Both the position numbers and the translations under genes were made by a program. Below, in pieces: positions 1 through 64,000 of a DNA stretch of 64,000 nucleotides. Position 1 is the stretch's first letter. The number at the start of each line of letters is the position of its first letter. Source of the stretch: Rubripirellula reticaptiva (GTDB lineage Bacteria; Planctomycetota; Planctomycetia; Pirellulales; Pirellulaceae); contig NZ_SJPX01000006.1 of NCBI RefSeq assembly GCF_007860175.1, positions 684,074-748,073 of the forward strand. The letters run 5' to 3'. The notes beneath the pieces are model-generated. The model was given only the letters and a program-made list of their open reading frames with translations, did not search any database and was not told the origin of the DNA.

Positions 1-211
1 CAACGCTCTCGCCGACACGCTTGATATCGGTTTTGGCAGAATTTGATAGTGGCGAAAGATCTGGTTTCTGGGTGACAGCCTGCAATGATCCCGGGTGTCC
101 TGACGGATCACTTTCATTCGCATGAACAGCTGCTTGGTCAACCGAGCCTGCATGAACAGCTAGCAAGATTGCACAAACCGCGAAAAATCGAGTTGTGATA
201 TCTGGATTCAT
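1..211 (-). CDS. Secreted protein of unknown function, N-terminal part only
   Basis: An open frame starts at an ATG at 211 on the minus strand and runs off the left edge after 70 codons. The first 20 to 25 residues (MNPDITTRFF then AVCAILLAVHAG) have the basic-then-hydrophobic pattern of a signal peptide, so the product is probably exported. The rest is a Ser/Pro/Asp-rich stretch with no motif I recognise. Codon use and the leader support a real gene, but the family cannot be named from this fragment. Confidence 0.55.
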   Translation of the reverse strand, partial: MNPDITTRFFAVCAILLAVHAGSVDQAAVHANESDPSGHPGSLQAVTQKPDLSPLSNSAKTDIKRVGESV

Positions 212-585
212 ATGCGTGCTTTCCAACGTCAGGATGTTGTTTCATGCAGGAATAAGCATTGTGCAGGCGTGCGGTCAAGGCCGCGAAAAACGCAAGTTCG
301 AACACGAAGCGAGGCGGCAATGTTTCACAACTTGCAAGTTTTGATGAGGCGATGGATCCGAACCAGAGTTTCGAATCTGCAGACCGAGCTGATACCTTAG
401 GTACAAACCGCTCAGATCGATTGCTACCTCAACAACAGAACATTTGGACGCAGCAGTCGCGAGCATTCCCCCAAAGGATCCGTGAAACTAGCAGATCGGA
501 CTTTTTTGCTGAAAATGCGTGACAGCAGCCCTTTCTGGAGATCGACCGGAAAGACTTTTCCCACCTAGGAAAGATGATTGCCGTG
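212..585. other. Intergenic stretch without recognisable gene
   Basis: No frame here resembles a protein. Most of it would be the upstream region of the partial minus-strand gene. A short near-palindrome, GGAAAGACTTTTCC, lies at 548-561 just past the end of the next minus-strand gene. It resembles the GGAAAAA/TTTTTCC palindromes at 5477, 9375 and 25548. Confidence 0.4.
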
Positions 586-999
586 CTAAACGTCCTGGCG
601 GATTTCGGCAGGGTTTCGAGTCCCCGCAAACCAACCTTGAAACGCCTCTCGAACCTGTTGATAGCCGTCGAGTTGGCTGTACTTTGCTTCCAAAGCTTCT
701 GCCTGGCTTAGCAAATCGCTGGCCTCTGTCCAGCAATTCCTTTCAGCTTCGGCAAACGCGCGATCGGCAAACTCAGCCGCCTGGACCGCATCACGCTCGA
801 CTTCGCCCAACCACTGAACCGCTTGAAACCAACCAACGGACTCTTCCCCCCGAGTTGCCTTGGCCGCCAAAATCGCTTGACGACGGCGAATACCGGCAAG
901 ATCTAGCTTTTGGGGCCCAAAGCTGGTCTGCCACTCACAACCACGCCATTGATCTCGCGCAGCTTGAATTCGCTGCTTCATGGCTTCTCGATCAAACAT
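586..999 (-). CDS. Hypothetical protein, helical, cytoplasmic
   Basis: A 137-residue product starting MFDREAMKQRIQ. The ATG at 999 is preferred over an in-frame TTG at 1017. The sequence is rich in Ala, Glu, Gln, Arg and Trp, without signal peptide or membrane segment, and looks all-alpha: a basic, Trp-containing N-terminal part followed by long Ala/Glu-rich helices around residues 60-120 that could form a coiled coil. It is divergent to the histidine kinase gene, with about 100 bases between the chosen starts. I do not recognise the family. Amino-acid composition and the absence of a better frame on the other strand support it as real. Confidence 0.6.
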   Translation of the reverse strand: MFDREAMKQRIQAARDQWRGCEWQTSFGPQKLDLAGIRRRQAILAAKATRGEESVGWFQAVQWLGEVERDAVQAAEFADRAFAEAERNCWTEASDLLSQAEALEAKYSQLDGYQQVREAFQGWFAGTRNPAEIRQDV

Positions 1000-1101
1000 G
1001 GAACTATTCAAACCCAAGTAAACCTCCCGCCTGATGCCAGAAGACTAGCGGCATTAGAATGTCTTTCCCTGCAACCAACTCGATTTTCTTACGCAATCCG
1101 C

Positions 1102-2016
1102 GTGCCATCGACAATTTACTGCCACTCGCAAATCCTTCCGCTCAACTCATTCCCCAGCGGCCCCTTGCAGCATTCACACGAAGTACCGGATCAGCCGTGG
1201 CCGAGCGACGACGAGCGGCACGCGCGAAAACTCGCCCAAGCAAGCTCGCACCAACTGGTCGAACGACAACTGATTGAACGACGGCGCCAGAGACTCGAAT
1301 CGCTCGGTACTCTAGCCAGCGGAATCGTCCACGACTTGAACAATCTGCTGACGCCGATCCTGATGAGCAGCCGAATGCTTCAGCGAGAAGGTGCCAACGT
1401 TGACCGTGCCGCACTGCTAGAGACAATCACAAGCAGTGCTTCTCGTGGCGCCGACTTGGTTGGCCAACTACTTACGTTTGCACGTGGCGGCGAGGGACAA
1501 CACGTTCCGTTGCAAGTCGAACTGATTATCCCCGAGGTAATTGCGATCCTACGCCATACTTTGTCTGGTACGGTTGACTTGAAAACAGACGTTGAAACTG
1601 GCTTGCCAACGATGATGGGCGACGAGACTGAAATTAGTCAGGTCGTGATGAACCTTGCCATCAATGCTCGTGACGCGATGATGGACGCGGGAACACTCTC
1701 TGTGCGAGCTCGGTCGATGATCTTAGATTCCGAGCGTTCGTTCTCGTATGTCACATTGCCCGCCGGACATTACCTGGCCATTGAAGTGTCGGATAGCGGC
1801 AGCGGCATCAAGCCCGAAGTTCGCGAACGTATGTTTGATCCATTCTTCACCACGAAGCCACGTGGCCAAGGGACGGGGCTCGGTCTGAGCACGAGCTTGG
1901 GAATCATCCGGTCTCATGGCGGCGCCATTGACGTTCAATCCACACTCGGCAAAGGCACCACCATCACCGTGCTATTCCCCGTCGCGAAATCAGATGACGA
2001 TCTCACCAAAACGTAA
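1102..2016 (+). CDS. Soluble sensor histidine kinase
   Basis: The product has the core of a two-component kinase. An H-box (SLGTLASGIVHDLNNLL) lies about 70 residues from the chosen start. The HATPase part follows with an N-box (NLAINARDAM), a G1 box (VSDSGSGI), an F-box (FDPFFTTK) and a G2 box (GTGLGLS). No membrane segment or recognisable PAS/GAF sensor domain precedes the H-box, so the input is probably cytoplasmic or comes from a partner. The start is uncertain: GTG at 1102 gives 304 residues and avoids overlap with the divergent gene, while a TTG at 910 would extend the protein over it. The regulator gene begins 20 bases downstream, so the two should form one pair. Confidence 0.8.
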   Translation: MPSTIYCHSQILPLNSFPSGPLQHSHEVPDQPWPSDDERHARKLAQASSHQLVERQLIERRRQRLESLGTLASGIVHDLNNLLTPILMSSRMLQREGANVDRAALLETITSSASRGADLVGQLLTFARGGEGQHVPLQVELIIPEVIAILRHTLSGTVDLKTDVETGLPTMMGDETEISQVVMNLAINARDAMMDAGTLSVRARSMILDSERSFSYVTLPAGHYLAIEVSDSGSGIKPEVRERMFDPFFTTKPRGQGTGLGLSTSLGIIRSHGGAIDVQSTLGKGTTITVLFPVAKSDDDLTKT

Positions 2017-2035
2017 CGAAAAAGCAAATCCAGCC

Positions 2036-3502
2036 ATGCAACCCAACGAAGGCACCCCGTCGCTTTTAGTCATTGATGACGATCCGCTGATCTTGCAGGT
2101 CATGAAGCTGTGCCTTCCCGAGCCCGACTACTGTGTCTATACCGCCGATAACGTGGCGACTGGGCAAGCGTTGTTCACCAAACATTCGCCGGATGCGGTT
2201 CTGCTTGACATCCAAATGCCACAGCAGTCGGGACTCGCTGCGCTGCATGAATTTCGCGAACTCGACCCGCGAGTTCCAGTAATCTTGATGACCGGCCACG
2301 GGACGGCGGAAACCGCCATTGGTGCCATGAGTGGCGGTGCGTTCGAGTACATCACCAAACCGTTCGAGCCCGATGAGATTTTGCCCCTGATCGACTCGGC
2401 GATCGAAACAAGTCGCATGGCCAGAATGCCCGCGGTTCTGCCTGGCGACGGCATCAGCAACCCGAACGGTCCCGGCGACGCTGGCGCAGGCGAACAGGTA
2501 CTCGGCCAGTGCCCAGCCATGGTCGAAGTGTTCCGATCGATCGGCCGAGTCGCCTCGCGAGACGTTGCCGTTCTCGTCCTCGGTGATACCGGAACCGGCA
2601 AAGAAGTCGTCGCTCGCGCGATCTATCAACACAGCCTGCGGCATGACCAAGTCTTTCATGCGATTAACTGTGCCGCAATCCCCGAAAATCTGCTCGAAAG
2701 TGAACTATTCGGACATGAAAAAGGTGCCTTCACGGGCGCGGACCAACGCAGGATCGGCAAGTTCGAAATCTGCAACGGCGGCACACTGTTTCTCGACGAA
2801 ATTGGTGACATGACTCCCCTGATGCAAACCAAAATGCTGCGAGTTCTACAGGAAAAGGAATTCGAGCGAGTCGGCGGTAGCAAACCGATCAAGACAAACG
2901 TGCGAGTCATCGCAGCGACCAACCGCGACTTAGACGCAGCAATGGCGGACGGCAGTTTCCGCAGCGATCTGTACTATCGGCTCAACGAATTTACGATCAG
3001 CTTGCCCGCGCTCCGTGATCGCGGCGACGACGTTCCGATGATGACCGAATTCTTCTTTAAGGCATTTGCCAAACAGCTAGGCAAGGACTATGTCTCAATT
3101 GCACCGGAAACAATGCAGCGTTTCACTTCGCACTCTTGGCCTGGCAATGTCCGCGAATTGCAAGGCGTAGTGAAGCAGACGCTGCTAAAAGCCAGCGGGC
3201 CAGTGATTGTTCCGGCTTTTCTGCCGATGGGCTTTGGCGAAACCAAGAGTATCAGCGGGCACCCTCAACGAAGCTGGGCAAGTGACCTAGAAACCGAAAT
3301 ACAATCTTTGCTGAGCGATGGAGCCCACAACTTGTCCGCGGAAATTCACGACCGAGTCGATCGCATTCTGCTAGCGCAAGTGCTAGCCACATCGGAAGGC
3401 AATATCAGTGCCGCGAGCATCCGATTGGGGCTAAGCCGTCCGACCCTGCGAAGCCGAATCAAGCAGCTTGGCGTGGACGCAAAGGGATCACCACCTCAGT
3501 AA
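2036..3502 (+). CDS. Sigma-54-dependent response regulator, NtrC type
   Basis: A complete three-domain activator of 488 residues. The receiver domain (about 8-120) has the acidic pocket IDDDP and phosphorylatable Asp58 in LLDIQMP. The AAA+ domain (about 155-395) has Walker A GDTGTGKE (183-190), the sigma-54 contact loop GAFTGA (230-235) and Walker B GGTLFLDEIGD. A Fis-type helix-turn-helix closes the protein (GNISAASIRLGLSRPTLRSR). By family knowledge it activates RpoN-dependent promoters after phosphorylation by the kinase just upstream. The ATG at 2036 is chosen because the receiver domain begins a few residues later; an ATG at 1994 would overlap the kinase end. Its DNA-binding domain closely resembles the small Fis-like protein at 5517-5828. 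Confidence 0.9.
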   Translation: MQPNEGTPSLLVIDDDPLILQVMKLCLPEPDYCVYTADNVATGQALFTKHSPDAVLLDIQMPQQSGLAALHEFRELDPRVPVILMTGHGTAETAIGAMSGGAFEYITKPFEPDEILPLIDSAIETSRMARMPAVLPGDGISNPNGPGDAGAGEQVLGQCPAMVEVFRSIGRVASRDVAVLVLGDTGTGKEVVARAIYQHSLRHDQVFHAINCAAIPENLLESELFGHEKGAFTGADQRRIGKFEICNGGTLFLDEIGDMTPLMQTKMLRVLQEKEFERVGGSKPIKTNVRVIAATNRDLDAAMADGSFRSDLYYRLNEFTISLPALRDRGDDVPMMTEFFFKAFAKQLGKDYVSIAPETMQRFTSHSWPGNVRELQGVVKQTLLKASGPVIVPAFLPMGFGETKSISGHPQRSWASDLETEIQSLLSDGAHNLSAEIHDRVDRILLAQVLATSEGNISAASIRLGLSRPTLRSRIKQLGVDAKGSPPQ

Positions 3503-3618
3503 CCCAACTGAACGTGAATCAAAGGCATCATCCAAGACAATGCGACTGGCGCCTTGCCTTGGTTGGATGCGGCAACTTTTCCGAAAGCGAACTTCTTTAG
3601 AAAGAGCCTCAGACGCGA

Positions 3619-5220
3619 CTACGAGTGCGGAGTCGCTTTGAGATCGTACAAGTCCGTTCGGCGATCTTTCCAGTTTGTGACACTGCCCCGTTCGCGGTGG
3701 CGACGAAGCAGTTCCAAGTCGACGTCGTGAATGATAATCGTTTCGATATTGGCGTTTGCTTCGGCACCGATTCCATTGCGAGGAAAGGAAACATCGCATG
3801 GCGTAAGAATAGCGGCCTGGGCATAGTGAATGTCCGCGTTTTCGACAAACGGCAAGTTACCGGTGCACCCCGCGATTGCAACGTAGACATCGTTTTCAAT
3901 GCATCGCGCCGCAGCACATGTTCGTACGCGCAGGTAACCGTTGTGGGTATCGGTATTGAAAGGAACGAAGATTATGTCAGCCCCCTGTTCGGCCGCGATA
4001 CGACCAAGCTCTGGAAACTCACTGTCGTAACAAACCTGAATCGAGACCTTACCGCAGTCCGTATCGAACACGTCCATCGACGGTCCACCTTCGACACCCC
4101 ACCAGCTATGTTCGCTGGGTGTGATATGCAGTTTGTATTGCCGGTCGATGCCTCCATCACGATGGAACAGAAACGCGACGTTGTACAAGTGATCGTCTTC
4201 GACAACAAAATGCGAACCACCGATGATGTTGGTGTTGAACTTGACCGCCAAGTCGCCCATCAAGTCAAGAATCTGCGGAGTGTACTCAGCCAGTTTTCGC
4301 GCGGCTTGCCCTGGACGAAGTGCCGGAATGATCGACAACAATTGTGTCGAAAACAGCTCGGGGAACAAAACAAAGTCGCACTTGTAATCGCCCGCGACAT
4401 CTGCAAAGTACCGAACCTGTGCCGCAAATTCATCAAAGTCTTTGATCGAACGCATTTGATATTGGACCGCACCGATACGAACCGGACGGACGGTTCGTCG
4501 AAAGCGACGTTTTGTTTCGGACGTGTAGTCAAGGTTGCGCCATTCCAAGAACGTCGCGTATCCACAGCTTTCGGTATCGGATGGCAAGTAATTACTTAGT
4601 AATCCCTGCAGCGTGAATCCATTGGCAATTTGAACGCTCAAGACCGGGTCGAAAATCGCTTTGTTGATGACACGGTCGACGTACTCGGTCGCCTTCAATG
4701 TTTCGGCGTGCTTGTGATAACCCGGAATGCGTCCGCCGATTACCATTTGCTCAACATTTCGGCTACGACACAATTCACGGCGAGCAGCGTACAAACGCCG
4801 AGAAAGCCGAAGACCACGAAACTCGGGATCGACCATGATTTCGATACCGTACAACGTGTCGCCGCGTGGGTTGTGGTTACGAATGTAGCCCGAATCAGAA
4901 ATCTTCTTCCAATTGCACCACTCCATTTCGTCGTCGTAGTCCAGCATCACGCTGCTGCTGCTGGCAACAACTCGGCCGTCACACTCGACAACGATCTGGC
5001 CTTCGGGAAAGTGCTTGAGTTGACTTTCAAGTTGATCGTGGCCCCAAGGCTCCATTCCCGAGAAGCATTTGGTCGCCATCGCAATCAGCCCGTCAAAGTC
5101 TTCCCTCTGCATCGGACGCACGATCAATTCGCGTTCGAACTCGGAAACGTCAAAATTGGGTTCTGGTTGGTCGTCTGTAGATGACAACGAAACATGCAGC
5201 GGTTGATTAGGATCAGCCAT
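3619..5220 (-). CDS. GNAT acetyltransferase fused to a nitrilase-type amidohydrolase
   Basis: A 533-residue two-domain enzyme. The N-terminal half (about 30-235) is a GNAT acyltransferase with the acetyl-CoA pyrophosphate-binding region near [11 protein letters not shown]. The C-terminal half (about 245-520) is a carbon-nitrogen hydrolase with the expected Glu-Lys-Cys triad: Glu288 in FPELF, Lys363 in YKLHIT and Cys397 in VCYDSEFPE. The fusion architecture is known in bacteria, but its substrate is not established to my knowledge. There is no signal peptide, so it should act in the cytoplasm on a small amide or amine. It stands next to the amidoligase genes and may acylate and deacylate a related compound; that link is inference. 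A GGAAAAA/CTTTCC palindrome lies about 255 bases upstream of its start. Confidence 0.85.
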
Positions 5221-5267
5221 GAAGATCTTCAGCGAAATGATTTACGATGGTGGAACAGGAACACGAA

Positions 5268-5285
5268 TGCCAAGACTTTTTGGCA
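5268..5285. repeat. Small inverted repeat upstream of the GNAT-nitrilase gene
   Basis: TGCCAA and TTGGCA form six-base arms around a six-base spacer, about 50 bases before the start of the GNAT-nitrilase gene on the minus strand. It could be an operator or a leader hairpin. The arms are short enough to occur by chance. Confidence 0.3.
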
Positions 5286-5473
5286 AAAGCACGTCACCCG
5301 GCAGTCTAGGCAACTTTCCCGACAAATGGCATGGATTGTCAAGCGGAACTTGCGTCATTACCTGCCGTTTATGATGCACATCCTGTGCCGAAGGAATACC
5401 GTGGCGGCAGAACGTACATCTACTTAGTCGATGCAGGCAAGCCCCGGCCGGGCCTAAAAAGACCATTGCAGAG

Positions 5474-5495
5474 ACTGGAAAAATTCTTTCCAAGT
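5474..5495. promoter_or_regulatory. Near-palindromic site, GGAAAAATTCTTTCC core
   Basis: The 15-base core at 5477-5491 is a near-perfect palindrome and is flanked by ACT and AAGT, which extend the symmetry. It lies in the intergenic region between the end of the Fis-like gene and the start of the GNAT-nitrilase gene. A perfect version of the same core, flanked by ACT and AGT, is in the amidoligase promoter region at 9372-9392. This suggests a shared regulator binding site, but no protein can be assigned. Confidence 0.4.
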
Positions 5496-5516
5496 CATCC
5501 AGTATTTCCGGGTGGG

Positions 5517-5828
5517 TTACGCGGTCGGCTGAGTGTATAGCCCCAGCGCGCGGCTCCGATTTCTAAGCGTCGGTCGGCTGACTCCCAACCGCTTGCTGGC
5601 CTGGCTAATGTTCCCGCTCGTTTGGGCCAACACATAGTCCAAGACCACTCGATCGACTCGCTCATGAACCTGTTCTAAGATCACTTGCGATTCGCCAGCG
5701 AATAACCGCCGAACCTCGTTGATCAGCCCCTGTTCCCATGGATCGAGCGCGAACGAATCTTGCTCGTTCGACACGGCTCGCGATTGGCCGGACGTACAGG
5801 AAACAGTCACGTCGTTTGAGAGTTGCAT
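5517..5828 (-). CDS. Small Fis-family DNA-binding protein
   Basis: The product is 103 residues, starting MQLSNDVTVS. The last 50 residues form a Fis-type helix-turn-helix (VHERVDRVVLDYVLAQTSG, then NISQASKRLGVSRPTLRNR). This half is very similar to the C-terminal DNA-binding domain of the NtrC-type regulator at 2036-3502 (IHDRVDRILLAQVLATSEG, then NISAASIRLGLSRPTLRSR). There is no receiver or AAA+ domain. The likely origin is a duplicated or detached output domain that could share or compete for the same DNA sites. It lies between the GNAT-nitrilase gene and the end of the transglutaminase operon, on the same strand. An upstream in-frame start at 5870 is possible, but the alignment does not need it. 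Confidence 0.8.
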   Translation of the reverse strand: MQLSNDVTVSCTSGQSRAVSNEQDSFALDPWEQGLINEVRRLFAGESQVILEQVHERVDRVVLDYVLAQTSGNISQASKRLGVSRPTLRNRSRALGLYTQPTA

Positions 5829-5957
5829 CGAGGAATGCCAAGGAAACGGGCTAGAGAACCGGCCAGTCAAAGGAATATTGCCAAAGCAGATTGCATAACA
5901 ATCTCCGATGCGAATCTCGTGCCGTTCTTGTCGCGCCGCTTCCTACCACACCAACTT

Positions 5958-6815
5958 TTACAAGTGACGATCCACCTCGGTCACTGTCACCTCGTATTCG
6001 ATGGTCGACTCTGCTCCGGTACCGATGTAACAACCCTCCGTGGCTGCCGCCCACTCGGCTTCGGGTCCAGCAGCCACTGCAATGTGTTGGTCCGAGACTG
6101 CAACACCACGACTAGGGTCGTACCCTCTCCATCCGCCACCCGGCAAATAAACCTCTGCCCAAGCATGCAGCTCGGACGTTCCAACCCGATTCGGTTCATA
6201 AATATAGCCGCTAACAAACCGAGCTGCGATTCCTTGCGAACGACACACATCCATAAACAGCACGGCCAAGTCACGACACGCTCCGCGCTTGGAAGCAAAT
6301 GTTTCCGATGGCGATAAAGGCGATCCACCGTAGCGATTTTCAGAATTGAAATCCCGCGCAATCTGTTCTGTCACTTGCAACAGAAACGACTGCGTTTGGT
6401 TACCCGCGGACGCAGACACTTCCTTTGCCCACTCGCTAATCTGCGAGTCAGCCTTGTTACGGTGCAAATGCGCCGCCAATGCTTGCTCGACCGGTTCGTG
6501 GTATCGCGCAGGCAGGTTCGTCGTTCGTGCATCAAGCGAAAGAAAATCGAACGGATTCGTTCGCAGCGTTTCCACACGCGAATTTACCTCGATGCAAAAT
6601 TCCAGGTAGACGCCACTGAAGGACGCCTGCAGCGCCGAGTTACCAAAGACATCTAGAATCGACGTCGAAGCAAGTGGCGTTGGCGTCAGAGTGCAGTTCC
6701 AATCCAGAAGCCGCTGCGAACCGTCACCGCGAGGCTGCAACCGAATCGTCAGCGGTTCAATGATCACTGGGCGATCATATCGGTACGTGATTCGGTGATG
6801 GATTTGAAATATCAC
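5958..6815 (-). CDS. Transglutaminase-like cysteine protease/acyltransferase
   Basis: A 285-residue protein with a bacterial transglutaminase N-terminal beta domain (from HHRITYRYDRP, ending about residue 90) and a transglutaminase core carrying the papain-like triad: Cys180 in KRGACRDLA, His217 in LHAWAEVYLP and Asp233 in GYDPSRG. No signal peptide is seen. It is the last gene of the three-gene minus-strand operon and overlaps the alpha-E gene by 4 bases (ATGA), so translation is probably coupled. Relatives encoded with circularly permuted ATP-grasp and alpha-E proteins are expected to cleave or rearrange the amide bond formed by the ligase; the substrate is not known. Confidence 0.9.
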   Translation of the reverse strand: MIFQIHHRITYRYDRPVIIEPLTIRLQPRGDGSQRLLDWNCTLTPTPLASTSILDVFGNSALQASFSGVYLEFCIEVNSRVETLRTNPFDFLSLDARTTNLPARYHEPVEQALAAHLHRNKADSQISEWAKEVSASAGNQTQSFLLQVTEQIARDFNSENRYGGSPLSPSETFASKRGACRDLAVLFMDVCRSQGIAARFVSGYIYEPNRVGTSELHAWAEVYLPGGGWRGYDPSRGVAVSDQHIAVAAGPEAEWAAATEGCYIGTGAESTIEYEVTVTEVDRHL

Positions 6816-7783
6816 GAGGCTGCTTTGTTTCCTGCTGAAACGGGCTTAAGAGCAAAGAATGTGTCAAACACCGCGCCGCCAACGAGGTTTAGATTCTCTT
6901 GAAAGGTATCCAAGTATTCGTGCAGTCCGCCTTCTAAGATCTCGCCAATGTCAGCAAAGTCCAGTTCGGATCGCAGTTGCCCAAGCTTCCGTTCAACCGG
7001 ACTGGCATAGCTCGAACTCTCGCTGCCCGTGATCAGACGCAACGATCGCTCGGCACCCTTGACGCAAAAGCGTATCGAGCGAGAAAAGTGCTGATCCAAG
7101 ATCAGAAACTCGACCACGCGATCGGGATGAATCGCTCGAAACCGCTTTCGGTACATTTCGAAGGCGCTGGCGGACTTCAACAGTGCTGACCACAGTAACG
7201 CGTCGTAGGGCGAGCCCACATGATCCGTTTTTGGCAACAACATGAAATACTTCACGTCCAAGATCCGGGCCGTCTTATCGGCACGTTCGATCGTTCGTCC
7301 GAGCCTCGCAAATTGCCACGGTTCGCCGTGCGACATGGTGGAATCCGCAATGCCTGTACACAGGTGACTGGCTTGCTTGATTTCAGCAAAAAACTTATGC
7401 GGTGAATCAATCTTGGTTTGCTTCGACGCATGCTGAACAAGCAAGTAAAAATGATTGATCTGTTCCCAAAGCTCGGACGAAATGGTATCCCGAACCGTTC
7501 GCGCATTCTCGCGTGCCTGCCATAAACACGACAGAATCGAATTTGGATTCTCACGATCAAACGTCAAAAACTTGACGACATTCTCTTCACTGAATTCATC
7601 ATAGCGATCAGAAAATTCACTTTCATCACCCGTCGTCAAAATCATCGGTTTCCACTGAGCAGCCGATTCGTGTGGCAGATCCAACGCCAGCGTGAAGTTT
7701 ACGTCGACAAATCGAGCGACGTTTTCAGCCCGTTCGACGTAGCGGGCCAGCCAATAGATAGCGTCTGCGGTACGACTAAGCAT
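6812..7783 (-). CDS. Alpha-E domain protein (DUF403)
   Basis: A 323-residue, almost entirely helical protein. It begins [21 protein letters not shown], the characteristic start of alpha-E family proteins, and repeats the pattern in the middle ([19 protein letters not shown]). No enzymatic residues are known for the family, which is regularly encoded beside circularly permuted ATP-grasp proteins and may be a partner or scaffold. The ATG at 7783 lies inside the last codons of the ATP-grasp gene (8-base overlap) and is preceded by AAGG, so start choice and coupling are clear. The 3' end overlaps the transglutaminase start by 4 bases. Confidence 0.92.
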
Positions 7784-9317
7784 CCTTGGCACCCTGAGTT
7801 TGCGATTTCGAATTTGTTTTTTGAGTCTGCGATTGCGTTTGCGACTGCGAACTTGCACCCTGACTTTGCTCAGCCCTGCCGTCGCTAGGAGCGACGACCC
7901 ACGTGTCCTTGCTGCCGCCACCTTGCGACGAATTAACGACCAAGGAACCTTTGCGAAGCGCAACGCGGGTCAAGCCACCTGGCATCACGAAAATGTCTTC
8001 GCCGTACAGAATGTAGGGACGCAGATCGACGTGCCGTCCTTCAAAATCATCGCCGACGATTGTAGGAGCACGCGATAGCCCCAAGGTCGGCTGGGCGATG
8101 AAATTGCGTGGACATTCGCGAATCTGGGCCGCGAATTCGGTTTGCTCTTTCTTGGTCGAATGTGGCCCGATTAGCATGCCGTAGCCGCCCGAAAGATTGA
8201 CCGCTTTGACCACCAACTTGTCCAAGTTCTTCAATACAAAATCAAGCTGGTTTGGTTCCGAGCACAAGTACGTTTCGACATTGGGAAGAATCATGTCCTG
8301 ATTCAGGTAATACTTGATGATCTGTGGAACGTAGGCATAAACCGCTTTGTCATCCGCGATCCCTGTCCCCGGTGCATTAGCAAGTGCGACATTTCCGCGG
8401 CGATAAACATCCATCAATCCGGGCACGCCCAAGCAAGAGTCTTCGCGAAAGACTTTTGGATCAATGAAGTCATCGTCGATACGGCGATAGATCACGTCGA
8501 CTCGCTGAAAACCCTTCGTCGTCCGCATCTTCACAAAGCCATCTTGGATGACAAGATCGCTTCCCTCAACAAGCTCGACGCCCATCTGCTGGGCCAGATA
8601 GGCATGTTCAAAGTATGCCGAGTTGTACATGCCGGGCGTCAGCACCACGACGGTTGGTTCGGCGACTCCCCGCGGCGCAAGATACTGAAGTGCCGCCAAT
8701 AAGCGATTTGGATAATCGTAAACCGGCTGAACGTGCATCGACTGAAACACGTTCGGGAACGTCCGCTTCAACACTTCACGATTCTGTAGGACATAGGAAA
8801 CGCCCGAAGGACAGCGTAAGTTGTCTTCCAAGACCATCAGCTTGCCGGCTTGATCGCGAACCAAGTCGGTTCCTGTCACGTGGATCCAGATATCTCGCTG
8901 AGGCGTCAAGCCAACGCACTGCGGGCGAAACGAATCTGCAGAATTCAGCAACTCGCCCGGAATGATGCCGTCCTTGATGATGTTCTGGTCGTGATAGACG
9001 TCGTTGATGAACAGATTGAGCGCCTCGATTCGTTGCTTCAGCCCTCTTTCAATCTGCAACCAATCCCCGGGCTCGATCACACGAGGGACGATATCAAACG
9101 GGAAGATCTTTTCAGTGCCTTCGTCGCTACCGTAAACCGTGAAGGTGACGCCCATCTGCAAGAAAGCTGCTTCGGCCGCTTGTTGCCGTCGGTGCAGATC
9201 ACCCGGCGGCAGGGATTCAATTTTGGCAATTAGAGGCTTTGCGGCCTCATGAGGAACGCCCGCCTTCTCGAACAACTCGTCGTAGAATCCGTCAGTCTGG
9301 TAGTCCGTGAACTTCAT
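7776..9317 (-). CDS. Circularly permuted ATP-grasp type 2 protein
   Basis: The product is 513 residues with the conserved layout of the circularly permuted ATP-grasp family (old DUF404/DUF407). An N-terminal region includes FYDELF. The body contains the family blocks [48 protein letters not shown] and [11 protein letters not shown]-like [11 protein letters not shown]. The family is predicted to form ATP-dependent peptide or amide bonds. The last 30 residues are a low-complexity Ser/Gln/Thr/Lys tail made of repeated SQTQ-like units, which most relatives lack. The start at ATG 9317 ([10 protein letters not shown]) is favoured over ATGs at 9329 and 9359 because the conserved region begins there. 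It heads the minus-strand operon, divergent from the peptidase-ligase operon. Confidence 0.92.
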
Positions 9318-9371
9318 TGTTCGTTTCATCTCAAGAAAAATTTGCGCAGGACGAATCAAGGATCCTTTTCA

Positions 9372-9392
9372 ACTGGAAAAAGTTTTTCCAGT
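9372..9392. promoter_or_regulatory. Perfect palindrome, GGAAAAAGTTTTTCC core
   Basis: Ten-base arms (ACTGGAAAAA and its exact complement) surround a single central G. The site lies 55 to 75 bases upstream of the ATP-grasp start on the minus strand, where an operator would overlap the promoter. Similar cores occur at 5477-5491 and 25548-25562. It could also be a hairpin in the leader RNA. The binding protein is unknown. Confidence 0.5.
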
Positions 9393-9850
9393 GCGAAATG
9401 ACGCCCCCAACCTCGACTGCGATTTTGATAGCACAATTTCTATCGCAAGCTTCCACAGCGTAACGGAATCCACCGCTAGCCGCAGACGAGCTGATCGCAA
9501 CGCAGAAAGAATCGACGCGACGCTCGTCAACATTCTGAACGATGAACGCTCGCTTGCTGAACTCGTCACAGTTCTAGATGGCGCACTCAAAAGATGCGAG
9601 ACGACGTCGCCGCAACCTCGCGCTAAATCACTTAACACATTCGGCAAACAACAATCTGTAAAACGCTATTTTCCGAACCAGAAAATTTCGTCATTGAACA
9701 ATCGAAGACGAAAACCATGTCGCTTGCATGCGACTTTGCACCACCGACGCCCCCGTGAATCGGCAAATAGCTTTCCGGTTTCGGCAACTTCTTTCCAGAT
9801 ATCTGATGGGTCACCATTGAATTCAGCGTAATAATGCCGTATCGAAGGTT

Positions 9851-9867
9851 TCGGTACGAAAACTGCC
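9851..9867 (+). promoter_or_regulatory. Probable sigma-54 promoter of the peptidase-ligase operon
   Basis: TCGGTACGAAAACTGCC matches the RpoN consensus with GG at 9853-9854, GC at 9865-9866 and exactly 10 bases between. The TACG after GG matches the minus-24 consensus. The predicted transcript start near 9878 would give a leader of about 60 bases to the ATG at 9938. An NtrC-type activator with an intact GAFTGA loop is encoded at 2036-3502. This is an assignment by eye, without a matrix score. Confidence 0.5.
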
Positions 9868-9937
9868 CGTGAGCCGGTATTAGAAGTCAACACGACTCGA
9901 AGACAGCAAGGACCCAAAGTCCACGCGACGGATACGC

Positions 9938-10987
9938 ATGAAACTCTCTTACGCCACACACGAATTTCTACACCTGCTTCGCGCATTGGTTCGCGAACCG
10001 TCCGTCGTTGGCGTGGAAGATGCTTTCTTTCGAGTCCTTCGCCGAGAACTGGAAGAGTACCCGGTCAAGATCACGCGGTACCACGGCTTGCTTGTCGTTG
10101 AAGGCGATGAACCCGAAAGCGTTTACTTGTCGGCTCACGTCGATCGACACGGCTTGTTGTGCACTGGGCCGCGTGAATTCCAGTACGCCGCGTTCATCGC
10201 CGGCAACCGAGGCGAGTTGAACGGCGACTCGATTTCAGAACAATTTATGGAACTGATCGCCGGACGGTTTCGCGGTCAACGTGTCCAGGCTCACACGCCG
10301 TATGCGGGATCGTACCTAGGGCAGGGCACCATCACCGAATCGTATGTTTGTCCGCGACGAAAAAATCTGATCTTTGAAATTGACGGTCTCGATTACCTAC
10401 AACCCGCAACGCCAGTTTCTTTTGTCGATCGCCTGCAAGAAAAAGACGGCTACATTTCCGCTCAGCTCGATAACGTAATTTCGGTCGCGATGGTGATCGA
10501 ACTGGTGCGCCGAGGATTCGCAGGAACGGCTTTCTTCTCGGCCGGCGAAGAATCCGGACGTAGCTGGCGATTCATCGCCGAATGGTTTCAACGTCACGAT
10601 ACAACAACCGACCAATTGATCGTGCTCGACACGAGCCCATTTCCGACAGTCGATGATTGCGACCAACAAGATGTGGTGCTCCGCCATGGCGATTCCAACG
10701 CATTGTTCGACCCAGCCGCGACCGAGCGACTTCGCAAGTCGTGCGATCGGTTAGCGATCACCTACTGCTTCAAAGATGATTACATCCAGGCGCTCAATCG
10801 AACCCGCGAAAAACAGAGCTCGATCGGACGCACCGAACTAGGGCGATTGATCGCCGCCACGTCGGGCCAAGTGTCCGGCACAACTCTGCAATTGCCGACA
10901 TCGTCATACCACACTCAATTGGAAACCGCGTCGCTGATTAGCGTCGATGCGATGCTGCGACTGCTCTGTCATCGGTGCCAGCTTTGA
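9938..10987 (+). CDS. M42/M20-like zinc peptidase
   Basis: A 349-residue metallopeptidase-like protein. Candidate metal and catalytic residues appear in the order known for the family: His67 and Asp69 in SAHVDRHG, Asp178 in AQLDNV, Glu204-Glu205 in GEESG, Asp231 in VLDTSP and His325 in SYHTQ. Members are usually aminopeptidases with two zinc ions. No signal peptide is seen, so it should act in the cytoplasm. It is the first gene of the plus-strand operon, and its stop overlaps the GTG start of the next gene. In this setting it could trim the peptide made by the neighbouring ligases; the substrate is inferred only from context. Confidence 0.88.
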   Translation: MKLSYATHEFLHLLRALVREPSVVGVEDAFFRVLRRELEEYPVKITRYHGLLVVEGDEPESVYLSAHVDRHGLLCTGPREFQYAAFIAGNRGELNGDSISEQFMELIAGRFRGQRVQAHTPYAGSYLGQGTITESYVCPRRKNLIFEIDGLDYLQPATPVSFVDRLQEKDGYISAQLDNVISVAMVIELVRRGFAGTAFFSAGEESGRSWRFIAEWFQRHDTTTDQLIVLDTSPFPTVDDCDQQDVVLRHGDSNALFDPAATERLRKSCDRLAITYCFKDDYIQALNRTREKQSSIGRTELGRLIAATSGQVSGTTLQLPTSSYHTQLETASLISVDAMLRLLCHRCQL

Positions 10988-11718
10988 CGCACGAACTTGT
11001 CCTCGAAATTCAACCGCAGCCGACTCAAACGGCCTGTGGTCCAACCTGCTTGGCCGCTGTTTACGAATACTGGGATCGCCCCGTCGACCTGCACGAACTA
11101 GTTGGCAAGATCACCGAACTGGATACCGGCGGTACACTCGCAGTCGACTTGGCCTGCGACGCGCTCGAGCGTGGTTTCATGGCCGAGATCGTGACTTACA
11201 ACCTGCAACTGTTCGACCCAACTTGGTTCGACGGCGAGGGAGAAATGAAATCCGCCGACGAGTTAGTTAAAAAGTTGTCTCGGCAACTTGGTGCGAAACA
11301 ACATCGCACCGACATTGACGTCATGCGTTTGACGGCCGCGACGAATACTTACCTGCGATTCCTCCACCTCGGCGGCAAAGTACGCATGCAGCCGCTCGAT
11401 GACTTACTGCTGGTATCGATGATGGCACGCGAAACCCCTGTCCTTTGCGGACTAAGCGCGACCTACTTGTACCAAGAGTCTCGCGAGAAACCATCCGGGG
11501 ATTCAGACGATGAAGCGGGCGATCCAACCGGCCATTTCGTCGTGTTGCACGGATTTGATCCTATCAAACGAACAGTCTTGATCGCCGATCCGCTGCATCC
11601 GAACCCGATGGCACCGACCAATAAGTACATCGCTCCGCTATCGCGAGTTACGTCAGCAATTTTGTTAGGCATCGTGACATTTGATGCCAACCTGCTGACC
11701 ATCACCCTCAAGGATTGA
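10975..11718 (+). CDS. C39-like/papain-fold cysteine peptidase
   Basis: A 247-residue cysteine peptidase-like protein. The nucleophile region is TACGPTCLA with Cys21; the second catalytic residue is His187 in GHFVVLHGFD, followed by Asp205 in LIADPLH. This matches peptidase C39 proteins, which in other systems cleave after double-glycine leaders. There is no ABC transporter or membrane domain, so it is a free enzyme. The start is a GTG at 10975 overlapping the end of the M42-like gene by 13 bases. The RimK-like gene begins 10 bases after its stop. With the ligases nearby, it is a candidate for processing a precursor peptide or removing a tag. Confidence 0.85.
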   Translation: MPALTHELVLEIQPQPTQTACGPTCLAAVYEYWDRPVDLHELVGKITELDTGGTLAVDLACDALERGFMAEIVTYNLQLFDPTWFDGEGEMKSADELVKKLSRQLGAKQHRTDIDVMRLTAATNTYLRFLHLGGKVRMQPLDDLLLVSMMARETPVLCGLSATYLYQESREKPSGDSDDEAGDPTGHFVVLHGFDPIKRTVLIADPLHPNPMAPTNKYIAPLSRVTSAILLGIVTFDANLLTITLKD

Positions 11719-11728
11719 ACCGAGCTTT

Positions 11729-13195
11729 ATGAAAACGATTCTTGTTGCTGAATCCAATGACGACTGGATCGGCAACTTCGATGGTGTGGAAACCGTCGAC
11801 CCTCGCGATTACCTCTCTTCTCCAGATGCCAAGTCGCGTGGACGCACTCGCGTCTACAACCTAAGTCGATCCTATGCCTACCAGAGCATGGGCTATTACG
11901 TTTCACTGTTGGCCGAAGCCCGTGGTGAACGCCCCATGCCAGACGTCACCACAATCCAAGACCTGTCTGGATCAGCCGCCGTCCGATTAATTCCTCAACA
12001 TCTCGAAGAACTGATCGAAAGCTCGTTCAAAGGCCTTTCCAGCGATGAGTTCGTGCTGAGTGTCTATTTCGGCCAGAACCTGGCCAAGAAGTATGACCGC
12101 CTGGCCAAAGAACTGTTTAACCTATTTCAAGCACCGCTACTGCAATTCAAATTCACACGCCGCAGCAAATGGCGACTCCGACGCGCGTCAGCGGTCTCGC
12201 TGGGTAATGTCCCGGCACATCATCGAAAATTCGTCGCCGATGCAGCCAAGAAACACTTTGCTCGTGGTGTTTCCAGCCGTCCCAAACGCAAGTCAATGCG
12301 TTATGACATGGCGATTCTGCACAATCCGGCTGAAGGGGACTTGGCGCCATCCGACGAATCGGCGCTGAAAAAGATGGTCAAAGCCGCAGCCGCGGAAGGT
12401 ATCAATGCCGAACTGATCACACGATCTGACTCAAACCGATTGCTTGAGTTCGATGCGCTGTTCATTCGTGAAACGACGGCTGTCAACCATCACACGTATC
12501 GTTTAGCACGCCGGGCCGAAGCGGCCGGAATGGTGGTGATCGACGATCCGATATCGATCCTTCGATGCACCAATAAGGTTTACTTGGCCGAACTGCTGAC
12601 CCGTGCCAAAGTGCCGATCCCGCAGACCACAATCGTGCATCGTCGCAACGCAGATGAATTGGCCGAGACGCTTTCTTATCCGTGTGTGCTGAAACGGCCT
12701 GATAGCGCGTTTTCGCAGGGAGTGGTCAAAGCCGCCGACGCTGATGAATTGCAGGCGAGGCTGTCCGAATTTTTTGCTGATTCTGAGCTTGTAATCGCCC
12801 AGCAATACATGCGAACCGATTTTGATTGGCGGATCGGTGTGATGGACGGCCGGGCAATGTTCGCTTGCAAGTACCACATGGCGCGTGGTCACTGGCAGAT
12901 CGCGAAGCATGGCACCGAATCGGAATCGAAACCTCAGTTCGGTAAAGCTGAGACGATCCCTGTGGAAACTGCACCGCGAAAAGCGGTCGCGACCGCCGTC
13001 AAAGCCGCCAATCTAATCGGTGCCGGTTTATATGGCGTCGATGTCAAAGAGGTCGACGGACAGTTTTACGTCATCGAAGTCAACGACAACCCAAACTTGG
13101 ATTCCGGCGTCGAAGACGCCGTGCTGCGAGAAGAACTTTATCGCCGCATCATGGAATCGTTTGCCCGCCGAATTGAAGCCACCAAACAAACTTAA
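11729..13195 (+). CDS. RimK-like ATP-grasp ligase with RLAN-type N-terminal domain
   Basis: A 488-residue ligase. The N-terminal half (about 1-200), with YNLSRSYAYQSMGYYVSLLAE, matches the domain found in front of some RimK-like ATP-grasp proteins. The C-terminal half (about 205-475) is a classic ATP-grasp fold with VLKRPDSAFSQGV as ATP-binding loop, a metal-binding IEVNDNPNLD near the end and the FIRETT block before it. RimK-family enzymes add amino acids, often glutamate, to proteins or peptides at the cost of ATP. It lies between the C39-like peptidase and the GCS2-type ligase, 18 bases before the latter. The acceptor is unknown, and I would not call it ribosomal-protein S6 ligase. Confidence 0.92.
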   Translation: MKTILVAESNDDWIGNFDGVETVDPRDYLSSPDAKSRGRTRVYNLSRSYAYQSMGYYVSLLAEARGERPMPDVTTIQDLSGSAAVRLIPQHLEELIESSFKGLSSDEFVLSVYFGQNLAKKYDRLAKELFNLFQAPLLQFKFTRRSKWRLRRASAVSLGNVPAHHRKFVADAAKKHFARGVSSRPKRKSMRYDMAILHNPAEGDLAPSDESALKKMVKAAAAEGINAELITRSDSNRLLEFDALFIRETTAVNHHTYRLARRAEAAGMVVIDDPISILRCTNKVYLAELLTRAKVPIPQTTIVHRRNADELAETLSYPCVLKRPDSAFSQGVVKAADADELQARLSEFFADSELVIAQQYMRTDFDWRIGVMDGRAMFACKYHMARGHWQIAKHGTESESKPQFGKAETIPVETAPRKAVATAVKAANLIGAGLYGVDVKEVDGQFYVIEVNDNPNLDSGVEDAVLREELYRRIMESFARRIEATKQT

Positions 13196-13213
13196 CGATA
13201 AAGCTTTCCAATC

Positions 13214-14446
13214 ATGACACTGAAATTGTTTGACGCCTTTGGCATTGAAATGGAATACATGCTGGTCGATCGCGACACGCTGGGCGTGCGCCCGGTCGCC
13301 GACTCGCTGTTAGCGATTCTGACAGGCGGAAACATGGCCAGCGACTACGAGGCAGGTCCAATCACATGGTCCAACGAACTTGCGCTGCACATCATCGAGC
13401 TCAAAACAACGCTGCCAGTAACTAAGATTGGGTCGCTGCCATCGCAGTTTGAAACCGCCATTCGCAAACTTCGCCCCGCGATGGATCGATTAAATATTCG
13501 ATTGCTGCCCACCGCCATGCACCCGTGGATGAACCCCGCGGTCGAAACCATCCTGTGGCCGCATGAAAACCATGAAATCTATCGGACCTATGATCGCATC
13601 TTCAATTGCAAGTCGCACGGTTGGGCCAACGTTCAAAGCGTTCACTTGAACCTGCCTTTTGATGGCGACGATGAGTTTGCTCGTTTGCATGCGGCTGTTC
13701 GTTTAGTTCTGCCGATCCTACCAGCCCTGACCGCCAGTTCGCCAATCGTCGACGGGCAATACACTGGCAAGGCAGATTCTCGGATGCAGCACTACGCCGA
13801 CCATTGTAAAGCGATGCCGTCGCTGACCGGGCGTCTTGTTCCCGAGCCGTTGTTTGACGAGGCCAGCTATCGGAGTGAAGTGTTTGACAAGATCGCCAAA
13901 GATGTACGGCCACACGATCCACAGGGCGTGCTCGAGGTCGACTTTCTAAACTCGCGCGGAGCGATCGCGAGATTTGACCGTGGTTCGATCGAACTTCGCG
14001 TCATGGACGTGCAAGAGTATCCCGGTGCAGACGTGTCCATTTGCGCCGCCGCGATCGCAGTCATCAAATCGTTAGTAGCCCAGCAATGGTCGACGACCGA
14101 ACTGCAGAAAACAGCTTCGACAGATTCGCTACGAGCAATCCTGGATCAAGTCACCGTCAGCGCGGAAAATGCCTTGATCGACAATGCAGATTTCCTGGCT
14201 ATGTTTGACATTCAAAAATCGTCGTGTACCGCGAGACAGCTTTGGGGTGTCCTGCTTGAACGAGTGCGACGCGATGACACGGCGCTTGCAAATCTGTACG
14301 CACCGATCGAAATCATCATGGAACAGGGAACACTCGCGACCCGGATTCGCACCTCTCTTGGCGAAAACTTCGACCACGAAGAACTCCACAACGTGTATGA
14401 CCAGATCGCCGACTGCTTGGATACTTGGGAACCGTTCCAGCCATGA
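13214..14446 (+). CDS. GCS2-family glutamate-amine ligase
   Basis: A 410-residue member of the glutamate-cysteine ligase family 2 (COG2170/YbdK type). It has the N-terminal FGIEMEYMLVD substrate and metal site, the central NVQSVHLNLPF block and RFDRGSIELRVMDVQE in the C-terminal half. The family couples the gamma-carboxyl of glutamate to an amine using ATP. Beside a RimK-like ligase rather than a glutathione synthetase gene, it more likely makes a glutamyl amide or peptide than glutathione. Its last codons overlap the start of the N-formylglutamate amidohydrolase gene by 4 bases (ATGA), showing tight coupling. Confidence 0.9.
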   Translation: MTLKLFDAFGIEMEYMLVDRDTLGVRPVADSLLAILTGGNMASDYEAGPITWSNELALHIIELKTTLPVTKIGSLPSQFETAIRKLRPAMDRLNIRLLPTAMHPWMNPAVETILWPHENHEIYRTYDRIFNCKSHGWANVQSVHLNLPFDGDDEFARLHAAVRLVLPILPALTASSPIVDGQYTGKADSRMQHYADHCKAMPSLTGRLVPEPLFDEASYRSEVFDKIAKDVRPHDPQGVLEVDFLNSRGAIARFDRGSIELRVMDVQEYPGADVSICAAAIAVIKSLVAQQWSTTELQKTASTDSLRAILDQVTVSAENALIDNADFLAMFDIQKSSCTARQLWGVLLERVRRDDTALANLYAPIEIIMEQGTLATRIRTSLGENFDHEELHNVYDQIADCLDTWEPFQP

Positions 14447-15144
14447 CTAGCCCAGAATGGTTGATCACGTGCGAACACGGCGGCAACCTGGTGCCCAAGC
14501 CTTTTCAATCGCACTTCGCGACACCCGGTGCGGCCAGAGCCCTCAACAGTCACCGCGGCTATGACCCCGGTGCACTGGAAGCGGCGACGCAGTTCGCAAA
14601 AGCTCAAGTTGCGGAACTAATCTCATCAGAAACCACTCGGTTGCTTGTCGACCTAAACCGATCACAAGACAATCCGGGCCTGTATTCCCCGTTCACATCT
14701 AATCTTTCCGCTAGCCAGCGAGCCACGTTGCTGGACGACTGGTACTACCCCTACCGCAAACAAGTAGAAGGCGAACTTCGCAGTCGAATTCAATCCGCCG
14801 GCTGTGTCGTCCATCTGTCCATTCATACGTTCACGCCACGTTTCAAAGGAACATGGCGTCCCATCGATGTTGGTTTTCTTTTCGATCCTGTGCGAGCCGG
14901 TGAAGCAGCTTTTTGCCAAGCTTGGCTTAGCGACGTGAAAAGAAAGCATCCGCGCGTTCGAGCGGTCGCCAACCAACCTTACGCCGGAACTGACGACGGA
15001 TTCACAACTGCCCTACGCCAAAAGTTCGCAGACTCAAATTACCTTGGCATCGAAGTCGAGATCAGCCACCGGTTTTGGAAGCGATCGCCGCAAAGCCAAA
15101 AGAACATAGTCCGAGCATTGTTAGAAACGATTCCGCCACATTGA
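14443..15144 (+). CDS. N-formylglutamate amidohydrolase-like enzyme
   Basis: A 233-residue protein with the metal site TCEHGGNLVP at residues 9-18 and later family blocks VDLNRS and HLSIHTFTP. Known members hydrolyse N-formyl-L-glutamate or related N-acyl acidic residues. No histidine-degradation genes are nearby, so the substrate may instead be a blocked glutamyl group on the product of this operon. The ATG at 14443 overlaps the preceding stop. It is the last gene of the plus-strand operon, and the convergent RND pump gene ends 37 bases downstream. Confidence 0.88.
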   Translation: MTSPEWLITCEHGGNLVPKPFQSHFATPGAARALNSHRGYDPGALEAATQFAKAQVAELISSETTRLLVDLNRSQDNPGLYSPFTSNLSASQRATLLDDWYYPYRKQVEGELRSRIQSAGCVVHLSIHTFTPRFKGTWRPIDVGFLFDPVRAGEAAFCQAWLSDVKRKHPRVRAVANQPYAGTDDGFTTALRQKFADSNYLGIEVEISHRFWKRSPQSQKNIVRALLETIPPH

Positions 15145-15181
15145 CAAACACCTTGTTGCGGAAGCTCGCGGTCACAATCAC

Positions 15182-18100
15182 CTAGCTTGGATTGGCTTCC
15201 TTGGGTTGGTGCGGTGCGAACATTCCATACATCACCGGCAAGACCAGCAAGTTCACGATCGTCGCACCGAACAGACCACAGAGAATCACCAGGGCCATCG
15301 GATACTCAATTTCTTGACCGGGAAGCTCGCCGGTGTAGATCAGCGGAACGAGCGCTAGCCCGGTTGTCAGCGCAGTCATCAGAATCGGCGCCAGGCGTTC
15401 TTCAGCCCCGCGCAGAATCAACTCCATTGCCGTGATCGTCGGCTCTTCTTCGGCGAGGTGCCGATAATGACTGATCAACATGATCGCATTGCGTGCTGCA
15501 ATACCAAGCACCGTCACAAATCCAACGAGCGAGCCTAATGAGATGATGCCGCCACCAGCGAAAACACCTAGCAAGCCACTGGCCAACGCGAGTGGCAAGG
15601 CGAGCAGGATCAACAGCACCAATCGCCAGCTTTCAAAGTCGATGTACAGAATGATCGTGATCGCCAAGATCGAACCGAGCGACAGTAAAAGTAAACGTTG
15701 GCGAGATGCCTTGGCTTCCGCATATTCGCCCAGGAACTCGGGGTGATAGCCAGTCTTAAATTTCACGTTCGCAAGAACTGCGGCTTCGATTTCAGTCGCG
15801 ACCGACGCCAAATCGCGGCCTTCGACGTTGCAGGTCACGTCAAGACGACGCGAGGCTCCTTCACGCTGGATAACGTTCGGAGCCGGAACGACGGTCAGAC
15901 TGGCGACACTTGAAAGCGGTACCTGCGCACCCGAGGGCGTATCGATCATCAGATCGCCCAATGTGGCCAAGTCGGTGCGCAATTTGGCTTCGCCGCGAAC
16001 AACGACAGGAAAGATCGCTTGGTCACGATACATTTCGCCAAATTGCGTTCCATTGACCAGCGTCGTGACGTTATTCATCAACATCCCAGGCGTCAAACCA
16101 AACTGTGACGCCGCCTCGACTTTCATGTCGATTGCAATTTGCGGCACAAGAACTTGCGGTTCGACTTTCAAGGTAGCCACACCTTCGATTGGCTTAATGA
16201 CCGATTCAATTTCCTTAGCGGTTGCACGAAGTTGATCTAAATCGGGCCCATAAATGCGAACGACGATCGAAGCACTCGTACCGGTCAGGACTTCTTTGAT
16301 TCGCTCGGTCAGATACGTTAACAAGTCGCGATACAAACCTGGATAACCGTCGACGATCTCTTGGACTTCGGCAACCGTCGCATCGTAGTCCTTGGTATCA
16401 TCGATGCTGATCCAGAGTTCGGTGAAGTTCGGTCCGACAACTTCGTCCGCAACGGTTGCACGTCCGATGTGCGATCCAAAGTTACGGACGCCGTCGACCG
16501 CCATCAATTCGTCGCTGGCCCGGATCGTGATGCGGTTCATCGCGTCGATTCCAATACCAGGTTTTTCGACCCAGTGCATCAGGAAGTCGGTTTCACGAAA
16601 TTTCGGCATCAACCGTTCGCCGAGCATTGGAATCGTCGAAACCAAACAGCCAAACAGAACCAAGGTGACAGCGATGGTGCCCCATTTGAGCCGCAGCGAT
16701 AAGCCCAAAACCGTACGGTAGATTCGTTTGAACAAACGAACCAGTAGCCCATCGATGCTGCGACGTTCAGCCGACTTGGGCAACAGAATCAACGACATTG
16801 CGGGCGTCACTGTCAATGCAACGAACAGCGACGCAAGGATGGCCAAGATGTAAGCAGCGGCCAACGGCCTGAAGAACGCCCCGGCAAGGCCAGTAAGAAA
16901 GAACACGGGCAGAAACGCAAGAACGACAATCACTGTCGCATAGACGACGGCGCTTCGAACCTCCATCGACGCTTCCAACACGACCGCGAAATTGCTTCGT
17001 GGCTGCTTCAGCTTCGCGTTCAAACGCAGTCGCCGCATGATGTTCTCAACGTCGATGATCGCGTCGTCGACGACTTCACCTAGTGCAATCACCAATCCGG
17101 CTAAGACCATCGTGTTGACGGTGCCGCCGCGATAGTAAAGCACCATCACAGCCGCCAGCAGCGAAAGCGGGATCGCGGTGGCACTGATGACCGCACATCG
17201 CCAATCAAACAGAAACAGCAACAGCACGATCACCACCAACACACAGCCAACCAACATCGAATGGCCGAGGTTCGCCAGGGCTCGTTCGATGAACGTTGCC
17301 GGACGAAACACCGTCGTGTCATATTCAACTTCGCCCATCGCAGGCTTCAGCTCGGCCATCGCCTTCTCGACATTGCGAGTCACGTCGAGCGTGTTGGCCC
17401 ACGGTTGCTTTTCCACAATCAGCAGCAAGCCCAGCCGACTGTTGATGATTGCATCGCCAATCGGGGGCGCGTAATCGTAGGTAACCTCCGCGACGTCTTT
17501 CAATCGCAGCGGTGCCGAGACGACGGCGGGCCCTGTGGCGGCCGCCGAGGGAGCACGAAAACCGACAACAATCTCGCCGAGTTGCTCGGGCGTATACACA
17601 GCTGGTACGTGACGAAGAGCCAGACGTTGATTGGCGGTGTCGACAAATCCACCCGCGCCGACCGCCGTCGCATCGCGAACCGTTTGCAAGATCGCGTCCA
17701 GGGTCAGACTGTTTGCACGAAGCCGATCAGGATCGACGACCACTTGCAATTGCGGTTCCTTCTCGCCCCATACCGCAATGTTGGCCACGCCTGCGATCGA
17801 CATCAATCGCGGACGAATGGTCCACTTCGTTAGCACCGTCATTTCCATTTGCGACTGTGTGTTGGACCAAAGCCCGATCTTCAAACAGCGGCTAAGTGAC
17901 GATAGCGGCGGCAAGATCACCGGCGGTCTGGCGACCATCGGCAGCGTCCTTGCAGCCAGCGCGAGACGCTCCTGCACCAATTGCCGTGCGGTAAGCAGAT
18001 CCGTACCCGGTTCAAAGATCAATCGCACACTCGACAGCCCCAGCACGGACTTGGATCGCACGGTCTGAACAAAGGGAATGCCGTTGACCGCGTTCTCGAT

Positions 18101-18301
18101 CGGAACCGTGATCAGACTCTCGACGTCCTCGGTTGAGATCCCGGGCGCTTCGGTTTGGATTTCCACAAGTGGCGGAGCGAACTCGGGAAATACGTCAAGC
18201 GGCACCGAGTCAGACGTGCGAACGCCAACAATGACAAGCGCGACGGCGAGAACGAGTACGAGCAATCGAAATTGCAATGATGTCTTGATGAGCCAGTTCA
18301 C
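15182..18301 (-). CDS. RND heavy-metal efflux pump, CzcA/CusA type
   Basis: A full-length inner-membrane RND pump of 1039 residues. It has an N-terminal transmembrane helix, two large periplasmic loops and two blocks of hydrophobic helices. The proton-relay acidic residues appear in [18 protein letters not shown] of helix 4, as in the heavy-metal-efflux branch. I see no obvious Met cluster of the CusA kind in the periplasmic part, so the metal cannot be assigned. The gene overlaps the upstream fusion-protein gene by 4 bases. Together with the TolC-like gene it makes a CzcCBA-type operon read from 21134 to 15182. Confidence 0.93.
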
Positions 18302-19578
18302 TTACCGGCTCCGAATTCGGTACCGAACAACTCGGCGGCACCGTCGACCACGACTTTTGTTCCCACCGGCGGGCCCGACGCCAACACGGCTTCGTCACCG
18401 TCGACGAACCGGACACTGACTCGGCTGCGGGTGTACTGTCGATCGCCGGTCATCGCGTAAACCCAGGCGTTGCCGTAGATATCGAACAAGATCGAACCAT
18501 TGGGAACGATCAAAGATGACTCGGCCTTTGATGTCGGCAATTCAACACCGACTCGTTGACCGGGACGCAGCCCCAGTTGGCGGTTGTCGACTTCATAATA
18601 CAGATCGGCGGACGAAGTCATCGCATCCGCTGTCGGCGGAGCGGAAATCGGATTCGCGATCGCGGATTGAGAAAGTGCGTCACCGGACAGCGAGACAAGA
18701 TTGGCGGGTTGTTCGACTTGAATACTTGAAAGCATGTCCACAAATACCGGAACACGAATCCAAATCTTGTCCATACTGACGACTTCAAACATTACCGCGC
18801 CGCTGGCAACGGTTTGCCCTTCGCTGACTTCGATACGATTGACCAATCCGCTAATCGGCGTCGTCATCGGTAGTACCGAGGCTTCGCCTTCGGGATTCTT
18901 GACGTCTAGCATCGTTAGCAATTCGATCAGTTGCTTTTCACGTTCCTCGGCGGCAGCGAGATTTGATTTCGCAATGTTCAGCGCCGCTTCGGCATCGTCA
19001 ACGGCGCGACGGGCACCGGCACGGTCGGCAAACAATTTCGTGGCTCGATCGAAAGCAATCTGGGCACCTTCGACTTCCGCCTTGCCGCGGTCCACATCAC
19101 CGGCCGCAACGGTTTGCGCGGCCATCATGTTGGCTTGGGCTGCAACAAGCTGGACTCGTTCGGCGGGCGTCGGAACGTCACGCTCGGCCGACAGAAGCGG
19201 TTTTAGCGAAAACAGCGGTTGGTTCGCGATCACCTTCGTCCCTGGTACCGGCAATGAAACACGGCCTACACGTGTCACAACACCAGCCAAAGGAGCTGAG
19301 ACGATGATCGTACTTCCCGACGGGATAACCGCTTGCCCACCGAGCGACCGTCGCTGCGTGACTTCTTGCTCGACAACAGTTGCCGTTGTGATTCCCAGTC
19401 GCGAATTGGCATCGTCCGTCAACGTGATTCTGGCCAAATCCGTTTCAACCGGAAGCTTCTCGACCTTGGCCGGGCTGACGGATTCCTTTTTCGACGATTT
19501 GTCCGTCTTCGTGCCGCAGCCGACCAGCGAAGAAATCAGCAGGATCAGCGTGGTCGTCGGTTTGATGGATTTCAACAA
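18298..19578 (-). CDS. RND periplasmic adaptor (CzcB/CusB type), lipoprotein
   Basis: A 426-residue membrane fusion protein. The leader ends in the lipobox LVGC at about residue 21, so it should be lipid-anchored. Regions follow in the usual order: beta-barrel and lipoyl halves, a helical hairpin near residues 140-220 ([14 protein letters not shown] and [16 protein letters not shown]), then the second lipoyl half ([16 protein letters not shown]). The start codon is TTG at 19578, supported by GAGG seven bases upstream. The stop overlaps the pump gene by 4 bases. It links the RND pump to the TolC-like outer-membrane channel encoded 140 bases upstream. Confidence 0.92.
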
Positions 19579-19718
19579 CGATTAACCTCGGGGAAATCGC
19601 GGCAAACACGAGCACAACCAACGTGGGCCGCAATACGTTACTAAAAGCATAGTTGCAAACCACTGTATTGGAATCCGACTCGCAGCTTGCGATCGCATTC
19701 TAATCGCGTTAGTCGTGC

Positions 19719-21134
19719 TTAGGATTCGTCGAACTCTTGCACGACGACCTGTTCTAGCTCAAATTCGGACGCAGCCAGAATCTGCTCGACATTCACCCCA
19801 CCCGCTTCCAAGTGGCACCCCACCGCTCGCTCAAGCTCGGCCAAAGCCCGCGAGTAGGCTGCTTTCTGGTCCAGTATCCGGGCTCGCGTGTCTAGATACT
19901 GAGTCGTCGTCTGCAGTACCAGCAAGTAGTCGGTGCCGCCATCGGCAAAGCCTTTCTGGGCAATCGTCAAAGCTTCGGCCAGCACGGGGGCCACTTCCTG
20001 TTCGAGGATGCGCAGATTCTCGCTGGCTTGCCGCATCTGCCGAACCGCCGTTCGCACATCGGCGACGATCTGGTCATGAATCGCATCACGAGCGTGCATC
20101 GCTGCGTTGACTTCCCAGTCCGCGCGAAGCACACCACCTTGGTTCCGATTGAAGATCGGAATGTCGAATCTCATCCCGCCACCGGTGCGTCCGCCCGGAT
20201 TGCTGCGAACATCTAACACACCGTCCATTCGCAGAAATAGCCAGCGTGACAATCGCGATCGCTGCGACGCGGCTGCTACCGCCCACTTTGCCGACGCATA
20301 GTCTGGTCGACATGCCAGTGCTTGCGCGATCAATGTCGCTTCGTCGAGCATCGGCATCGCAGGCGACTGGATCGGCAATGGGACCAACGGAGTATCAAGG
20401 TTTGTCAGACCAATCCGAGACGCAAGTCTCGCTTCCGCAATTGCGACCACGTTCTGCTGCACACCGCTGGCGGCGGTTGCGTTTAGACGATCGACCTTCG
20501 CAGAAATCGTTTCGAGTTCGCTAATGTCACCTTCTTCAAGACGCTTCCGAGTCAAATCCGCAATACTCTCACGAATCTGCAACGCTTCATTCGCTAAGGA
20601 AGCCTGTTGACTGGCGACGGCAAAGTCTGCGTACGCGACGCGGACGTTGCGAGCCAGATCGAGTCCATTCTGGACAAGCTGTTCACCAACTCGGCGGTAT
20701 TCGCGGTTGGCAATCTTGACGCGAGTCGGACGCAGGAGATACGACTCGATCGGTGCAAACAGTGTGTACTGACCTTCTTTCGATCCCGTCGGAAAGTAGA
20801 CCAAGAACTGTGGGTTCGCTATCAAGTTTGCCTGCACAGCATCACCCTGTGCCATCCCGAATTGCGCAAGTGTGGCTTGGAAGGCCGAGTTATTGACGAG
20901 CGCCGTTTGCACGGCTTCGTCCTCGCTAAGTCCGTCCTCCAACACGACGCCAGCGGGAACTACTTCGCGGCAAGGCTCGACTCGCTCGTGCTGTGACTCC
21001 GTTCGCCAACTTACTTCGCGAGATACAAAATTCGGATCGCAACAAGGCTGCGGTGATTTGCAACCAACCGTCGCGGCCGTCACAACCGTTACAGCCAACA
21101 TTGTTTTGATCGCATCACGTTTCAGTATCGCCAT
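19719..21134 (-). CDS. TolC-family outer-membrane channel, lipoprotein
   Basis: A 471-residue outer-membrane efflux protein with a lipobox (TVGC at about residue 25) and two repeats of the long helical TolC pattern. The repeats include ANLIANPQFLVYF, LAEALTIAQKGFADGGTDYL and LDTRARILDQKAAYSRALAELERAVG. A Cys-rich stretch follows the acylated cysteine (CKSPQPCCDPN), which could bind metal. It is the first gene of the CzcCBA-like operon. About 140 bases separate it from the fusion-protein gene, enough for a second promoter or a processing site. Confidence 0.92.
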   Translation of the reverse strand: MAILKRDAIKTMLAVTVVTAATVGCKSPQPCCDPNFVSREVSWRTESQHERVEPCREVVPAGVVLEDGLSEDEAVQTALVNNSAFQATLAQFGMAQGDAVQANLIANPQFLVYFPTGSKEGQYTLFAPIESYLLRPTRVKIANREYRRVGEQLVQNGLDLARNVRVAYADFAVASQQASLANEALQIRESIADLTRKRLEEGDISELETISAKVDRLNATAASGVQQNVVAIAEARLASRIGLTNLDTPLVPLPIQSPAMPMLDEATLIAQALACRPDYASAKWAVAAASQRSRLSRWLFLRMDGVLDVRSNPGGRTGGGMRFDIPIFNRNQGGVLRADWEVNAAMHARDAIHDQIVADVRTAVRQMRQASENLRILEQEVAPVLAEALTIAQKGFADGGTDYLLVLQTTTQYLDTRARILDQKAAYSRALAELERAVGCHLEAGGVNVEQILAASEFELEQVVVQEFDES

Positions 21135-21570
21135 CGATGGCCTCGCAATTCGTGGTCAGTCGGTCGGATCAGCCGTTAGCGTCCGAGTCTTGGTGACTTT
21201 GGTTGCAACTGGCATCTCCCCAACTTCCAAATCGACCAACGCCAACGATACATTTAGTAGCACAGTACCTGCCTGATCGATCCCAACAATCGGAACGACC
21301 GGCTAGTGGGCCAGCCTGTGACCAAGCCGACGGTCAACAAAGCAGAACTACACCGGATAACACGGTATCCACAACCAACCCGAGTGGCTGTTTGGTCGCC
21401 CTAGGTGTGGACCGACAACGGTTTAGCAATGCTGCGATGTCGACATTTCTCAAACGCAAAGTAACTTGGAATCGAACTGCAGAACAGCAATCCGTTGTGG
21501 AAACGATCTGTCGACTGCCGACATAAGGCTGTAAAAGACCTGATCAAGACCATTTGTTCTTGTCACACCT
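21135..21570. other. Divergent intergenic region, no gene seen
   Basis: A 436-base stretch separates the divergent TolC-like and MFS genes. Frames in it are short and lack family resemblance. It should hold both promoters, but I could not pick a convincing minus-10/minus-35 or sigma-54 site. Confidence 0.4.
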
Positions 21571-22998
21571 ATGTCGCCGAGACTTTCAGCTAACCACGAA
21601 TCCCAAAACACTTTCGCTTTGATGGACCGCTCCCTCGCTGCCCCTGCACTCGCCGCGTCTGAAAGGTTCGCTGATCTTCCTTCGCGGGCCAACGATCCGA
21701 ACCTATCACGCAGCATGGGCGACGCGGCGTGCTTTGGCGGCATGGTCGGCTGCGGCGAAACTTACTTTTCCGCCTTTGCATTGGCAGTTGGTTTGGGTGA
21801 AACCGCAGCCGGTTTGGTCGCCAGCATTCCGTTACTAGTCGGCGGCGTTCTGCAATTGGGATCACCGTACGCGATCAAACGAATCGGCGGCTATCGGCGA
21901 TGGATCGTCTTGGGCGCCTCGTTACAGGCACTCGCGTTCCTGCCATTGGCGTTGGCAGCTTGGAACGAAACCCTGACCCTGCCGATGATGTTGATCATTG
22001 CTTCGGTGTACTGGGCCGCCGGTTTGTCGACCGGCCCAGCGTGGAACACTTGGATGGAACAAATTGTTCCGTCGCAACACCGCGCAAGATTCTTTTCCAA
22101 ACGATCTCGACTTCAGCAAACTTGCACGTTCGTGTCCCTGATGATCGCTGGCTTGATCTTGCACTGGACGTCTAAGAATGGAATCGCACTGATCGGATTT
22201 GCGGGTCTGTTCTGCGCAGCCGCCGGATTCCGACTGGTTTCGGCTGGTTTCTTACACCGAACACGCGAGCCAAAAACGAAAAACCAGCCGATCGAAAGCA
22301 CGACAAAACCTGTGGCTGATCTCGGTCAGATCGCAAGCACCGATACTCGTCCTGCGATGCGATTGCTGGCCTACTTGGTTGCGATGCAAGTCTTTATCCA
22401 ATTGAGCGGCCCCTACTTTGTCCCCTACATGCTGGGCCAACTGGAGTTCGGATATGGCGTCTACGTTAGTTTGGTCGCCATCGCCTTTCTCAGCAAAGTT
22501 ATCTCGCTCAACTTTTGGGGTCGCATTGCCGAACGGTCAGGCGCATCGAAGGTACTGTGGTTTGGTGGAATAGGTTTGGTCCCCCTGGCATCGCTGTGGA
22601 TCCTGTCGACCAACCTGTACTGGCTTGCACTGATCCAAATTCTCAGCGGCATCGCATGGGCAGCCTACGAACTCGGGTTCTTCCTGATGTTCTTTGAAAC
22701 CATGCCGGCCAACCAGCGAACGCGACTGCTGACCTACTACAACTTCGCCAACACGCTAGCGGTTTGCACGGGCGCCCTGACCGGCGCCGCGATCCTGGCA
22801 ACGCTGGGCTGCGAGTCGCGAACGTACTACTATCTGTTCGGAATCTCATCGACTGGCCGCATGCTCTGCCTAGGATTGTTGGCGGGCGTCGTGCTACCGA
22901 AAGGATCACTCAAGACCATCCGGATGAGAATCCTGTCTGTCCGCCTGGGCGCCGGCAGCGTCACTGCGCCGATTACCGCCAGCGCTGAAGAAAACTGA
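21571..22998 (+). CDS. Major facilitator superfamily transporter
   Basis: A 475-residue integral membrane protein with about 12 hydrophobic segments starting near residue 55, after a hydrophilic N-terminal tail of about 50 residues. A polar loop of about 50 residues near position 230 (PKTKNQPIESTTKP) separates the two six-helix halves. Family signs include IKRIGGYRRWIVLG after helix 2 and WNTWMEQIVPSQHRARFFSKRS in the middle. The substrate cannot be told. The start may be the ATG at 21622 rather than 21571. It converges on the PQQ-propeller gene with only 9 bases between the stops. Confidence 0.88.
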   Translation: MSPRLSANHESQNTFALMDRSLAAPALAASERFADLPSRANDPNLSRSMGDAACFGGMVGCGETYFSAFALAVGLGETAAGLVASIPLLVGGVLQLGSPYAIKRIGGYRRWIVLGASLQALAFLPLALAAWNETLTLPMMLIIASVYWAAGLSTGPAWNTWMEQIVPSQHRARFFSKRSRLQQTCTFVSLMIAGLILHWTSKNGIALIGFAGLFCAAAGFRLVSAGFLHRTREPKTKNQPIESTTKPVADLGQIASTDTRPAMRLLAYLVAMQVFIQLSGPYFVPYMLGQLEFGYGVYVSLVAIAFLSKVISLNFWGRIAERSGASKVLWFGGIGLVPLASLWILSTNLYWLALIQILSGIAWAAYELGFFLMFFETMPANQRTRLLTYYNFANTLAVCTGALTGAAILATLGCESRTYYYLFGISSTGRMLCLGLLAGVVLPKGSLKTIRMRILSVRLGAGSVTAPITASAEEN

Positions 22999-23007
22999 AA
23001 GAGAATT

Positions 23008-25233
23008 TCACTCGGTCGCCTTCACAGTTACGTTGTCAATGAAGACTTCTGCATTGGTTGCGTTACCGAACAAACCGGGGCTGCCAATCAGATTTGCGGC
23101 TTCGTCCGTCGCAGTTACTGTCCACTCATCGGGCTCTTTTTCGTCGCGCGGCCAGACCTTGCCCTTTAAAACTGCGACGCCGTCTTCAACCGACGCCGAG
23201 AATTTCAACGTGTACCAAACACCTGCTTGCCACGTGACAGGAACACTCTTTGCCATTCGCAGTTGTGCGGCCCAGGTTCTGATCTGCAATTGTTGGGACT
23301 CACCCATCAGATCCAACGTGTAACGCTGACCGATCACGCCCATGTCTGGCAGCTTGCTGGTTCCCGATTGAGCCTTGACGTCTGCTGTTACTGTGTAGTC
23401 GTGCAAGTCAGTCGGACCGAACCAAGTTTGGCTACGGGTTCCTTTGGGGATCGTGGAGATCTTCACGATCATGGGTTCGCCATCAACTTTGCGGTACTCG
23501 TGACGATAGCGAGCGCCGATCCAAGTCACGGGAACCTCGCCAGGGGTGAAATCAAATTGCCACGGAAGCACTGGTATGACGCGAACACGAGCGGTTCCGA
23601 CAGCGTCTCCCAGACGAACGTTTACCGTTGCCGCAACATGCGCGGAATCGGCATTCGGCACAAACACGCCTGACGATCCCACCGTTGCTCGGCCCGTGGT
23701 TTCAAACGCGACGTCGCCCATCTGAACCGCAACCGGTTCGCCGATGGCGTTGAAAGCGTTTACGGTAAATGCCAGTTCCTGGCCCGGATGCACAATCGCT
23801 TCGGCTGGGACAAGTTGCAACTGCGTGATCGTTCGCGACGCGTCAGACGCTGCCGATGGTTCCGACTTCGACGAACTCGATGGCGAGCGAACAGCCTCCG
23901 CCGATTTCGCGTCACCAGAACTTTCACCAGTCGCCAAACAGAACAGTCCACCGGTAGTCGGCAGGTAAACGCGGCCGTCGGCAGCGATCATCGAACCGCC
24001 CACGTCGTGTCCTTTGGGCAAACGCACCTTGAAGTCCGAATCCAATCCCGTGTCCGTTGGGCGAAGAATGTGAATGATACCGCTGGCCGTTGCAGCGTAA
24101 ATTTTGCCATCCGCATAGAGCAAGCTGCCACGCATGGCGGTTCCGAGTTTCAAGGGCTTGCCGACTTCTTCACCGTTTGCCGAATCGAGCACGTGCAAAC
24201 GCGACGAATCTTCGACTACGTACAAACGATCGCCGATCAGCAGCGGCGAACTCTTGCCAACGGTCAGCGATTCAGTCCGCCAAACTTCGGCCGCACCTGA
24301 ACCATCGCCCGCTGCGACTGCGTCGATACGGACTACCGCGCCCATCTCGGTTCCTTCCGGGTTTTCTTCACCGTGAGCCGCATAAACTTGGCCCGCATCG
24401 TCAACGACCGCCGACGTGTTGATACCACGACGTGACAGCCTGTGATTCCAAAGAATCTTTCCGGTGCGTGGCTGGATTCCATAGACATCACCGTCACCAC
24501 TGCCCGCCACCATGACATCTTGCCCATTGATTTTTCGGACCACTGGCGTGCTGTAAGTCGTATCCTCGGGTAGCGGCCGGGTTCCGGTCAACCAAACGAG
24601 TTTGCCGTCGGACTTGTCAAAGGCAAGAAAACGATGTCCTGGACGGGCCGTTTCGTCCCAGCCCGTGGTAACGCCACTGATAACGACTAAGTTTTCGTAC
24701 ACAATTGGCGTGTTGGTACGACCGCCGTACGTGCTAAGCATGCCGAATTCTTCACTCAACGATCGAGACCAAACCGTCTTACCGGTTTCGCCGTCAATGC
24801 ACTGAAACAAACAACACGCACCAAGCGTATAGATGCGGTTCATTTCCGCATCACCACAGACGTTCGACCAACCAACACGCTCGGCGGGCAGGTCGGACAG
24901 GAAGACGTTGTACACGTTTTCCCACAGCAGTTCTCCTGTCACGGCATCCAGCGCAATCACTCGTTCGGCATCCATGTTCGTGTCCGGCTGGTCACGAACG
25001 ATCGTGAACAAACGTCCGTTCATCACGATTGGGGTGCTAATGCCGGCCGCTACCTCGCTCTTCCACAAAACGTTGCTGCCTTCGCCACCCTTGGGATCAA
25101 ATGCGTCAACTAAGCCTTTCTCCATGGAAATGCTGTCTTGATTCGGGCCACGCCACTGCGGCCAATCGCCAGAATAGAGGTTGCCCGTGAGGCAGGTGAT
25201 GCATGCGATTGCAAAGCAGTGACGTCGAAGCAT
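23008..25233 (-). CDS. Secreted PQQ-binding-like beta-propeller protein
   Basis: A 741-residue secreted protein. It has a signal peptide (MLRRHCFAIACITCLTG) followed directly by GDWPQWRGPNQDS, the usual start of planctomycete PQQ-like propeller proteins. Repeated strands such as VIALDAVTGELLWEN, CIDGETGKTVWSRS and GIQPRTGKILWNHR show about seven blades up to residue 440. A Ser-rich linker follows, and the C-terminal part (about 480-740) looks like an Ig-like region followed by a concanavalin/laminin-like sandwich. No catalytic residues of quinoprotein dehydrogenases are obvious, so a binding or scaffolding role is as likely as redox activity. The ATG at 25233 fits the signal peptide best. Confidence 0.9.
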   Translation of the reverse strand: MLRRHCFAIACITCLTGNLYSGDWPQWRGPNQDSISMEKGLVDAFDPKGGEGSNVLWKSEVAAGISTPIVMNGRLFTIVRDQPDTNMDAERVIALDAVTGELLWENVYNVFLSDLPAERVGWSNVCGDAEMNRIYTLGACCLFQCIDGETGKTVWSRSLSEEFGMLSTYGGRTNTPIVYENLVVISGVTTGWDETARPGHRFLAFDKSDGKLVWLTGTRPLPEDTTYSTPVVRKINGQDVMVAGSGDGDVYGIQPRTGKILWNHRLSRRGINTSAVVDDAGQVYAAHGEENPEGTEMGAVVRIDAVAAGDGSGAAEVWRTESLTVGKSSPLLIGDRLYVVEDSSRLHVLDSANGEEVGKPLKLGTAMRGSLLYADGKIYAATASGIIHILRPTDTGLDSDFKVRLPKGHDVGGSMIAADGRVYLPTTGGLFCLATGESSGDAKSAEAVRSPSSSSKSEPSAASDASRTITQLQLVPAEAIVHPGQELAFTVNAFNAIGEPVAVQMGDVAFETTGRATVGSSGVFVPNADSAHVAATVNVRLGDAVGTARVRVIPVLPWQFDFTPGEVPVTWIGARYRHEYRKVDGEPMIVKISTIPKGTRSQTWFGPTDLHDYTVTADVKAQSGTSKLPDMGVIGQRYTLDLMGESQQLQIRTWAAQLRMAKSVPVTWQAGVWYTLKFSASVEDGVAVLKGKVWPRDEKEPDEWTVTATDEAANLIGSPGLFGNATNAEVFIDNVTVKATE

Positions 25234-25667
25234 GTTCGGAAGTGGTAGGCTATAAGGTGGAAGGGAACCGCCGGAAAAACAACGCTCTTGCGGATGCATT
25301 GCAACACAGCGCAGTCACTCTGGCAAGAATCTGTCGGCGGATTTCAAGTTCTCAGAAAGGCACTTTCCGTACCAAAGTCGACGGAGCTTCACCGACCGCG
25401 ACGAAGTCATGCCAGGCACCTAGCACGGACGGCCAACGCCGATGCAATCCCACCGATACGCGAGCATCTCGCCGCAAAGAAAAGCGATTGTCCACACTGT
25501 AAGTTTGCCTAGACGGTCTAAAAACAAGAAGATGCTTTCCAGGCGGCGGAAGAAATTTTTCCACCGCGTTCCCCGCATCATTCGCAACGCAAGTCAAAAG
25601 CCGCCAGGAACTGGATCTTTTAAATGGCATTTTGGACGCCAGGGAATCCAAGATTCAGCGAGTTGCA
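25234..25667. other. Intergenic region with palindrome
   Basis: A 434-base stretch upstream of the PQQ-propeller gene and past the end of the AmpG-like gene. No gene is recognisable. It contains the palindrome GGAAGAAATTTTTCC at 25548-25562, related to those in the amidoligase region. Confidence 0.4.
25548..25562. promoter_or_regulatory. Palindromic site GGAAGAAATTTTTCC
   Basis: A 15-base near-palindrome about 315 bases upstream of the PQQ-propeller start. It matches the GGAAAAAGTTTTTCC and GGAAAAATTCTTTCC sites at 9375 and 5477. It may be part of a genome-wide operator or a repeated intergenic motif. Confidence 0.35.
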
Positions 25668-26891
25668 TTACGCGACTTGTTCGGACTTTCGCGTATCAAG
25701 TAAGAACAGTACTGGAACCATCACAAGCGACACAGCGGCCATCGAATACATCGCGGCGGAGTACCCCGTCGCAGCGATGATCAAACCCGACGCGTAGCTA
25801 GACCATGATTCACATCCATTGGTGGATCCCATGAAGGTGCTAAACTGTGTCGCAGCGATTTTTGGTTCAGTCAGATCCATGAACAAAGCATACGACGACG
25901 CGGTGAAAATGCCGATTCCCAGAGCCGCGATCGACAGTATTGGAAACGCGTAAGTCTCCGCCTGCAGCCCCGAAAACTGGTCCGCAAGCCCCAACGCAAC
26001 CACAGACGTGGACAACAGCACCAAGGCTCCGCCGACGGTCTTCTTAACGCCACCGCGATCGGTCAGCCATCCGCCTAACAGCGAACCGACGATCATCATG
26101 CCAATCATGGGGATCATCGAAAACCAACCAATCGTATCTTGCGATACTCCGCGGTCGATTAAAAAAGGACCGTAGAAAACTTCCAAAGATTTGAACGCCG
26201 CGCCACCGACGCCGCCGAACAGCAGGCCAAGCCAAGTGTTGCGCCGCGATAGCATCGTTTTGATCGACTGACCAATCTCTCGCAAACGGAATGATCGGTC
26301 GCCATCGGTGCTGACCAGCACTTGCTGTGGCAGAGTAATTACAAGCGACATCGAAAACGTGGTCAGCACGATCAACATGACAGTCACGAATCCGTCGCCA
26401 ACGTACGTCGACAAGATCAGCGCCCCGCCGCCCATGATTGCACGGCCCGCCAACATTCCCGTTTGCATCCAACCATTGAACTGCCCACGTTCGCCGAGTG
26501 TAGTGGTCGCGATGCAGTACGCGTCGATTGCAACGTCCTGAGTGGCAGCCGAAACTGCGTGAACAAGTAGCGTTGCGGCGATCCACCCGAGTTGTTCCAG
26601 CGGATCGATCCACAACAGCGGCAGCAGGGTCAATCCCATCATCGTTTGTGCAGTCACGATCCAGTGCCTGAGCGTCCACGAACGGCTTCGCAGCAAATCA
26701 ATCAGCGGTGCCCACAGAAACTTCAGCGTCCAAGGCAAAACCAGCATCGCCGTCAGCCAAGTGATCTGTTCAATGGGGACCTCGCGGGCGCGCAACCGTG
26801 TCGGCATGGCAAGCCAGATGAACCCGATCGGTGCACCCTCGCTGAAGTACAAACAAGTGAACAGCAATTTGCGAGTGGTGTTACTAGGCAT
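25668..26891 (-). CDS. AmpG-like MFS permease
   Basis: A 407-residue transporter with about 12 transmembrane segments. The blocks FTCLYFSEGAPIGFIWLAMP in helix 1, LPWTLKFLWAPLID in helix 2 and SAATQDVAIDAYCI in helix 4 are hallmarks of the AmpG/PAT branch. Enteric AmpG imports anhydro-muropeptides, and the branch also includes acetyl-CoA and siderophore carriers. In a planctomycete, muropeptide import is possible but not shown. No beta-lactamase or AmpR-type gene is next to it. Confidence 0.88.
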   Translation of the reverse strand: MPSNTTRKLLFTCLYFSEGAPIGFIWLAMPTRLRAREVPIEQITWLTAMLVLPWTLKFLWAPLIDLLRSRSWTLRHWIVTAQTMMGLTLLPLLWIDPLEQLGWIAATLLVHAVSAATQDVAIDAYCIATTTLGERGQFNGWMQTGMLAGRAIMGGGALILSTYVGDGFVTVMLIVLTTFSMSLVITLPQQVLVSTDGDRSFRLREIGQSIKTMLSRRNTWLGLLFGGVGGAAFKSLEVFYGPFLIDRGVSQDTIGWFSMIPMIGMMIVGSLLGGWLTDRGGVKKTVGGALVLLSTSVVALGLADQFSGLQAETYAFPILSIAALGIGIFTASSYALFMDLTEPKIAATQFSTFMGSTNGCESWSSYASGLIIAATGYSAAMYSMAAVSLVMVPVLFLLDTRKSEQVA

Positions 26892-27655
26892 GGTGCAGCC
26901 ATCGTAACCGATGTTCGCGTATGCCTCGATGCCGAAGCCACACCAAAAACGGACGATGCAGATCAGGGTGCATCAGCACCACGCGGACGTCTCCGGGCAA
27001 TGGAACCAAACGCCGTTGGCAAACGTGCCGGGAAAGAACGTCACTCGGTTGGTCTTCACCAATCGCCGTCCTTGAGTTCTTGGCCAGACCGCGAAGAGCA
27101 ATCACATCGTTGCTGCGCGAACCACATCAAACTGCGAGGGTAGGAAAAACACAAGTCGGAATGAACGTCGTCGAGACTTACAACTTGACTTGGTTCTTGA
27201 TGCAGTGCCGAAACTCCTGACGAGTTTTACTACCGAACCTTCGGACGCGTCGTTGAGTTGCGAACACACCGATCTGGTCCCAACTCCTGTTCCCGTCGGC
27301 GTTGCTGCTGGTGTCTTGCGTCCTAAGAATGCAATCGCCCAGCCAATCAACGCTCTAGATCGTATCCCTTGCTTTGGCTGGTTCGTCGAGGACTGCTGCA
27401 AAAAACAAACCTACATGATTCAATCCGGCGACAACCGATACCGTGTCGATGGTTAGCACCAGGCCTATAGATTTTCGATGACAACGAAGCAACACGAATT
27501 AGTTTGTTCGAGCTGATCCTAGAAGTGCAAACGACAAACGAACGTCAGTCAGTTACCGATGATGGCGAAGAAGCCACCACGTTCATTTCGGATCACCTTG
27601 TAGCCATTATTGACGAATCAAACGAGTCGGGCCGATCCGAGCATGCCATCTGCAC
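26892..27655. other. Long intergenic stretch, no gene identified
   Basis: A 764-base stretch between the AmpG-like gene and the nitronate monooxygenase-like gene. A minus-strand frame at 26884-27105 encodes a 73-residue basic peptide overlapping the AmpG start, and plus-strand frames cover 26921-27220, 27190-27456 and 27504 onward. None has a recognisable domain, leader or ribosome site. The length suggests either a decayed gene or a regulatory RNA, but nothing decides it. Confidence 0.35.
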
Positions 27656-28654
27656 TTACCGAATCGAAGTCAGTCGAAGGATCGTCGCTTCCGCTTCGCT
27701 AACGATGCGTTCGACAACTTCGCCCGCCGTCGCCACTTCGTTAACTTGTCCCGTTACCTGTCCAGCGTACATTGCGAGTTTGTGCAGATCACCTGTCATG
27801 GACTTCAGTGGCGAGTCGGTGCTCATCAGATAGATCGGGCGTCCTTCCTCTTCGGCGATTTGCCGTCGAGGTATGTCGGCTGCGCTGTGTCCAAACAGAT
27901 TATCTCCGATGCCCGTAGTCGCTTCGCTTTTTAGGACTCGGACTGGCGAGTGCGGTGGCCAGTTGATTGCAAACGCGTCCGTGTGAATCGTGTCGGTCGA
28001 GTCCGCGTCGACCACCGTTTGTTTGTGAACGTCATGCGCGAACGATTCGGTCGTGGCTAAAAAAGCAGTTCCGCAGTGGATACCTTGTCCGCCAAGCGCC
28101 AACGAAGCCACCAAACTTCGCCCGCCAGCGAAACCACCTGAACCGACAACCGGAATCGAGACGGCATCCACCACAAGTGGCAGCAATACCAGAGACGACA
28201 CTCCGCCATGCACATGCCCACCCGCTTCGACTCCTTGCGCGATGATCGCGTCGGCCCCCGATTGTTCCGCGAGCAAGGCTTGTTCGACACTTCCTACCTG
28301 ATGTAGAACATTGCAACCCGCATCCTTTGCTCGGCGAATCGCATCAGGAACAACGTCCCAAAAATAGATCAACGTCGGGACACAAAGACGCAAGCACTCG
28401 TCCAGTTCGGAAGCAAACAAATGCGGGTCCGTTGCCGCGGGAATCAAGTTCACAGCGAACGGCCGGTCTGTCATCGTGCGAACCTGCTGAACTTGATGGC
28501 GAATCATTTCAGGCGATTCACGCACCATGCCAAGACAGCCGAACGCCCCAGCCTCGGCGACGGCCGCGACGAGTTCAGCCCGAGCAACGCCGCCCATGCC
28601 AGCCTGCAGTATCGGGTAACGACAACCCAACAATTCACACACGGCCGTAAACAT
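27656..28654 (-). CDS. Nitronate monooxygenase / NPD-family flavoprotein
   Basis: A 332-residue TIM-barrel flavoprotein. It starts MFTAVCELLGCRYPILQAGMGG, the usual substrate- and FMN-contacting N-terminus. It also has AIIAQGVEAGGHVHG with the catalytic His region, PVVGSGGFAGG and QGIHCGTAFLATTES for FMN phosphate binding. Members oxidise nitronates or reduce enoyl substrates; the real substrate is often unknown. ATG 28654 is preferred over GTG 28672. No neighbour suggests a pathway. Confidence 0.88.
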   Translation of the reverse strand: MFTAVCELLGCRYPILQAGMGGVARAELVAAVAEAGAFGCLGMVRESPEMIRHQVQQVRTMTDRPFAVNLIPAATDPHLFASELDECLRLCVPTLIYFWDVVPDAIRRAKDAGCNVLHQVGSVEQALLAEQSGADAIIAQGVEAGGHVHGGVSSLVLLPLVVDAVSIPVVGSGGFAGGRSLVASLALGGQGIHCGTAFLATTESFAHDVHKQTVVDADSTDTIHTDAFAINWPPHSPVRVLKSEATTGIGDNLFGHSAADIPRRQIAEEEGRPIYLMSTDSPLKSMTGDLHKLAMYAGQVTGQVNEVATAGEVVERIVSEAEATILRLTSIR

Positions 28655-28886
28655 CGCACAGTTCGTGGTCACAGAAATTCATTCCGTTTTGGTCTTTGAT
28701 GACCTGGGATTGGACGCAAGCAATGCCGATCAATCACCGCTTTAGGTCTGCATTGACAAACAAATTTGCCCACCGGAAGTTTTGCAACGAATTCGGCCGA
28801 CGATCGCTGAAAGCGAGAAGTGAATCTCGGGTATCGAACCAAGTGACAGTCGTTGCCGAGTGCAAACAGACTTGTCGGTGACGATA

Positions 28887-30821
28887 TCAAAAGCCGCCAC
28901 CACCGAGCGCCTGATACGCATTGACAATCGCCGCAAGCTGTTCTTGCTTGGTGTCGATCAGCACCATTTTGGCTTCCATCATTTCGCGCTGCGCCAACAG
29001 CACTTCGACGTACTCAGCTCGCGCGTTTTGAAACAACTTGTTCGCGGCGTCAACCGATGCTTGCAGAGATTCAAGCTGTTTCTTTTTGACCTCGATGCTT
29101 TGCCGATAGTTTTCCACCTTGGTGATCTGGTTGACCACTTCGATATGAGCTTCCAGAACCGTCTGCTGGTAGTTGTAGATTGCCTGCAACTGAGACGCGT
29201 TGGCGCTGCTATAGTCAGCCCTAATCGCTCGCTTGTTGATCAATGGCCCAACCAACTCACCCGCCATGCCGTAAATCAATGACTCAGGCGTCCGAAACAG
29301 ATAGCCAGTAGCGAATGCGTTCCACCCCAGTCCAGCGGTTAGGCTGAGCGAAGGATAGAAACGTGCCCGGGCGACTTGCACATCCAGACCGGCTGCTGCG
29401 ACTTGACGTTCGGCTTCACGGATGTCGGCACGATTCTGCAACAGTTCCGACGGAACACCTGCGCCAAGCGTCGTCAAGTTCAAGTCGACGAACTCGGCGC
29501 TGATGCGACCAACGGGCTGAGGATAGCGTCCCGCCAGAAAGTTGATGCGGTTTTCGACTTCAACAATCTCTTGGGCAATCAGCGATCGTTCGCTAACGTT
29601 CTTTTGAACCTCGGCCTTGAACCGCTGAACGGCTAACTCGGTCCCACGACCAGCGTCTTTCTTGGATTGCGCTACTTTCAAACTCTGTTGTTGAATTTCG
29701 ACGGTTGCTTGCAAAGTTTGCAAACGACTGTCCAGTGCAAGAAGTTTGTAATAGTTCTCGGCAACTTCGGCGACGACTCGAGTAACGATGTAGTTTCGTC
29801 CCTCTTGCGTTGCCAGGTACCGCATTCCTGCGGCTCTTTGCGCGTTCCGCAGCTTGTTCCAAATATCGATTTCCCACGAAACATTCGCCCCTACGCCAAA
29901 ATCACCGAGTGGGTCAGGGAACTCCTTTCCCGGAGCGACCTCAAGCTGGTGTTCAACAGCGCCGGACCGGGTGTGACGACCGGTCTTTTCAAATCCAGCA
30001 CCAGCCCCCAGCGTCACGAACGGCCGATACTCTCCGCTACGAGCGTAGGTTTCGTTACAAGCGATCCGAACTTCTTCGCTTAGAATCTTCAGCTCTTGAT
30101 TGCCCGTGATCGTCTCAGTGATCAAGCTAAGCAGGTAAGGATCGTTATAAAAGACAGCCTGCGGCAACTGCGATGAATTCTCAAACCCGACGATTCCAAT
30201 GCTGTTGTCGCTGGGACCAATTTCGGTGTCGATCAGACCGTTGCCAGAAAGGTCGGATGCCGATTCCGTGACGTCCGATCTGTAACTTTGCTCTTTTTCG
30301 TCGCGACCTTCGTCGAAACCGTCGCCCAACGGTTCGCGATCAGCGTCGTCGCCGAGCTCGGCTTCGATTTCTTTAATCTGATCGTCGATTGCCGGATTCT
30401 TTTCATCGTCTTGAGCGACGGGGTCAAGAAAGCTAGTCGCTCGAACAAAGTTGCCAAAGCTGCTGGGATCCTTCTGCTTATCGAACGTCGCCACGTCAAC
30501 TTCATTCGGTACCACTGGCTCGCTGGCGTTTCCGTCCCAACGCTCTGTCTGAAGTTCGCCAACATCGAGGCTGTGAACTTTACCGTCGCTCTCGGCGGTG
30601 TGCGATTCGGCAGCGTCCGCCGACGCCATCGTTTTGGATCGCCAGAACGGAGCGCCGTTGTTCCAATTGTAGGCGGTCGGTATAGCGGCACCGGGCTGAG
30701 CCCGTCGCAGCCCTGGGATATTGCAACCCGACGAGGTCGCCAACAACCCGCAAACGATCGCCGACAGATAGGCACGTTTTTTAAGCTTGCTCGGTATCGC
30801 TTCTAAGAATCTTCGGTTCAT
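28887..30821 (-). CDS. RND-type outer-membrane lipoprotein (OprM/NodT family)
   Basis: A 644-residue outer-membrane factor with a lipobox (SSGC near residue 33). The first 200 residues after it form a long, acidic, poorly conserved extension (including IEAELGDDADREP). The OprM-like domain follows from about residue 220 with blocks such as EVRIACNETYARSGEYRPFVTLG, NVSWEIDIWNKLRNAQRAAG and LLQNRADIREAERQVAAAGLDVQVARARFYPSLSL-type sequence. The usual family length is about 470, so the N-terminal extension is unusual. The second ATG (30821) is chosen because AGGG lies six bases upstream. No pump gene adjoins it; the RND operon starting at 35992 lacks its own channel and is the natural partner. 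Confidence 0.9.
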   Translation of the reverse strand: MNRRFLEAIPSKLKKRAYLSAIVCGLLATSSGCNIPGLRRAQPGAAIPTAYNWNNGAPFWRSKTMASADAAESHTAESDGKVHSLDVGELQTERWDGNASEPVVPNEVDVATFDKQKDPSSFGNFVRATSFLDPVAQDDEKNPAIDDQIKEIEAELGDDADREPLGDGFDEGRDEKEQSYRSDVTESASDLSGNGLIDTEIGPSDNSIGIVGFENSSQLPQAVFYNDPYLLSLITETITGNQELKILSEEVRIACNETYARSGEYRPFVTLGAGAGFEKTGRHTRSGAVEHQLEVAPGKEFPDPLGDFGVGANVSWEIDIWNKLRNAQRAAGMRYLATQEGRNYIVTRVVAEVAENYYKLLALDSRLQTLQATVEIQQQSLKVAQSKKDAGRGTELAVQRFKAEVQKNVSERSLIAQEIVEVENRINFLAGRYPQPVGRISAEFVDLNLTTLGAGVPSELLQNRADIREAERQVAAAGLDVQVARARFYPSLSLTAGLGWNAFATGYLFRTPESLIYGMAGELVGPLINKRAIRADYSSANASQLQAIYNYQQTVLEAHIEVVNQITKVENYRQSIEVKKKQLESLQASVDAANKLFQNARAEYVEVLLAQREMMEAKMVLIDTKQEQLAAIVNAYQALGGGGF

Positions 30822-31064
30822 AACCATCCCTGATCACCTTCGCTCGAGTGGCATCCTGCCAAGCAATTTGTCGTGTGCTGAGTTGTCGGAAACTACTGTC
30901 AATTACGGACCGCAGAATCTCGAATGTTCAATCGTTATCGTCTGGCGAGTTGTCATCGATTCGGCCACGAGCGACTTTGACCTGATCGTGCCAACATTTG
31001 CAGAACGATTCTTCCAAGCGTCTTAGTTGCGGCGACTTTGCCGGTCACGCCATCTTTGACTGTT

Positions 31065-32411
31065 CTAACTATTGATCGATTGCATGGTCACAACGACCGC
31101 TGCACCCGCGAGATATCCCAACAATGCCCATCCAGAGATCTTTCGCACGTACCAAACGAAGTCGATATGATCGAGTCCCATCGCAGCAACACCGGCCGCC
31201 GAACCAATGATCAAGCAACTGCCGCCGGTCCCCGCGCAGTAAGCCAACAGCATCCAAAATGGATCGTTCATCGGCAGGTCATACATCTCGATTCCCGCCG
31301 CGACCAGCGGAACGTTGTCCATGATCGCCGAGACCAATCCGATCGCGATCGCAACGGCATTACGTCCGGGAAGCAGCGAATCCATCGAATCAGCGGCAAT
31401 GCGAAGTAAACCGGTCGCCGACAACGCTCCGACGGCCAACAGGATTCCTAAAAAGAACAGGATGCTGGACATGTCGATGCGGCGCAGCAACGTGTGGACG
31501 CCGGTGGAAGTTCGAAGATCCTCTTCGAAGGTGCGTCCGACACATTCCGAAACCACCCACAATACTGAAAGGCTCAGCATCATTCCCATGTAGGGCGGCA
31601 AGTGCGTTAGTGCTTTGAACGCGGGCACGAATAGTAAACCTGCTAATCCAAGGATCAAGAACAGCCATTGATGCCAAGGACGAATGTGCTCGGCAACCGA
31701 CGCCGTCGCGACGGCGGGCGCAGACACTGTCCCCGGCATACGCCAAGACATACCGATAAGCGGCACCAACAAACAAACCACACTGCCCAAGAACAACTCG
31801 CCCATCACCTCGACGGCACCTAACTTGTGACGAATCCATAGCATCGTTGTGGTCACGTCACCGATCACCGTCCAGGCTCCACCTGCGTTCGCGGCGATGA
31901 CGACCATCCCCACAAATTTCAATCGATCTCCACGGTCACTAATAATCTTTTTAAGAACAGAAACGGTAACAATGGTTGTCGTCAGGTTGTCCAAAGCAGC
32001 GGAGAGGAAGAAGGTCATCAACCCAACGGTCCACAACAATCCACGTCGACTGCGAGTGTGAATGCGATCGGTCACCAACGAGAAGCCTTCATGAGCGTCG
32101 ATCAATTCTACGATTGTCATCGCGCCGACCAGAAAAAATAGAATACTGGCAATCTCGCCCGTTTGATGCAGGTGTTGAACATCGATTGCGTAGTGCAACG
32201 GAATCTCCGACGCCTGTTCGTTTACGGCAATTTGACGAAACCACGACGGTATCGCATCGACCGGCAACAGGTCCGGCAAGTCAACCAGATAGAGCGTCCA
32301 GCACACTGTGCCGATCAACAGCGCCGTCGCGGCCTTGTTGATGTGCAACTTGTGTTCGAGTGCAATCGCAACGTAGCCGAGAAAGAAAACGGCAAGGATC
32401 AGGTAGGTCAT
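31065..32411 (-). CDS. nhaD: Na+/H+ antiporter, NhaD type
   Basis: A 448-residue membrane protein with about 12 hydrophobic segments. Family signs are FFLVGAMTIVELIDAHEGF, SAALDNLTTTIVTVSVLKK with the conserved Asp/Thr stretch, NAGGAWTVIGDVTTTMLW, and in the second half VSAIMDNVPLVAAGIEMYD. The repeated DN-containing half-helices are typical of the ion transporter superfamily. NhaD antiporters export sodium in exchange for protons and are common in marine bacteria. No operon partner adjoins it; 559 bases lie upstream before the next gene. Confidence 0.92.
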   Translation of the reverse strand: MTYLILAVFFLGYVAIALEHKLHINKAATALLIGTVCWTLYLVDLPDLLPVDAIPSWFRQIAVNEQASEIPLHYAIDVQHLHQTGEIASILFFLVGAMTIVELIDAHEGFSLVTDRIHTRSRRGLLWTVGLMTFFLSAALDNLTTTIVTVSVLKKIISDRGDRLKFVGMVVIAANAGGAWTVIGDVTTTMLWIRHKLGAVEVMGELFLGSVVCLLVPLIGMSWRMPGTVSAPAVATASVAEHIRPWHQWLFLILGLAGLLFVPAFKALTHLPPYMGMMLSLSVLWVVSECVGRTFEEDLRTSTGVHTLLRRIDMSSILFFLGILLAVGALSATGLLRIAADSMDSLLPGRNAVAIAIGLVSAIMDNVPLVAAGIEMYDLPMNDPFWMLLAYCAGTGGSCLIIGSAAGVAAMGLDHIDFVWYVRKISGWALLGYLAGAAVVVTMQSINS

Positions 32412-32970
32412 TCGGGTAGGTCAGTATTGCGTCCGAAGACGCCAAGTTGAGGTAGAAGTCGAGGTCGGCGAGGGAATGTCGGCTAGACGGCACGAATCAG
32501 AAAGTCGCAGCGGTAAAATCGAGTAGCGAAACGCGTCAAGACTTTCGGTGTCCCAAAAAATTGCCTAAGGTGTTGACCAAGTTCGCCATTCCATTTTCCG
32601 GGTATTGAGCTGAGGTCCGATGGGGCTAGTCACTAGCAACTCATCAGCAATTCGCGGACCATTTCAAAATAGCCGCGTTAGATCGCCAATTTTGTGCGAG
32701 CAAGCGATCGCGATCTGCAATATCTGGCACTCGCATGCAAAGGTTTGCTTCATCTCCGTCGCAAGTTAACACGATCGTTTCATCTGTGAAGCAAGATCGT
32801 AAATTCACCGACCGACGTGATTTCCAACATGGATGACGTGTTGACGTGAAAGTCACGAGCCAGAATCTTTCGCTTTGGTCCGTCGTGTGCGTTGTTGGTG
32901 TGTGACGCTTCTTTCGGCTGCACTTTGGTCAGTCGAATGACGCAACCACTCTCTCGAAAGGAATAGACTT
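32412..32970. other. Divergent intergenic region with a possible sigma-54 site
   Basis: A 559-base stretch between the divergent antiporter and cytidylate-kinase-like genes. A weak minus-strand frame at 32644-32856 has no leader or known domain. The only element I can propose is the sigma-54-type site at 32874-32890 serving the plus-strand gene. Confidence 0.4.
32874..32890 (+). promoter_or_regulatory. Possible sigma-54 promoter before the cytidylate-kinase-like gene
   Basis: TTTGGTCCGTCGTGTGC has GG at 32877 and GC at 32889 with the required 10-base gap. The expected leader to the ATG at 32971 is about 70 bases, the same as at the other sites in this region. The minus-24 box (TGGTCC) deviates from consensus, so this is the weakest of the set. 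Confidence 0.35.
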
Positions 32971-33678
32971 ATGAGTCTTCACGTTTCTGCGATCGAACAA
33001 CGAGCTGAAAGCAACATCCAGAAATGGGTACAAGCCGAAACCACATCGAATCGACTCCCCCACAACGAGCTGCAAAAGCAGGTCGGACCATACCTTGCAG
33101 TGTCGCGAGAAACCGGCGCCTGCGGCAGCGAGGTAGCCGAAAAGGTTGCCAAGCGACTGCAGTGGGACTTGCTTGATCATCAAATCGTCGAATACATGGA
33201 GCAGCATTATGGCACTCCTCGCTGCTTGATACAGCGGGTCGACGAACGGCATGAAAACTGGCTCAGTTCGATCGTTACTGCCCGAATTGGCGGACTCGGG
33301 TTTTCTGAATCAACGTTTACCCATCGCGTCACCAAACTTTTACTGCTGGCAGCCTCCCACGGCAACGTAGTCATCGTCGGCCGTGGCGCTAGTTTCGTTT
33401 TACCCCGCGATCGCGGCCTGTCCGTACGAATCGTCGCACCGATGGATTTCCGAGTCGAACAGATAATGCTTCAACGTGGTGTCAGTGAAAAAGATGCTCG
33501 TCGGTTTGTCGTCGATACAGATCACGACCGAGAAGTGTACATCAAAGACCACTTTCACCAGAAAGCTACCGATCCGCATCTATACGATCTGATCTTAAAT
33601 GTGGGAGATATCTCGCTCGACGATGCCGCGGACACGATCGTCGAGTCAATCGGCCAATTCATCCGAAAAGTCGCTTGA
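32971..33678 (+). CDS. Cytidylate-kinase-like protein
   Basis: A 235-residue P-loop protein of the cytidylate-kinase-like family. The N-terminal region after residue 40 (YLAVSRETGACGSEVAEKVAKRL) holds a degenerate phosphate-binding loop. It is followed by WDLLDHQIVEYM, and then VVIVGRGASFVLP and RIVAPMDFRVEQIMLQRGVSEKDARR, which resemble the nucleotide-kinase core and lid. True CMP kinases have a stricter GPSGSGK loop, so the activity may differ. AAAGGAATAG upstream of the ATG is a fair ribosome site. It begins a plus-strand pair with the zinc-ribbon gene. Confidence 0.82.
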   Translation: MSLHVSAIEQRAESNIQKWVQAETTSNRLPHNELQKQVGPYLAVSRETGACGSEVAEKVAKRLQWDLLDHQIVEYMEQHYGTPRCLIQRVDERHENWLSSIVTARIGGLGFSESTFTHRVTKLLLLAASHGNVVIVGRGASFVLPRDRGLSVRIVAPMDFRVEQIMLQRGVSEKDARRFVVDTDHDREVYIKDHFHQKATDPHLYDLILNVGDISLDDAADTIVESIGQFIRKVA

Positions 33679-33804
33679 AAGCGTTCGGTAAAGCAGGATT
33701 TCAGTGTCACGACTACGCCCATGCAAACCAACCGAACACGCATTGCATGACTCCCGTCACTGACACGCCCGACAAAGAAGCATACGGAAAGTACGTAGGA
33801 AAAT

Positions 33805-34146
33805 ATGCCATTGCCCGACGCCCACTGCCGCCGCCACAACTTCGTTCAATCTTGCGACGTGTGCGGACGACCAACCATCATTGCGATCGAATTCCGCGGC
33901 AATGCTGTGGGGTGCCGTCACTGCGGCGGCACCTTCGTCGCGGCTGAAAAAGCACTGGACGCGTGCGAGGACATCGTAGGGATCTCAAATCTAAACGAAT
34001 CTCGCGACAAGTCCGGTGAACGCGAACAACGACCTCTAACGTTGTCCACTTCCCAAAAGTTCGCCAGACTTAACGACATCGCTCCGCTGCGCCTTGCCGC
34101 CAGTTTGCTGACGGCGATCAGCAATCTGTTTGCTGAATCGATCTGA
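33805..34146 (+). CDS. Small zinc-ribbon protein
   Basis: A 113-residue protein with two CxxC pairs, Cys17/Cys20 (CDVC) and Cys37/Cys40 (CRHCGG), spaced as in a zinc ribbon. A charged linker and a hydrophobic C-terminal helix (LAASLLTAISNLF) follow. AGGAAAAT just before the ATG supports the start. It is 126 bases after the cytidylate-kinase-like gene on the same strand. I do not recognise a named family; DNA/RNA binding or a structural role is possible. Confidence 0.7.
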   Translation: MPLPDAHCRRHNFVQSCDVCGRPTIIAIEFRGNAVGCRHCGGTFVAAEKALDACEDIVGISNLNESRDKSGEREQRPLTLSTSQKFARLNDIAPLRLAASLLTAISNLFAESI

Positions 34147-34173
34147 GCGAGGCGTCACACTTCCGCAGCAGCA

Positions 34174-34212
34174 TTCGCCAGAAATTTGGTCCAACACCTG
34201 TTTTCTGGCGAA
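34174..34212. terminator. Bidirectional hairpin between convergent genes
   Basis: Perfect 11-base arms, TTCGCCAGAAA at 34174-34184 and TTTCTGGCGAA at 34202-34212, enclose a 17-base loop. It lies between the convergent stops of the zinc-ribbon gene and the small acidic-protein gene. No long T-run follows on either side. Position and symmetry fit a shared terminator. Confidence 0.6.
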
Positions 34213-34228
34213 GCCCGAAAAAGTCAAC

Positions 34229-34489
34229 TCACCAATTGGCCGGCGGGTCGCTAGCCGGGAATGATTCGGCGCCCGTTTCGTCAACGCAGTCGATCACTCC
34301 ATGTTCGGCATCAAAGCTAGCGACGAGCGGATCCATCCCTGTGGCGAACGCTTGCTTGTTTTCAGGTTCCGCAGGCATTTCGGGTGGCGAGAACTGGATT
34401 TCGATTCCGTGAACGGTTCGATAAACGCATTCCCGTTTAGCCACATTATCTGGCAAGTTGTACTTGTCTTGTTTCGCATTCATGACCAT
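34229..34489 (-). CDS. Small acidic hypothetical protein
   Basis: An 86-residue soluble protein ending in ESFPASDPPANW. This C-terminal motif, of the form ESFPASDPP plus Trp, recurs in small bacterial proteins of unknown function. The start ATG shares one base with the stop of the CsrA-like gene (TGATG), so the two are translationally coupled. An inner ATG six bases later is also possible. Its job is unknown; the coupling suggests a link with post-transcriptional control. Confidence 0.75.
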   Translation of the reverse strand: MVMNAKQDKYNLPDNVAKRECVYRTVHGIEIQFSPPEMPAEPENKQAFATGMDPLVASFDAEHGVIDCVDETGAESFPASDPPANW

Positions 34490-34722
34490 CAGATTTCTCG
34501 TGTTGCTTGAGGACGTTTAGATCCAGTGGCACAGCCAGCGAGGGCTCGAAACTCGTCGTAACCACAGCAGTCCTTATCGCGAAGCTGGCTGTGCGAAACC
34601 GCAATCTCTCGAGGAGCATCAATGTCAATCTCAACTCGCGCACTCGCCATTCTCATGACGACGAGGGCGACACCCGAAACAATTTTAATGGTTCCACTCG
34701 CCTTTCGACTGAGAACAAACAT
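34489..34722 (-). CDS. csrA: CsrA-like RNA-binding protein
   Basis: A 77-residue protein whose first 47 residues align without gaps to CsrA. It keeps MFVLSRK at the start (Leu4, Arg6 and Lys7 in the RNA-contact strand), an IKI strand, ARVEIDIDAPREIAV matching the VRIGVNAPKEVSV region, and Val42. The RNA-contacting Arg44 of E. coli CsrA is His here. A 30-residue tail with two cysteines (DCCGYDEF) replaces the short usual C-terminus. AAGGA six bases before the ATG fixes the start. CsrA proteins bind GGA motifs in leader RNAs and block translation. A good sigma-54-type site lies about 80 bases upstream. Confidence 0.8.
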   Translation of the reverse strand: MFVLSRKASGTIKIVSGVALVVMRMASARVEIDIDAPREIAVSHSQLRDKDCCGYDEFRALAGCATGSKRPQATREI

Positions 34723-34803
34723 TGTTTGATCCTTCAATTTGGGAGATGGTTACAGCAAGTCTCGCCATCGCAGCAGGCGGACGACACTGATGCTCAATGT
34801 CTG

Positions 34804-34820
34804 AGCAATCTATGGGCCAA
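34804..34820 (-). promoter_or_regulatory. Probable sigma-54 promoter of the csrA-like operon
   Basis: Read on the minus strand the site is TTGGCCCATAGATTGCT, with GG and GC exactly 10 bases apart and a perfect TTGCT minus-12 box. The predicted transcript start near 34793 gives a leader of about 70 bases before the csrA-like ATG. Confidence 0.55.
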
Positions 34821-35034
34821 TCGTTTCGCAATCCGCAAACCACGCTTTGCGATCGTCCCAAGCTCACAGGCTCAACTATCTTTGCACTGGCCAAACTGCT
34901 CGAAAGCAATTCACTGGCTACGCTAAGACATGTTGCAATCCTGCGTGTCGTTCGCGGCACGATCAAATCGGTGCGGGAAATGTGATGAAGCAACTGATTG
35001 CAGTGCCATGCCAAAACTTGCACGCCTTACAAGG

Positions 35035-35187
35035 ATGACCGAGGCGTCGTTGAAGAGCGGACTGCTAGAAACATACGACAAATTACAGCCCCAATTGCCA
35101 CCCAAGCTCAGTTCGTTGAGATATGAATATGGCTTGGCATGGCGTCTGCTGATTGGTCGATTCAACATCAAGACCACCGAAGACTGA
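35035..35187 (+). CDS. Possible small protein, 50 residues
   Basis: A short frame starting MTEASLKSGLLETY, with AAGG immediately before the ATG. It is mostly helical in appearance, basic at the end, and has no leader. An in-frame ATG at 35008 would lengthen it slightly. There is no family resemblance, so it may be a chance frame. It overlaps a sigma-54-like site at 35134-35150 (TTGGCATGGCGTCTGCT) that could serve the next gene. Confidence 0.3.
   Translation: MTEASLKSGLLETYDKLQPQLPPKLSSLRYEYGLAWRLLIGRFNIKTTED
35134..35150 (+). promoter_or_regulatory. Possible sigma-54 promoter before the small secreted protein
   Basis: TTGGCATGGCGTCTGCT has GG and GC exactly 10 bases apart and a near-consensus minus-24 box. 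It is about 140 bases before the ATG at 35288. The leader would therefore include the hairpin at 35234-35253. Confidence 0.35.
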
Positions 35188-35233
35188 ACCCAAAGGCGGA
35201 TTTGGTCAGACTCTTTGCGATCGGTTTTTGTGA

Positions 35234-35253
35234 CTGTCGCGTACCCGCGACAG
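35234..35253 (+). repeat. Perfect hairpin in the leader of the small secreted protein
   Basis: CTGTCGCG and CGCGACAG form an eight-base, GC-rich stem around the loop TACC, 34 bases before the ATG at 35288. It could be a leader RNA structure affecting translation or stability, an operator, or an upstream terminator. No T-run follows. Confidence 0.5.
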
Positions 35254-35287
35254 GGTGGTCTTACCGATCAAACCACAGGTATCAACC

Positions 35288-35494
35288 ATGTCAAACTTTC
35301 TTCGTGCAACTTTAGTAGTCGGATCCTTGATCGCCGTTCTCGGCGGGTCAAGTCTTGCGCACGCGTCCCACATTCGCAGCGTTGTTGATCGACGCCAGCA
35401 TCCCGAGGGATTGTTCTTCAAAAATCCCGAGCCACATTGTGCGCAGATCACTCGCCGAACGAGCCGACCAACGATCTTCAATCGTTCGCGTTGA
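35288..35494 (+). CDS. Small secreted hypothetical protein
   Basis: A 68-residue product with a clear signal peptide (MSNFLRATLVVGSLIAVLGG, then a cleavage site near HASH). That leaves about 44 mature residues, basic, with a single cysteine and many Arg/His/Pro. The mature part is too short for an enzyme. It could be a small periplasmic or cell-surface peptide. A leader hairpin and sigma-54-like sites precede it, and a large inverted repeat follows its stop by 25 bases. Confidence 0.65.
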   Translation: MSNFLRATLVVGSLIAVLGGSSLAHASHIRSVVDRRQHPEGLFFKNPEPHCAQITRRTSRPTIFNRSR

Positions 35495-35519
35495 TGCCGT
35501 CGTGAACCCGTGCTCCCAA

Positions 35520-35613
35520 TGAAGGATGCCAAATTGCGGCCTTCGCAACGTCCGAGTTGTTTTCCCCAGACAACCGGACGAATGCGAAGGCCGCTTTCTC
35601 ATTGAGTCCTTCA
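35520..35613. repeat. Long imperfect inverted repeat
   Basis: The left arm (35520-35560) and right arm (35570-35613) are complementary over most of about 41 bases: TGAAGGA, GCGGCCTTCGCA and CGTCCG pair with their counterparts around the central TTTCCCCAG. This is much larger than a normal terminator stem. It may be a bidirectional terminator, a stable RNA element or the remnant of a small inverted-repeat transposon. It begins 25 bases past the stop of the secreted-protein gene. Confidence 0.7.
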
Positions 35614-35893
35614 CACCTCGATGTCGCCCGATCGCGTGTGCACAACCAATCGAGTGCGCCAAACAAGCCGGTCGCCTTCAAGCATGCCACTCACTGAGTC
35701 ACTCTCGCAAACGACCTGCGATCCCACTCGATAGTCCACCCCGAGTGCAGAGGTTTGCCGGGACTGTGAAAGAAATTGCAGACTCGCCCCGGCTAAGCAA
35801 CCTCGAGTCAGAAGAACCAAGAAAACTGATTCTCCCCCAAAAGCGATCGTAAAACACGGTTCATTCGCACAAACCATCTCCGGACAAGTCCGT

Positions 35894-35910
35894 TTGGCAC
35901 GAGCGATGCT
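35894..35910 (+). promoter_or_regulatory. Sigma-54 promoter of the RND-HK-RR operon
   Basis: TTGGCACGAGCGATGCT matches the RpoN consensus with a perfect TTGGCACG minus-24 box, GG at 35896 and GC at 35908 with 10 bases between. The predicted leader to the ATG at 35992 is about 70 bases. The operon itself encodes an NtrC-type activator, which would allow autoregulation. Confidence 0.65.
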
Positions 35911-35991
35911 TTGGTATGCAGTTTAGCGATATCTGCTCTCTCTCGTCGTAACACCACACAGTCAACCAACCCATCACAGGAATTGTTACCA

Positions 35992-37230
35992 ATGCGTATC
36001 AAGCTAGCCCTAACGGTCATCGTCGCGATCGCCTCGCTGTCGGTGGCAGGCGTTGGCAGGCTGAAAGAAACCTACAACGATCACTTCGGTTCGCAAGCAT
36101 CATCTGGTGAAAACGCCGACGAAGCACTTGAACTCGCGGAGGTCTCTGAACATCACCTTGAAACCCAGGGTAACGCCGATCATCACGCAGTCGCTGAACA
36201 CGGCGGGGGCGAACATCACGCCGAGCATAAGATCGTCGTCACCAGTCCGGTGTCGACGGATGTGACGTTGACACAACAATACGTTTGCCAAATTCACTCT
36301 CGTCGCCACATCGAAATCTGCGCACTCGAAGGCGGCTATTTGAACGAGATCGGAGTGGGCGAAGGACAAACCGTAAAAAAGGGTCAGTCGTTGTTTCGCA
36401 TCTTGCCGACTTTGTACGAAGCACGACTGGACGCCGACATGGCCGAAGCCCAACTGGCCGAAGTCGAATACAGCAACACACAAAGTTTAGTCCAGCAGAA
36501 CATCGTTTCGGAACAAGAACTGAAACTCGCAAAGGCAAAACTCGCAAAAGCGCTCGCCAAGGTCAAATTGGCCCAAGCCGAAATGAATTTTGCTGACATC
36601 AAGGCACCGTTCGATGGCATCGTCGACCGCTTGCACGAACAAGAGGGCAGCCTTGTCGAAGAGGGCGCGATGTTGACGACCATGTCCGACAACAGCGTGA
36701 TGTGGGTCTACTTCAACGTCCCCGAGGCTCGCTATCTGGAATACCAAGCTGCGTTGAATGCGGGACAGGACCGAGACAGCCTAAACGTGCAGTTGAAACT
36801 AGCGAACCACCAAATCTTCAATCAACCCGGCAAGATCGGAGCCATCGAAGCCGACTTCAACAACGAAACCGGCAACATCGCATTCCGCGCCGACTTCCAA
36901 AACTCTGAAGGTCTGCTGCGCCACGGCCAAACCGGAACGATCTTGATTCACAAAATTGAAAACGATGCGATCGTAATTCCGCAACGAGCGACGTATGAAA
37001 TTTTGGCAAAGAAGTATGCCTATGTCGTCGGTGAAGACAACGTGGTTCATCAACGCGAGATCGTTGTCAAAAACGAAAAGGACGACATCTTCATTTTGTC
37101 CGAAGGACTCGCAGCAGGCGAAAAGATTGTGCTCGAAGGCATTCGCCAAGTTCGCGACGGCGAAAAGATCGAGTACGAGTTTGCCGAGCCTGAAACCGTG
37201 CTCGCCAATCTTAAGAATCACGCGGAATAA
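35992..37230 (+). CDS. RND periplasmic adaptor (AcrA type)
   Basis: A 412-residue membrane fusion protein. A single N-terminal hydrophobic segment (IKLALTVIVAIASLSVAG) acts as signal or anchor. A His/Glu-rich stretch follows at residues 45-80 (HHLETQGNADHHAVAEHGG), then the lipoyl half, a helical hairpin (AKAKLAKALAKVKLAQAEMNFADIKAPFDG-like region) and the beta-barrel with YFNVPEARYLEY. The His-rich stretch is unusual and could bind metal. ACAGGA lies 11 bases before the ATG. The pump gene starts 63 bases downstream. Confidence 0.9.
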   Translation: MRIKLALTVIVAIASLSVAGVGRLKETYNDHFGSQASSGENADEALELAEVSEHHLETQGNADHHAVAEHGGGEHHAEHKIVVTSPVSTDVTLTQQYVCQIHSRRHIEICALEGGYLNEIGVGEGQTVKKGQSLFRILPTLYEARLDADMAEAQLAEVEYSNTQSLVQQNIVSEQELKLAKAKLAKALAKVKLAQAEMNFADIKAPFDGIVDRLHEQEGSLVEEGAMLTTMSDNSVMWVYFNVPEARYLEYQAALNAGQDRDSLNVQLKLANHQIFNQPGKIGAIEADFNNETGNIAFRADFQNSEGLLRHGQTGTILIHKIENDAIVIPQRATYEILAKKYAYVVGEDNVVHQREIVVKNEKDDIFILSEGLAAGEKIVLEGIRQVRDGEKIEYEFAEPETVLANLKNHAE

Positions 37231-37293
37231 CACGAACGATCACGTTCGCGAGCAAGAAGCTAACGCCACCCATCCTAAAGTAACTCTGCACCG

Positions 37294-40200
37294 ATGTTTG
37301 AAAAATTTCTAAATCGGCCCGCGTTGGCCATCGTCATTTCGCTGCTGATCCTGTTCATGGGTGGGCTGGCGATCAACGTGCTTCCGATATCGCAGTTCCC
37401 ATCGGTCGCACCGCCTAGCGTTCGCGTGTCGGTGTCCTATCCAGGTGCGAGTGCAAAGATCCTGATCGACTCGACGATGGTCATCTTAGAGCAAGCGATC
37501 AACGGCGTGCCCAACATGCGATACATGTTGAGCGACGCCACCAGCGCAGGCGAAGGAACCATCCAGATCATTTTTGAACCCGGCACTGACCCCGACGTCG
37601 CGGTCATGAACGTGAACAACCGCGTTCAGATGGTCAAGAACAATGTGCCACCGATCGTCCAGCGCGAAGGCATCATCGTCATGCAAAACATGACCAGCAT
37701 GCTGATGTACGTGAACGTGTTCAGCACCGATCCAAACGTCGACCAGAACTATCTTTACAACTATGCCACCGTCAACATTCTGAACGAAATCAAACGCATA
37801 CCAGGCGTCGGTTTCGCATCGATTCTAGGCAACCGGTCGTATGCGATGCGAGTTGAATTAGACCTAGAACGCATGCGAGCTTACGAGGTCGATGCGGAAG
37901 ACGTGATGGAAGCGCTCGCCGAACAAAGCATGATCGGCTCGCCAGGGCGACTTGGACAAGCCACCGGAACAACATCGCAAACACTTGAATACGTGCTGAC
38001 CTGGGTTGGCCGCTACACCACGCCCGAGGAATACAGCAAGATCATTTTGCGAGCAACACAGGAAGGCGAGATCCTGCGACTCGGCGATGTCGCCAAGGTC
38101 TCGCTCGGATCGTCTTTCTATGACCTCTATTCCGATATCGACGGCTTGCCCGCCGCCGCCATCGTCCTGAAACAAACTCCCGGCTCGAATGCGGCCGAAG
38201 TGATCGAGAAAGTCAAAGAGAAGGTCGCCGAGATCAAAGAGAAACAGTTTCCGCCAGGCATGGACTACGCAGTGACCTACGACGTCTCGAACTTCCTAGA
38301 CGCGTCGATTGAAAAAGTGCTTCACACTCTATTCGAAGCATTCATTTTGGTGTCCTTGGTCGTCTATCTGTTTCTTGGCGACTTTCGCAGCACCTTGATT
38401 CCGACACTAGCGGTTCCCGTTTCGCTGATCGGAACGTTCTTCTTCATGCTGATGTTTGGCATGTCAATTAACTTGATCACTCTATTCGCACTCGTGTTGG
38501 CCATCGGTGTGGTGGTCGACGACGCGATTGTCGTGGTCGAAGCAGTCCACGAGAAAATGCACGCGAAACACCTTGGCCCCTACCAGGCTACCCAAGAAGT
38601 GGTTCGCGAAATCAGCGGAGCGATCATTGCGATCACGTTGGTGATGACCGCTGTTTTCGTTCCCGTAACATTCATGACTGGCCCGGTAGGCGTGTTTTAC
38701 CGACAGTTTGCACTAACGATGGCAATGTCGATTGTCATCTCGGGGGTTGTCGCACTATCGCTGACGCCGGTGTTATGCGCGATGATCTTGAAACCGCTTG
38801 ACGACAAAGGCCAGCGAGGAATTGTCGGCGCAATCAACCGAGGCTTGGCCAAAACGACGGGGCAGTTCGCGTTTGTTTTTCGCGGTCTGTTGTGCTTGAT
38901 ACTCGGGGTGGCCGTTGGTATCGGCACCTATTATCTGCTGCATGTTGAGATCGTTCACGAAGTACTATCCGAACAAATCGAACTAGACGACACCCGCGTT
39001 CAAATCATTGCTGCTGCTGTCGCAGTGTTAGCTGCATTCTCGTTTCGAGCCATGTTCTCCGGTCACGACGGCAGCCCAAAGCGACGCAGTCCCATCGGGG
39101 TCTTTTTGCATGTGTTTGACCGCGGCGTCGAAAAGGTTACCAGCGGTTACGCCGGCATTCTTCGTCACATCATCACACGCCGACTTTTGACCATGGTTGT
39201 GATCGCCGCGTTTGGCTACGGCATCCTTGTCGTCAACAAGGTATTGCCGACTGGCTTCATTCCGCTGGAAGACCAAGGCATGATCTACGGCATCGTGCAG
39301 ACGCCGCCCGGCTCAACACTGGAATACACCAACGCAAAGTGTCATGAACTGCAAGCGATTTGCAAACAGATGGACGAGGTAACCTCGGTCTCGTCGATCG
39401 CTGGCTACGAAGTCTTGACTGAAGGGCGCGGATCAAATGCTGGCACATGCATCATTAACTTGAAACCCTGGGCTGATCGCGAGCTAACCTCGAAGCAAAT
39501 CATTGAAGAACTAGAAGAACGCGGCACTGATATCGCCAACGTAAAACTGGAATTCTTCGAACCGCCCGCCGTACCAGGCTTTGGTGCCGCAGGTGGATTC
39601 TCGGTGAATCTGCTAGATCAAACCAACAGCGGTGACTACACGGCTTTGGGAGAAGAGACCGACAAGTTCATGGAAGCGCTCGGCAAACGCCCTGAACTGA
39701 AAGGTCTGTTTACCTTCTTTGCCGCCAACTATCCCCAATACGAAATCATCATCGACAATGACGTCGCGATGCAAAAAGGCGTCTCGATCCGCGACGCCAT
39801 GGACAACTTGTCAATCGTGATCGGAAGCACGTGGGAACAGGGGTTCGTTCGCTTTGGCCAGTTTTACAAAGTCTACGTTCAAGCCGCGCCACAGTTCCGT
39901 CGCTATCCTGATGACTTGGACAACTTGTTCGTCAAAAATGATTCTGGCGAAATGGTGCCCTATTCTGCGTTCATGCGTATCGAAAAGAAGCAAGGTTTGA
40001 ACGAAATCAGTCGGTACAACTTGTATCCGACCGCACCAATCCAGGGTGCACCCGCGGCGGGATACAGCAGCGGCGAAGCAATCGCGGCAATCAAAGAAGT
40101 CGCTGCCGAAACGCTGCCGAACGGGTTCAGTATCGACTGGCAAGGTCTCGCCTATGACGAAGCAAAAGCTGGTAACACCGCCGTCTATATTTTCGCAATC

Positions 40201-40740
40201 GTGGTGATCTTTGTTTATATGGTCTTAGTCGGACAGTACGAAAGCTTCATCATCCCGCTAGCCGTGCTGGCGTCACTACCAGTCGGACTATTTGGGTCGT
40301 TCTTGTTCCTAAAGTCGATGGGGCTCGCCAACGATGTGTATTGCCAAATCGGCTTAGTGATGCTGGTCGGTTTGCTGGGCAAGAATGCGATTCTGATCAT
40401 CGAGTTTGCGGTGCAACGTCGCCAACAGGGCCTAAGCATCATGGAAGCCGGCATCGAAGGCGGGAAGCTGCGGTTTCGCCCGATTTTGATGACTTCTTTC
40501 GCGTTCATCGCCGGTCTGATCCCGTTGGTACGAGCAACTGGTCCCGGGGCGATCGGAAACCGAACAATCGGTACCACGGCAGTCGGCGGCATGTTGCTGG
40601 GGACACTTGTGGGCGTTCTGGTGATCCCAGGACTTTACTATCTGTTCGCAAAACTTGCTGATGGACGACACCTGATTCGTGACGAACACGAGGAACCGCT
40701 CAGTGAAATATTCGAGCGTCACCATGGGGACACGCACTAA
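37294..40740 (+). CDS. RND multidrug efflux pump (AcrB/HAE1 type) with extra membrane segment
   Basis: An 1148-residue RND transporter of the hydrophobe/amphiphile branch. It starts MFEKFLNRPALAIVISLLI, carries the proton-relay Asp409-Asp410 in VVVDDAIVVVE of helix 4, and has the conserved Lys in GLLGKNAILIIEFA of helix 10. Typical members have about 1040 residues. The extra length sits at about 505-605, between helix 6 and the helix before the second periplasmic loop. It contains two additional hydrophobic segments (LLCLILGVAVGIGTYYLL and VQIIAAAVAVLAAFSFRAMF). The histidine kinase gene starts 3 bases after its stop, so pump and regulator are co-expressed. Confidence 0.93.
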   Translation: MFEKFLNRPALAIVISLLILFMGGLAINVLPISQFPSVAPPSVRVSVSYPGASAKILIDSTMVILEQAINGVPNMRYMLSDATSAGEGTIQIIFEPGTDPDVAVMNVNNRVQMVKNNVPPIVQREGIIVMQNMTSMLMYVNVFSTDPNVDQNYLYNYATVNILNEIKRIPGVGFASILGNRSYAMRVELDLERMRAYEVDAEDVMEALAEQSMIGSPGRLGQATGTTSQTLEYVLTWVGRYTTPEEYSKIILRATQEGEILRLGDVAKVSLGSSFYDLYSDIDGLPAAAIVLKQTPGSNAAEVIEKVKEKVAEIKEKQFPPGMDYAVTYDVSNFLDASIEKVLHTLFEAFILVSLVVYLFLGDFRSTLIPTLAVPVSLIGTFFFMLMFGMSINLITLFALVLAIGVVVDDAIVVVEAVHEKMHAKHLGPYQATQEVVREISGAIIAITLVMTAVFVPVTFMTGPVGVFYRQFALTMAMSIVISGVVALSLTPVLCAMILKPLDDKGQRGIVGAINRGLAKTTGQFAFVFRGLLCLILGVAVGIGTYYLLHVEIVHEVLSEQIELDDTRVQIIAAAVAVLAAFSFRAMFSGHDGSPKRRSPIGVFLHVFDRGVEKVTSGYAGILRHIITRRLLTMVVIAAFGYGILVVNKVLPTGFIPLEDQGMIYGIVQTPPGSTLEYTNAKCHELQAICKQMDEVTSVSSIAGYEVLTEGRGSNAGTCIINLKPWADRELTSKQIIEELEERGTDIANVKLEFFEPPAVPGFGAAGGFSVNLLDQTNSGDYTALGEETDKFMEALGKRPELKGLFTFFAANYPQYEIIIDNDVAMQKGVSIRDAMDNLSIVIGSTWEQGFVRFGQFYKVYVQAAPQFRRYPDDLDNLFVKNDSGEMVPYSAFMRIEKKQGLNEISRYNLYPTAPIQGAPAAGYSSGEAIAAIKEVAAETLPNGFSIDWQGLAYDEAKAGNTAVYIFAIVVIFVYMVLVGQYESFIIPLAVLASLPVGLFGSFLFLKSMGLANDVYCQIGLVMLVGLLGKNAILIIEFAVQRRQQGLSIMEAGIEGGKLRFRPILMTSFAFIAGLIPLVRATGPGAIGNRTIGTTAVGGMLLGTLVGVLVIPGLYYLFAKLADGRHLIRDEHEEPLSEIFERHHGDTH

Positions 40741-40742
40741 CC

Positions 40743-42197
40743 ATGTTTCGCAATCAGACAACCGAAATCGGAAAGAACTATCGGGTAGCCGTGATCGGTT
40801 TGTCTTTGCTAAGCGCAGCGGCCCTAGCAATCACCCTATGGATGCTAACCGACCTGACCAAGGAGCAATCAGTTGTCGACAGTCTGATGAAAGAGTTGCC
40901 AACTGGCGAAAGGGGGCCTGCCGAATATTTGGCAGGCGAGTTGAAGTGGCAGTTTCGTTTGACGATCTTGGTCGTCATAAACGTCACCGTCGCCGGAATC
41001 GCTGTCATCTTGTTGTGGCGTGCCTACCATGCTTCGCAAGCGTCACTACGCGATTTTAAAGCGCTCGCCAGCGATGTGATCAGCGGGATGGACCTTGGCG
41101 TGATTACAACAGACTTGGCTGGATACGTCACCAGCATCAATCAGCGTGGCATCGAACTGCTTGAACTTGATTCAGACTGCGTCGGCGACTCAATCGCAGG
41201 TTTCAAGACCGTTGCCCTAAACGAGTTCCGCGATGACTGGATGGCGGAACGATCGACTGAAATGTTTCGGGATCTTTCCGTCGAAATCGACGGTGGTACT
41301 CGCCGGCTTCGTACCTTCTGTCAAACGTTGAACGATCACGAAGGAAACGAAGTTGGAAATGTGATTCAACTTCGCGACGTCACCGAGCGATTTTTAATCG
41401 AACAACGAATGCGACGGATGGAGCGTTACATGGGGCTAGGTTCGCTCGCTGGTGGTCTGCACCACGAGATCAAGAACCCGCTAGCTGCATTGTCGCTGCA
41501 CGTTCAGCTGCTAGAAGAACAACTCGAATCAGATGGAACCTCGGACGAGAATCGACAGATGCTTGGCGTCATCCGGACCGAAGTAACGCGGATCGGCGGA
41601 GTTTTAGAAAGCTTTCGCGATTTCGCGGCAATTGACAGTCTCCATTCGATCCGAGTGGATATCGCCGAAATGCTAAAGCAACAAGTTGAATTGATGCGAC
41701 TACAAACTCATCAGCAAAATATATTGGTCGTTTTGAATACAGGCGAAGGTGAAACGACGTTGGAGGCTGACCAGACGCGTCTAGAACAAGTTTTTTTAAA
41801 CCTATTCATTAACGCGACGGAGGCGATGCCGGAGGGTGGACAACTGACAATTTCAATCGATCACATCGACGAATCGTTGCGGATTAACTTTGCAGATACT
41901 GGAAATGGCATTCCAGCAAGCCTAGCCGACAAGATCCTCGACCCCTATTTCACAACCAAAGATCACGGCACCGGATTGGGATTGGCACTCTGTGACAAGA
42001 TCGTGCGGCAACACCAGGGAACACTTGATTTTTATAGTTCCGCAAACGGAACGACGTTTGAAGTCACATTACCATTCGAGTCTCAAGCCAACGTTTCGTC
42101 GGGTGATTTGCTTGACCAAGCAGAGAGCCCAATGGACTTCCAAACGTTGCCAACACGTTCACCAGACGCTCAGTTGGGCGTGATACAAGCCCATTAG
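40743..42197 (+). CDS. Membrane sensor histidine kinase with PAS domain
   Basis: A 484-residue kinase. Two transmembrane helices (about 13-36 and 72-93) enclose a short periplasmic loop of 35 residues. A PAS-like domain (about 105-215) is followed by the H-box with His241 in GGLHHEIKNPLAAL and a HATPase domain with N-box (NLFINATEAMPEGG), FADTGNGI, DPYFTTK and GTGLGLAL. The layout matches NtrB/AtoS-type kinases that partner NtrC-type regulators. It sits 3 bases after the RND pump and 8 bases before the regulator gene. It probably senses envelope or efflux-related stress. Confidence 0.92.
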   Translation: MFRNQTTEIGKNYRVAVIGLSLLSAAALAITLWMLTDLTKEQSVVDSLMKELPTGERGPAEYLAGELKWQFRLTILVVINVTVAGIAVILLWRAYHASQASLRDFKALASDVISGMDLGVITTDLAGYVTSINQRGIELLELDSDCVGDSIAGFKTVALNEFRDDWMAERSTEMFRDLSVEIDGGTRRLRTFCQTLNDHEGNEVGNVIQLRDVTERFLIEQRMRRMERYMGLGSLAGGLHHEIKNPLAALSLHVQLLEEQLESDGTSDENRQMLGVIRTEVTRIGGVLESFRDFAAIDSLHSIRVDIAEMLKQQVELMRLQTHQQNILVVLNTGEGETTLEADQTRLEQVFLNLFINATEAMPEGGQLTISIDHIDESLRINFADTGNGIPASLADKILDPYFTTKDHGTGLGLALCDKIVRQHQGTLDFYSSANGTTFEVTLPFESQANVSSGDLLDQAESPMDFQTLPTRSPDAQLGVIQAH

Positions 42198-42205
42198 AAG
42201 TAAAC

Positions 42206-43564
42206 ATGAATAGCAATTTCAATGTCCTGATCGTTGACGACGAACCCAACATCCGTTCGGGACTCGCTAAAGGTCTGTCCAAGCTAGCCAACCAAATCGA
42301 CACAGCCGGAACGGTCAATGAAGGACTCGACAAGTTTGACGCAGGCGACTTTCAGCTCGTCATCGCCGACGTGCGAATGCCTGGTGATCGAGATGGTTTG
42401 GATCTAATTTCGCTGGTCAAGCAACGAAGTCCAGGGACAACCACCATCGTGATCACGGCTCACGGCAGTATGGAAACGGCTGTCGATGCGATGCGCCGTG
42501 GTGCGTTTGACTTCATCAGCAAGCCGGTCGACTTGAACCTGATAAGGGAACAGGTCAGCCGAGCTGCCGCCCACCACCGGCTTAAGAATGAAAACCACGA
42601 GCTGAAAGAAAAACTAGCTGCCGCAGGCGAGATCAGCGGAATCATTGGCAACAGCCAAGCGATCCAAGAGTTACTGGTGCAGATTCGCCAAGTCGCCTCG
42701 ACTGATGCCACCGTCATGATCCAGGGCGAAAGCGGTACGGGCAAGGAACTGATTGCTCGAGCGATTCATGACCAAAGCAACCGGGCGTCCAATCCGTTCA
42801 TCGCAGTGAACCTTGGTGCGTTGCCTGAATCGCTATTGGAAAGCGAGCTATTTGGTCACGAACAGGGTTCGTTTACCGGTGCTTCGCGTCAGAAACCCGG
42901 CTGTTTTGAACAAGCAATCGGCGGCACTCTCTTTCTCGACGAGATCACCGAAATTCCTGCCAAGAGCCAAGTCGATCTGCTTCGCGTGTTGGAATCCCAG
43001 CGATACTTGCGGGTGGGCGGTGAAGCTGAATTGCAATCGGATGCAAGAATCGTGTCAGCGACAAACCGCGACGTGTCGCAGATGCTCGCCGAAGGAACGT
43101 TTCGCGAAGACCTTTACTATCGCTTGAACATCGTACCGATTCACGTTCCGCCGCTCAGGTCGCGTCGTGGCGACGTGCCCCTGTTGGTGGAATACTTTCT
43201 AGAACACTTTCAAAAACGTCACGGCCGACCGCCCAAGGCATTTGACTCTGACGCGATGCAGTTACTAATCAACGCCCGATGGCCCGGAAATGTTCGCCAA
43301 CTAAGAAACGTAATTGAACGTGTCGTCGTGACGTCAACGAGCGACAAGATCGGAATCCGTGACCTACCGGACGATCTACCCCAAGGCGAAGTATCGTTAA
43401 ATCACCCCGTTCGAACGCTTGCCGAAATCACCGAAGCAGCGGAAAAATCAGGTATCGAATCTGCGTTAGCGGCAAACGACTACCATCGCGAGCTAACGGC
43501 TAAATCGCTTTGCATCAGTGTCCGTACCTTGCACTACAAAATGAACAAATACGACCTTCACTAA
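42206..43564 (+). CDS. Sigma-54-dependent response regulator, NtrC type
   Basis: A 452-residue activator. The receiver domain has Asp55 in VIADVRMPG. The AAA+ domain has Walker A GESGTGKE (174-181), Walker B GGTLFLDEITE and an arginine-rich sensor region. A C-terminal Fis-type helix-turn-helix ends with RELTAKSLCISVRTLHYKMNKY. The sigma-54 contact loop reads GSFTGA (221-226) in place of the usual GAFTGA; Ser at this position occurs in natural activators, but it can alter contact with RpoN. The gene lies in the RND operon, 15 bases before the EIIA-like gene. It is the likely activator of the sigma-54 site at 35894. Confidence 0.92.
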   Translation: MNSNFNVLIVDDEPNIRSGLAKGLSKLANQIDTAGTVNEGLDKFDAGDFQLVIADVRMPGDRDGLDLISLVKQRSPGTTTIVITAHGSMETAVDAMRRGAFDFISKPVDLNLIREQVSRAAAHHRLKNENHELKEKLAAAGEISGIIGNSQAIQELLVQIRQVASTDATVMIQGESGTGKELIARAIHDQSNRASNPFIAVNLGALPESLLESELFGHEQGSFTGASRQKPGCFEQAIGGTLFLDEITEIPAKSQVDLLRVLESQRYLRVGGEAELQSDARIVSATNRDVSQMLAEGTFREDLYYRLNIVPIHVPPLRSRRGDVPLLVEYFLEHFQKRHGRPPKAFDSDAMQLLINARWPGNVRQLRNVIERVVVTSTSDKIGIRDLPDDLPQGEVSLNHPVRTLAEITEAAEKSGIESALAANDYHRELTAKSLCISVRTLHYKMNKYDLH

Positions 43565-43579
43565 GAACCGGTGAACGCA

Positions 43580-44101
43580 ATGACTGTCTCGACCGTTCCT
43601 GCCAACGATCGCAACCATCCATCGATCGCACCTGACCTTTCGTTCGCAAGTGTCTTTCACGCCGATACCGTCATGGTTCTCGGCGAACGGGAAACCAAGC
43701 TATCCGTCGTCGCGAAGTTGGTCCAACGGCTATCGAATACCGGCCGGCTGGGCGTAAACCAAACCAACGAGATCATTCACCGTATTACGTTTCGCGAAAG
43801 CCTAGCGTCGACCGCATTTGGCCGCGGACTCGCGTTTCCCCATCTTCGGACTCCGCATGTCAAAAACTTCATTGGCTCGATCGCCATCCTGCCGTCAGGC
43901 GTCCCCTTCGATTCCAACGATGGCGCAGAAACCAAACTCGTCTTCTTGACACTGTCGCCTTACGCCAGCCGCGAGCACCATACCCAATTGCTCAGCCGTC
44001 TGGTCAGTCTGCTTAGCAATAAAGCCGCAGCAGTTCAGTTGATCAAGAACGAAAACGCAACCGCATTCCACCGCACACTTTGCCGCTTTGACGCTCGCTA
44101 A
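43580..44101 (+). CDS. PTS EIIA-Ntr-like regulatory protein
   Basis: A 173-residue protein with a PTS EIIA type-2 fold from about residue 25. The phospho-acceptor is probably His88 in GRGLAFPHLRTPHV, matching the AxPH region of EIIA-Fru and EIIA-Ntr. The preceding FRESLASTAF is also typical. ATG 43580 with GGTGA upstream is preferred over GTG 43571. EIIA-Ntr (PtsN) proteins in other bacteria are linked to rpoN and regulate transport and envelope functions. As the last gene of a sigma-54-type operon with a pump and two-component pair, it may feed phosphorylation state into the same control. Confidence 0.82.
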   Translation: MTVSTVPANDRNHPSIAPDLSFASVFHADTVMVLGERETKLSVVAKLVQRLSNTGRLGVNQTNEIIHRITFRESLASTAFGRGLAFPHLRTPHVKNFIGSIAILPSGVPFDSNDGAETKLVFLTLSPYASREHHTQLLSRLVSLLSNKAAAVQLIKNENATAFHRTLCRFDAR

Positions 44102-44444
44102 AATCGTGTCGCAATCCAAAACAAACGGCATCCGTTGGGGCAGCTGGTTTGGTCTTCCGATTATTACCTCGGACAAATCAGAACCGCACAAAGCCAACGC
44201 GTAGCAGTTCAAAGCAGAAAGAAACGGCCAAAGAATCGCGTCAGGATTTACGGCACCCATCCCACGCCGGTCGTCAATCAAGCCGCCGTTGCGATGAAGG
44301 TAACCACACTGGACATCGGATCCAGGAACTGTATTTGCAACGCATTGCCAAGTCCGTGCCAGCAGACGGAGTAACGGCAATTTGCCAACACGCAAGCAAA
44401 ACGATTGACGTTGCGATCGAAAAACGGGCGAGGTTGAGCCCCGG

Positions 44445-44489
44445 TGCATCTTATCGTTGCATCCTATCCGTGCAACCTATCGGTGCGAA
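44445..44489. repeat. 13-base tandem repeat, about 3.5 copies
   Basis: Units begin at 44445, 44458, 44471 and 44484 with the pattern TGCAtCcTATCsg (TGCATCTTATCGT, TGCATCCTATCCG, TGCAACCTATCGG, then a partial). The 13-base period is not helical. It may be a variable repeat or binding array upstream of the flavohemoglobin gene. Confidence 0.5.
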
Positions 44490-44625
44490 TGCATTGAACA
44501 CATGCAAACTCGTTATCGCGCAGGCGGCTTTGCCAAGCATTTACAGCAATTAGCTCGCATTCGGCTTTATGGGAACAGGTCTCAAGCTCTGCCCGTTTGA
44601 ACCAAAACTTGCCCTGCACCCAAAA

Positions 44626-44657
44626 GTGTACCTTGACGTACACATTAGGAAGTGTAC
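44626..44657. promoter_or_regulatory. Operator of three GTGTAC half-sites before hmp
   Basis: GTGTAC (44626-44631), GTACAC (44638-44643) and GTGTAC (44652-44657) alternate in orientation with 6- and 8-base spacers. They form two overlapping palindromes that share the middle half-site. The position before a nitric-oxide-detoxifying gene suggests a NO- or redox-responsive repressor or activator. The sequence does not match the classic NsrR or NorR sites I know. Confidence 0.6.
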
Positions 44658-44768
44658 GTTCTGGTGCAGATCGCATCCCGTCGACAAACTTCGTCGAATC
44701 TGGGATTCCGATGCCCCAATGCCAAAAGTCTGGCAACTTCGGCTACTAATAACCAGGAAACAACCGAC

Positions 44769-45998
44769 ATGCTGAGCGACAAAACGATCCGGATCGTCAA
44801 AGAGATCACTCCCTTAGTCGCAGCCAACGCGGAAACAATCACGCGTCGGTTCTATGAACTGATGTTCGAAGGAAACCCCGAAGTAAAAAAGTTTTTCAAT
44901 CAGGCACACCAGCATTCCGGCGGCCAACAGAAAGCACTGGCTGGTGCGATCTGTGCCTACTTCACTCACATCGACAATCCCACCGTGTTGATGCCCGCGA
45001 TCGAATTGATTGGTCAGAAGCATTGTTCGCTGGGCATCAAAGCGGAACACTATCCGATCGTTGGCAAACACTTGCTGGCTGCTATCAAGGACGTGATGGG
45101 CGACGGCGCCACAGACGAGATCATCGAAGCGGTCGCCGAAGCCTACGGATTCTTAGCGGACATCTTCATCGGCCGCGAAGATGCGATCTATGACGAACAA
45201 CAAACTGCGCCGGGCGGATGGAACGGGACTCGAACGTTCGTGGTTTCTAGAAAGGTTTCCGAAAGCGACGTCGTCACCTCGTTTTATCTCAAGCCCGAAG
45301 ACGAATCACCGTTGCCACCGTTCAAGCCGGGCCAATACATCACCGTTCATATCAAACACCCGACCACACCAACGTCGCCTCGCAACTACAGCCTGTCTGA
45401 TAAACCGAACGCCGAGCATCTTCGCATCAGTGTCAAGCGAGAAGAACCGCTGGCACCGGGCGCACCGCACGGTTTGATTTCCGGACATCTGCACGACGCC
45501 ATCGAAGAAGGGCACCACGTCGAAATCGGTCCGCCTTGTGGCGAGTTTACGATCGAGCCTGACAACTCCGATGGCCGACCCGTGGTGCTGCTGGCAGGCG
45601 GTATTGGCGTCACACCACTCTTATCGATGGCCAAATCAATGGTGCATGCCAACCCCGGGTCACCGATCTATTTCCTTCAAGCGGCGAGAAACAGCCGAGT
45701 GCATGCATTCGCCGACGAGATCAAGAACTTGGCGTCACAGAGTTCGAGCATGCACACGAAAGTCCTGTACGACGTGCCTCTTGATGGCGATGTCGAAAGC
45801 GGTAAGTGCGATGCAGTTGGATTTGTCACTACGGATCTGTTGCGCCGGTGGACACCATTCGCCGATGCAGACTTTTACTTCTGTGGCCCCAAGCCTTTCA
45901 TGCAAAACATTCACGCCTGTTTGCAAAAGCTGGGCGTTGACGAAACTCGAGTTCGTTACGAATTCTTTGGTCCCAAGGAAGAGTTAGTAAACGCGTAG
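44769..45998 (+). CDS. hmp: Flavohemoprotein, nitric oxide dioxygenase
   Basis: A 409-residue protein with all three domains. The globin domain (1-135) has Tyr29 in RFYELMF and the proximal His85 in QKHCSLGI. The FAD domain (about 150-260) has the flavin motif RNYSLSD. The NAD-binding domain ends the protein with [14 protein letters not shown] and [10 protein letters not shown]. It converts nitric oxide and oxygen to nitrate using NAD(P)H. The ATG at 44769, preceded by AGGAAAC, matches the start of other Hmp proteins. No repressor gene lies beside it, but the palindromic cluster upstream points to dedicated control. Confidence 0.95.
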
Positions 45999-46022
45999 CA
46001 TGCAACGGACCGCCTCAACCGA

Positions 46023-46061
46023 TTTCCATTGGCGACGTCGAACTCTGCATCATGCCAAATG
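46023..46061 (+). terminator. Hairpin after the flavohemoglobin gene
   Basis: TTTCCATTGGC (46023-46033) and GCCAATGGAAA (46051-46061) are perfect 11-base arms around a 17-base loop, 25 bases past the hmp stop. There is no T-run. Its size matches the convergent-gene hairpin at 34174-34212, which suggests a common terminator style in this genome. Confidence 0.55.
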
Positions 46062-46174
46062 CCAATGGAAACGCAGCACACGCAACTCTCAATCAATTAA
46101 GCTATCGGATCGTGTCGCGGTGACGCGAAGATTGATCAACAAGAATGCGGCAACGACGTGTGCAGAGGCAAATC

Positions 46175-49100
46175 ATGACCCCAAGACTGTTTCACCTGCT
46201 GGCGACTGTGTTGGGCGTATTCGGCATAATGATGGCAAGCACGTCGAGCGGCGAGCAGCCAAACGTGATCGTCGTGATGACCGACGATCAGGGCTACGGC
46301 GACTTAAGTTGCCACGGCAATCCGATTCTAGAAACGCCGAATATTGACAAGCTCTACGCCGAGTCAGTGCGGATGACGGACTTTCACGTCAGTCCGTTTT
46401 GCACGCCGACGCGAGCGGCATTGATGACAGGGCGATATCCGGGCCGCACTGGTGCGTATCGAACTAGCAGTGGACGAACCCTGATGCATACCGACGAACG
46501 GACCATCGCGAACATATTTTCCGATGCTGGATACGTTACGGGAATGGTTGGCAAATGGCATCTTGGCGACAACGCGCCGCATCGACCGCAGGACCGTGGC
46601 TTTCAAGATGTCGTCTGGCATCGCTGTGGCGGTGTTGGGCAGGCGTCTGACCATTGGGGCAACGATTATTTCGATGATACGTACGAGCGAAACGGTCAGT
46701 TCGAAAAGTTCGAAGGCTACTGCACCGACGTCTGGTTTCGCGAATCGCTCCGCTTCATCGAACAGAACCGTACCAAGCCGTTCTTTCTGTATCTCGCCAC
46801 CAATGCTCCGCACGGACCCTACCGAGTGGATCCCAAGTGGGCCGCTCCCTACCAAGACAAGGCGAAATGGGGAAACGGTGCGAACTTCTATGGCATGATC
46901 GCAAACTTCGATCACAACCTGGGCGAACTGCGCCGGAAACTTGACGAGCTTGACTTAGCCGACAACACAATCCTGATTTACATGACCGACAACGGCACAG
47001 CGGCCGGTGGAAAGTTCCAAACGCTGGACTCGGAAGCCATTGAGGGTTTTAACGCCGGCATGCGTGGCAAAAAGTCATCGGTGTACGACGGCGGCCATCG
47101 AGTCCCGTTCTTTATCCATTGGCCAGCCGCAAAGTTGAGGGGCGGCCGTGACGTTAAGTCTTTGGCAGCGCACATTGACGTTATGCCGACTCTGGCCGAA
47201 TTGTGCGACGTCGATATACCAGCGAATCACCACTCGGATGGCATTTCGTTTGCCAAACAACTAACCGACACGAATGCGCCGGCGGATCGCGATCACGTGA
47301 TCGTTCAGTTTCAAGGCGGAGCCTACTTTCACCATGCTCCTCAGCCCTGGGCCGACACTTGCATCATTCAAAAGAACTGGCGTCTGATCAATAGAGACGA
47401 ACTCTATGACATCAGCACCGATCCGGCTCAGCAGAACAACGTCGCGACGAATCACCCAGCCGTAGTGAAACAAATGCGAGACCTCTATCAGCCGTTTTGG
47501 GATTCCGTTTCACCTCGCATGTCGCCGGTTCGCATCGACATCGGTAATCCCACCGACAATCCTACCGTGCTTTGTTCACAAGACTGGTACATGCAAAGTG
47601 GAAACCCGCCCTGGAACTTTGGTTCGATTTCGAAGCTGCCAAAAACAACCGGTCCTTGGATGGTCAACGTCAAGACCGCCGGACGTTACCGTCTGACTCT
47701 ACGGCAGCTACCCAAAGAAGCAAACGCGGTACTCAAAGCCGTTCGCGCCAAGGTTGTGATCGCCGGTCATGAAACATCAGTCGAGGTCGAAAGCGGCAGC
47801 AAAGCCGCCGTCATCGAGCTGGACTTACCAGCCGGGCCAACCGAATTGCTGACGTATCTGTATGACGAGAACGACAAATTTGGCGGAGCCTATTTTACGG
47901 AGGTTGAACGGCTTACATCCGAAATCGCCACGGTAGGGAAGCCGTATGACGGAAGCTGGAAGTCACTGCAAAAGATGCCGGTACCGGCGTGGTTTGATGA
48001 CGGCAAGATCGGCGTATTCATCCACTGGGGACCGTACAGTGTCATCGGCTACCGCCAGGGAGGACGTGGCTATGCCGAGCACGTTCCCAAGCAACTCTAT
48101 TCAGCGCAAGATCATTACTACCCCTACATGCAAAATCGCTGGGGCGCGACGCCGCCAGAGTTTGGCTACAAGGACATCATTCCCGAATTCAAAGCCGAAA
48201 ACTGGGATCCCGATGCGTGGGCAAAGCTGTTTGCGGATGTCGGTTTTAGATACTGCGTGATGACGGCCGAGCATCACGATGGCTGGGCAAACTGGGACTC
48301 GGATCTGACGCCCTGGAACGCGGTGGACAAGGGACCGAAACGGGACTTGGTCGGCGATCTGGGAAAAGCACTGACGAAGCAGGGACTGAAATTCGCACCC
48401 TCCTATCACCGGGAACGCCATGCTTCCTTTTTCGGCAAAAAGCTCTACATGGTGAACGTGGAACCTCAGGATGATATTGCCGAAGAAATCCGGCGTGTTC
48501 CCGAAGCGGCCTCGTTGTATGGACCGTTCGGAATCGACAAAGAGTTTGTCGACGATTACGTCGCACGTTGGAAAGAAATTCAGACGAAGTACAAGCCTGA
48601 CTTTTTGTGGATCGACGATATTCCCATCTGGACACGTGACGGAAACCAAGTGCTTGCTGGCCAGGCGAAACCTGAGGTGCAATATTTCTATGATCAGTGT
48701 CGACTGATGATCACCGATTTCATGAACGATGGCGCAGCACGAGGTGCCGAGGTTTACGTCAACAACAAAGGCGGTAATCGGAACTGGCCCGCAGGAGTCG
48801 GATGTCTAGAAAAAGACAATCTCAAACTCCATGTGATTGGACCAAAATGGGAAAGTTGCACGACCTTTGGAACGTCATTCGGTTACCTGGAAGGTGACAA
48901 ATACAAAACGATCGAAAGCGTTATCCATGAGATGGTCGAAGTGATCAGTCGCAACGGAAACTTTCTCGTCAACATCGGGCCAAAGGCGGACGGCACAATT
49001 CCAGAGCCTCAAATGGAACGTCTGATGGCGATGAAGAGTTGGCTGACGGTCAACGGTCCAGCCATCTATGGTTCCCGCTATTGGAAGGATAGTGAGCAAC

Positions 49101-50014
49101 AAGATGAGCATCTGGCTTTTACAACCAACGGGAAAAAGCTGTACGCAATCAAACTTAAAGAACCCAAGGCACCGTTTGTCATCACAGGCACAGCAGGCTG
49201 GGACTCTGAAAAAATTGAGTCCGTTCGCCTGCTCGGATCAGACGCCAGCGTGGTTTCGCAGATGACGTCCGCTGGTCTACGAATCACACCGCCCGCGGAT
49301 TTGGGACACAGTGATCATGCGTGGACGTTCGAAATCATGACCGATGAAGACCAGCATCATCCGAATGTCATCGTTCACGATGCGGACAGCGCACTCGAGG
49401 GAACTAAAGCCGTCGATCTGGAAGGACGTGACGCCACGAGCGCGCAAACGCATCCGCCACTGAAACCATATGTGATCCCGGGTGCTAGTGTCATCATCGA
49501 AAATGCACCAAGCCCCGCGGAGTTCCGAAAGCTACCGGTTCCGGGCGCATCCAACCGCACGGTCACCGCCAGTCCACAAACCAGTAATGATCCGCTCGAC
49601 TCACTGACCGACGGAAAGGTTGCCGCAGGAATCGGACCGGTCTTCAAAAACGGTATTCATCACGGAATCTACAAAATGGATTTGGGTGCCGCAAAACCAG
49701 TCTCGGCCATTTCAGCTTGGTCGTACAACCGAGCCCGAGTGCGGGGCGCGCAAAAGCTAACTCTCTACGGCAGTGACTCAGTCAAAGATCCCGGCTGGGA
49801 TCTGAGTCAACTCACACCGCTAGGCACGGTCGACACCGGCAAATCAACGACCGACTATACCGCAACTTCACTGCGCGCTGCGGAAGACGAATCGCTGGGA
49901 AAATTTCGCTGGATCGTGTGGGCCGTTTCGCCGGTCACCTCAACGGGCGGCGGAGAAAACACGGCCTTCCAAGAGCTGAATGTCGCAGTGCAAGATCCAA
50001 CAACAAACGAATAA
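46175..50014 (+). CDS. Secreted sulfatase fused to GH29 alpha-L-fucosidase
   Basis: A 1279-residue multidomain enzyme. After a signal peptide (MTPRLFHLLATVLGVFG), a type I sulfatase spans about 28-480, with Cys76 in CTPTRAALMTGRYPGR to be converted to formylglycine and the metal-site VMTDDQGYGD. A beta-rich sulfatase tail follows (about 490-605). A GH29 fucosidase spans about 610-985, with WFDDGKIGVFIHWGPYSV at its start, AEHHDGWANWDS and the probable nucleophile Asp near 814 in FLWIDDIP. The last 180 residues resemble a discoidin-type carbohydrate-binding region. Joining desulfation and fucose removal suggests attack on sulfated fucans. ATG 46175 is preferred for signal-peptide fit. Confidence 0.92.
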   Translation: MTPRLFHLLATVLGVFGIMMASTSSGEQPNVIVVMTDDQGYGDLSCHGNPILETPNIDKLYAESVRMTDFHVSPFCTPTRAALMTGRYPGRTGAYRTSSGRTLMHTDERTIANIFSDAGYVTGMVGKWHLGDNAPHRPQDRGFQDVVWHRCGGVGQASDHWGNDYFDDTYERNGQFEKFEGYCTDVWFRESLRFIEQNRTKPFFLYLATNAPHGPYRVDPKWAAPYQDKAKWGNGANFYGMIANFDHNLGELRRKLDELDLADNTILIYMTDNGTAAGGKFQTLDSEAIEGFNAGMRGKKSSVYDGGHRVPFFIHWPAAKLRGGRDVKSLAAHIDVMPTLAELCDVDIPANHHSDGISFAKQLTDTNAPADRDHVIVQFQGGAYFHHAPQPWADTCIIQKNWRLINRDELYDISTDPAQQNNVATNHPAVVKQMRDLYQPFWDSVSPRMSPVRIDIGNPTDNPTVLCSQDWYMQSGNPPWNFGSISKLPKTTGPWMVNVKTAGRYRLTLRQLPKEANAVLKAVRAKVVIAGHETSVEVESGSKAAVIELDLPAGPTELLTYLYDENDKFGGAYFTEVERLTSEIATVGKPYDGSWKSLQKMPVPAWFDDGKIGVFIHWGPYSVIGYRQGGRGYAEHVPKQLYSAQDHYYPYMQNRWGATPPEFGYKDIIPEFKAENWDPDAWAKLFADVGFRYCVMTAEHHDGWANWDSDLTPWNAVDKGPKRDLVGDLGKALTKQGLKFAPSYHRERHASFFGKKLYMVNVEPQDDIAEEIRRVPEAASLYGPFGIDKEFVDDYVARWKEIQTKYKPDFLWIDDIPIWTRDGNQVLAGQAKPEVQYFYDQCRLMITDFMNDGAARGAEVYVNNKGGNRNWPAGVGCLEKDNLKLHVIGPKWESCTTFGTSFGYLEGDKYKTIESVIHEMVEVISRNGNFLVNIGPKADGTIPEPQMERLMAMKSWLTVNGPAIYGSRYWKDSEQQDEHLAFTTNGKKLYAIKLKEPKAPFVITGTAGWDSEKIESVRLLGSDASVVSQMTSAGLRITPPADLGHSDHAWTFEIMTDEDQHHPNVIVHDADSALEGTKAVDLEGRDATSAQTHPPLKPYVIPGASVIIENAPSPAEFRKLPVPGASNRTVTASPQTSNDPLDSLTDGKVAAGIGPVFKNGIHHGIYKMDLGAAKPVSAISAWSYNRARVRGAQKLTLYGSDSVKDPGWDLSQLTPLGTVDTGKSTTDYTATSLRAAEDESLGKFRWIVWAVSPVTSTGGGENTAFQELNVAVQDPTTNE

Positions 50015-50113
50015 CTGGTCCAAGAAGAATCAGATTCGTGCTGGATCTTCCGCGACCATATTCGACGACATGCGAGCCGCACCAGACCATGACTTTGTCC
50101 TTTTAACCATCGA

Positions 50114-51670
50114 ATGCATGACAGGGAAATGAAACACATCGTTAAAACCATTTCGTTCGCAGGATTTGTCGTCGGCCTACTCTCCAGCACGTTGTACTCC
50201 GCTGAGAAGCCCAACGTCGTCATCATCTTTGCCGATGACCTCGGCTACGGTGACCTCGGTTGCTATGGAGCGACCAAGCTGAAGACACCGAACATTGATC
50301 AGCTTGCCGCAGATGGCAGGCGTTTTACCGACGCACACTCAGCGTCGGCGGTGTGCACGCCGTCGCGTTACGCTTTGTTGACAGGCGAATATCCGCACCG
50401 AACGAAGTTAACCAAACCCGTTTTCTTAAAGAGCGGTTTGGTTGTCGATCCGGAGAAACAGACCTTGGCCGATGTGATGAAAGATGCGGGCTATGCCACC
50501 GCCTGCATTGGCAAATGGCATTTGGGTTTTGGCGAGGAGACCCCAGATTGGAACGGCGACCTGATTCCTGGTCCGCTAGAGCTTGGCTTTGATTACTACT
50601 ATGGCGTGCCTACGGTGAACAGTCACCCGCCATTTGTTTATGTCGAAAACCATAACGTCGTGGGACTCCTGCCCGATGATCCGTTTGTCTATCGCCAGAA
50701 GGCAAAGACCCAAACGATCCATGAAAAGATGCACATCGGCGATATCGGCGGTGCCGATGCCGCCCATGCACTTTACGACGACTATCAGGTCGGCACGCAT
50801 CTGACGAAAAAAGCTGTCGATTGGATTAAACAGCAAGATGAAGACCCTTTCTTTCTGTATTTAGCGACTACCAACATCCATCACCCCTTCACGCCGGCGG
50901 CCCAATTCCAAGGAACCAGTCAGTGTGGACTCTATGGCGACTTCGTACATGAACTCGACTGGATCGTCGGCGAGATCAACAAGACGCTCGAAGCGCGAGG
51001 CGTCGCCAACAATACGCTGATCATTTTCACCAGCGACAACGGCGGCATGTTCAATGTGACCGGACAAAACGCTTGGGATTCGGGACACCATCTAAACGGT
51101 GAACTGCTCGGCTTCAAGTTCGGCGCATGGGAGGGTGGACACCGCGTCCCGTTTATCGCGAAGTGGCCAGGCAAGATCAAGGCGGGATCGGTGTCCTCGC
51201 AGTTGATTTGCAATGTCGACATGGTCGCAACGATGTCGACACTAACCGGTGTCGAGGTTCGCAGCGATCAAGCGATCGACAGCGTGAATGTGCTGCCCGC
51301 CCTCACCGGAGATGTGTCAGACGCCATTCGTGACCACGCTGTTCTGGCCGCGAGTAAACCCGGCTTCCTCGCGATCCGCAAAGGCAAATGGATGTTTATC
51401 AGCGGCCAAGGGAGCGGTGGTTTTGGTGGAAACAAGCGAGGTAGCCACAACTTTGGCGGCCCTGCTGCAGTGACCTATGCGGGATACACCAACAGCGATA
51501 TTGCCAACGGAAAAGTCAAGCCAGGTTCGCCGCCCGCACAGCTTTACGATTTAGAGAACGACCTGAAACAAACTCGAAATTTGTATAACGACCACCCCGA
51601 AGTCGTACAGGAAATGCAGGCGCTACTGAAGACCTATCAGGATGGCCCCAAACCTGCGCAGAAGAAATAG
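50114..51670 (+). CDS. Secreted arylsulfatase-type sulfatase
   Basis: A 518-residue type I sulfatase with a signal peptide ending near YSAEKP. The metal ligands lie in VVIIFADDLGYGDLG, and the formylglycine site is Cys81 in CTPSRYALLTGEYPHR. Further blocks are CIGKWHLG, FFLYLATTNIHHPF and FTSDNGG. It belongs to the broad family of planctomycete carbohydrate sulfatases; the substrate cannot be told. The start may be ATG 50114 or the ATG 15 bases later. It follows the sulfatase-fucosidase gene by 99 bases on the same strand, so both may be co-transcribed. No maturation enzyme is in the window. Confidence 0.92.
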   Translation: MHDREMKHIVKTISFAGFVVGLLSSTLYSAEKPNVVIIFADDLGYGDLGCYGATKLKTPNIDQLAADGRRFTDAHSASAVCTPSRYALLTGEYPHRTKLTKPVFLKSGLVVDPEKQTLADVMKDAGYATACIGKWHLGFGEETPDWNGDLIPGPLELGFDYYYGVPTVNSHPPFVYVENHNVVGLLPDDPFVYRQKAKTQTIHEKMHIGDIGGADAAHALYDDYQVGTHLTKKAVDWIKQQDEDPFFLYLATTNIHHPFTPAAQFQGTSQCGLYGDFVHELDWIVGEINKTLEARGVANNTLIIFTSDNGGMFNVTGQNAWDSGHHLNGELLGFKFGAWEGGHRVPFIAKWPGKIKAGSVSSQLICNVDMVATMSTLTGVEVRSDQAIDSVNVLPALTGDVSDAIRDHAVLAASKPGFLAIRKGKWMFISGQGSGGFGGNKRGSHNFGGPAAVTYAGYTNSDIANGKVKPGSPPAQLYDLENDLKQTRNLYNDHPEVVQEMQALLKTYQDGPKPAQKK

Positions 51671-51728
51671 ACAGCGCTAAGCATTCGTTCAGGATTTCAT
51701 CAATGATTGAATCGAAAGAGGTCGAGCC

Positions 51729-52565
51729 ATGATGAAATGTAGTTTTGTTTCGGCAAAGTATTTACGTGTCGGACTCACGAGACTTGTCACGCTTTGTGTG
51801 CTGGGTCTAACGATGTCGCCTGGCTTGGCGGATGACCCGATCGAAGTTCGTGTGCTTAGCTACAACATTCATCATGGCGAAGGCGTTGATCGCAAAATTG
51901 ATCTTGCTCGCATCGCTCGTGTTGTCGCGTCGGTGAATGCAGACATCGTTGCGTTGCAGGAAGTCGACCAGAATGTCAAACGCTCTGGTGGGGTGGACCA
52001 ACCGGCTGAATTGGCCAAGTTAACAGCGATGAGCGTTGTTTTTGGCGGAAACATCTCGCTGCAAGACGGTCACTATGGCAACGCGATCCTGTCACGCTGG
52101 CCAATCGCCGAACACGTCAATCGACTTCTACCAAATCTCAATAGTGGCGAACAACGCGGCGTGATCCAAGCTTACGTCCAGACGCCAATCACCAAGACAC
52201 CGCTGATGATTTTGGCGACGCATTTCGATCATCGCTCTGACGGTTCGGAGCGTTTTGCATCAGCGCAGGCAATCAACGAACTGGTAATGAAACATCCCCA
52301 AAGCCCAGCGATTCTGGCGGGCGATTTGAATGACGGTCCGGATAGCAAAACATTGCTGGAACTAAAGCGGCACTGGACCGCCAGCAGTGAAAAACCGATG
52401 CCAACCATTCCTGTTGCAAAGCCAACCAAGCAGATTGACTTTGTACTTTTTCATCCCAAAGAGCGTTGGAGCGTTCATGAGACAACAGTACTCGACGAGG
52501 CGGTCGCTTCGGACCATCGTGCCATTCTAACAGTGTTGAGATTCCAGGAAGAACAGAAGCAATAG
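51729..52565 (+). CDS. Secreted endonuclease/exonuclease/phosphatase-family hydrolase
   Basis: A 278-residue protein with a signal peptide (VTLCVLGLTMSPGLA) and the complete EEP fold. Motifs are LSYNIHHG, ALQEVDQN (metal Glu), GNAILSRWP, LATHFDH, LAGDLNDGPDS, IDFVLFHP and ASDHRAILTVL with the catalytic Asp-His. Family members cleave phosphodiester or phosphomonoester bonds in nucleic acids, phosphoinositides or sphingomyelin. Exported forms in marine bacteria may harvest phosphate. It lies 58 bases after the sulfatase, so it may share its transcript. Confidence 0.9.
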   Translation: MMKCSFVSAKYLRVGLTRLVTLCVLGLTMSPGLADDPIEVRVLSYNIHHGEGVDRKIDLARIARVVASVNADIVALQEVDQNVKRSGGVDQPAELAKLTAMSVVFGGNISLQDGHYGNAILSRWPIAEHVNRLLPNLNSGEQRGVIQAYVQTPITKTPLMILATHFDHRSDGSERFASAQAINELVMKHPQSPAILAGDLNDGPDSKTLLELKRHWTASSEKPMPTIPVAKPTKQIDFVLFHPKERWSVHETTVLDEAVASDHRAILTVLRFQEEQKQ

Positions 52566-52591
52566 AGTTTTCGATTGTGTTCTGCGTGTAA

Positions 52592-52790
52592 ATATTTTCC
52601 GGTCTGATCGTTCCGTGTGCCAATGCCGACGACTTAGTTAACGTCACTTGCAGCGAATCCTTCACTAACCATTTGCAGAGTGTCTGTGTTGATGAAGACA
52701 CAATTTTCGGGAGCTTCACAACGACCTTAGTGAAAACGGATCGCAGCGGCAAGCAGCTTGCAAGCGTGTCTGTCGCGAACCAGCGGCGAA
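52592..52790 (+). pseudogene. Remnant of a secreted propeller-like protein
   Basis: After a stop at 52589, the frame reads through a leader-like IFSGLIVPCANADD and a segment with TNHLQSVCVDED and FGSFTTTLVKTDRSGKQLA. That segment resembles the N-terminus of planctomycete secreted proteins with beta-propeller-type repeats. The similarity stops abruptly at SVANQ, and no start codon is present. It looks like a broken leftover of about 65 codons. The remaining bases to the next gene (52791-53403) give no recognisable frame. Confidence 0.4.
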
Positions 52791-53403
52791 GAAGTAGTGA
52801 AAGTGCACTTTCATCTTTCGTTGTCAGTCACTCGGGATCGCGGGCCGATCATTGTCATCAGCTTCGCAATCTTCTAAGGCTCGAAAGTCTCAGTTGCTAC
52901 GGACCGATCAGTGAGCTATCAACTGCTCTGATCGCGGCTACCCAAACATTTAACTCAGCACCTTGCTTCTTGGAATTACTCTAGAAGCAATTCCAACCGA
53001 CGCACGTAAGTGAAAACTGTTCGCCCCGGAGGACCATGCCACCGATTATAAAGCGGGATCGGCGAAACCGTATTTGGTTTAGTGGACTGACTGGTTACGG
53101 ATCGTCGTTTGCTGGTGTTTGAAGCAATCGACCGGTCTGCGAAACTCCTGGCACGGGTAAACGAGAAATCAGTCTTCATCAACGGCCAGAATCCGTGAGA
53201 TCGTGTCTGATGTCAGCCTCCCTGGTTTCCGAAGGACGACGCACAACACTTGGCACGCTTGGTTGTGATTGACAATGCGACTATCGCGAGAGACCTTGGT
53301 ATTCGTTGGATGGCCAGAATCCCAATTTGAAAAATTCAGTATTCGGTTTCTGCATACGCCTACCGTTGCGCAGATGAAACTCAGCACAAGCAGTCAACCA
53401 CGC

Positions 53404-54477
53404 ATGAATCGATACGAGTTCTTAAAAATTTCGACAGGGATCATTGGCGGGCTGACCATTCCCGGTGTCTGGGGAGCTACCACTTGCGCCGCGGAAACAC
53501 CACCGGCCGAACGTGTTGGATTGGACGACTTCTATCTAATGAGGGGCCTCAATGCACTGGCGAGATCTCATCAGATGAGCGCGATGGCTGGGCATCTTGG
53601 GGCGTCCTTGGTTGCCGGTTACTTCCTTGGGAAGCAGCGTCCGAATCTCGAATCGGAAGTTTACGACGGAATCCAAGGCGATCTCGATCGGGTGATGGCG
53701 GGGGAATCGGTGTTCGGGTCGAAGATGGCGAAGAATTCGAAGATCGCTGATTCCGAGCTATTTGAAGCCTTTCCGAAGGAGAAACCGAACGAAAGCTTGA
53801 TCGACGGCATCGCCGAAGCGCTCGAGAAAAACATCAAGACGCCACGAGAGTCGGGGCACAACGTGATTTTCGCCTCCATCGCTATTCATGCGCTCAAAGA
53901 ACGCCCGGATTTGGCGACCCCATCGATCGTCGACGGCATCCGCAAGCTGATTGGCCTTTTCGACAACGCCCACCCAGGAAGTGGTTACTACGGAAAGACG
54001 AAGGGCCGAATCAAAGGAAATAAGATCACTCTTCCGGAGCTGGATGATGAGTTGCCCCCGTACACGGATGTGAAGGGAATGGTCGAGGTCGTGCTCGAGG
54101 AGATCATCAACCAGGACCCGAAAGTCCATGTGCAGGGTTACGGAGGTCTGGTGCACGTCAACAACCACGCCGCCGCAATCACCGACCTCGCGCAATATGG
54201 CTACCCCGAACTTGTGCCAGCGGCGATCGCGTCACACCACCAGCACCTGCGACTGTGGCGAAATCTGCCAAACGTCGCCGATGAATTTGGACCGTCGCCC
54301 TATGCAGAATTCAATCCGTACACTTCCGCCTACTGGACTTCCGGCAAGGTCTCCTATGACCACGCGCTGCTGACACACCGAGTGAAAACCATGTTCGGTT
54401 TTGACGAGCTAGCCGAAGCCATCGACGACGATCGGAAGGAAAATCGGGCTTACGACAAGCTGCGTTACATGATGTAG
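53404..54477 (+). CDS. Secreted protein of unknown function
   Basis: A 357-residue protein starting MNRYEFLKISTG, followed by a hydrophobic stretch (IIGGLTIPGVWGATTCA) that fits an export signal without a full twin-arginine motif. The mature part is soluble and helical. It has several conserved-looking His and Trp residues, such as GHNVIFASIAIHALKE, YGGLVHVNNHAAAITDL and SHHQHLRLWRNL. The His pattern could be a metal or haem site. I do not recognise a family. Other in-frame starts lie at 53374 and 53269. Decayed sequence surrounds it, but the frame is intact. Confidence 0.65.
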   Translation: MNRYEFLKISTGIIGGLTIPGVWGATTCAAETPPAERVGLDDFYLMRGLNALARSHQMSAMAGHLGASLVAGYFLGKQRPNLESEVYDGIQGDLDRVMAGESVFGSKMAKNSKIADSELFEAFPKEKPNESLIDGIAEALEKNIKTPRESGHNVIFASIAIHALKERPDLATPSIVDGIRKLIGLFDNAHPGSGYYGKTKGRIKGNKITLPELDDELPPYTDVKGMVEVVLEEIINQDPKVHVQGYGGLVHVNNHAAAITDLAQYGYPELVPAAIASHHQHLRLWRNLPNVADEFGPSPYAEFNPYTSAYWTSGKVSYDHALLTHRVKTMFGFDELAEAIDDDRKENRAYDKLRYMM

Positions 54478-54717
54478 TTCGCGAACCCAGGGAATCGCTA
54501 GTACCTGACAAGACGTCGATCATAAGTGCATGAAGTTGAATAAACCGACATCTCGACAGGAATCAGTTTGGACGCAGAGCTGACTGGAACCGAAGCAACT
54601 TTGGCGAGCGCGCACTAAAGATCGACACCGATATAGAAAAATGAATCGGTGTTTCCATCGTGCTTGGTACAGATAGTTTTTTATTTGCGCGCCCATCCGC
54701 ATTGCGGATCTCTAGCG
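54478..54717. other. Intergenic, no gene seen
   Basis: A short stretch between the hypothetical gene and the DUF1501 remnant. With the remnant and the 117 bases after it, no working gene is seen between 54478 and 55197. Confidence 0.4.
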
Positions 54718-55080
54718 TCACGCCAAGATGTCGTGGATGACGTTTCCATGGACGTCGGCGAAGCGGAAGTCTCGGCCGGATTATCGGTAGTTTAGCTTTT
54801 CGTGCTCAAGGCCGAGTGCGTGCATCATCGTGGCGTCGAGCTCGTGGACGCTGGTTGGATTCTCTTCGACCTTCTAGCCAAATTCGTCGGTTGATCCCTA
54901 GGCAGTGCCTCCGTTGATGCCGCCGCCGGCCAACCAGACGCTGAATCCATAGTGGCTGTGGTCGCGTCCTAACTACGATGCGTCTGCGCCGGTCAGTTCC
55001 ACCGTCGGCGTGCGTCCGAATTCGCCACCCCACACGACCAACGTCCACTTTGAATTGTCGACTTGGCTAAGAATCGCAAC
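54718..55080 (-). pseudogene. DUF1501 protein remnant, C-terminal part
   Basis: Read on the minus strand, the frame gives the C-terminal third of a DUF1501 protein: TLVVWGGEFGRTPTVE, GRDHSHYGFSVWLAGGGINGG, STDEFG, TMMHALGLEHEKL and SGRDFRFADVHGNVIHDILA then stop. Four in-frame stop codons interrupt it (after GADAS, after GGTA, after DEFG and after NYR). Three fall where the family has Tyr or another aromatic residue. There are no frameshifts. The upstream two-thirds is missing. In planctomycetes DUF1501 genes usually follow DUF1553/DUF1549 genes, which are absent here. Confidence 0.8.
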
Positions 55081-55197
55081 ATTCCGGTTTCCCAAACGCA
55101 CGCAGCGAATCGCGAGCTGGGAACTGACGCCTGCATCGAGTCGAACGAAACGAACAGAGTTCCTTCAAAGTCTGTCATTCCCCGGCGTTACCGATGG

Positions 55198-56616
55198 CTA
55201 CTTCTTTTTCTTTTTGCCGCCGGACAACGTTGACTTCGCTGGCTTTGTTGGTTGCCTGTCCTTTTGGGGAAGCTGATCACGATGCAGCTTAAGAATTTGC
55301 AGATGATCAGGTGAGTCGACGACGTTGGTCCATTCGTAGGGATCGATTCGGTGGTCGTAAAGTTCTTCGCTTCCATCGGCATATCGGATGTACCGCCAAT
55401 CCTTTGATCGCACAGCGTGATTCTTGTAACCATGAGTCGTTATTGCGACGGACGGTCGAGCAACTTGAGGGTCCCGCAACATCATTGCGATGCTCTTTCC
55501 TTCGACATGATCAGGGATGGGTATCCCGGTCAACTCACAAAGCGTCGGGTAGATCGTCATGAAGTCCACTGTCTCATCGCATCGTGTTGCTGGTTGTGTC
55601 ACTCCCGGTGCAATCCAAATCAGCGGTGCTCGGGTTTCTTCTTCCCAAAGCGCAAACTTGCGCCAATGTTGTTTTTCGCCAAAGCTCCAACCATGATCGC
55701 CCCACAGCACGATGATTGTGTTTTCGGCAATCGGGCTTTTGTCCAGCCCATCGATTAAGCGTCCAATGTTCATATCCAAATAAGCAACAGTTGCTAAGTA
55801 AGACTGAATCGCATCTTTCCAACGGCCCGATTTCAAGAACCGAGCGTGGTCGCCATTTGCGCCCGCCATTTTGATGCCGGCTGGTGAAAGATCATCGAGG
55901 TCGTCTTCTCGGTGGGGCGGCAATTCGATTTCGTCAATCGGAAACATGTCGTAGTATTTCCGCGGAACCGCAAAGGGTAAGTGCGGTTTGTGCAATCCAC
56001 AGGCTAGGAAGAGCGGCTTATCGTGCGGCTGATTCATTTGTTCGACGCACCAATCAACGATGTGGTAATCCGAAATGTCTTCGTCCACTAAATCGTGCAC
56101 TAACGGCTCATGAAAACCTTCGTCTTTCCCCACGCCTTTCCCAGTGGCTGAAACTCCGCCGCGAGGCATGTATTCAGACCATTCTGATTCGTAGTACGAA
56201 TCGCTGTGATAAATCTTCCCGGAACCGGCAACGTGATACCCAGCGTTCATGAACTGTTTGCTGAGTCCGAGACCTTCGTCAATGTGTTGCTTCCAAGGAT
56301 TTGCATTGAGGTAGCAAGCTGTGTTCCATGGACGCAGTCCTGACATCAACGCGGCGCGGGCCGGATTGCAAGCCGGAACGGCACAGTGAGCTTGGTGGAA
56401 TGCGACCCCACGAGCGGCCAAGCGATCAAGGTTCGGCGTCTTGGCTTGGGAATTGCGGCCCATGTAGCCGACCCAATGATTCAAATCGTCGACTGCAATA
56501 AACAGGACGTTGGGCCGATTCGTGTCCGGTCCGTCCTCGGCACGAACTTCGTGACTGCAAATCGCAAGGGCGATGAACGCGATCGTACTGGCTCGAACAA
56601 ACGTTTTCTTCAACAT
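55198..56616 (-). CDS. Secreted sulfatase, iduronate-2-sulfatase type
   Basis: A 472-residue sulfatase with a signal peptide (FVRASTIAFIALAICSHEV). The metal site VLFIAVDDLNHWVG is followed by the formylglycine site Cys83 in CNPARAALMSGLRPW. The blocks AGSGKIYHSD, FLACGLHKPHLPF and VLWGDHGWSFGEKQHWRK are typical of the iduronate-2-sulfatase-like branch, which acts on sulfated uronic acid or other sulfated sugars. The protein ends in a Lys-rich tail (GGKKKKK). The ATG at 56616 is preferred over 56649 for signal-peptide fit. The DUF1501 remnant lies just past its end. Confidence 0.92.
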   Translation of the reverse strand: MLKKTFVRASTIAFIALAICSHEVRAEDGPDTNRPNVLFIAVDDLNHWVGYMGRNSQAKTPNLDRLAARGVAFHQAHCAVPACNPARAALMSGLRPWNTACYLNANPWKQHIDEGLGLSKQFMNAGYHVAGSGKIYHSDSYYESEWSEYMPRGGVSATGKGVGKDEGFHEPLVHDLVDEDISDYHIVDWCVEQMNQPHDKPLFLACGLHKPHLPFAVPRKYYDMFPIDEIELPPHREDDLDDLSPAGIKMAGANGDHARFLKSGRWKDAIQSYLATVAYLDMNIGRLIDGLDKSPIAENTIIVLWGDHGWSFGEKQHWRKFALWEEETRAPLIWIAPGVTQPATRCDETVDFMTIYPTLCELTGIPIPDHVEGKSIAMMLRDPQVARPSVAITTHGYKNHAVRSKDWRYIRYADGSEELYDHRIDPYEWTNVVDSPDHLQILKLHRDQLPQKDRQPTKPAKSTLSGGKKKKK

Positions 56617-57072
56617 GGCGGACACCGAAGGTGGGGTAGTAAGGGGCATAGTCCAGCGACAGGATTCTACATTCTAACAACGACCGTTTCATCGTTGGTT
56701 GGGGCCGCAGAGAATCATCGGCTACGATTAGATGCCGTCCGCTCAAATTTCGGCTAGCAAAAGTCGTTAGCGGTTTGTCGGTTAAGTGAGTCCTGACGCG
56801 CAAGAGAACGTCCGGCATGGGATATTCAGTTTATACCGTTCTTTAAGAATGCGAATTCACTCTCGCTCGAGAGAGTCGATCCTAGGCTTGGAGTGCGCGG
56901 TCAGGGACTCGAAAAGGGACAGGCAATGGTTGGAGGAAAGCAAGGCCGTTCCCTACCGGCCAAAACTCTGCGTAGCCGATTGGTGAAACCGGCCCTATGT
57001 GCTGTTCGCAACGTATAGTACTGTCCTGACGTCATCTGTCTTTGACGTTGCCAAATTGAAATCGACAAAGCA
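56617..57072. other. Intergenic region, no gene seen
   Basis: A 456-base region between divergent genes. The frames are short, and none has a leader or domain. It should carry promoters for the sulfatase and the small protein; none could be picked with confidence. Confidence 0.4.
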
Positions 57073-57366
57073 ATGAATCAGCCAAACGAAATCGTCCCCG
57101 GAATCAAGATCGACTCGACCGGCCACGCGATGGTCGACTCTTCCATGCAAGATATCCTGTTCGATCTCGCGTTGGCTTTGGAAGCACCGACCAATTTGCC
57201 GGTTGACATGCAGCACGTCGTCGCTGCTTTGATGCTTGCCAGTCGTGACGGACATGTCAATGCCGAGACTGCCATCCGAGCCGACGACGCAACTTTGATT
57301 GAAACGTTGGTGCCCTACGTGAAGTCCGTTTTCCAAGTGTTCGGTGGAGAACTTGGTGCAAGCTAA
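57073..57366 (+). CDS. Small hypothetical protein
   Basis: A 97-residue acidic, soluble protein beginning MNQPNEIVPGIKIDSTG. It has a helical middle (ILFDLALALEAPTNLPVDMQHVVAALMLA) and a C-terminal helix ending VFQVFGGELGAS. The regular codon pattern and a globular helical profile suggest a real gene, probably lineage-specific. No function can be assigned. Inverted 8-base arms (ACTCAGTG and CACTGAGT) occur about 85 to 150 bases after its stop. Confidence 0.6.
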   Translation: MNQPNEIVPGIKIDSTGHAMVDSSMQDILFDLALALEAPTNLPVDMQHVVAALMLASRDGHVNAETAIRADDATLIETLVPYVKSVFQVFGGELGAS

Positions 57367-57642
57367 AATCGGACAAACAACGATTGCAGTCAGCGATGGG
57401 AACGCTAGTATCCGTCCGCAGTCTAACGTAAAACTTGGTACCGCCGCAGACACTCAGTGACAAACAACCACCAGGAATGCTGGTAGGAAGTAGACGCGAA
57501 CCGCACTGAGTGACATAACGCTATTCGATGCAAACAGGCACTGATCAAAAATTTTGGCTCGGTGGTTTTATGAGCGTCAACTAGCAACGCCTAATGTTGC
57601 CACATTCCGCCGATGTCGTAAACGAAAGAAGAGACACTGATC

Positions 57643-58824
57643 ATGGACCGTCGTACATTCATAGCCGCATCAGCTTCAACCTTGACAGTACCAGCGATTG
57701 GCTTCGGGCATGGGACAGACAAACTACGCGTTGGGGTGATTGGGCATACGGGCCGAGGCGATTACGGTCATGGCTTAGATACGGTCTGGCTGCGCATACC
57801 GGAAACGGAAATCGTTTGCGTTGCCGACGCAAATAGCGCGGGACTCGCAGGGGCCGCGAAGAAACTGCAAGTTGACAATAGCTTTACTAACTATCGCAAG
57901 ATGTTGACCGAAGTGACGCCGAGTATCGTCGCCGTTTGTCCTCGCCAGCCAGATCAACATCGCGACATGATTCTTGCGGCAATTGATAGCGGAGCAAGAG
58001 GAATCTACGTCGAAAAGCCCTTTTGTCGAACACCGGCGGAAGCAGACGAAATCATCGCGGCTTGCGACAAACGCGACGCCAAGCTCGCGGTAGCCCATCG
58101 CAATCGGTACCATCCCACACTACAAGCTATCGACAAACTGATCGCAGATGGCGGGATCGGCAAGGTACTTGAGATCCGAGGACGAGGCAAAGGTGATCGG
58201 CGAGGCGGTGCAGAAGATCTTTGGGTGCTTGGTTCGCATGTACTGAACTTAATGAACTACTTTGGTGGTACGCCGAAGTCTTGCTCTGCCGTGTTGCTTC
58301 AAGACGGACGACGAGTCACCAAGGCAGATGTGCATGAAGGCAACGAAGCGCTAGGGTTGCTTGCTGGTAACGAAGTTCACGCTCGTTACGAAATGGAACG
58401 CGGTTTCATAGCGTACTTCGATTCCGTCGCGAGTGATGGCACTCGAAGCGCCGGATTCGGGCTGCAGATTATCGGCAGCGAAGGCATTGTCGATATTAAC
58501 TGTGACAAGTTCCCGTTGGCATACCTTGTCCGTGGTAATCCGTTTGAGCCAACGGCCGAGCCACGACCATGGATTCCAATAACGTCGGCTGGTGCAGACA
58601 AGCCTGAACCAATCGAAGACATTGGCGATCTCATCAGCCATCATGTGAGTCCCGCCCGCGACCTCATTGCCGCCATACGCGATGATCGTCAACCGTTGTG
58701 CAACGTCCGCGAAGGTGCAACGACAGTCGAGATGATTTGTGCCGCGTTCGCATCGCATCGCGAATCGAGCAAGGCAGTCGCGATACCGCTGGAACATCGA
58801 GGAAACGAACTCGCGAGGCTATAA
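57643..58824 (+). CDS. Gfo/Idh/MocA-family oxidoreductase, exported
   Basis: A 393-residue protein. MDRRTFIAASASTLTVPAIG is a twin-arginine-like leader, as in many planctomycete relatives. The NAD(P)-binding Rossmann part starts LRVGVIGHTGRGDYGHG. YVEKPFCRTPAEAD is the conserved EKP motif with the catalytic Lys, and the substrate domain follows with AVAHRNRYHPTL and WVLGSHVLNLMNYFGG. Members oxidise or reduce sugars and cyclitols, or act as glycosidases through an NAD-dependent redox cycle. The setting among sulfatases and fucosidase genes suggests a sugar substrate. Confidence 0.9.
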   Translation: MDRRTFIAASASTLTVPAIGFGHGTDKLRVGVIGHTGRGDYGHGLDTVWLRIPETEIVCVADANSAGLAGAAKKLQVDNSFTNYRKMLTEVTPSIVAVCPRQPDQHRDMILAAIDSGARGIYVEKPFCRTPAEADEIIAACDKRDAKLAVAHRNRYHPTLQAIDKLIADGGIGKVLEIRGRGKGDRRGGAEDLWVLGSHVLNLMNYFGGTPKSCSAVLLQDGRRVTKADVHEGNEALGLLAGNEVHARYEMERGFIAYFDSVASDGTRSAGFGLQIIGSEGIVDINCDKFPLAYLVRGNPFEPTAEPRPWIPITSAGADKPEPIEDIGDLISHHVSPARDLIAAIRDDRQPLCNVREGATTVEMICAAFASHRESSKAVAIPLEHRGNELARL

Positions 58825-58977
58825 TTCGTTTGGTGAGAGGATTTAGGTCGGGATCGAACATGTGATGTGCGGCGAATCGTTGATTGAACCAACATCTAAA
58901 TGAAAGTTTGATTGGCTGCAGAATCAGGTCTCTACCGCGAAATCACCGCTTTGTTCGAGCCGAACGGTCACTGCGTT

Positions 58978-59820
58978 CTACTGCAATCGCCGAATCGTTT
59001 TTATTGCACCTTCGTCGCTCTCGCGGCCATCCGCACGCACCGCAGTGACTTTGATTGTCATCTGGTCTACCTGTTTTGGGTCGGTGGACTTGTGCATGAA
59101 ATCGGTGCCTGCGATGTCTGAAGCGATCAGCTCATTATCCGGCGCGTTACCAACCGCGCGGTCAAGTTTGTACGACGTTGCATTCTTGCTGCCGGCCCAG
59201 GAAATGTGGATCTGATCGGTTCCACCTTCCTCGTTGAGCTTCAATTTCGTGGGCGCGAGCACTGGAATGCAGGCCGGGATGTCGGTGAACACGTAGGCCT
59301 GGCCCTTTGTGGTCTCGACGCAGACTTGGTCACTGCCCTTGCTGGCAAAATCTACCTCCTGACCTTCGGCGGTTTTGACGACGGCCTGGGCAACGATGGG
59401 GTACCTTAAGTCCAAATTTCCACCCGATTTCGACAAGACCTCCGTCGGCTGGCGTGACCGCCGGACCACTGCGCGGAGACCTCGAAGTTGCCTCGCGCCA
59501 AAAGGCCTCGGCTGCTGCCTTTGGGCCGTGCTGCAGGCATCGCGGACAATGACGCCATGACGCGATCGCGGCTCTGCATCGGCATATCGACCACGCTGGC
59601 GGAGGCGCAGCAGTAAGCGTCAGCCTGGAATAGCGGTTCGCCACGGTTGTCGTTTATCACGTTGTGAAGGCAATTTTCGCCCATCAACAATTGATGGAAC
59701 GAGTAAGCTTCCTCGCCGTCGTGAACCCTGGCCCACATCGCGATCCGTTCGGCACTCGCCCAACCAATGTCGGTTTGGTCGGTGCGTTTAGTTAGGCTGA
59801 CCTTGGCGGCACCGAGTCAA
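58978..59820 (-). pseudogene. GH95-like alpha-L-fucosidase remnant, C-terminal part
   Basis: On the minus strand the sequence reads LTKRTDQTDIGWASAERIAMW, ARVHDGEEAYSFHQLL, GEPLFQADAYCCASASVVDM, SSRGLLARGNFEVSAQW, then LDLRYPIVAQAVVKTAEGQEV and a fibronectin-like C-terminal domain to the stop at 58978. The order matches the end of GH95 family fucosidases (GW...INFWARL, FQ.D.NFGG, GLRARGGFEV). A frameshift near 59460 separates the two parts, and a stop precedes the LGAAKVSL segment. The N-terminal two-thirds is gone. Confidence 0.65.
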
Positions 59821-59967
59821 GCCGGCGCCATGTTGCTGATCAATTGCGCCGGGTATTCCAGCGCCGCGTTGAACAACAATATCTCTTTTTGCTTGGATGG
59901 TTCAGCGTGGCTATCACAAGAGAATCGAAAAACATTCCGTTCGCTTCGCACGGGTCATAAACCGTTT

Positions 59968-60189
59968 TCAACATTCGCAACCTATCTTTCTGCGTTCACC
60001 GCCATACTTCAACAACGCACGCCCAAAAAAAATCATGTGCCCGTCAAATGTGTTGTACAAACTGCCCCGTTTGATTCCTGTCGCTTCCGTGATTCCAGAG
60101 ATCGTTTTGGCGGCGTATCTCTATGCCCAGAAGACCTCCATCGCCCGCTCGACTACATCCGCTTCGTCAAACGACCTTTCCCAGGGCAT
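59968..60189 (-). pseudogene. TetR-family regulator remnant
   Basis: From ATG 60189 on the minus strand the frame reads MPWERSFDEADVVERAMEVFW, then after an in-frame TAG, RYAAKTISGITEATGIKRGS, LYNTFDGHMIFFGRALLKYGG and a stop at 59968. This is the TetR helix-turn-helix domain (GITEATGIKRGSLYNTF). One nonsense codon interrupts helix 1, and the ligand-binding half is absent. It lies directly upstream of the fucosidase remnant on the same strand, so it may once have controlled it. Confidence 0.75.
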
Positions 60190-60721
60190 GCCCGCCTATC
60201 AAGTGAACTATCTTGATTCGTCAGCCAAACCAACTTTGTTTTGACGGATCGTTTTAAACAACTGAAGACCCGATTTCCCGTTCGAAGGAATGTGAATGCA
60301 AGAGGAGACAGTGACCAAATCGACCGGAACGCTATCGTTTTGGCGATTGAGTGCATCGCAGAAAAACTTTGCGGACTGGTCATTTGCTAGTCTAGCTATT
60401 TGCTACTCTTGATTCTGGAGTTAGCACATTACGATTACAGCTACTGGTCTCGACATAGCAAATCAACGACACCGACGCCGTTCCGGTCGAAACGCGATGG
60501 ACAGAGCCCCCGTGCAGATTTCATCAACTAACGCGAGAAGGCTCCAAAAGTGAAAGTGACTGCGTGCCTCGCCTGAACATCGGTTCCTGACCTTAGTTTG
60601 TCAAAAACGACTCCCCACCCCGCAAAGACCAAGTCAAATGCATCCATTAACCGCTTTTGCCTGTCGTGGTGCTGACGGTTCGACAGCACGCTATGATTCA
60701 GAACAAGTGAAGAGAACTAAA

Positions 60722-62152
60722 ATGTCTAAAAAGCCGATGTGTGAAATGATGCCTGTAAGAATACCGAGTCGCACCGAGGTCGCCCGCAGTCTTGCGATCG
60801 CAATTCTGACCGTCTGTTTTAGCGTGACCTCAAAAGCAGACAATTGGCCTCAGTTTCGCGGCCCCCATGCAAATGCAATTTCGACGCGGCCATTGCCGAA
60901 AACTTGGTCAGACCATGATGGCGAGACAGAGAACATTCGATGGAAGATCCCTGTCGCTGGCGAAGGATGGTCGCAACCGGTGGTTTGGGATGAAAGGGTT
61001 TTCCTGACTGCCGCGGTCCCAATGACGGAAACAAGCAGTGGTCCGGAACCTTACTCGAGTGGCGGTGGGCGTGCTGTAAAGGAGTTGATGAAGACAGAGT
61101 TTCTCTATCAAGTCGTTTGCATGGATGCCAATTCAGGTGACGAACTTTGGCGGACGACGTGCAAGGAGGAACAACCGCCAATCCCGCGTCACAGCACGAA
61201 CACCTACGCGACCGAAACGCCGATCACCGACGGCGAACGGGTCTACGCCTACTTCGGAATGAACGGGATCTATGCATTGGATTTGCAAGGAAACGTTCAA
61301 TGGCAAAAGGACCTTGGCGTCTTCGAGATGAGAGCGGATTGGGGGACTGCTAGTTCACCGACGCTGTTTGAAGGAAAATTGTTTGTCCAAGTTGACAACC
61401 AAATCGAGTCATTCTTGATTGCTTTGGACGCGGAAACGGGCGATGAAGTTTGGCGCGTCTCACGCAATGAAAAATCGCAATACAGTAGCCCGATGATTTG
61501 GCGGAACTCGTTGCGAAACGAACTGATCGTCGGCGGAATGGTCTACCGGTCGCATGATCCCGCAACGGGCAAGCTTCTTTGGGAACTTGATATGGCGAAG
61601 GGGCGCAGTTCCGCGACACCGGTCGCGGACGGCGACCGGCTTTTCGTTGGCAACGAGCTTAGGAACCGCGGGGGCGATGACGATGGCGGGGGACGACTAT
61701 TTTGTGTTAAACCAGGCGGCAGCGGCGACATCACTCCACCAGACGATTCTCAAGAGACTGAATTCGTTGCGTGGTGGATCGAAAAAGCAGACATGCAGAT
61801 GGCATCACCGACGATTTGCAACGGTAAAATTTACTTGTTTGAACGCAGCACCGGCAACATGCACTGCGTCAATATGGATACAGGCGAGACGGTCTATCGC
61901 CAACGCGTACGTGGTGCAAAAGCTTTTTGGGCGTCGCCGTGGACAGATGGGCGACAAGTTTTCTCACTTGATGCAAGTGGAACGACTCACGTCTTGTCGT
62001 CATCGGAAAAGTACGAGTTGCTTGCCGCCAATGAACTCGATCAGCAAGCTTGGAGCACCCCAGCACTGGCTGACGGCCGCATCTATTTGCGGACGATCGA
62101 TCATCTTTACTGCATCGAAAATCAGTCGCCCGTCGATCAATCTGCGAAGTAA
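60722..62152 (+). CDS. Secreted PQQ-binding-like beta-propeller protein
   Basis: A 476-residue protein. A leader at about 18-38 (VARSLAIAILTVCFSVTSKA) precedes DNWPQFRGPHANAIS, the standard start of planctomycete PQQ-like propellers. Blade repeats include VVCMDANSGDELWRTTC, IYALDLQGNVQWQKDLG, LIALDAETGDEVWRVSR and HCVNMDTGETVYRQ. No quinoprotein catalytic site is evident, so its activity is unknown. The ATG at 60722 has GAAGAG upstream and is preferred over ATG 60638. It is the first gene downstream of the decay zone. Confidence 0.88.
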   Translation: MSKKPMCEMMPVRIPSRTEVARSLAIAILTVCFSVTSKADNWPQFRGPHANAISTRPLPKTWSDHDGETENIRWKIPVAGEGWSQPVVWDERVFLTAAVPMTETSSGPEPYSSGGGRAVKELMKTEFLYQVVCMDANSGDELWRTTCKEEQPPIPRHSTNTYATETPITDGERVYAYFGMNGIYALDLQGNVQWQKDLGVFEMRADWGTASSPTLFEGKLFVQVDNQIESFLIALDAETGDEVWRVSRNEKSQYSSPMIWRNSLRNELIVGGMVYRSHDPATGKLLWELDMAKGRSSATPVADGDRLFVGNELRNRGGDDDGGGRLFCVKPGGSGDITPPDDSQETEFVAWWIEKADMQMASPTICNGKIYLFERSTGNMHCVNMDTGETVYRQRVRGAKAFWASPWTDGRQVFSLDASGTTHVLSSSEKYELLAANELDQQAWSTPALADGRIYLRTIDHLYCIENQSPVDQSAK

Positions 62153-62399
62153 ACTTTTGATTGATCCTTTCACGCGAAGAGATGAAATTCGCGATGAAAC
62201 ACGGTCGGTGTGCAACGAACTTCTTCAACCAAAGTATATTTGGTTGAGTCTTTCTTTAATCTGACTCCCCTCTATCACAACCACGTTTGTAGAAAGAGCT
62301 GAGGGGAAGAGACAATCAGGTTTGTTTGTTTCGGAAGTCGGTTTGGATTTGGATGATTCTTTGAGAACAACTCGACGCGCTAACCCGAGAGAGACACCG
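62153..62399. other. Intergenic, no gene seen
   Basis: A 247-base spacer between the PQQ-propeller and esterase genes on the same strand, with no recognisable element. Confidence 0.35.
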
Positions 62400-63920
62400 A
62401 TGAACCCAGTCATGCTTCTGCTGATTGCCTTGACGCCAATGATAGCAACTGCCGCGGATTTCCAGCCGGATGAAACCCTCATCTACAAAAAAGTTGCGAA
62501 CCAAACCAAGGAAGGTACCGTTGAGCTGAAGTTGCACATGTACACGCCTGAGGGAATTAAGGCGTCTGACAAACGACCAGCGATTGTTTTCTTCTTTGGC
62601 GGTGGTTGGAGCGGTGGAGATCCAAAACAGTTCTACCAGCAAGCGGATTTCTTTGCAGAGAGAGGAATGGTTGCGTTTTCGGCTGATTATCGAGTCAGCG
62701 GACGAAACAAAACGACGCCGTTTGAATGTGTGATGGACGGGAAGTCGGCAATCCGCTGGGTGCGAGAGCATGCTGCCGAGCTCGGTGTCGATCCCGACCG
62801 AATTGTGGCGTCCGGCGGCTCGGCGGGCGGCCATGTAGCGGCTTGCACAGGAATAGTTAAGGGCTGCGAAGAGGCCGGAGAAAACTTAGCGGTTAGCTCG
62901 TCACCCAACGCGATGATTCTGTTCAACCCGGTCTTGGATACCACAGAGAAGGGTTATGGCGCGAACCGTTTCAATTCGCAGCAGCAGACCGACTTGTCCC
63001 CGTGTCATCTCACGCGTCCCGGCTTGGTCCCCACGTTGCTGTTGCACGGCACCGCGGACACAACGGTGCCATTTGAAAATGCCGAGCGGTTCAACAAACT
63101 GATGACCGAGGCCGGCAACGAATGCACGTTGGTGCCCTTCGAAGGTGCGAAGCACGGTTTTTTCAACTCCGTCTTCTTCCGCGCCAACACCAAAGATCTC
63201 GCGTTTTACAGCAAGGGGATTGACGCGAGCGTGGCATTCCTAACCAAACTCGGCTATCTGCCAATCAAAACTTCAACGGTCGCTTGCGTTGGCGATAGCA
63301 TCACTGCGGGCCCTTATCCTTCGTTGCTTCAAGCCGCCTTGGGCGACGAATGGTTGATCGTCAATTGCGGCAAGGGAGCCGCGACAGTGATCGACGGTAC
63401 CCTTCGGCCTTACCATACGCTGCCCGAATATCAAAAAGCCCTGAACGCAAATCCCGATGTTGTCATCATCATGCTTGGCACCAATGACGCGAACCCGAAG
63501 TGGTGGGATGATCAAGATCGCAAAACGTCATTCGACGGATCGCCTGGGGCAGAGTTTCGAATGCGGTACGTATCCTTGATCGAATCGTTTGAACAGCTTC
63601 CTAAATCGCCTCGAATTCTTCTTGCGACACCTATGCCGATCTTCCCTGGAAAGGAATCTCGGGATCAGATGCAAGAGGAACGGGTGGGCCGCCGAGCGCA
63701 CCTGATCAATGATGTGATTCCGCAGATTCGACAGATCGCTGCTGAACGCAATTTGCTGCTGGTCGACCTTCATCAGCGGATGAGTGCTCAAAAAGAAAAC
63801 TGTGTTGATGGTGTACATTACAACCAAGCTGGATATCAAGCGATCGCCGATTCCATGAAGGTGGCGATACTGTATGCAAATCTTCCGGTTAATGAGTTGG
63901 AGTCCCAGCCAAACCCATGA
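62400..63920 (+). CDS. Secreted alpha/beta-hydrolase fused to SGNH hydrolase
   Basis: A 506-residue two-enzyme protein. A signal peptide (MNPVMLLLIALTPMIATAA) is followed by an alpha/beta-hydrolase (about 25-285) with Ser141 in ASGGSAGGH, Asp220 in LLHGTADTTVP and His252 in AKHGFFN. The oxyanion-type FFFGGGW lies before it. A GDSL/SGNH hydrolase (about 292-495) follows, with Ser300 in VGDSITAG, Asn362 in LGTNDAN and Asp470-x-x-His473 in DGVHYN. Both folds are common in carbohydrate esterases, so the protein may remove two kinds of acyl group from polysaccharide. GAGAGA lies upstream of the ATG at 62400. Confidence 0.92.
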   Translation: MNPVMLLLIALTPMIATAADFQPDETLIYKKVANQTKEGTVELKLHMYTPEGIKASDKRPAIVFFFGGGWSGGDPKQFYQQADFFAERGMVAFSADYRVSGRNKTTPFECVMDGKSAIRWVREHAAELGVDPDRIVASGGSAGGHVAACTGIVKGCEEAGENLAVSSSPNAMILFNPVLDTTEKGYGANRFNSQQQTDLSPCHLTRPGLVPTLLLHGTADTTVPFENAERFNKLMTEAGNECTLVPFEGAKHGFFNSVFFRANTKDLAFYSKGIDASVAFLTKLGYLPIKTSTVACVGDSITAGPYPSLLQAALGDEWLIVNCGKGAATVIDGTLRPYHTLPEYQKALNANPDVVIIMLGTNDANPKWWDDQDRKTSFDGSPGAEFRMRYVSLIESFEQLPKSPRILLATPMPIFPGKESRDQMQEERVGRRAHLINDVIPQIRQIAAERNLLLVDLHQRMSAQKENCVDGVHYNQAGYQAIADSMKVAILYANLPVNELESQPNP

Positions 63921-64000
63921 CGAACGCAAATAGATCGCAGCACACTAATGCGTTACTGATGTAGCTTAGCAACCCGGTCGGCAACGGCGATTGGGACTAT

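Follow-up and report, generated by a model that had tools for sequence, protein, structure and literature searches.

The window, a stretch of 64,000 nt from Rubripirellula reticaptiva (genome G000; NZ_SJPX01000006.1, positions 684,074-748,073; contig coordinates are given as C6), carries two divergent sets of ligase and peptidase genes, which raises the question of whether they serve one pathway, are held under one control or are neighbours by accident. A sequence-only reading had described them as one island of eight genes around a single control region, building and editing a glutamyl-type peptide or protein tag. All ligase, peptidase, GNAT-nitrilase, Fis and two-component genes that it named were found as open frames without internal stops, each with a Pfam/NCBIfam match (Table 1). 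Gene overlaps in both sets (CP/alpha-E, 8 bp; alpha-E/TG, 4 bp; M42/C39, 13 bp; GCS2/FGAH, 4 bp provided that FGAH starts at 14443) support the existence of two operons. The conserved motifs of the respective families can be recognised in the locus enzymes, where their residues would have the roles usual for these families; C21, H187 and D205 of the C39-like peptidase are invariant across 57 aligned rows.

Table 1. Genes and predicted control elements of the locus (positions in the window).
Feature	Position	Strand	Remarks
MscS-type mechanosensitive channel, gene start	1..226	-	remainder left of window, C6:681858-684299; Pfam MS_channel_2nd/3rd on L034:17788-19998
Histidine kinase (HK), HisKA + HATPase	910..2016	+	true start uncertain; homologous part from ~1198
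NtrC-type sigma-54 activator	2036..3502	+	receiver, AAA with GAFTGA (aa 230), Fis-type HTH
GNAT-nitrilase fusion	3619..5220	-	GNAT + CN_hydrolase
Predicted sigma-54 -24/-12 element of GNAT-nitrilase	5375..5390	-	CGGCACAGGATGTGCA; not visible in cross-genome alignment
Operator, exact	5476..5492		TGGAAA-N5-TTTCCA
Stand-alone Fis-like DNA-binding protein	5517..5870	-	Fis-type HTH_8
Transglutaminase-like protein (TG), 285 aa	5958..6815	-	GTG start; Transglut_core + Bact_transglu_N
Alpha-E protein	6812..7783	-	6e-103; start reassigned to ATG at 7783
Circularly permuted ATP-grasp ligase (CP)	7776..9317	-	CP_ATPgrasp_2, 1e-166; start 9317 assumed
Operator, exact	9374..9390		shared divergent region, 57 bp upstream of CP start
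Degenerate operator, 3 mismatches	9761..9777		aligned with M42 operator of G021 and G396
Predicted sigma-54 element of M42 operon	9852..9867	+	CGGTACGAAAACTGCC; aligned with TGGCACGAAAACTGCA (G021), TGGCACGGAAACTGCA (G396)
M42-like metallopeptidase	9938..10987	+	Peptidase_M42, weak, 2e-6
C39-like papain-fold peptidase	10975..11718	+	Peptidase_C39_2, 2e-9
RLAN + RimK-like ATP-grasp ligase	11729..13195	+	RimK 7e-47; RLAN PF14401, 159 bits vs cut-off 25
GCS2-family carboxylate-amine ligase	13214..14446	+	GCS2, 2e-24
N-formylglutamate amidohydrolase-family protein (FGAH)	14443..15144	+	FGase, 2e-21
MFS transporter	21571..22998	+	84% identical to FGAH-adjoining MFS of G021

The absence of an exporter from the initial description did not hold, as the MFS gene had been missed and is counted here in the set. 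It lies directly 3' of FGAH in the relatives G021 and G018, whereas in the window a CusA/CzcA-like RND cassette intervenes that is missing from the G021 and G018 loci and has no operator upstream of it in the window.

The plus-strand set was then followed across genomes, with 59 planctomycete RLAN loci and, as named RLAN loci, the best 80 of 576 relatives from the scan. The order C39-like peptidase, RLAN/RimK and GCS2, often with FGAH, is an operon in at least ten phyla: C39, GCS2 and FGAH accompany RLAN in 72/80, 72/80 and 46/80 of those best 80 loci and in 57/59, 55/59 and 34/59 of the planctomycete ones. The GNAT-nitrilase is near RLAN in 8 of the 59 planctomycete loci and lies inside the CP block in G396; at 60% identity or more, and with one partial copy included, it is found in 8/9 RLAN-positive vs 3/27 RLAN-negative members of the family (p=4e-5, all p-values of this analysis ignoring kinship), and M42 in 6/9 vs 1/27. 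Other recurrent neighbours beyond the core and the named accessories were set aside as mostly Pontibacter synteny or antisense frames, judged by lengths, offsets and representatives. In clusters of the RLAN type the fusion of GNAT to a papain-like peptidase is common but not required; the window lacks it, its C39-like protein matching C39 only and its GNAT being fused to the nitrilase instead. The window shares with RLAN-RimK amidoligase clusters (PF14401), reportedly described by Iyer et al. in 2009, an operon that combines an RLAN-RimK ligase with GCS2 and a papain-like peptidase, and differs from them by FGAH, M42, MFS, the GNAT-nitrilase and the NtrC/sigma-54 operator.

The eight genes are not a conserved unit, since the two sets are not neighbours in any of the 59 other RLAN planctomycetes, as far as contigs show. 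Window-type CP, alpha-E and TG had no match at any of these 59 loci, nor window-type CP and alpha-E at the best 80 named loci of the 576 relatives (in both cases with flanks of at most 10 kb, many ended by contig ends). In 2/59 genomes RLAN and a CP gene share a contig and are no more than 30 kb apart, with about one expected by chance and many assemblies fragmented. CP-ATP-grasp genes do occur in 53/59 RLAN genomes vs 25/46 RLAN-negative relatives (p=0.02, computed on 59 relatives), so that the proposal of a joint pathway keeps its co-occurrence and loses its conserved linkage. Of 149 family genomes, only G396 has the full row CP, alpha-E, TG, Fis and GNAT-nitrilase; there, CP block, NtrC and M42 are syntenic with the window although RLAN is absent; conversely, the RLAN locus is intact without the CP block in G021. 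No mobile-element gene was noticed in the CP block and, as G396 has the same wider gene order, its simple insertion as a mobile element is less likely, and loss with rearrangement seems likelier. Judged by gene content, the 'island' is a junction of two known kinds of amidoligase cluster.

The second kind is the Anbu operon, in which CP-ATP-grasp, alpha-E and transglutaminase likewise stand in a row, according to the accessible parts of PMC6376114 and PMC5666114. The window operon contains no Anbu gene, and the Fis-like and GNAT-nitrilase genes come next. The only PF00227 match in G000 (C6:467531), which lies some 216 kb to the left of the window, is Anbu-like by length and neighbour only and stands beside another transglutaminase-like gene; an Anbu partnership of the window CP block was therefore rejected. 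The window TG has 285 aa vs a frame of 1,120 aa for the copy in locus record L035.

What the two sets share was found between them, where a 17-bp palindrome, TGGAAA-N5-TTTCCA, occurs that is also present upstream of the GNAT-nitrilase. A spurious-looking frame of 174 aa overlies the copy in the divergent region. There are 6 exact copies in the 7.85 Mb of G000, three of them at the locus (chance of 3/6 in 40 kb, 2.6e-6), and both exact sites of G396 (2/2) are at its locus. Nine genomes together hold 24 exact sites, and the reversed control gives 2; RLAN or CP loci account for 11 of the 24, and frames of at least 200 aa cover 3 of these 11 vs 10 of the 13 other sites. The off-locus copies were accordingly dropped as further targets; those outside such frames are at L226 (upstream of a homologue of window 23008-25299), L223 and L227. 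In 266 kb of locus pieces, selected after the motif was known, there are 11 exact sites, and 59 other arms of the same letters reach at most 1 (mean 0.017).

The palindrome follows the regulator. When one mismatch is allowed and sites must lie outside the queried genes and at most 4 kb from RLAN, it was found at 5/5 loci with orthologous HK/NtrC and at 0/54 without (p=2e-7), a count in which the motif had been found post hoc in nine regions and the 4-kb rule fixed after the hits were seen, while four of the five HK/NtrC loci had played no part in motif discovery. One L133 site was excluded as lying inside a queried gene, and both L028 sites fall in the early portion of open frames (530 and 346 aa). 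G018, which has the M42-RLAN operon, has no operator at this locus. At these amidoligase loci the palindrome, an operator as predicted from its distribution, is a new element.

Operator-to-start stretches were further scored for sigma-54 promoters with weights of our own. A sigma-54-like element was found in 11 of 15 stretches (shuffle p<=0.025), and promoter footprints align across genomes for M42 and for the RimK pair, whereas alignment is poor upstream of CP and of the GNAT-nitrilase. In the window only the GNAT-nitrilase has an element clearly above chance: the M42 promoter, whose nearby operator has 3 mismatches, is no better than shuffles (p 0.30), and no element was found for CP in the 57 bp between operator and assumed start (p 0.47). 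Two more stretches fail, those of the G021 RimK pair (p 0.23) and of the G396 GNAT (p 0.095). Scanning the entire window with a broad sigma-54 pattern, uninformative alone, gave 117 matches vs 70 expected; at 9318-9937 no match had fewer than two mismatches. Co-control is therefore clearer in the relatives than in the window, and the single control region proposed earlier survives in a sharper form, as a shared operator with sigma-54-like elements, although its in-window promoter is weak for M42 and absent for CP.

The regulators themselves appear related, the best genome-wide match of the stand-alone Fis protein being the C-terminus of the neighbouring NtrC (53.6 vs 32.5 bits for the next); the Fis-domain tree is weak, with 1 of 9 inner branches starred. 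Genes for MscS, SLC12-type, MgtE, CorA, CNNM and Na/Ca exchanger proteins surround the predicted regulon, and cation transporters are near 4/5 NtrC loci vs 6/54 others (p=0.002). The operator is also present at a third ligase operon (RimK-TrkA_C, AstE-like) about 14 kb left of the window. Rhodopirellula baltica carries the module as well (record L036, strain BR-MGV); the main text of a 2009 stress paper on this species, as far as accessible, makes no mention of RimK, S6 modification, CorA or nitrilase.

From the genes, the conservation of the operon and the operator with its regulator link, as documented here by sequence comparison, a mechanism can be proposed. There is, in our estimate, an even chance that two independent amidoligase modules, now head to head, are under one two-component, NtrC-type, sigma-54-dependent switch. 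The repeated operator suggests that one sensor-regulator pair among salt- and Mg-handling genes switches both enzyme sets on, and the prediction is of an NtrC/sigma-54 regulon that spans several amidoligase systems and lies in an ion/osmotic neighbourhood. The kinase would phosphorylate the activator, which would bind the TGGAAA-N5-TTTCCA enhancers and fire -24/-12 promoters 56-107 bp downstream, at the RLAN operon, the GNAT-nitrilase and, beyond the window, the RimK-TrkA_C/AstE-like operon; the CP block is a probable further target. As a relative of the NtrC DNA-binding domain, the Fis-like protein may occupy the same sites in competition with the activator and attenuate the response. The trigger would be a change in ions or turgor, inferred from the transport genes that surround the regulon. 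GCS2 would couple a glutamyl carboxylate to an amine and the RimK-like ligase would extend the product, which the C39-like enzyme, M42, FGAH and nitrilase may trim, transfer or recycle, GNAT may acylate and MFS may move. The fuller version, in which one such two-component system joins three ligase systems (RimK-TrkA_C with AstE-like; RLAN-GCS2-C39-FGAH with M42; CP-ATP-grasp/alpha-E/TG) in response to altered ions or turgor and receives feedback from the CP operon through the latter's Fis-like relative of the activator HTH, is more tentative and falls somewhat short of an even chance.

The enteric NtrC regulon, whose sites have the form of a 6-N5-6 palindrome, offers the same combination of a GAFTGA response regulator, Fis-type HTH, such palindromes and, as predicted here, -24/-12 promoters, but with a different arm sequence and with predicted targets that are here amidoligase genes. 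The Pseudomonas Rlo and Rim operons are likewise sets of ATP-grasp ligase and peptidase, Rlo being linked to osmotic stress; they differ in having proteases of retropepsin-like type, to which Rlo adds an inactive transglutaminase membrane protein, and RLAN, GCS2 and C39-like genes are not mentioned in the part of that paper available to us (PMC12239564).

An accidental neighbourhood, in which the widespread RLAN and CP/alpha-E/TG operons do unrelated jobs and the operator serves nothing beyond the RLAN locus and the RimK pair, would fit the separation of the sets in other RLAN genomes, the intact single blocks of G396 and G021 and the lack, in the window, of a sigma-54 element from operator to CP. 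It is nonetheless considered rather unlikely: in G396, where RLAN is absent, the CP block has an exact operator to itself, 199 bp upstream of CP and accompanied by a sigma-54-like element (p 0.015), the Fis protein of the window block is related to the HTH of NtrC, and the GNAT-nitrilase is found in both settings within one clade. Proximity adds a weak argument, M42 and a CP gene lying within 30 kb in 4 of the 16 M42 genomes seen (G000, G001, G018, G396; about 0.3 expected), weak because G001 and G018 carry a CP copy of another type than the window and because it was TG that led to G396.

As to the product, a protein-tagging role, in which the ligases would attach peptides, glutamyl or other, to proteins in the way RimK modifies ribosomal S6 and the peptidases would take them off, is held to be about equally improbable. 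RimK and ArgX/LysX, which act on protein C-termini, are among the nearest folds of the full-length RLAN ligase model (ATP-grasp folds in all 50 structure matches listed), and the C39-like model resembles papain-fold enzymes, the pseudomurein endoisopeptidase PeiR ranking first. However, the neighbour clusters (frames of at least 80 aa) show no recurrent tag or target gene next to the RLAN operon, and free amino acids are the usual substrates of the GCS2, FGAH and AstE-like families. In favour of tagging, the accessible part of PMC6376114 credits Iyer et al. 2009 with having proposed such a role for the CP/alpha-E/TG set. Still less probable is a thiol or metal-chelator pathway, in which GCS2 and ATP-grasp would make a glutathione-like peptide, in the order of glutathione synthesis, and the papain-fold enzyme would act as phytochelatin synthase beside the CusA-like pump. 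The phytochelatin synthase Alr0975 is among the Foldseek matches of the C39-like model (E 5e-4), but C39 domains and PeiR outrank it; the pump next door also speaks for the pathway, as do two further genes: a VKOR-thioredoxin gene has one-mismatch operators in G021 and G396, and an EgtC-like amidotransferase stands beside 8 of 139 partly overlapping RLAN loci, both of the two tested being under the EgtC cut-off. Against the pathway, the adjoining RND cassette is absent in G021 and G018, as noted, and the GCS2 protein is far under the NCBIfam cut-offs of the YbdK/GshA families, thus a remote GCS2 member. A bulk osmoprotectant like N-acetylglutaminylglutamine amide (NAGGN), an abundant capped glutamyl peptide, is considered very improbable. 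Its system also includes an M42 peptidase and a GNAT domain, and the ion/osmotic neighbourhood would suit it, but the M42 protein here matched no NCBIfam family at E 0.01, and no NAGGN model is among the 25 of 28 matched NCBIfam families listed for the ligase. The main solutes of R. baltica are alpha-glutamate, sucrose, trehalose and mannosylglucosylglycerate, with no peptide mentioned in the accessible text (PMC3694870), which also counts against it.

RLAN- and CP-ATP-grasp-type amidoligase clusters are widespread; roles proposed for the Anbu (CP/alpha-E/TG) operon stand without experimental confirmation according to PMC6376114, as far as seen, and a literature search found no paper giving the RLAN operon a role. 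With the operator defined, the regulator named and the genes placed in an ion/osmotic setting, the peptide pathway becomes experimentally approachable.

Every gene named in the sequence-only reading of this locus was found by frame and domain searches to be a complete open frame with its stated domains. The genes form a block built on a circularly permuted ATP-grasp ligase (CP) and a transglutaminase-like protein (TG) and an operon built on an RLAN domain with a RimK-like ATP-grasp ligase (RLAN), ending in an N-formylglutamate amidohydrolase family gene (FGAH). To the left of both stand the genes of a histidine kinase and of an NtrC-type regulator. The gene families and both types of amidoligase cluster are already known. 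Between FGAH and an MFS gene stands a CusA/CzcA-like RND cassette (RND, adaptor, outer-membrane protein), which is absent at the corresponding place in the relatives G021 and G018. Another kinase/NtrC-type pair in the window has AtoS and AtoC as top NCBIfam matches, under cut-off, its regulator being 37% identical to the locus NtrC.

Positions of the operons, operators and neighbouring features
Feature	Position	Strand
Window	G000:C6:684074-748073	
CP-ATP-grasp, alpha-E, transglutaminase, Fis-like, GNAT-nitrilase, in this order		minus
M42, C39-like, RLAN-RimK, GCS2, FGAH, in this order		plus
Exact operator	window 5476-5492	
Exact operator	window 9374-9390	
Exact operator of the RimK pair	C6:669712	
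RND cassette	window 15182-21134	
BamB/PQQ-like propeller protein	window 23008-25299	
Two-mismatch operator	window 25547	
Second kinase/NtrC-type pair	window 40743-43564	
VKOR-thioredoxin gene, G021	L027:12460-13860	
VKOR-thioredoxin gene, G396	L209:1001-2398	
Anbu-like protease locus L207, outside the window	C6:467531	

The RLAN operon is, judging from its distribution, an old unit. A genome scan with 13 aligned RLAN ligases as query retained the best 80 of 576 relatives, and profile HMMs placed C39-like and GCS2 genes beside RLAN in 72/80 loci each (two GCS2 misses at contig edges) and FGAH in 46/80 (eight misses at contig edges). Records combining C39, RLAN and GCS2, many of them MAGs and assigned to phyla by their titles, include Planctomycetota, Bacteroidota, Pseudomonadota, Desulfobacterota, Nitrospirota, Acidobacteriota, Spirochaetota, Verrucomicrobiota, Ignavibacteriota, Balneolota and Myxococcota. 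Within the window's order, RLAN exceeds the cut-off in 57 of 396 genomes, the window's included; these hits and three further genomes, the window locus excluded, gave 59 mapped loci, with C39 at 57, GCS2 at 55, FGAH at 34, MFS at 11, M42 at 9 and GNAT-nitrilase at 8. An EgtC-like class II amidotransferase adjoins the operon in loci L021, L059, L069, L074, L078, L126, L136 and L139; in L021, L126, L136 and L139 it comes after GCS2 and FGAH was not found. On a Pseudomonas aeruginosa plasmid (L116), the RLAN gene has no C39 or GCS2 partner in the annotation shown, and ggt and glutamate/aspartate transporter genes lie a few kb away.

The two modules had been proposed to form one pathway, and the neighbourhood comparison did not show the eight genes kept together: none of the 59 loci had a match to the window's CP, alpha-E or TG, and none of the best 80 a match to CP or alpha-E (flanks of up to 10 kb, often shorter, in both sets), and a TG-like frame is present in one of the 80, L059. 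As a joint pathway the eight genes are thus not conserved, as far as gene order can tell, and the modules appear usually to lie apart. CP occurs somewhere in 53/59 RLAN genomes and within 30 kb of RLAN on the same contig in two (G018, G037; chance expectation about 1). When 149 family genomes were queried with TG for window-type CP blocks, four besides the window's carried it at 60% identity or above (G396, G021, G332, G243), and among these only G396 has the complete block with Fis and GNAT-nitrilase, in unchanged order (CP 88%, alpha-E 86%, TG 72%, Fis 54%, GNAT-nitrilase 85%). G396 lacks RLAN; NtrC and M42 are preserved there, at a distance of 11-13 kb from CP, and it has more gene order in common with the window genome. 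G021, of the window's genus, has a single run of kinase-NtrC-M42-C39-RLAN-GCS2-FGAH-MFS from which the CP block is missing; the TG and GNAT-nitrilase orthologues of G021 are isolated on other contigs. Consequently, each module occurs independently. Two further genomes (G435, G025) hold CP-alpha-E-TG at 59, 50 and 39% identity, with no match for Fis or GNAT-nitrilase. In a 15-row GNAT-nitrilase tree, the window and G396 copies pair (99/98) with G021 adjacent, inside a seven-member clade with four RLAN-linked copies (100/99); this enzyme has therefore existed in both settings. Loci L201, L202 and L204 carry window TG orthologues (63-70%) with no CP or alpha-E in the 20 kb examined, and at L207 an Anbu-like Ntn protease (PF00227, 247 aa) adjoins a transglutaminase-like gene, with no CP in the 3.6 kb examined.

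An inverted-repeat search in nine upstream regions yielded the palindrome TGGAAA-N5-TTTCCA, a predicted regulator site here termed the operator. The 7.85 Mb source genome has six exact copies, about 0.33 being expected per genome of such size from base composition alone, and three of them stand at this locus: before the GNAT-nitrilase gene, between CP and M42, and before a third operon left of the window, the RimK pair (RimK fused to TrkA_C, with an AstE/AspA-family protein). In G396 both exact operators are at the locus. Nine genomes together hold 24 exact copies versus 2 for a reversed control, 11 of the 24 at RLAN or CP loci; the window's five two-mismatch copies are within chance expectation. 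The intergenic position of the 24 exact copies is not fully clean: frames of at least 200 aa cover 3/11 operators at RLAN or CP loci versus 10/13 elsewhere, and both operators of locus L028 are close to the 5' ends of such frames. Among the 59 RLAN loci, an operator with up to one mismatch, no more than 4 kb from RLAN and not inside a queried gene, was found in 5/5 that have an orthologue of the kinase or of NtrC (identity of 55% or more across 150 aa) versus 0/54 that have none, an operator inside the MFS gene of L133 being excluded; L154, L155, L158 and L028 had no part in motif discovery. At the G018 locus, which has the RLAN operon, exact and one-mismatch searches found no operator. Copies stand in tandem, 20-22 bp apart, in L154, L155 and L027, a common arrangement for enhancer-binding proteins.

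With the author's own weights and 200 shuffles each, 11/15 operator-to-start stretches exceeded shuffles in -24/-12 score at p<=0.025; the exceptions were the RimK pair of G021, CP and M42 of the window, and GNAT of G396. In alignment, the predicted element before the RimK pair is conserved in three genomes and that of M42 is kept in the window, G021 and G396, the proximal operator being degraded in the window; regions upstream of CP and GNAT-nitrilase align poorly between genomes. The VKOR-thioredoxin genes have one-mismatch operators and a good predicted sigma-54 element, and in G193 (L226) a 60% identical homologue of the propeller protein is preceded, at 177 bp, by an exact operator; the window copy has only the two-mismatch operator at 25547.

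Compared with the whole genome, the stand-alone Fis-like protein scores best against the neighbouring NtrC, at its C-terminus (53.6 bits, with 32.5 for the second-best match). Both carry SRPTLR in the presumed recognition helix, which differs in the next three paralogues, and the Fis-like frame is open in G396 (54% identity; 66% over 71 aa). The two proteins may use a common site and interfere mutually.

Putative catalytic columns are invariant in the C39, GCS2 and FGAH alignments, residues which we take to be catalytic. The C39-like model (pLDDT 94) has a papain-like fold, its top solved matches being the pseudomurein endoisopeptidase PeiR and C39 domains, with phytochelatin synthase lower, and the RLAN ligase model (pLDDT 89) resembles LysX, ArgX, RimK and D-Ala ligases. 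Because GCS2 is far from known gamma-glutamyl ligases (E ~0.004 to solved structures) and the nearest structure to FGAH, 2odf, is a structural-genomics entry, the substrate is not readable from sequence.

In the window's genome the RimK pair is surrounded by genes for MgtE, CNNM, a permease of SLC12 type and two MscS-like proteins; G021 has CorA and a Na/Ca exchanger there, and G396 several of these ion genes. RLAN loci L154, L155 and L158 include MgtE (66-67%). Transporters for divalent cations or Na/Ca are near 4/5 NtrC loci versus 6/54 others (p=0.002, kinship ignored). A bulk-osmolyte reading would suit such surroundings, yet the R. baltica evidence, in the parts of the sources consulted, counts against it. 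In the proposed working, the sensor and activator would answer an ion or turgor cue by raising expression of several ligase sets, and the GCS2 and RimK-like ligases would make a glutamyl peptide or tag for the hydrolases to edit or recycle. The portions of the literature searched held no prior description of an NtrC/sigma-54 operator shared by several amidoligase operons, and it is this predicted common operator that constitutes the novelty of the locus.
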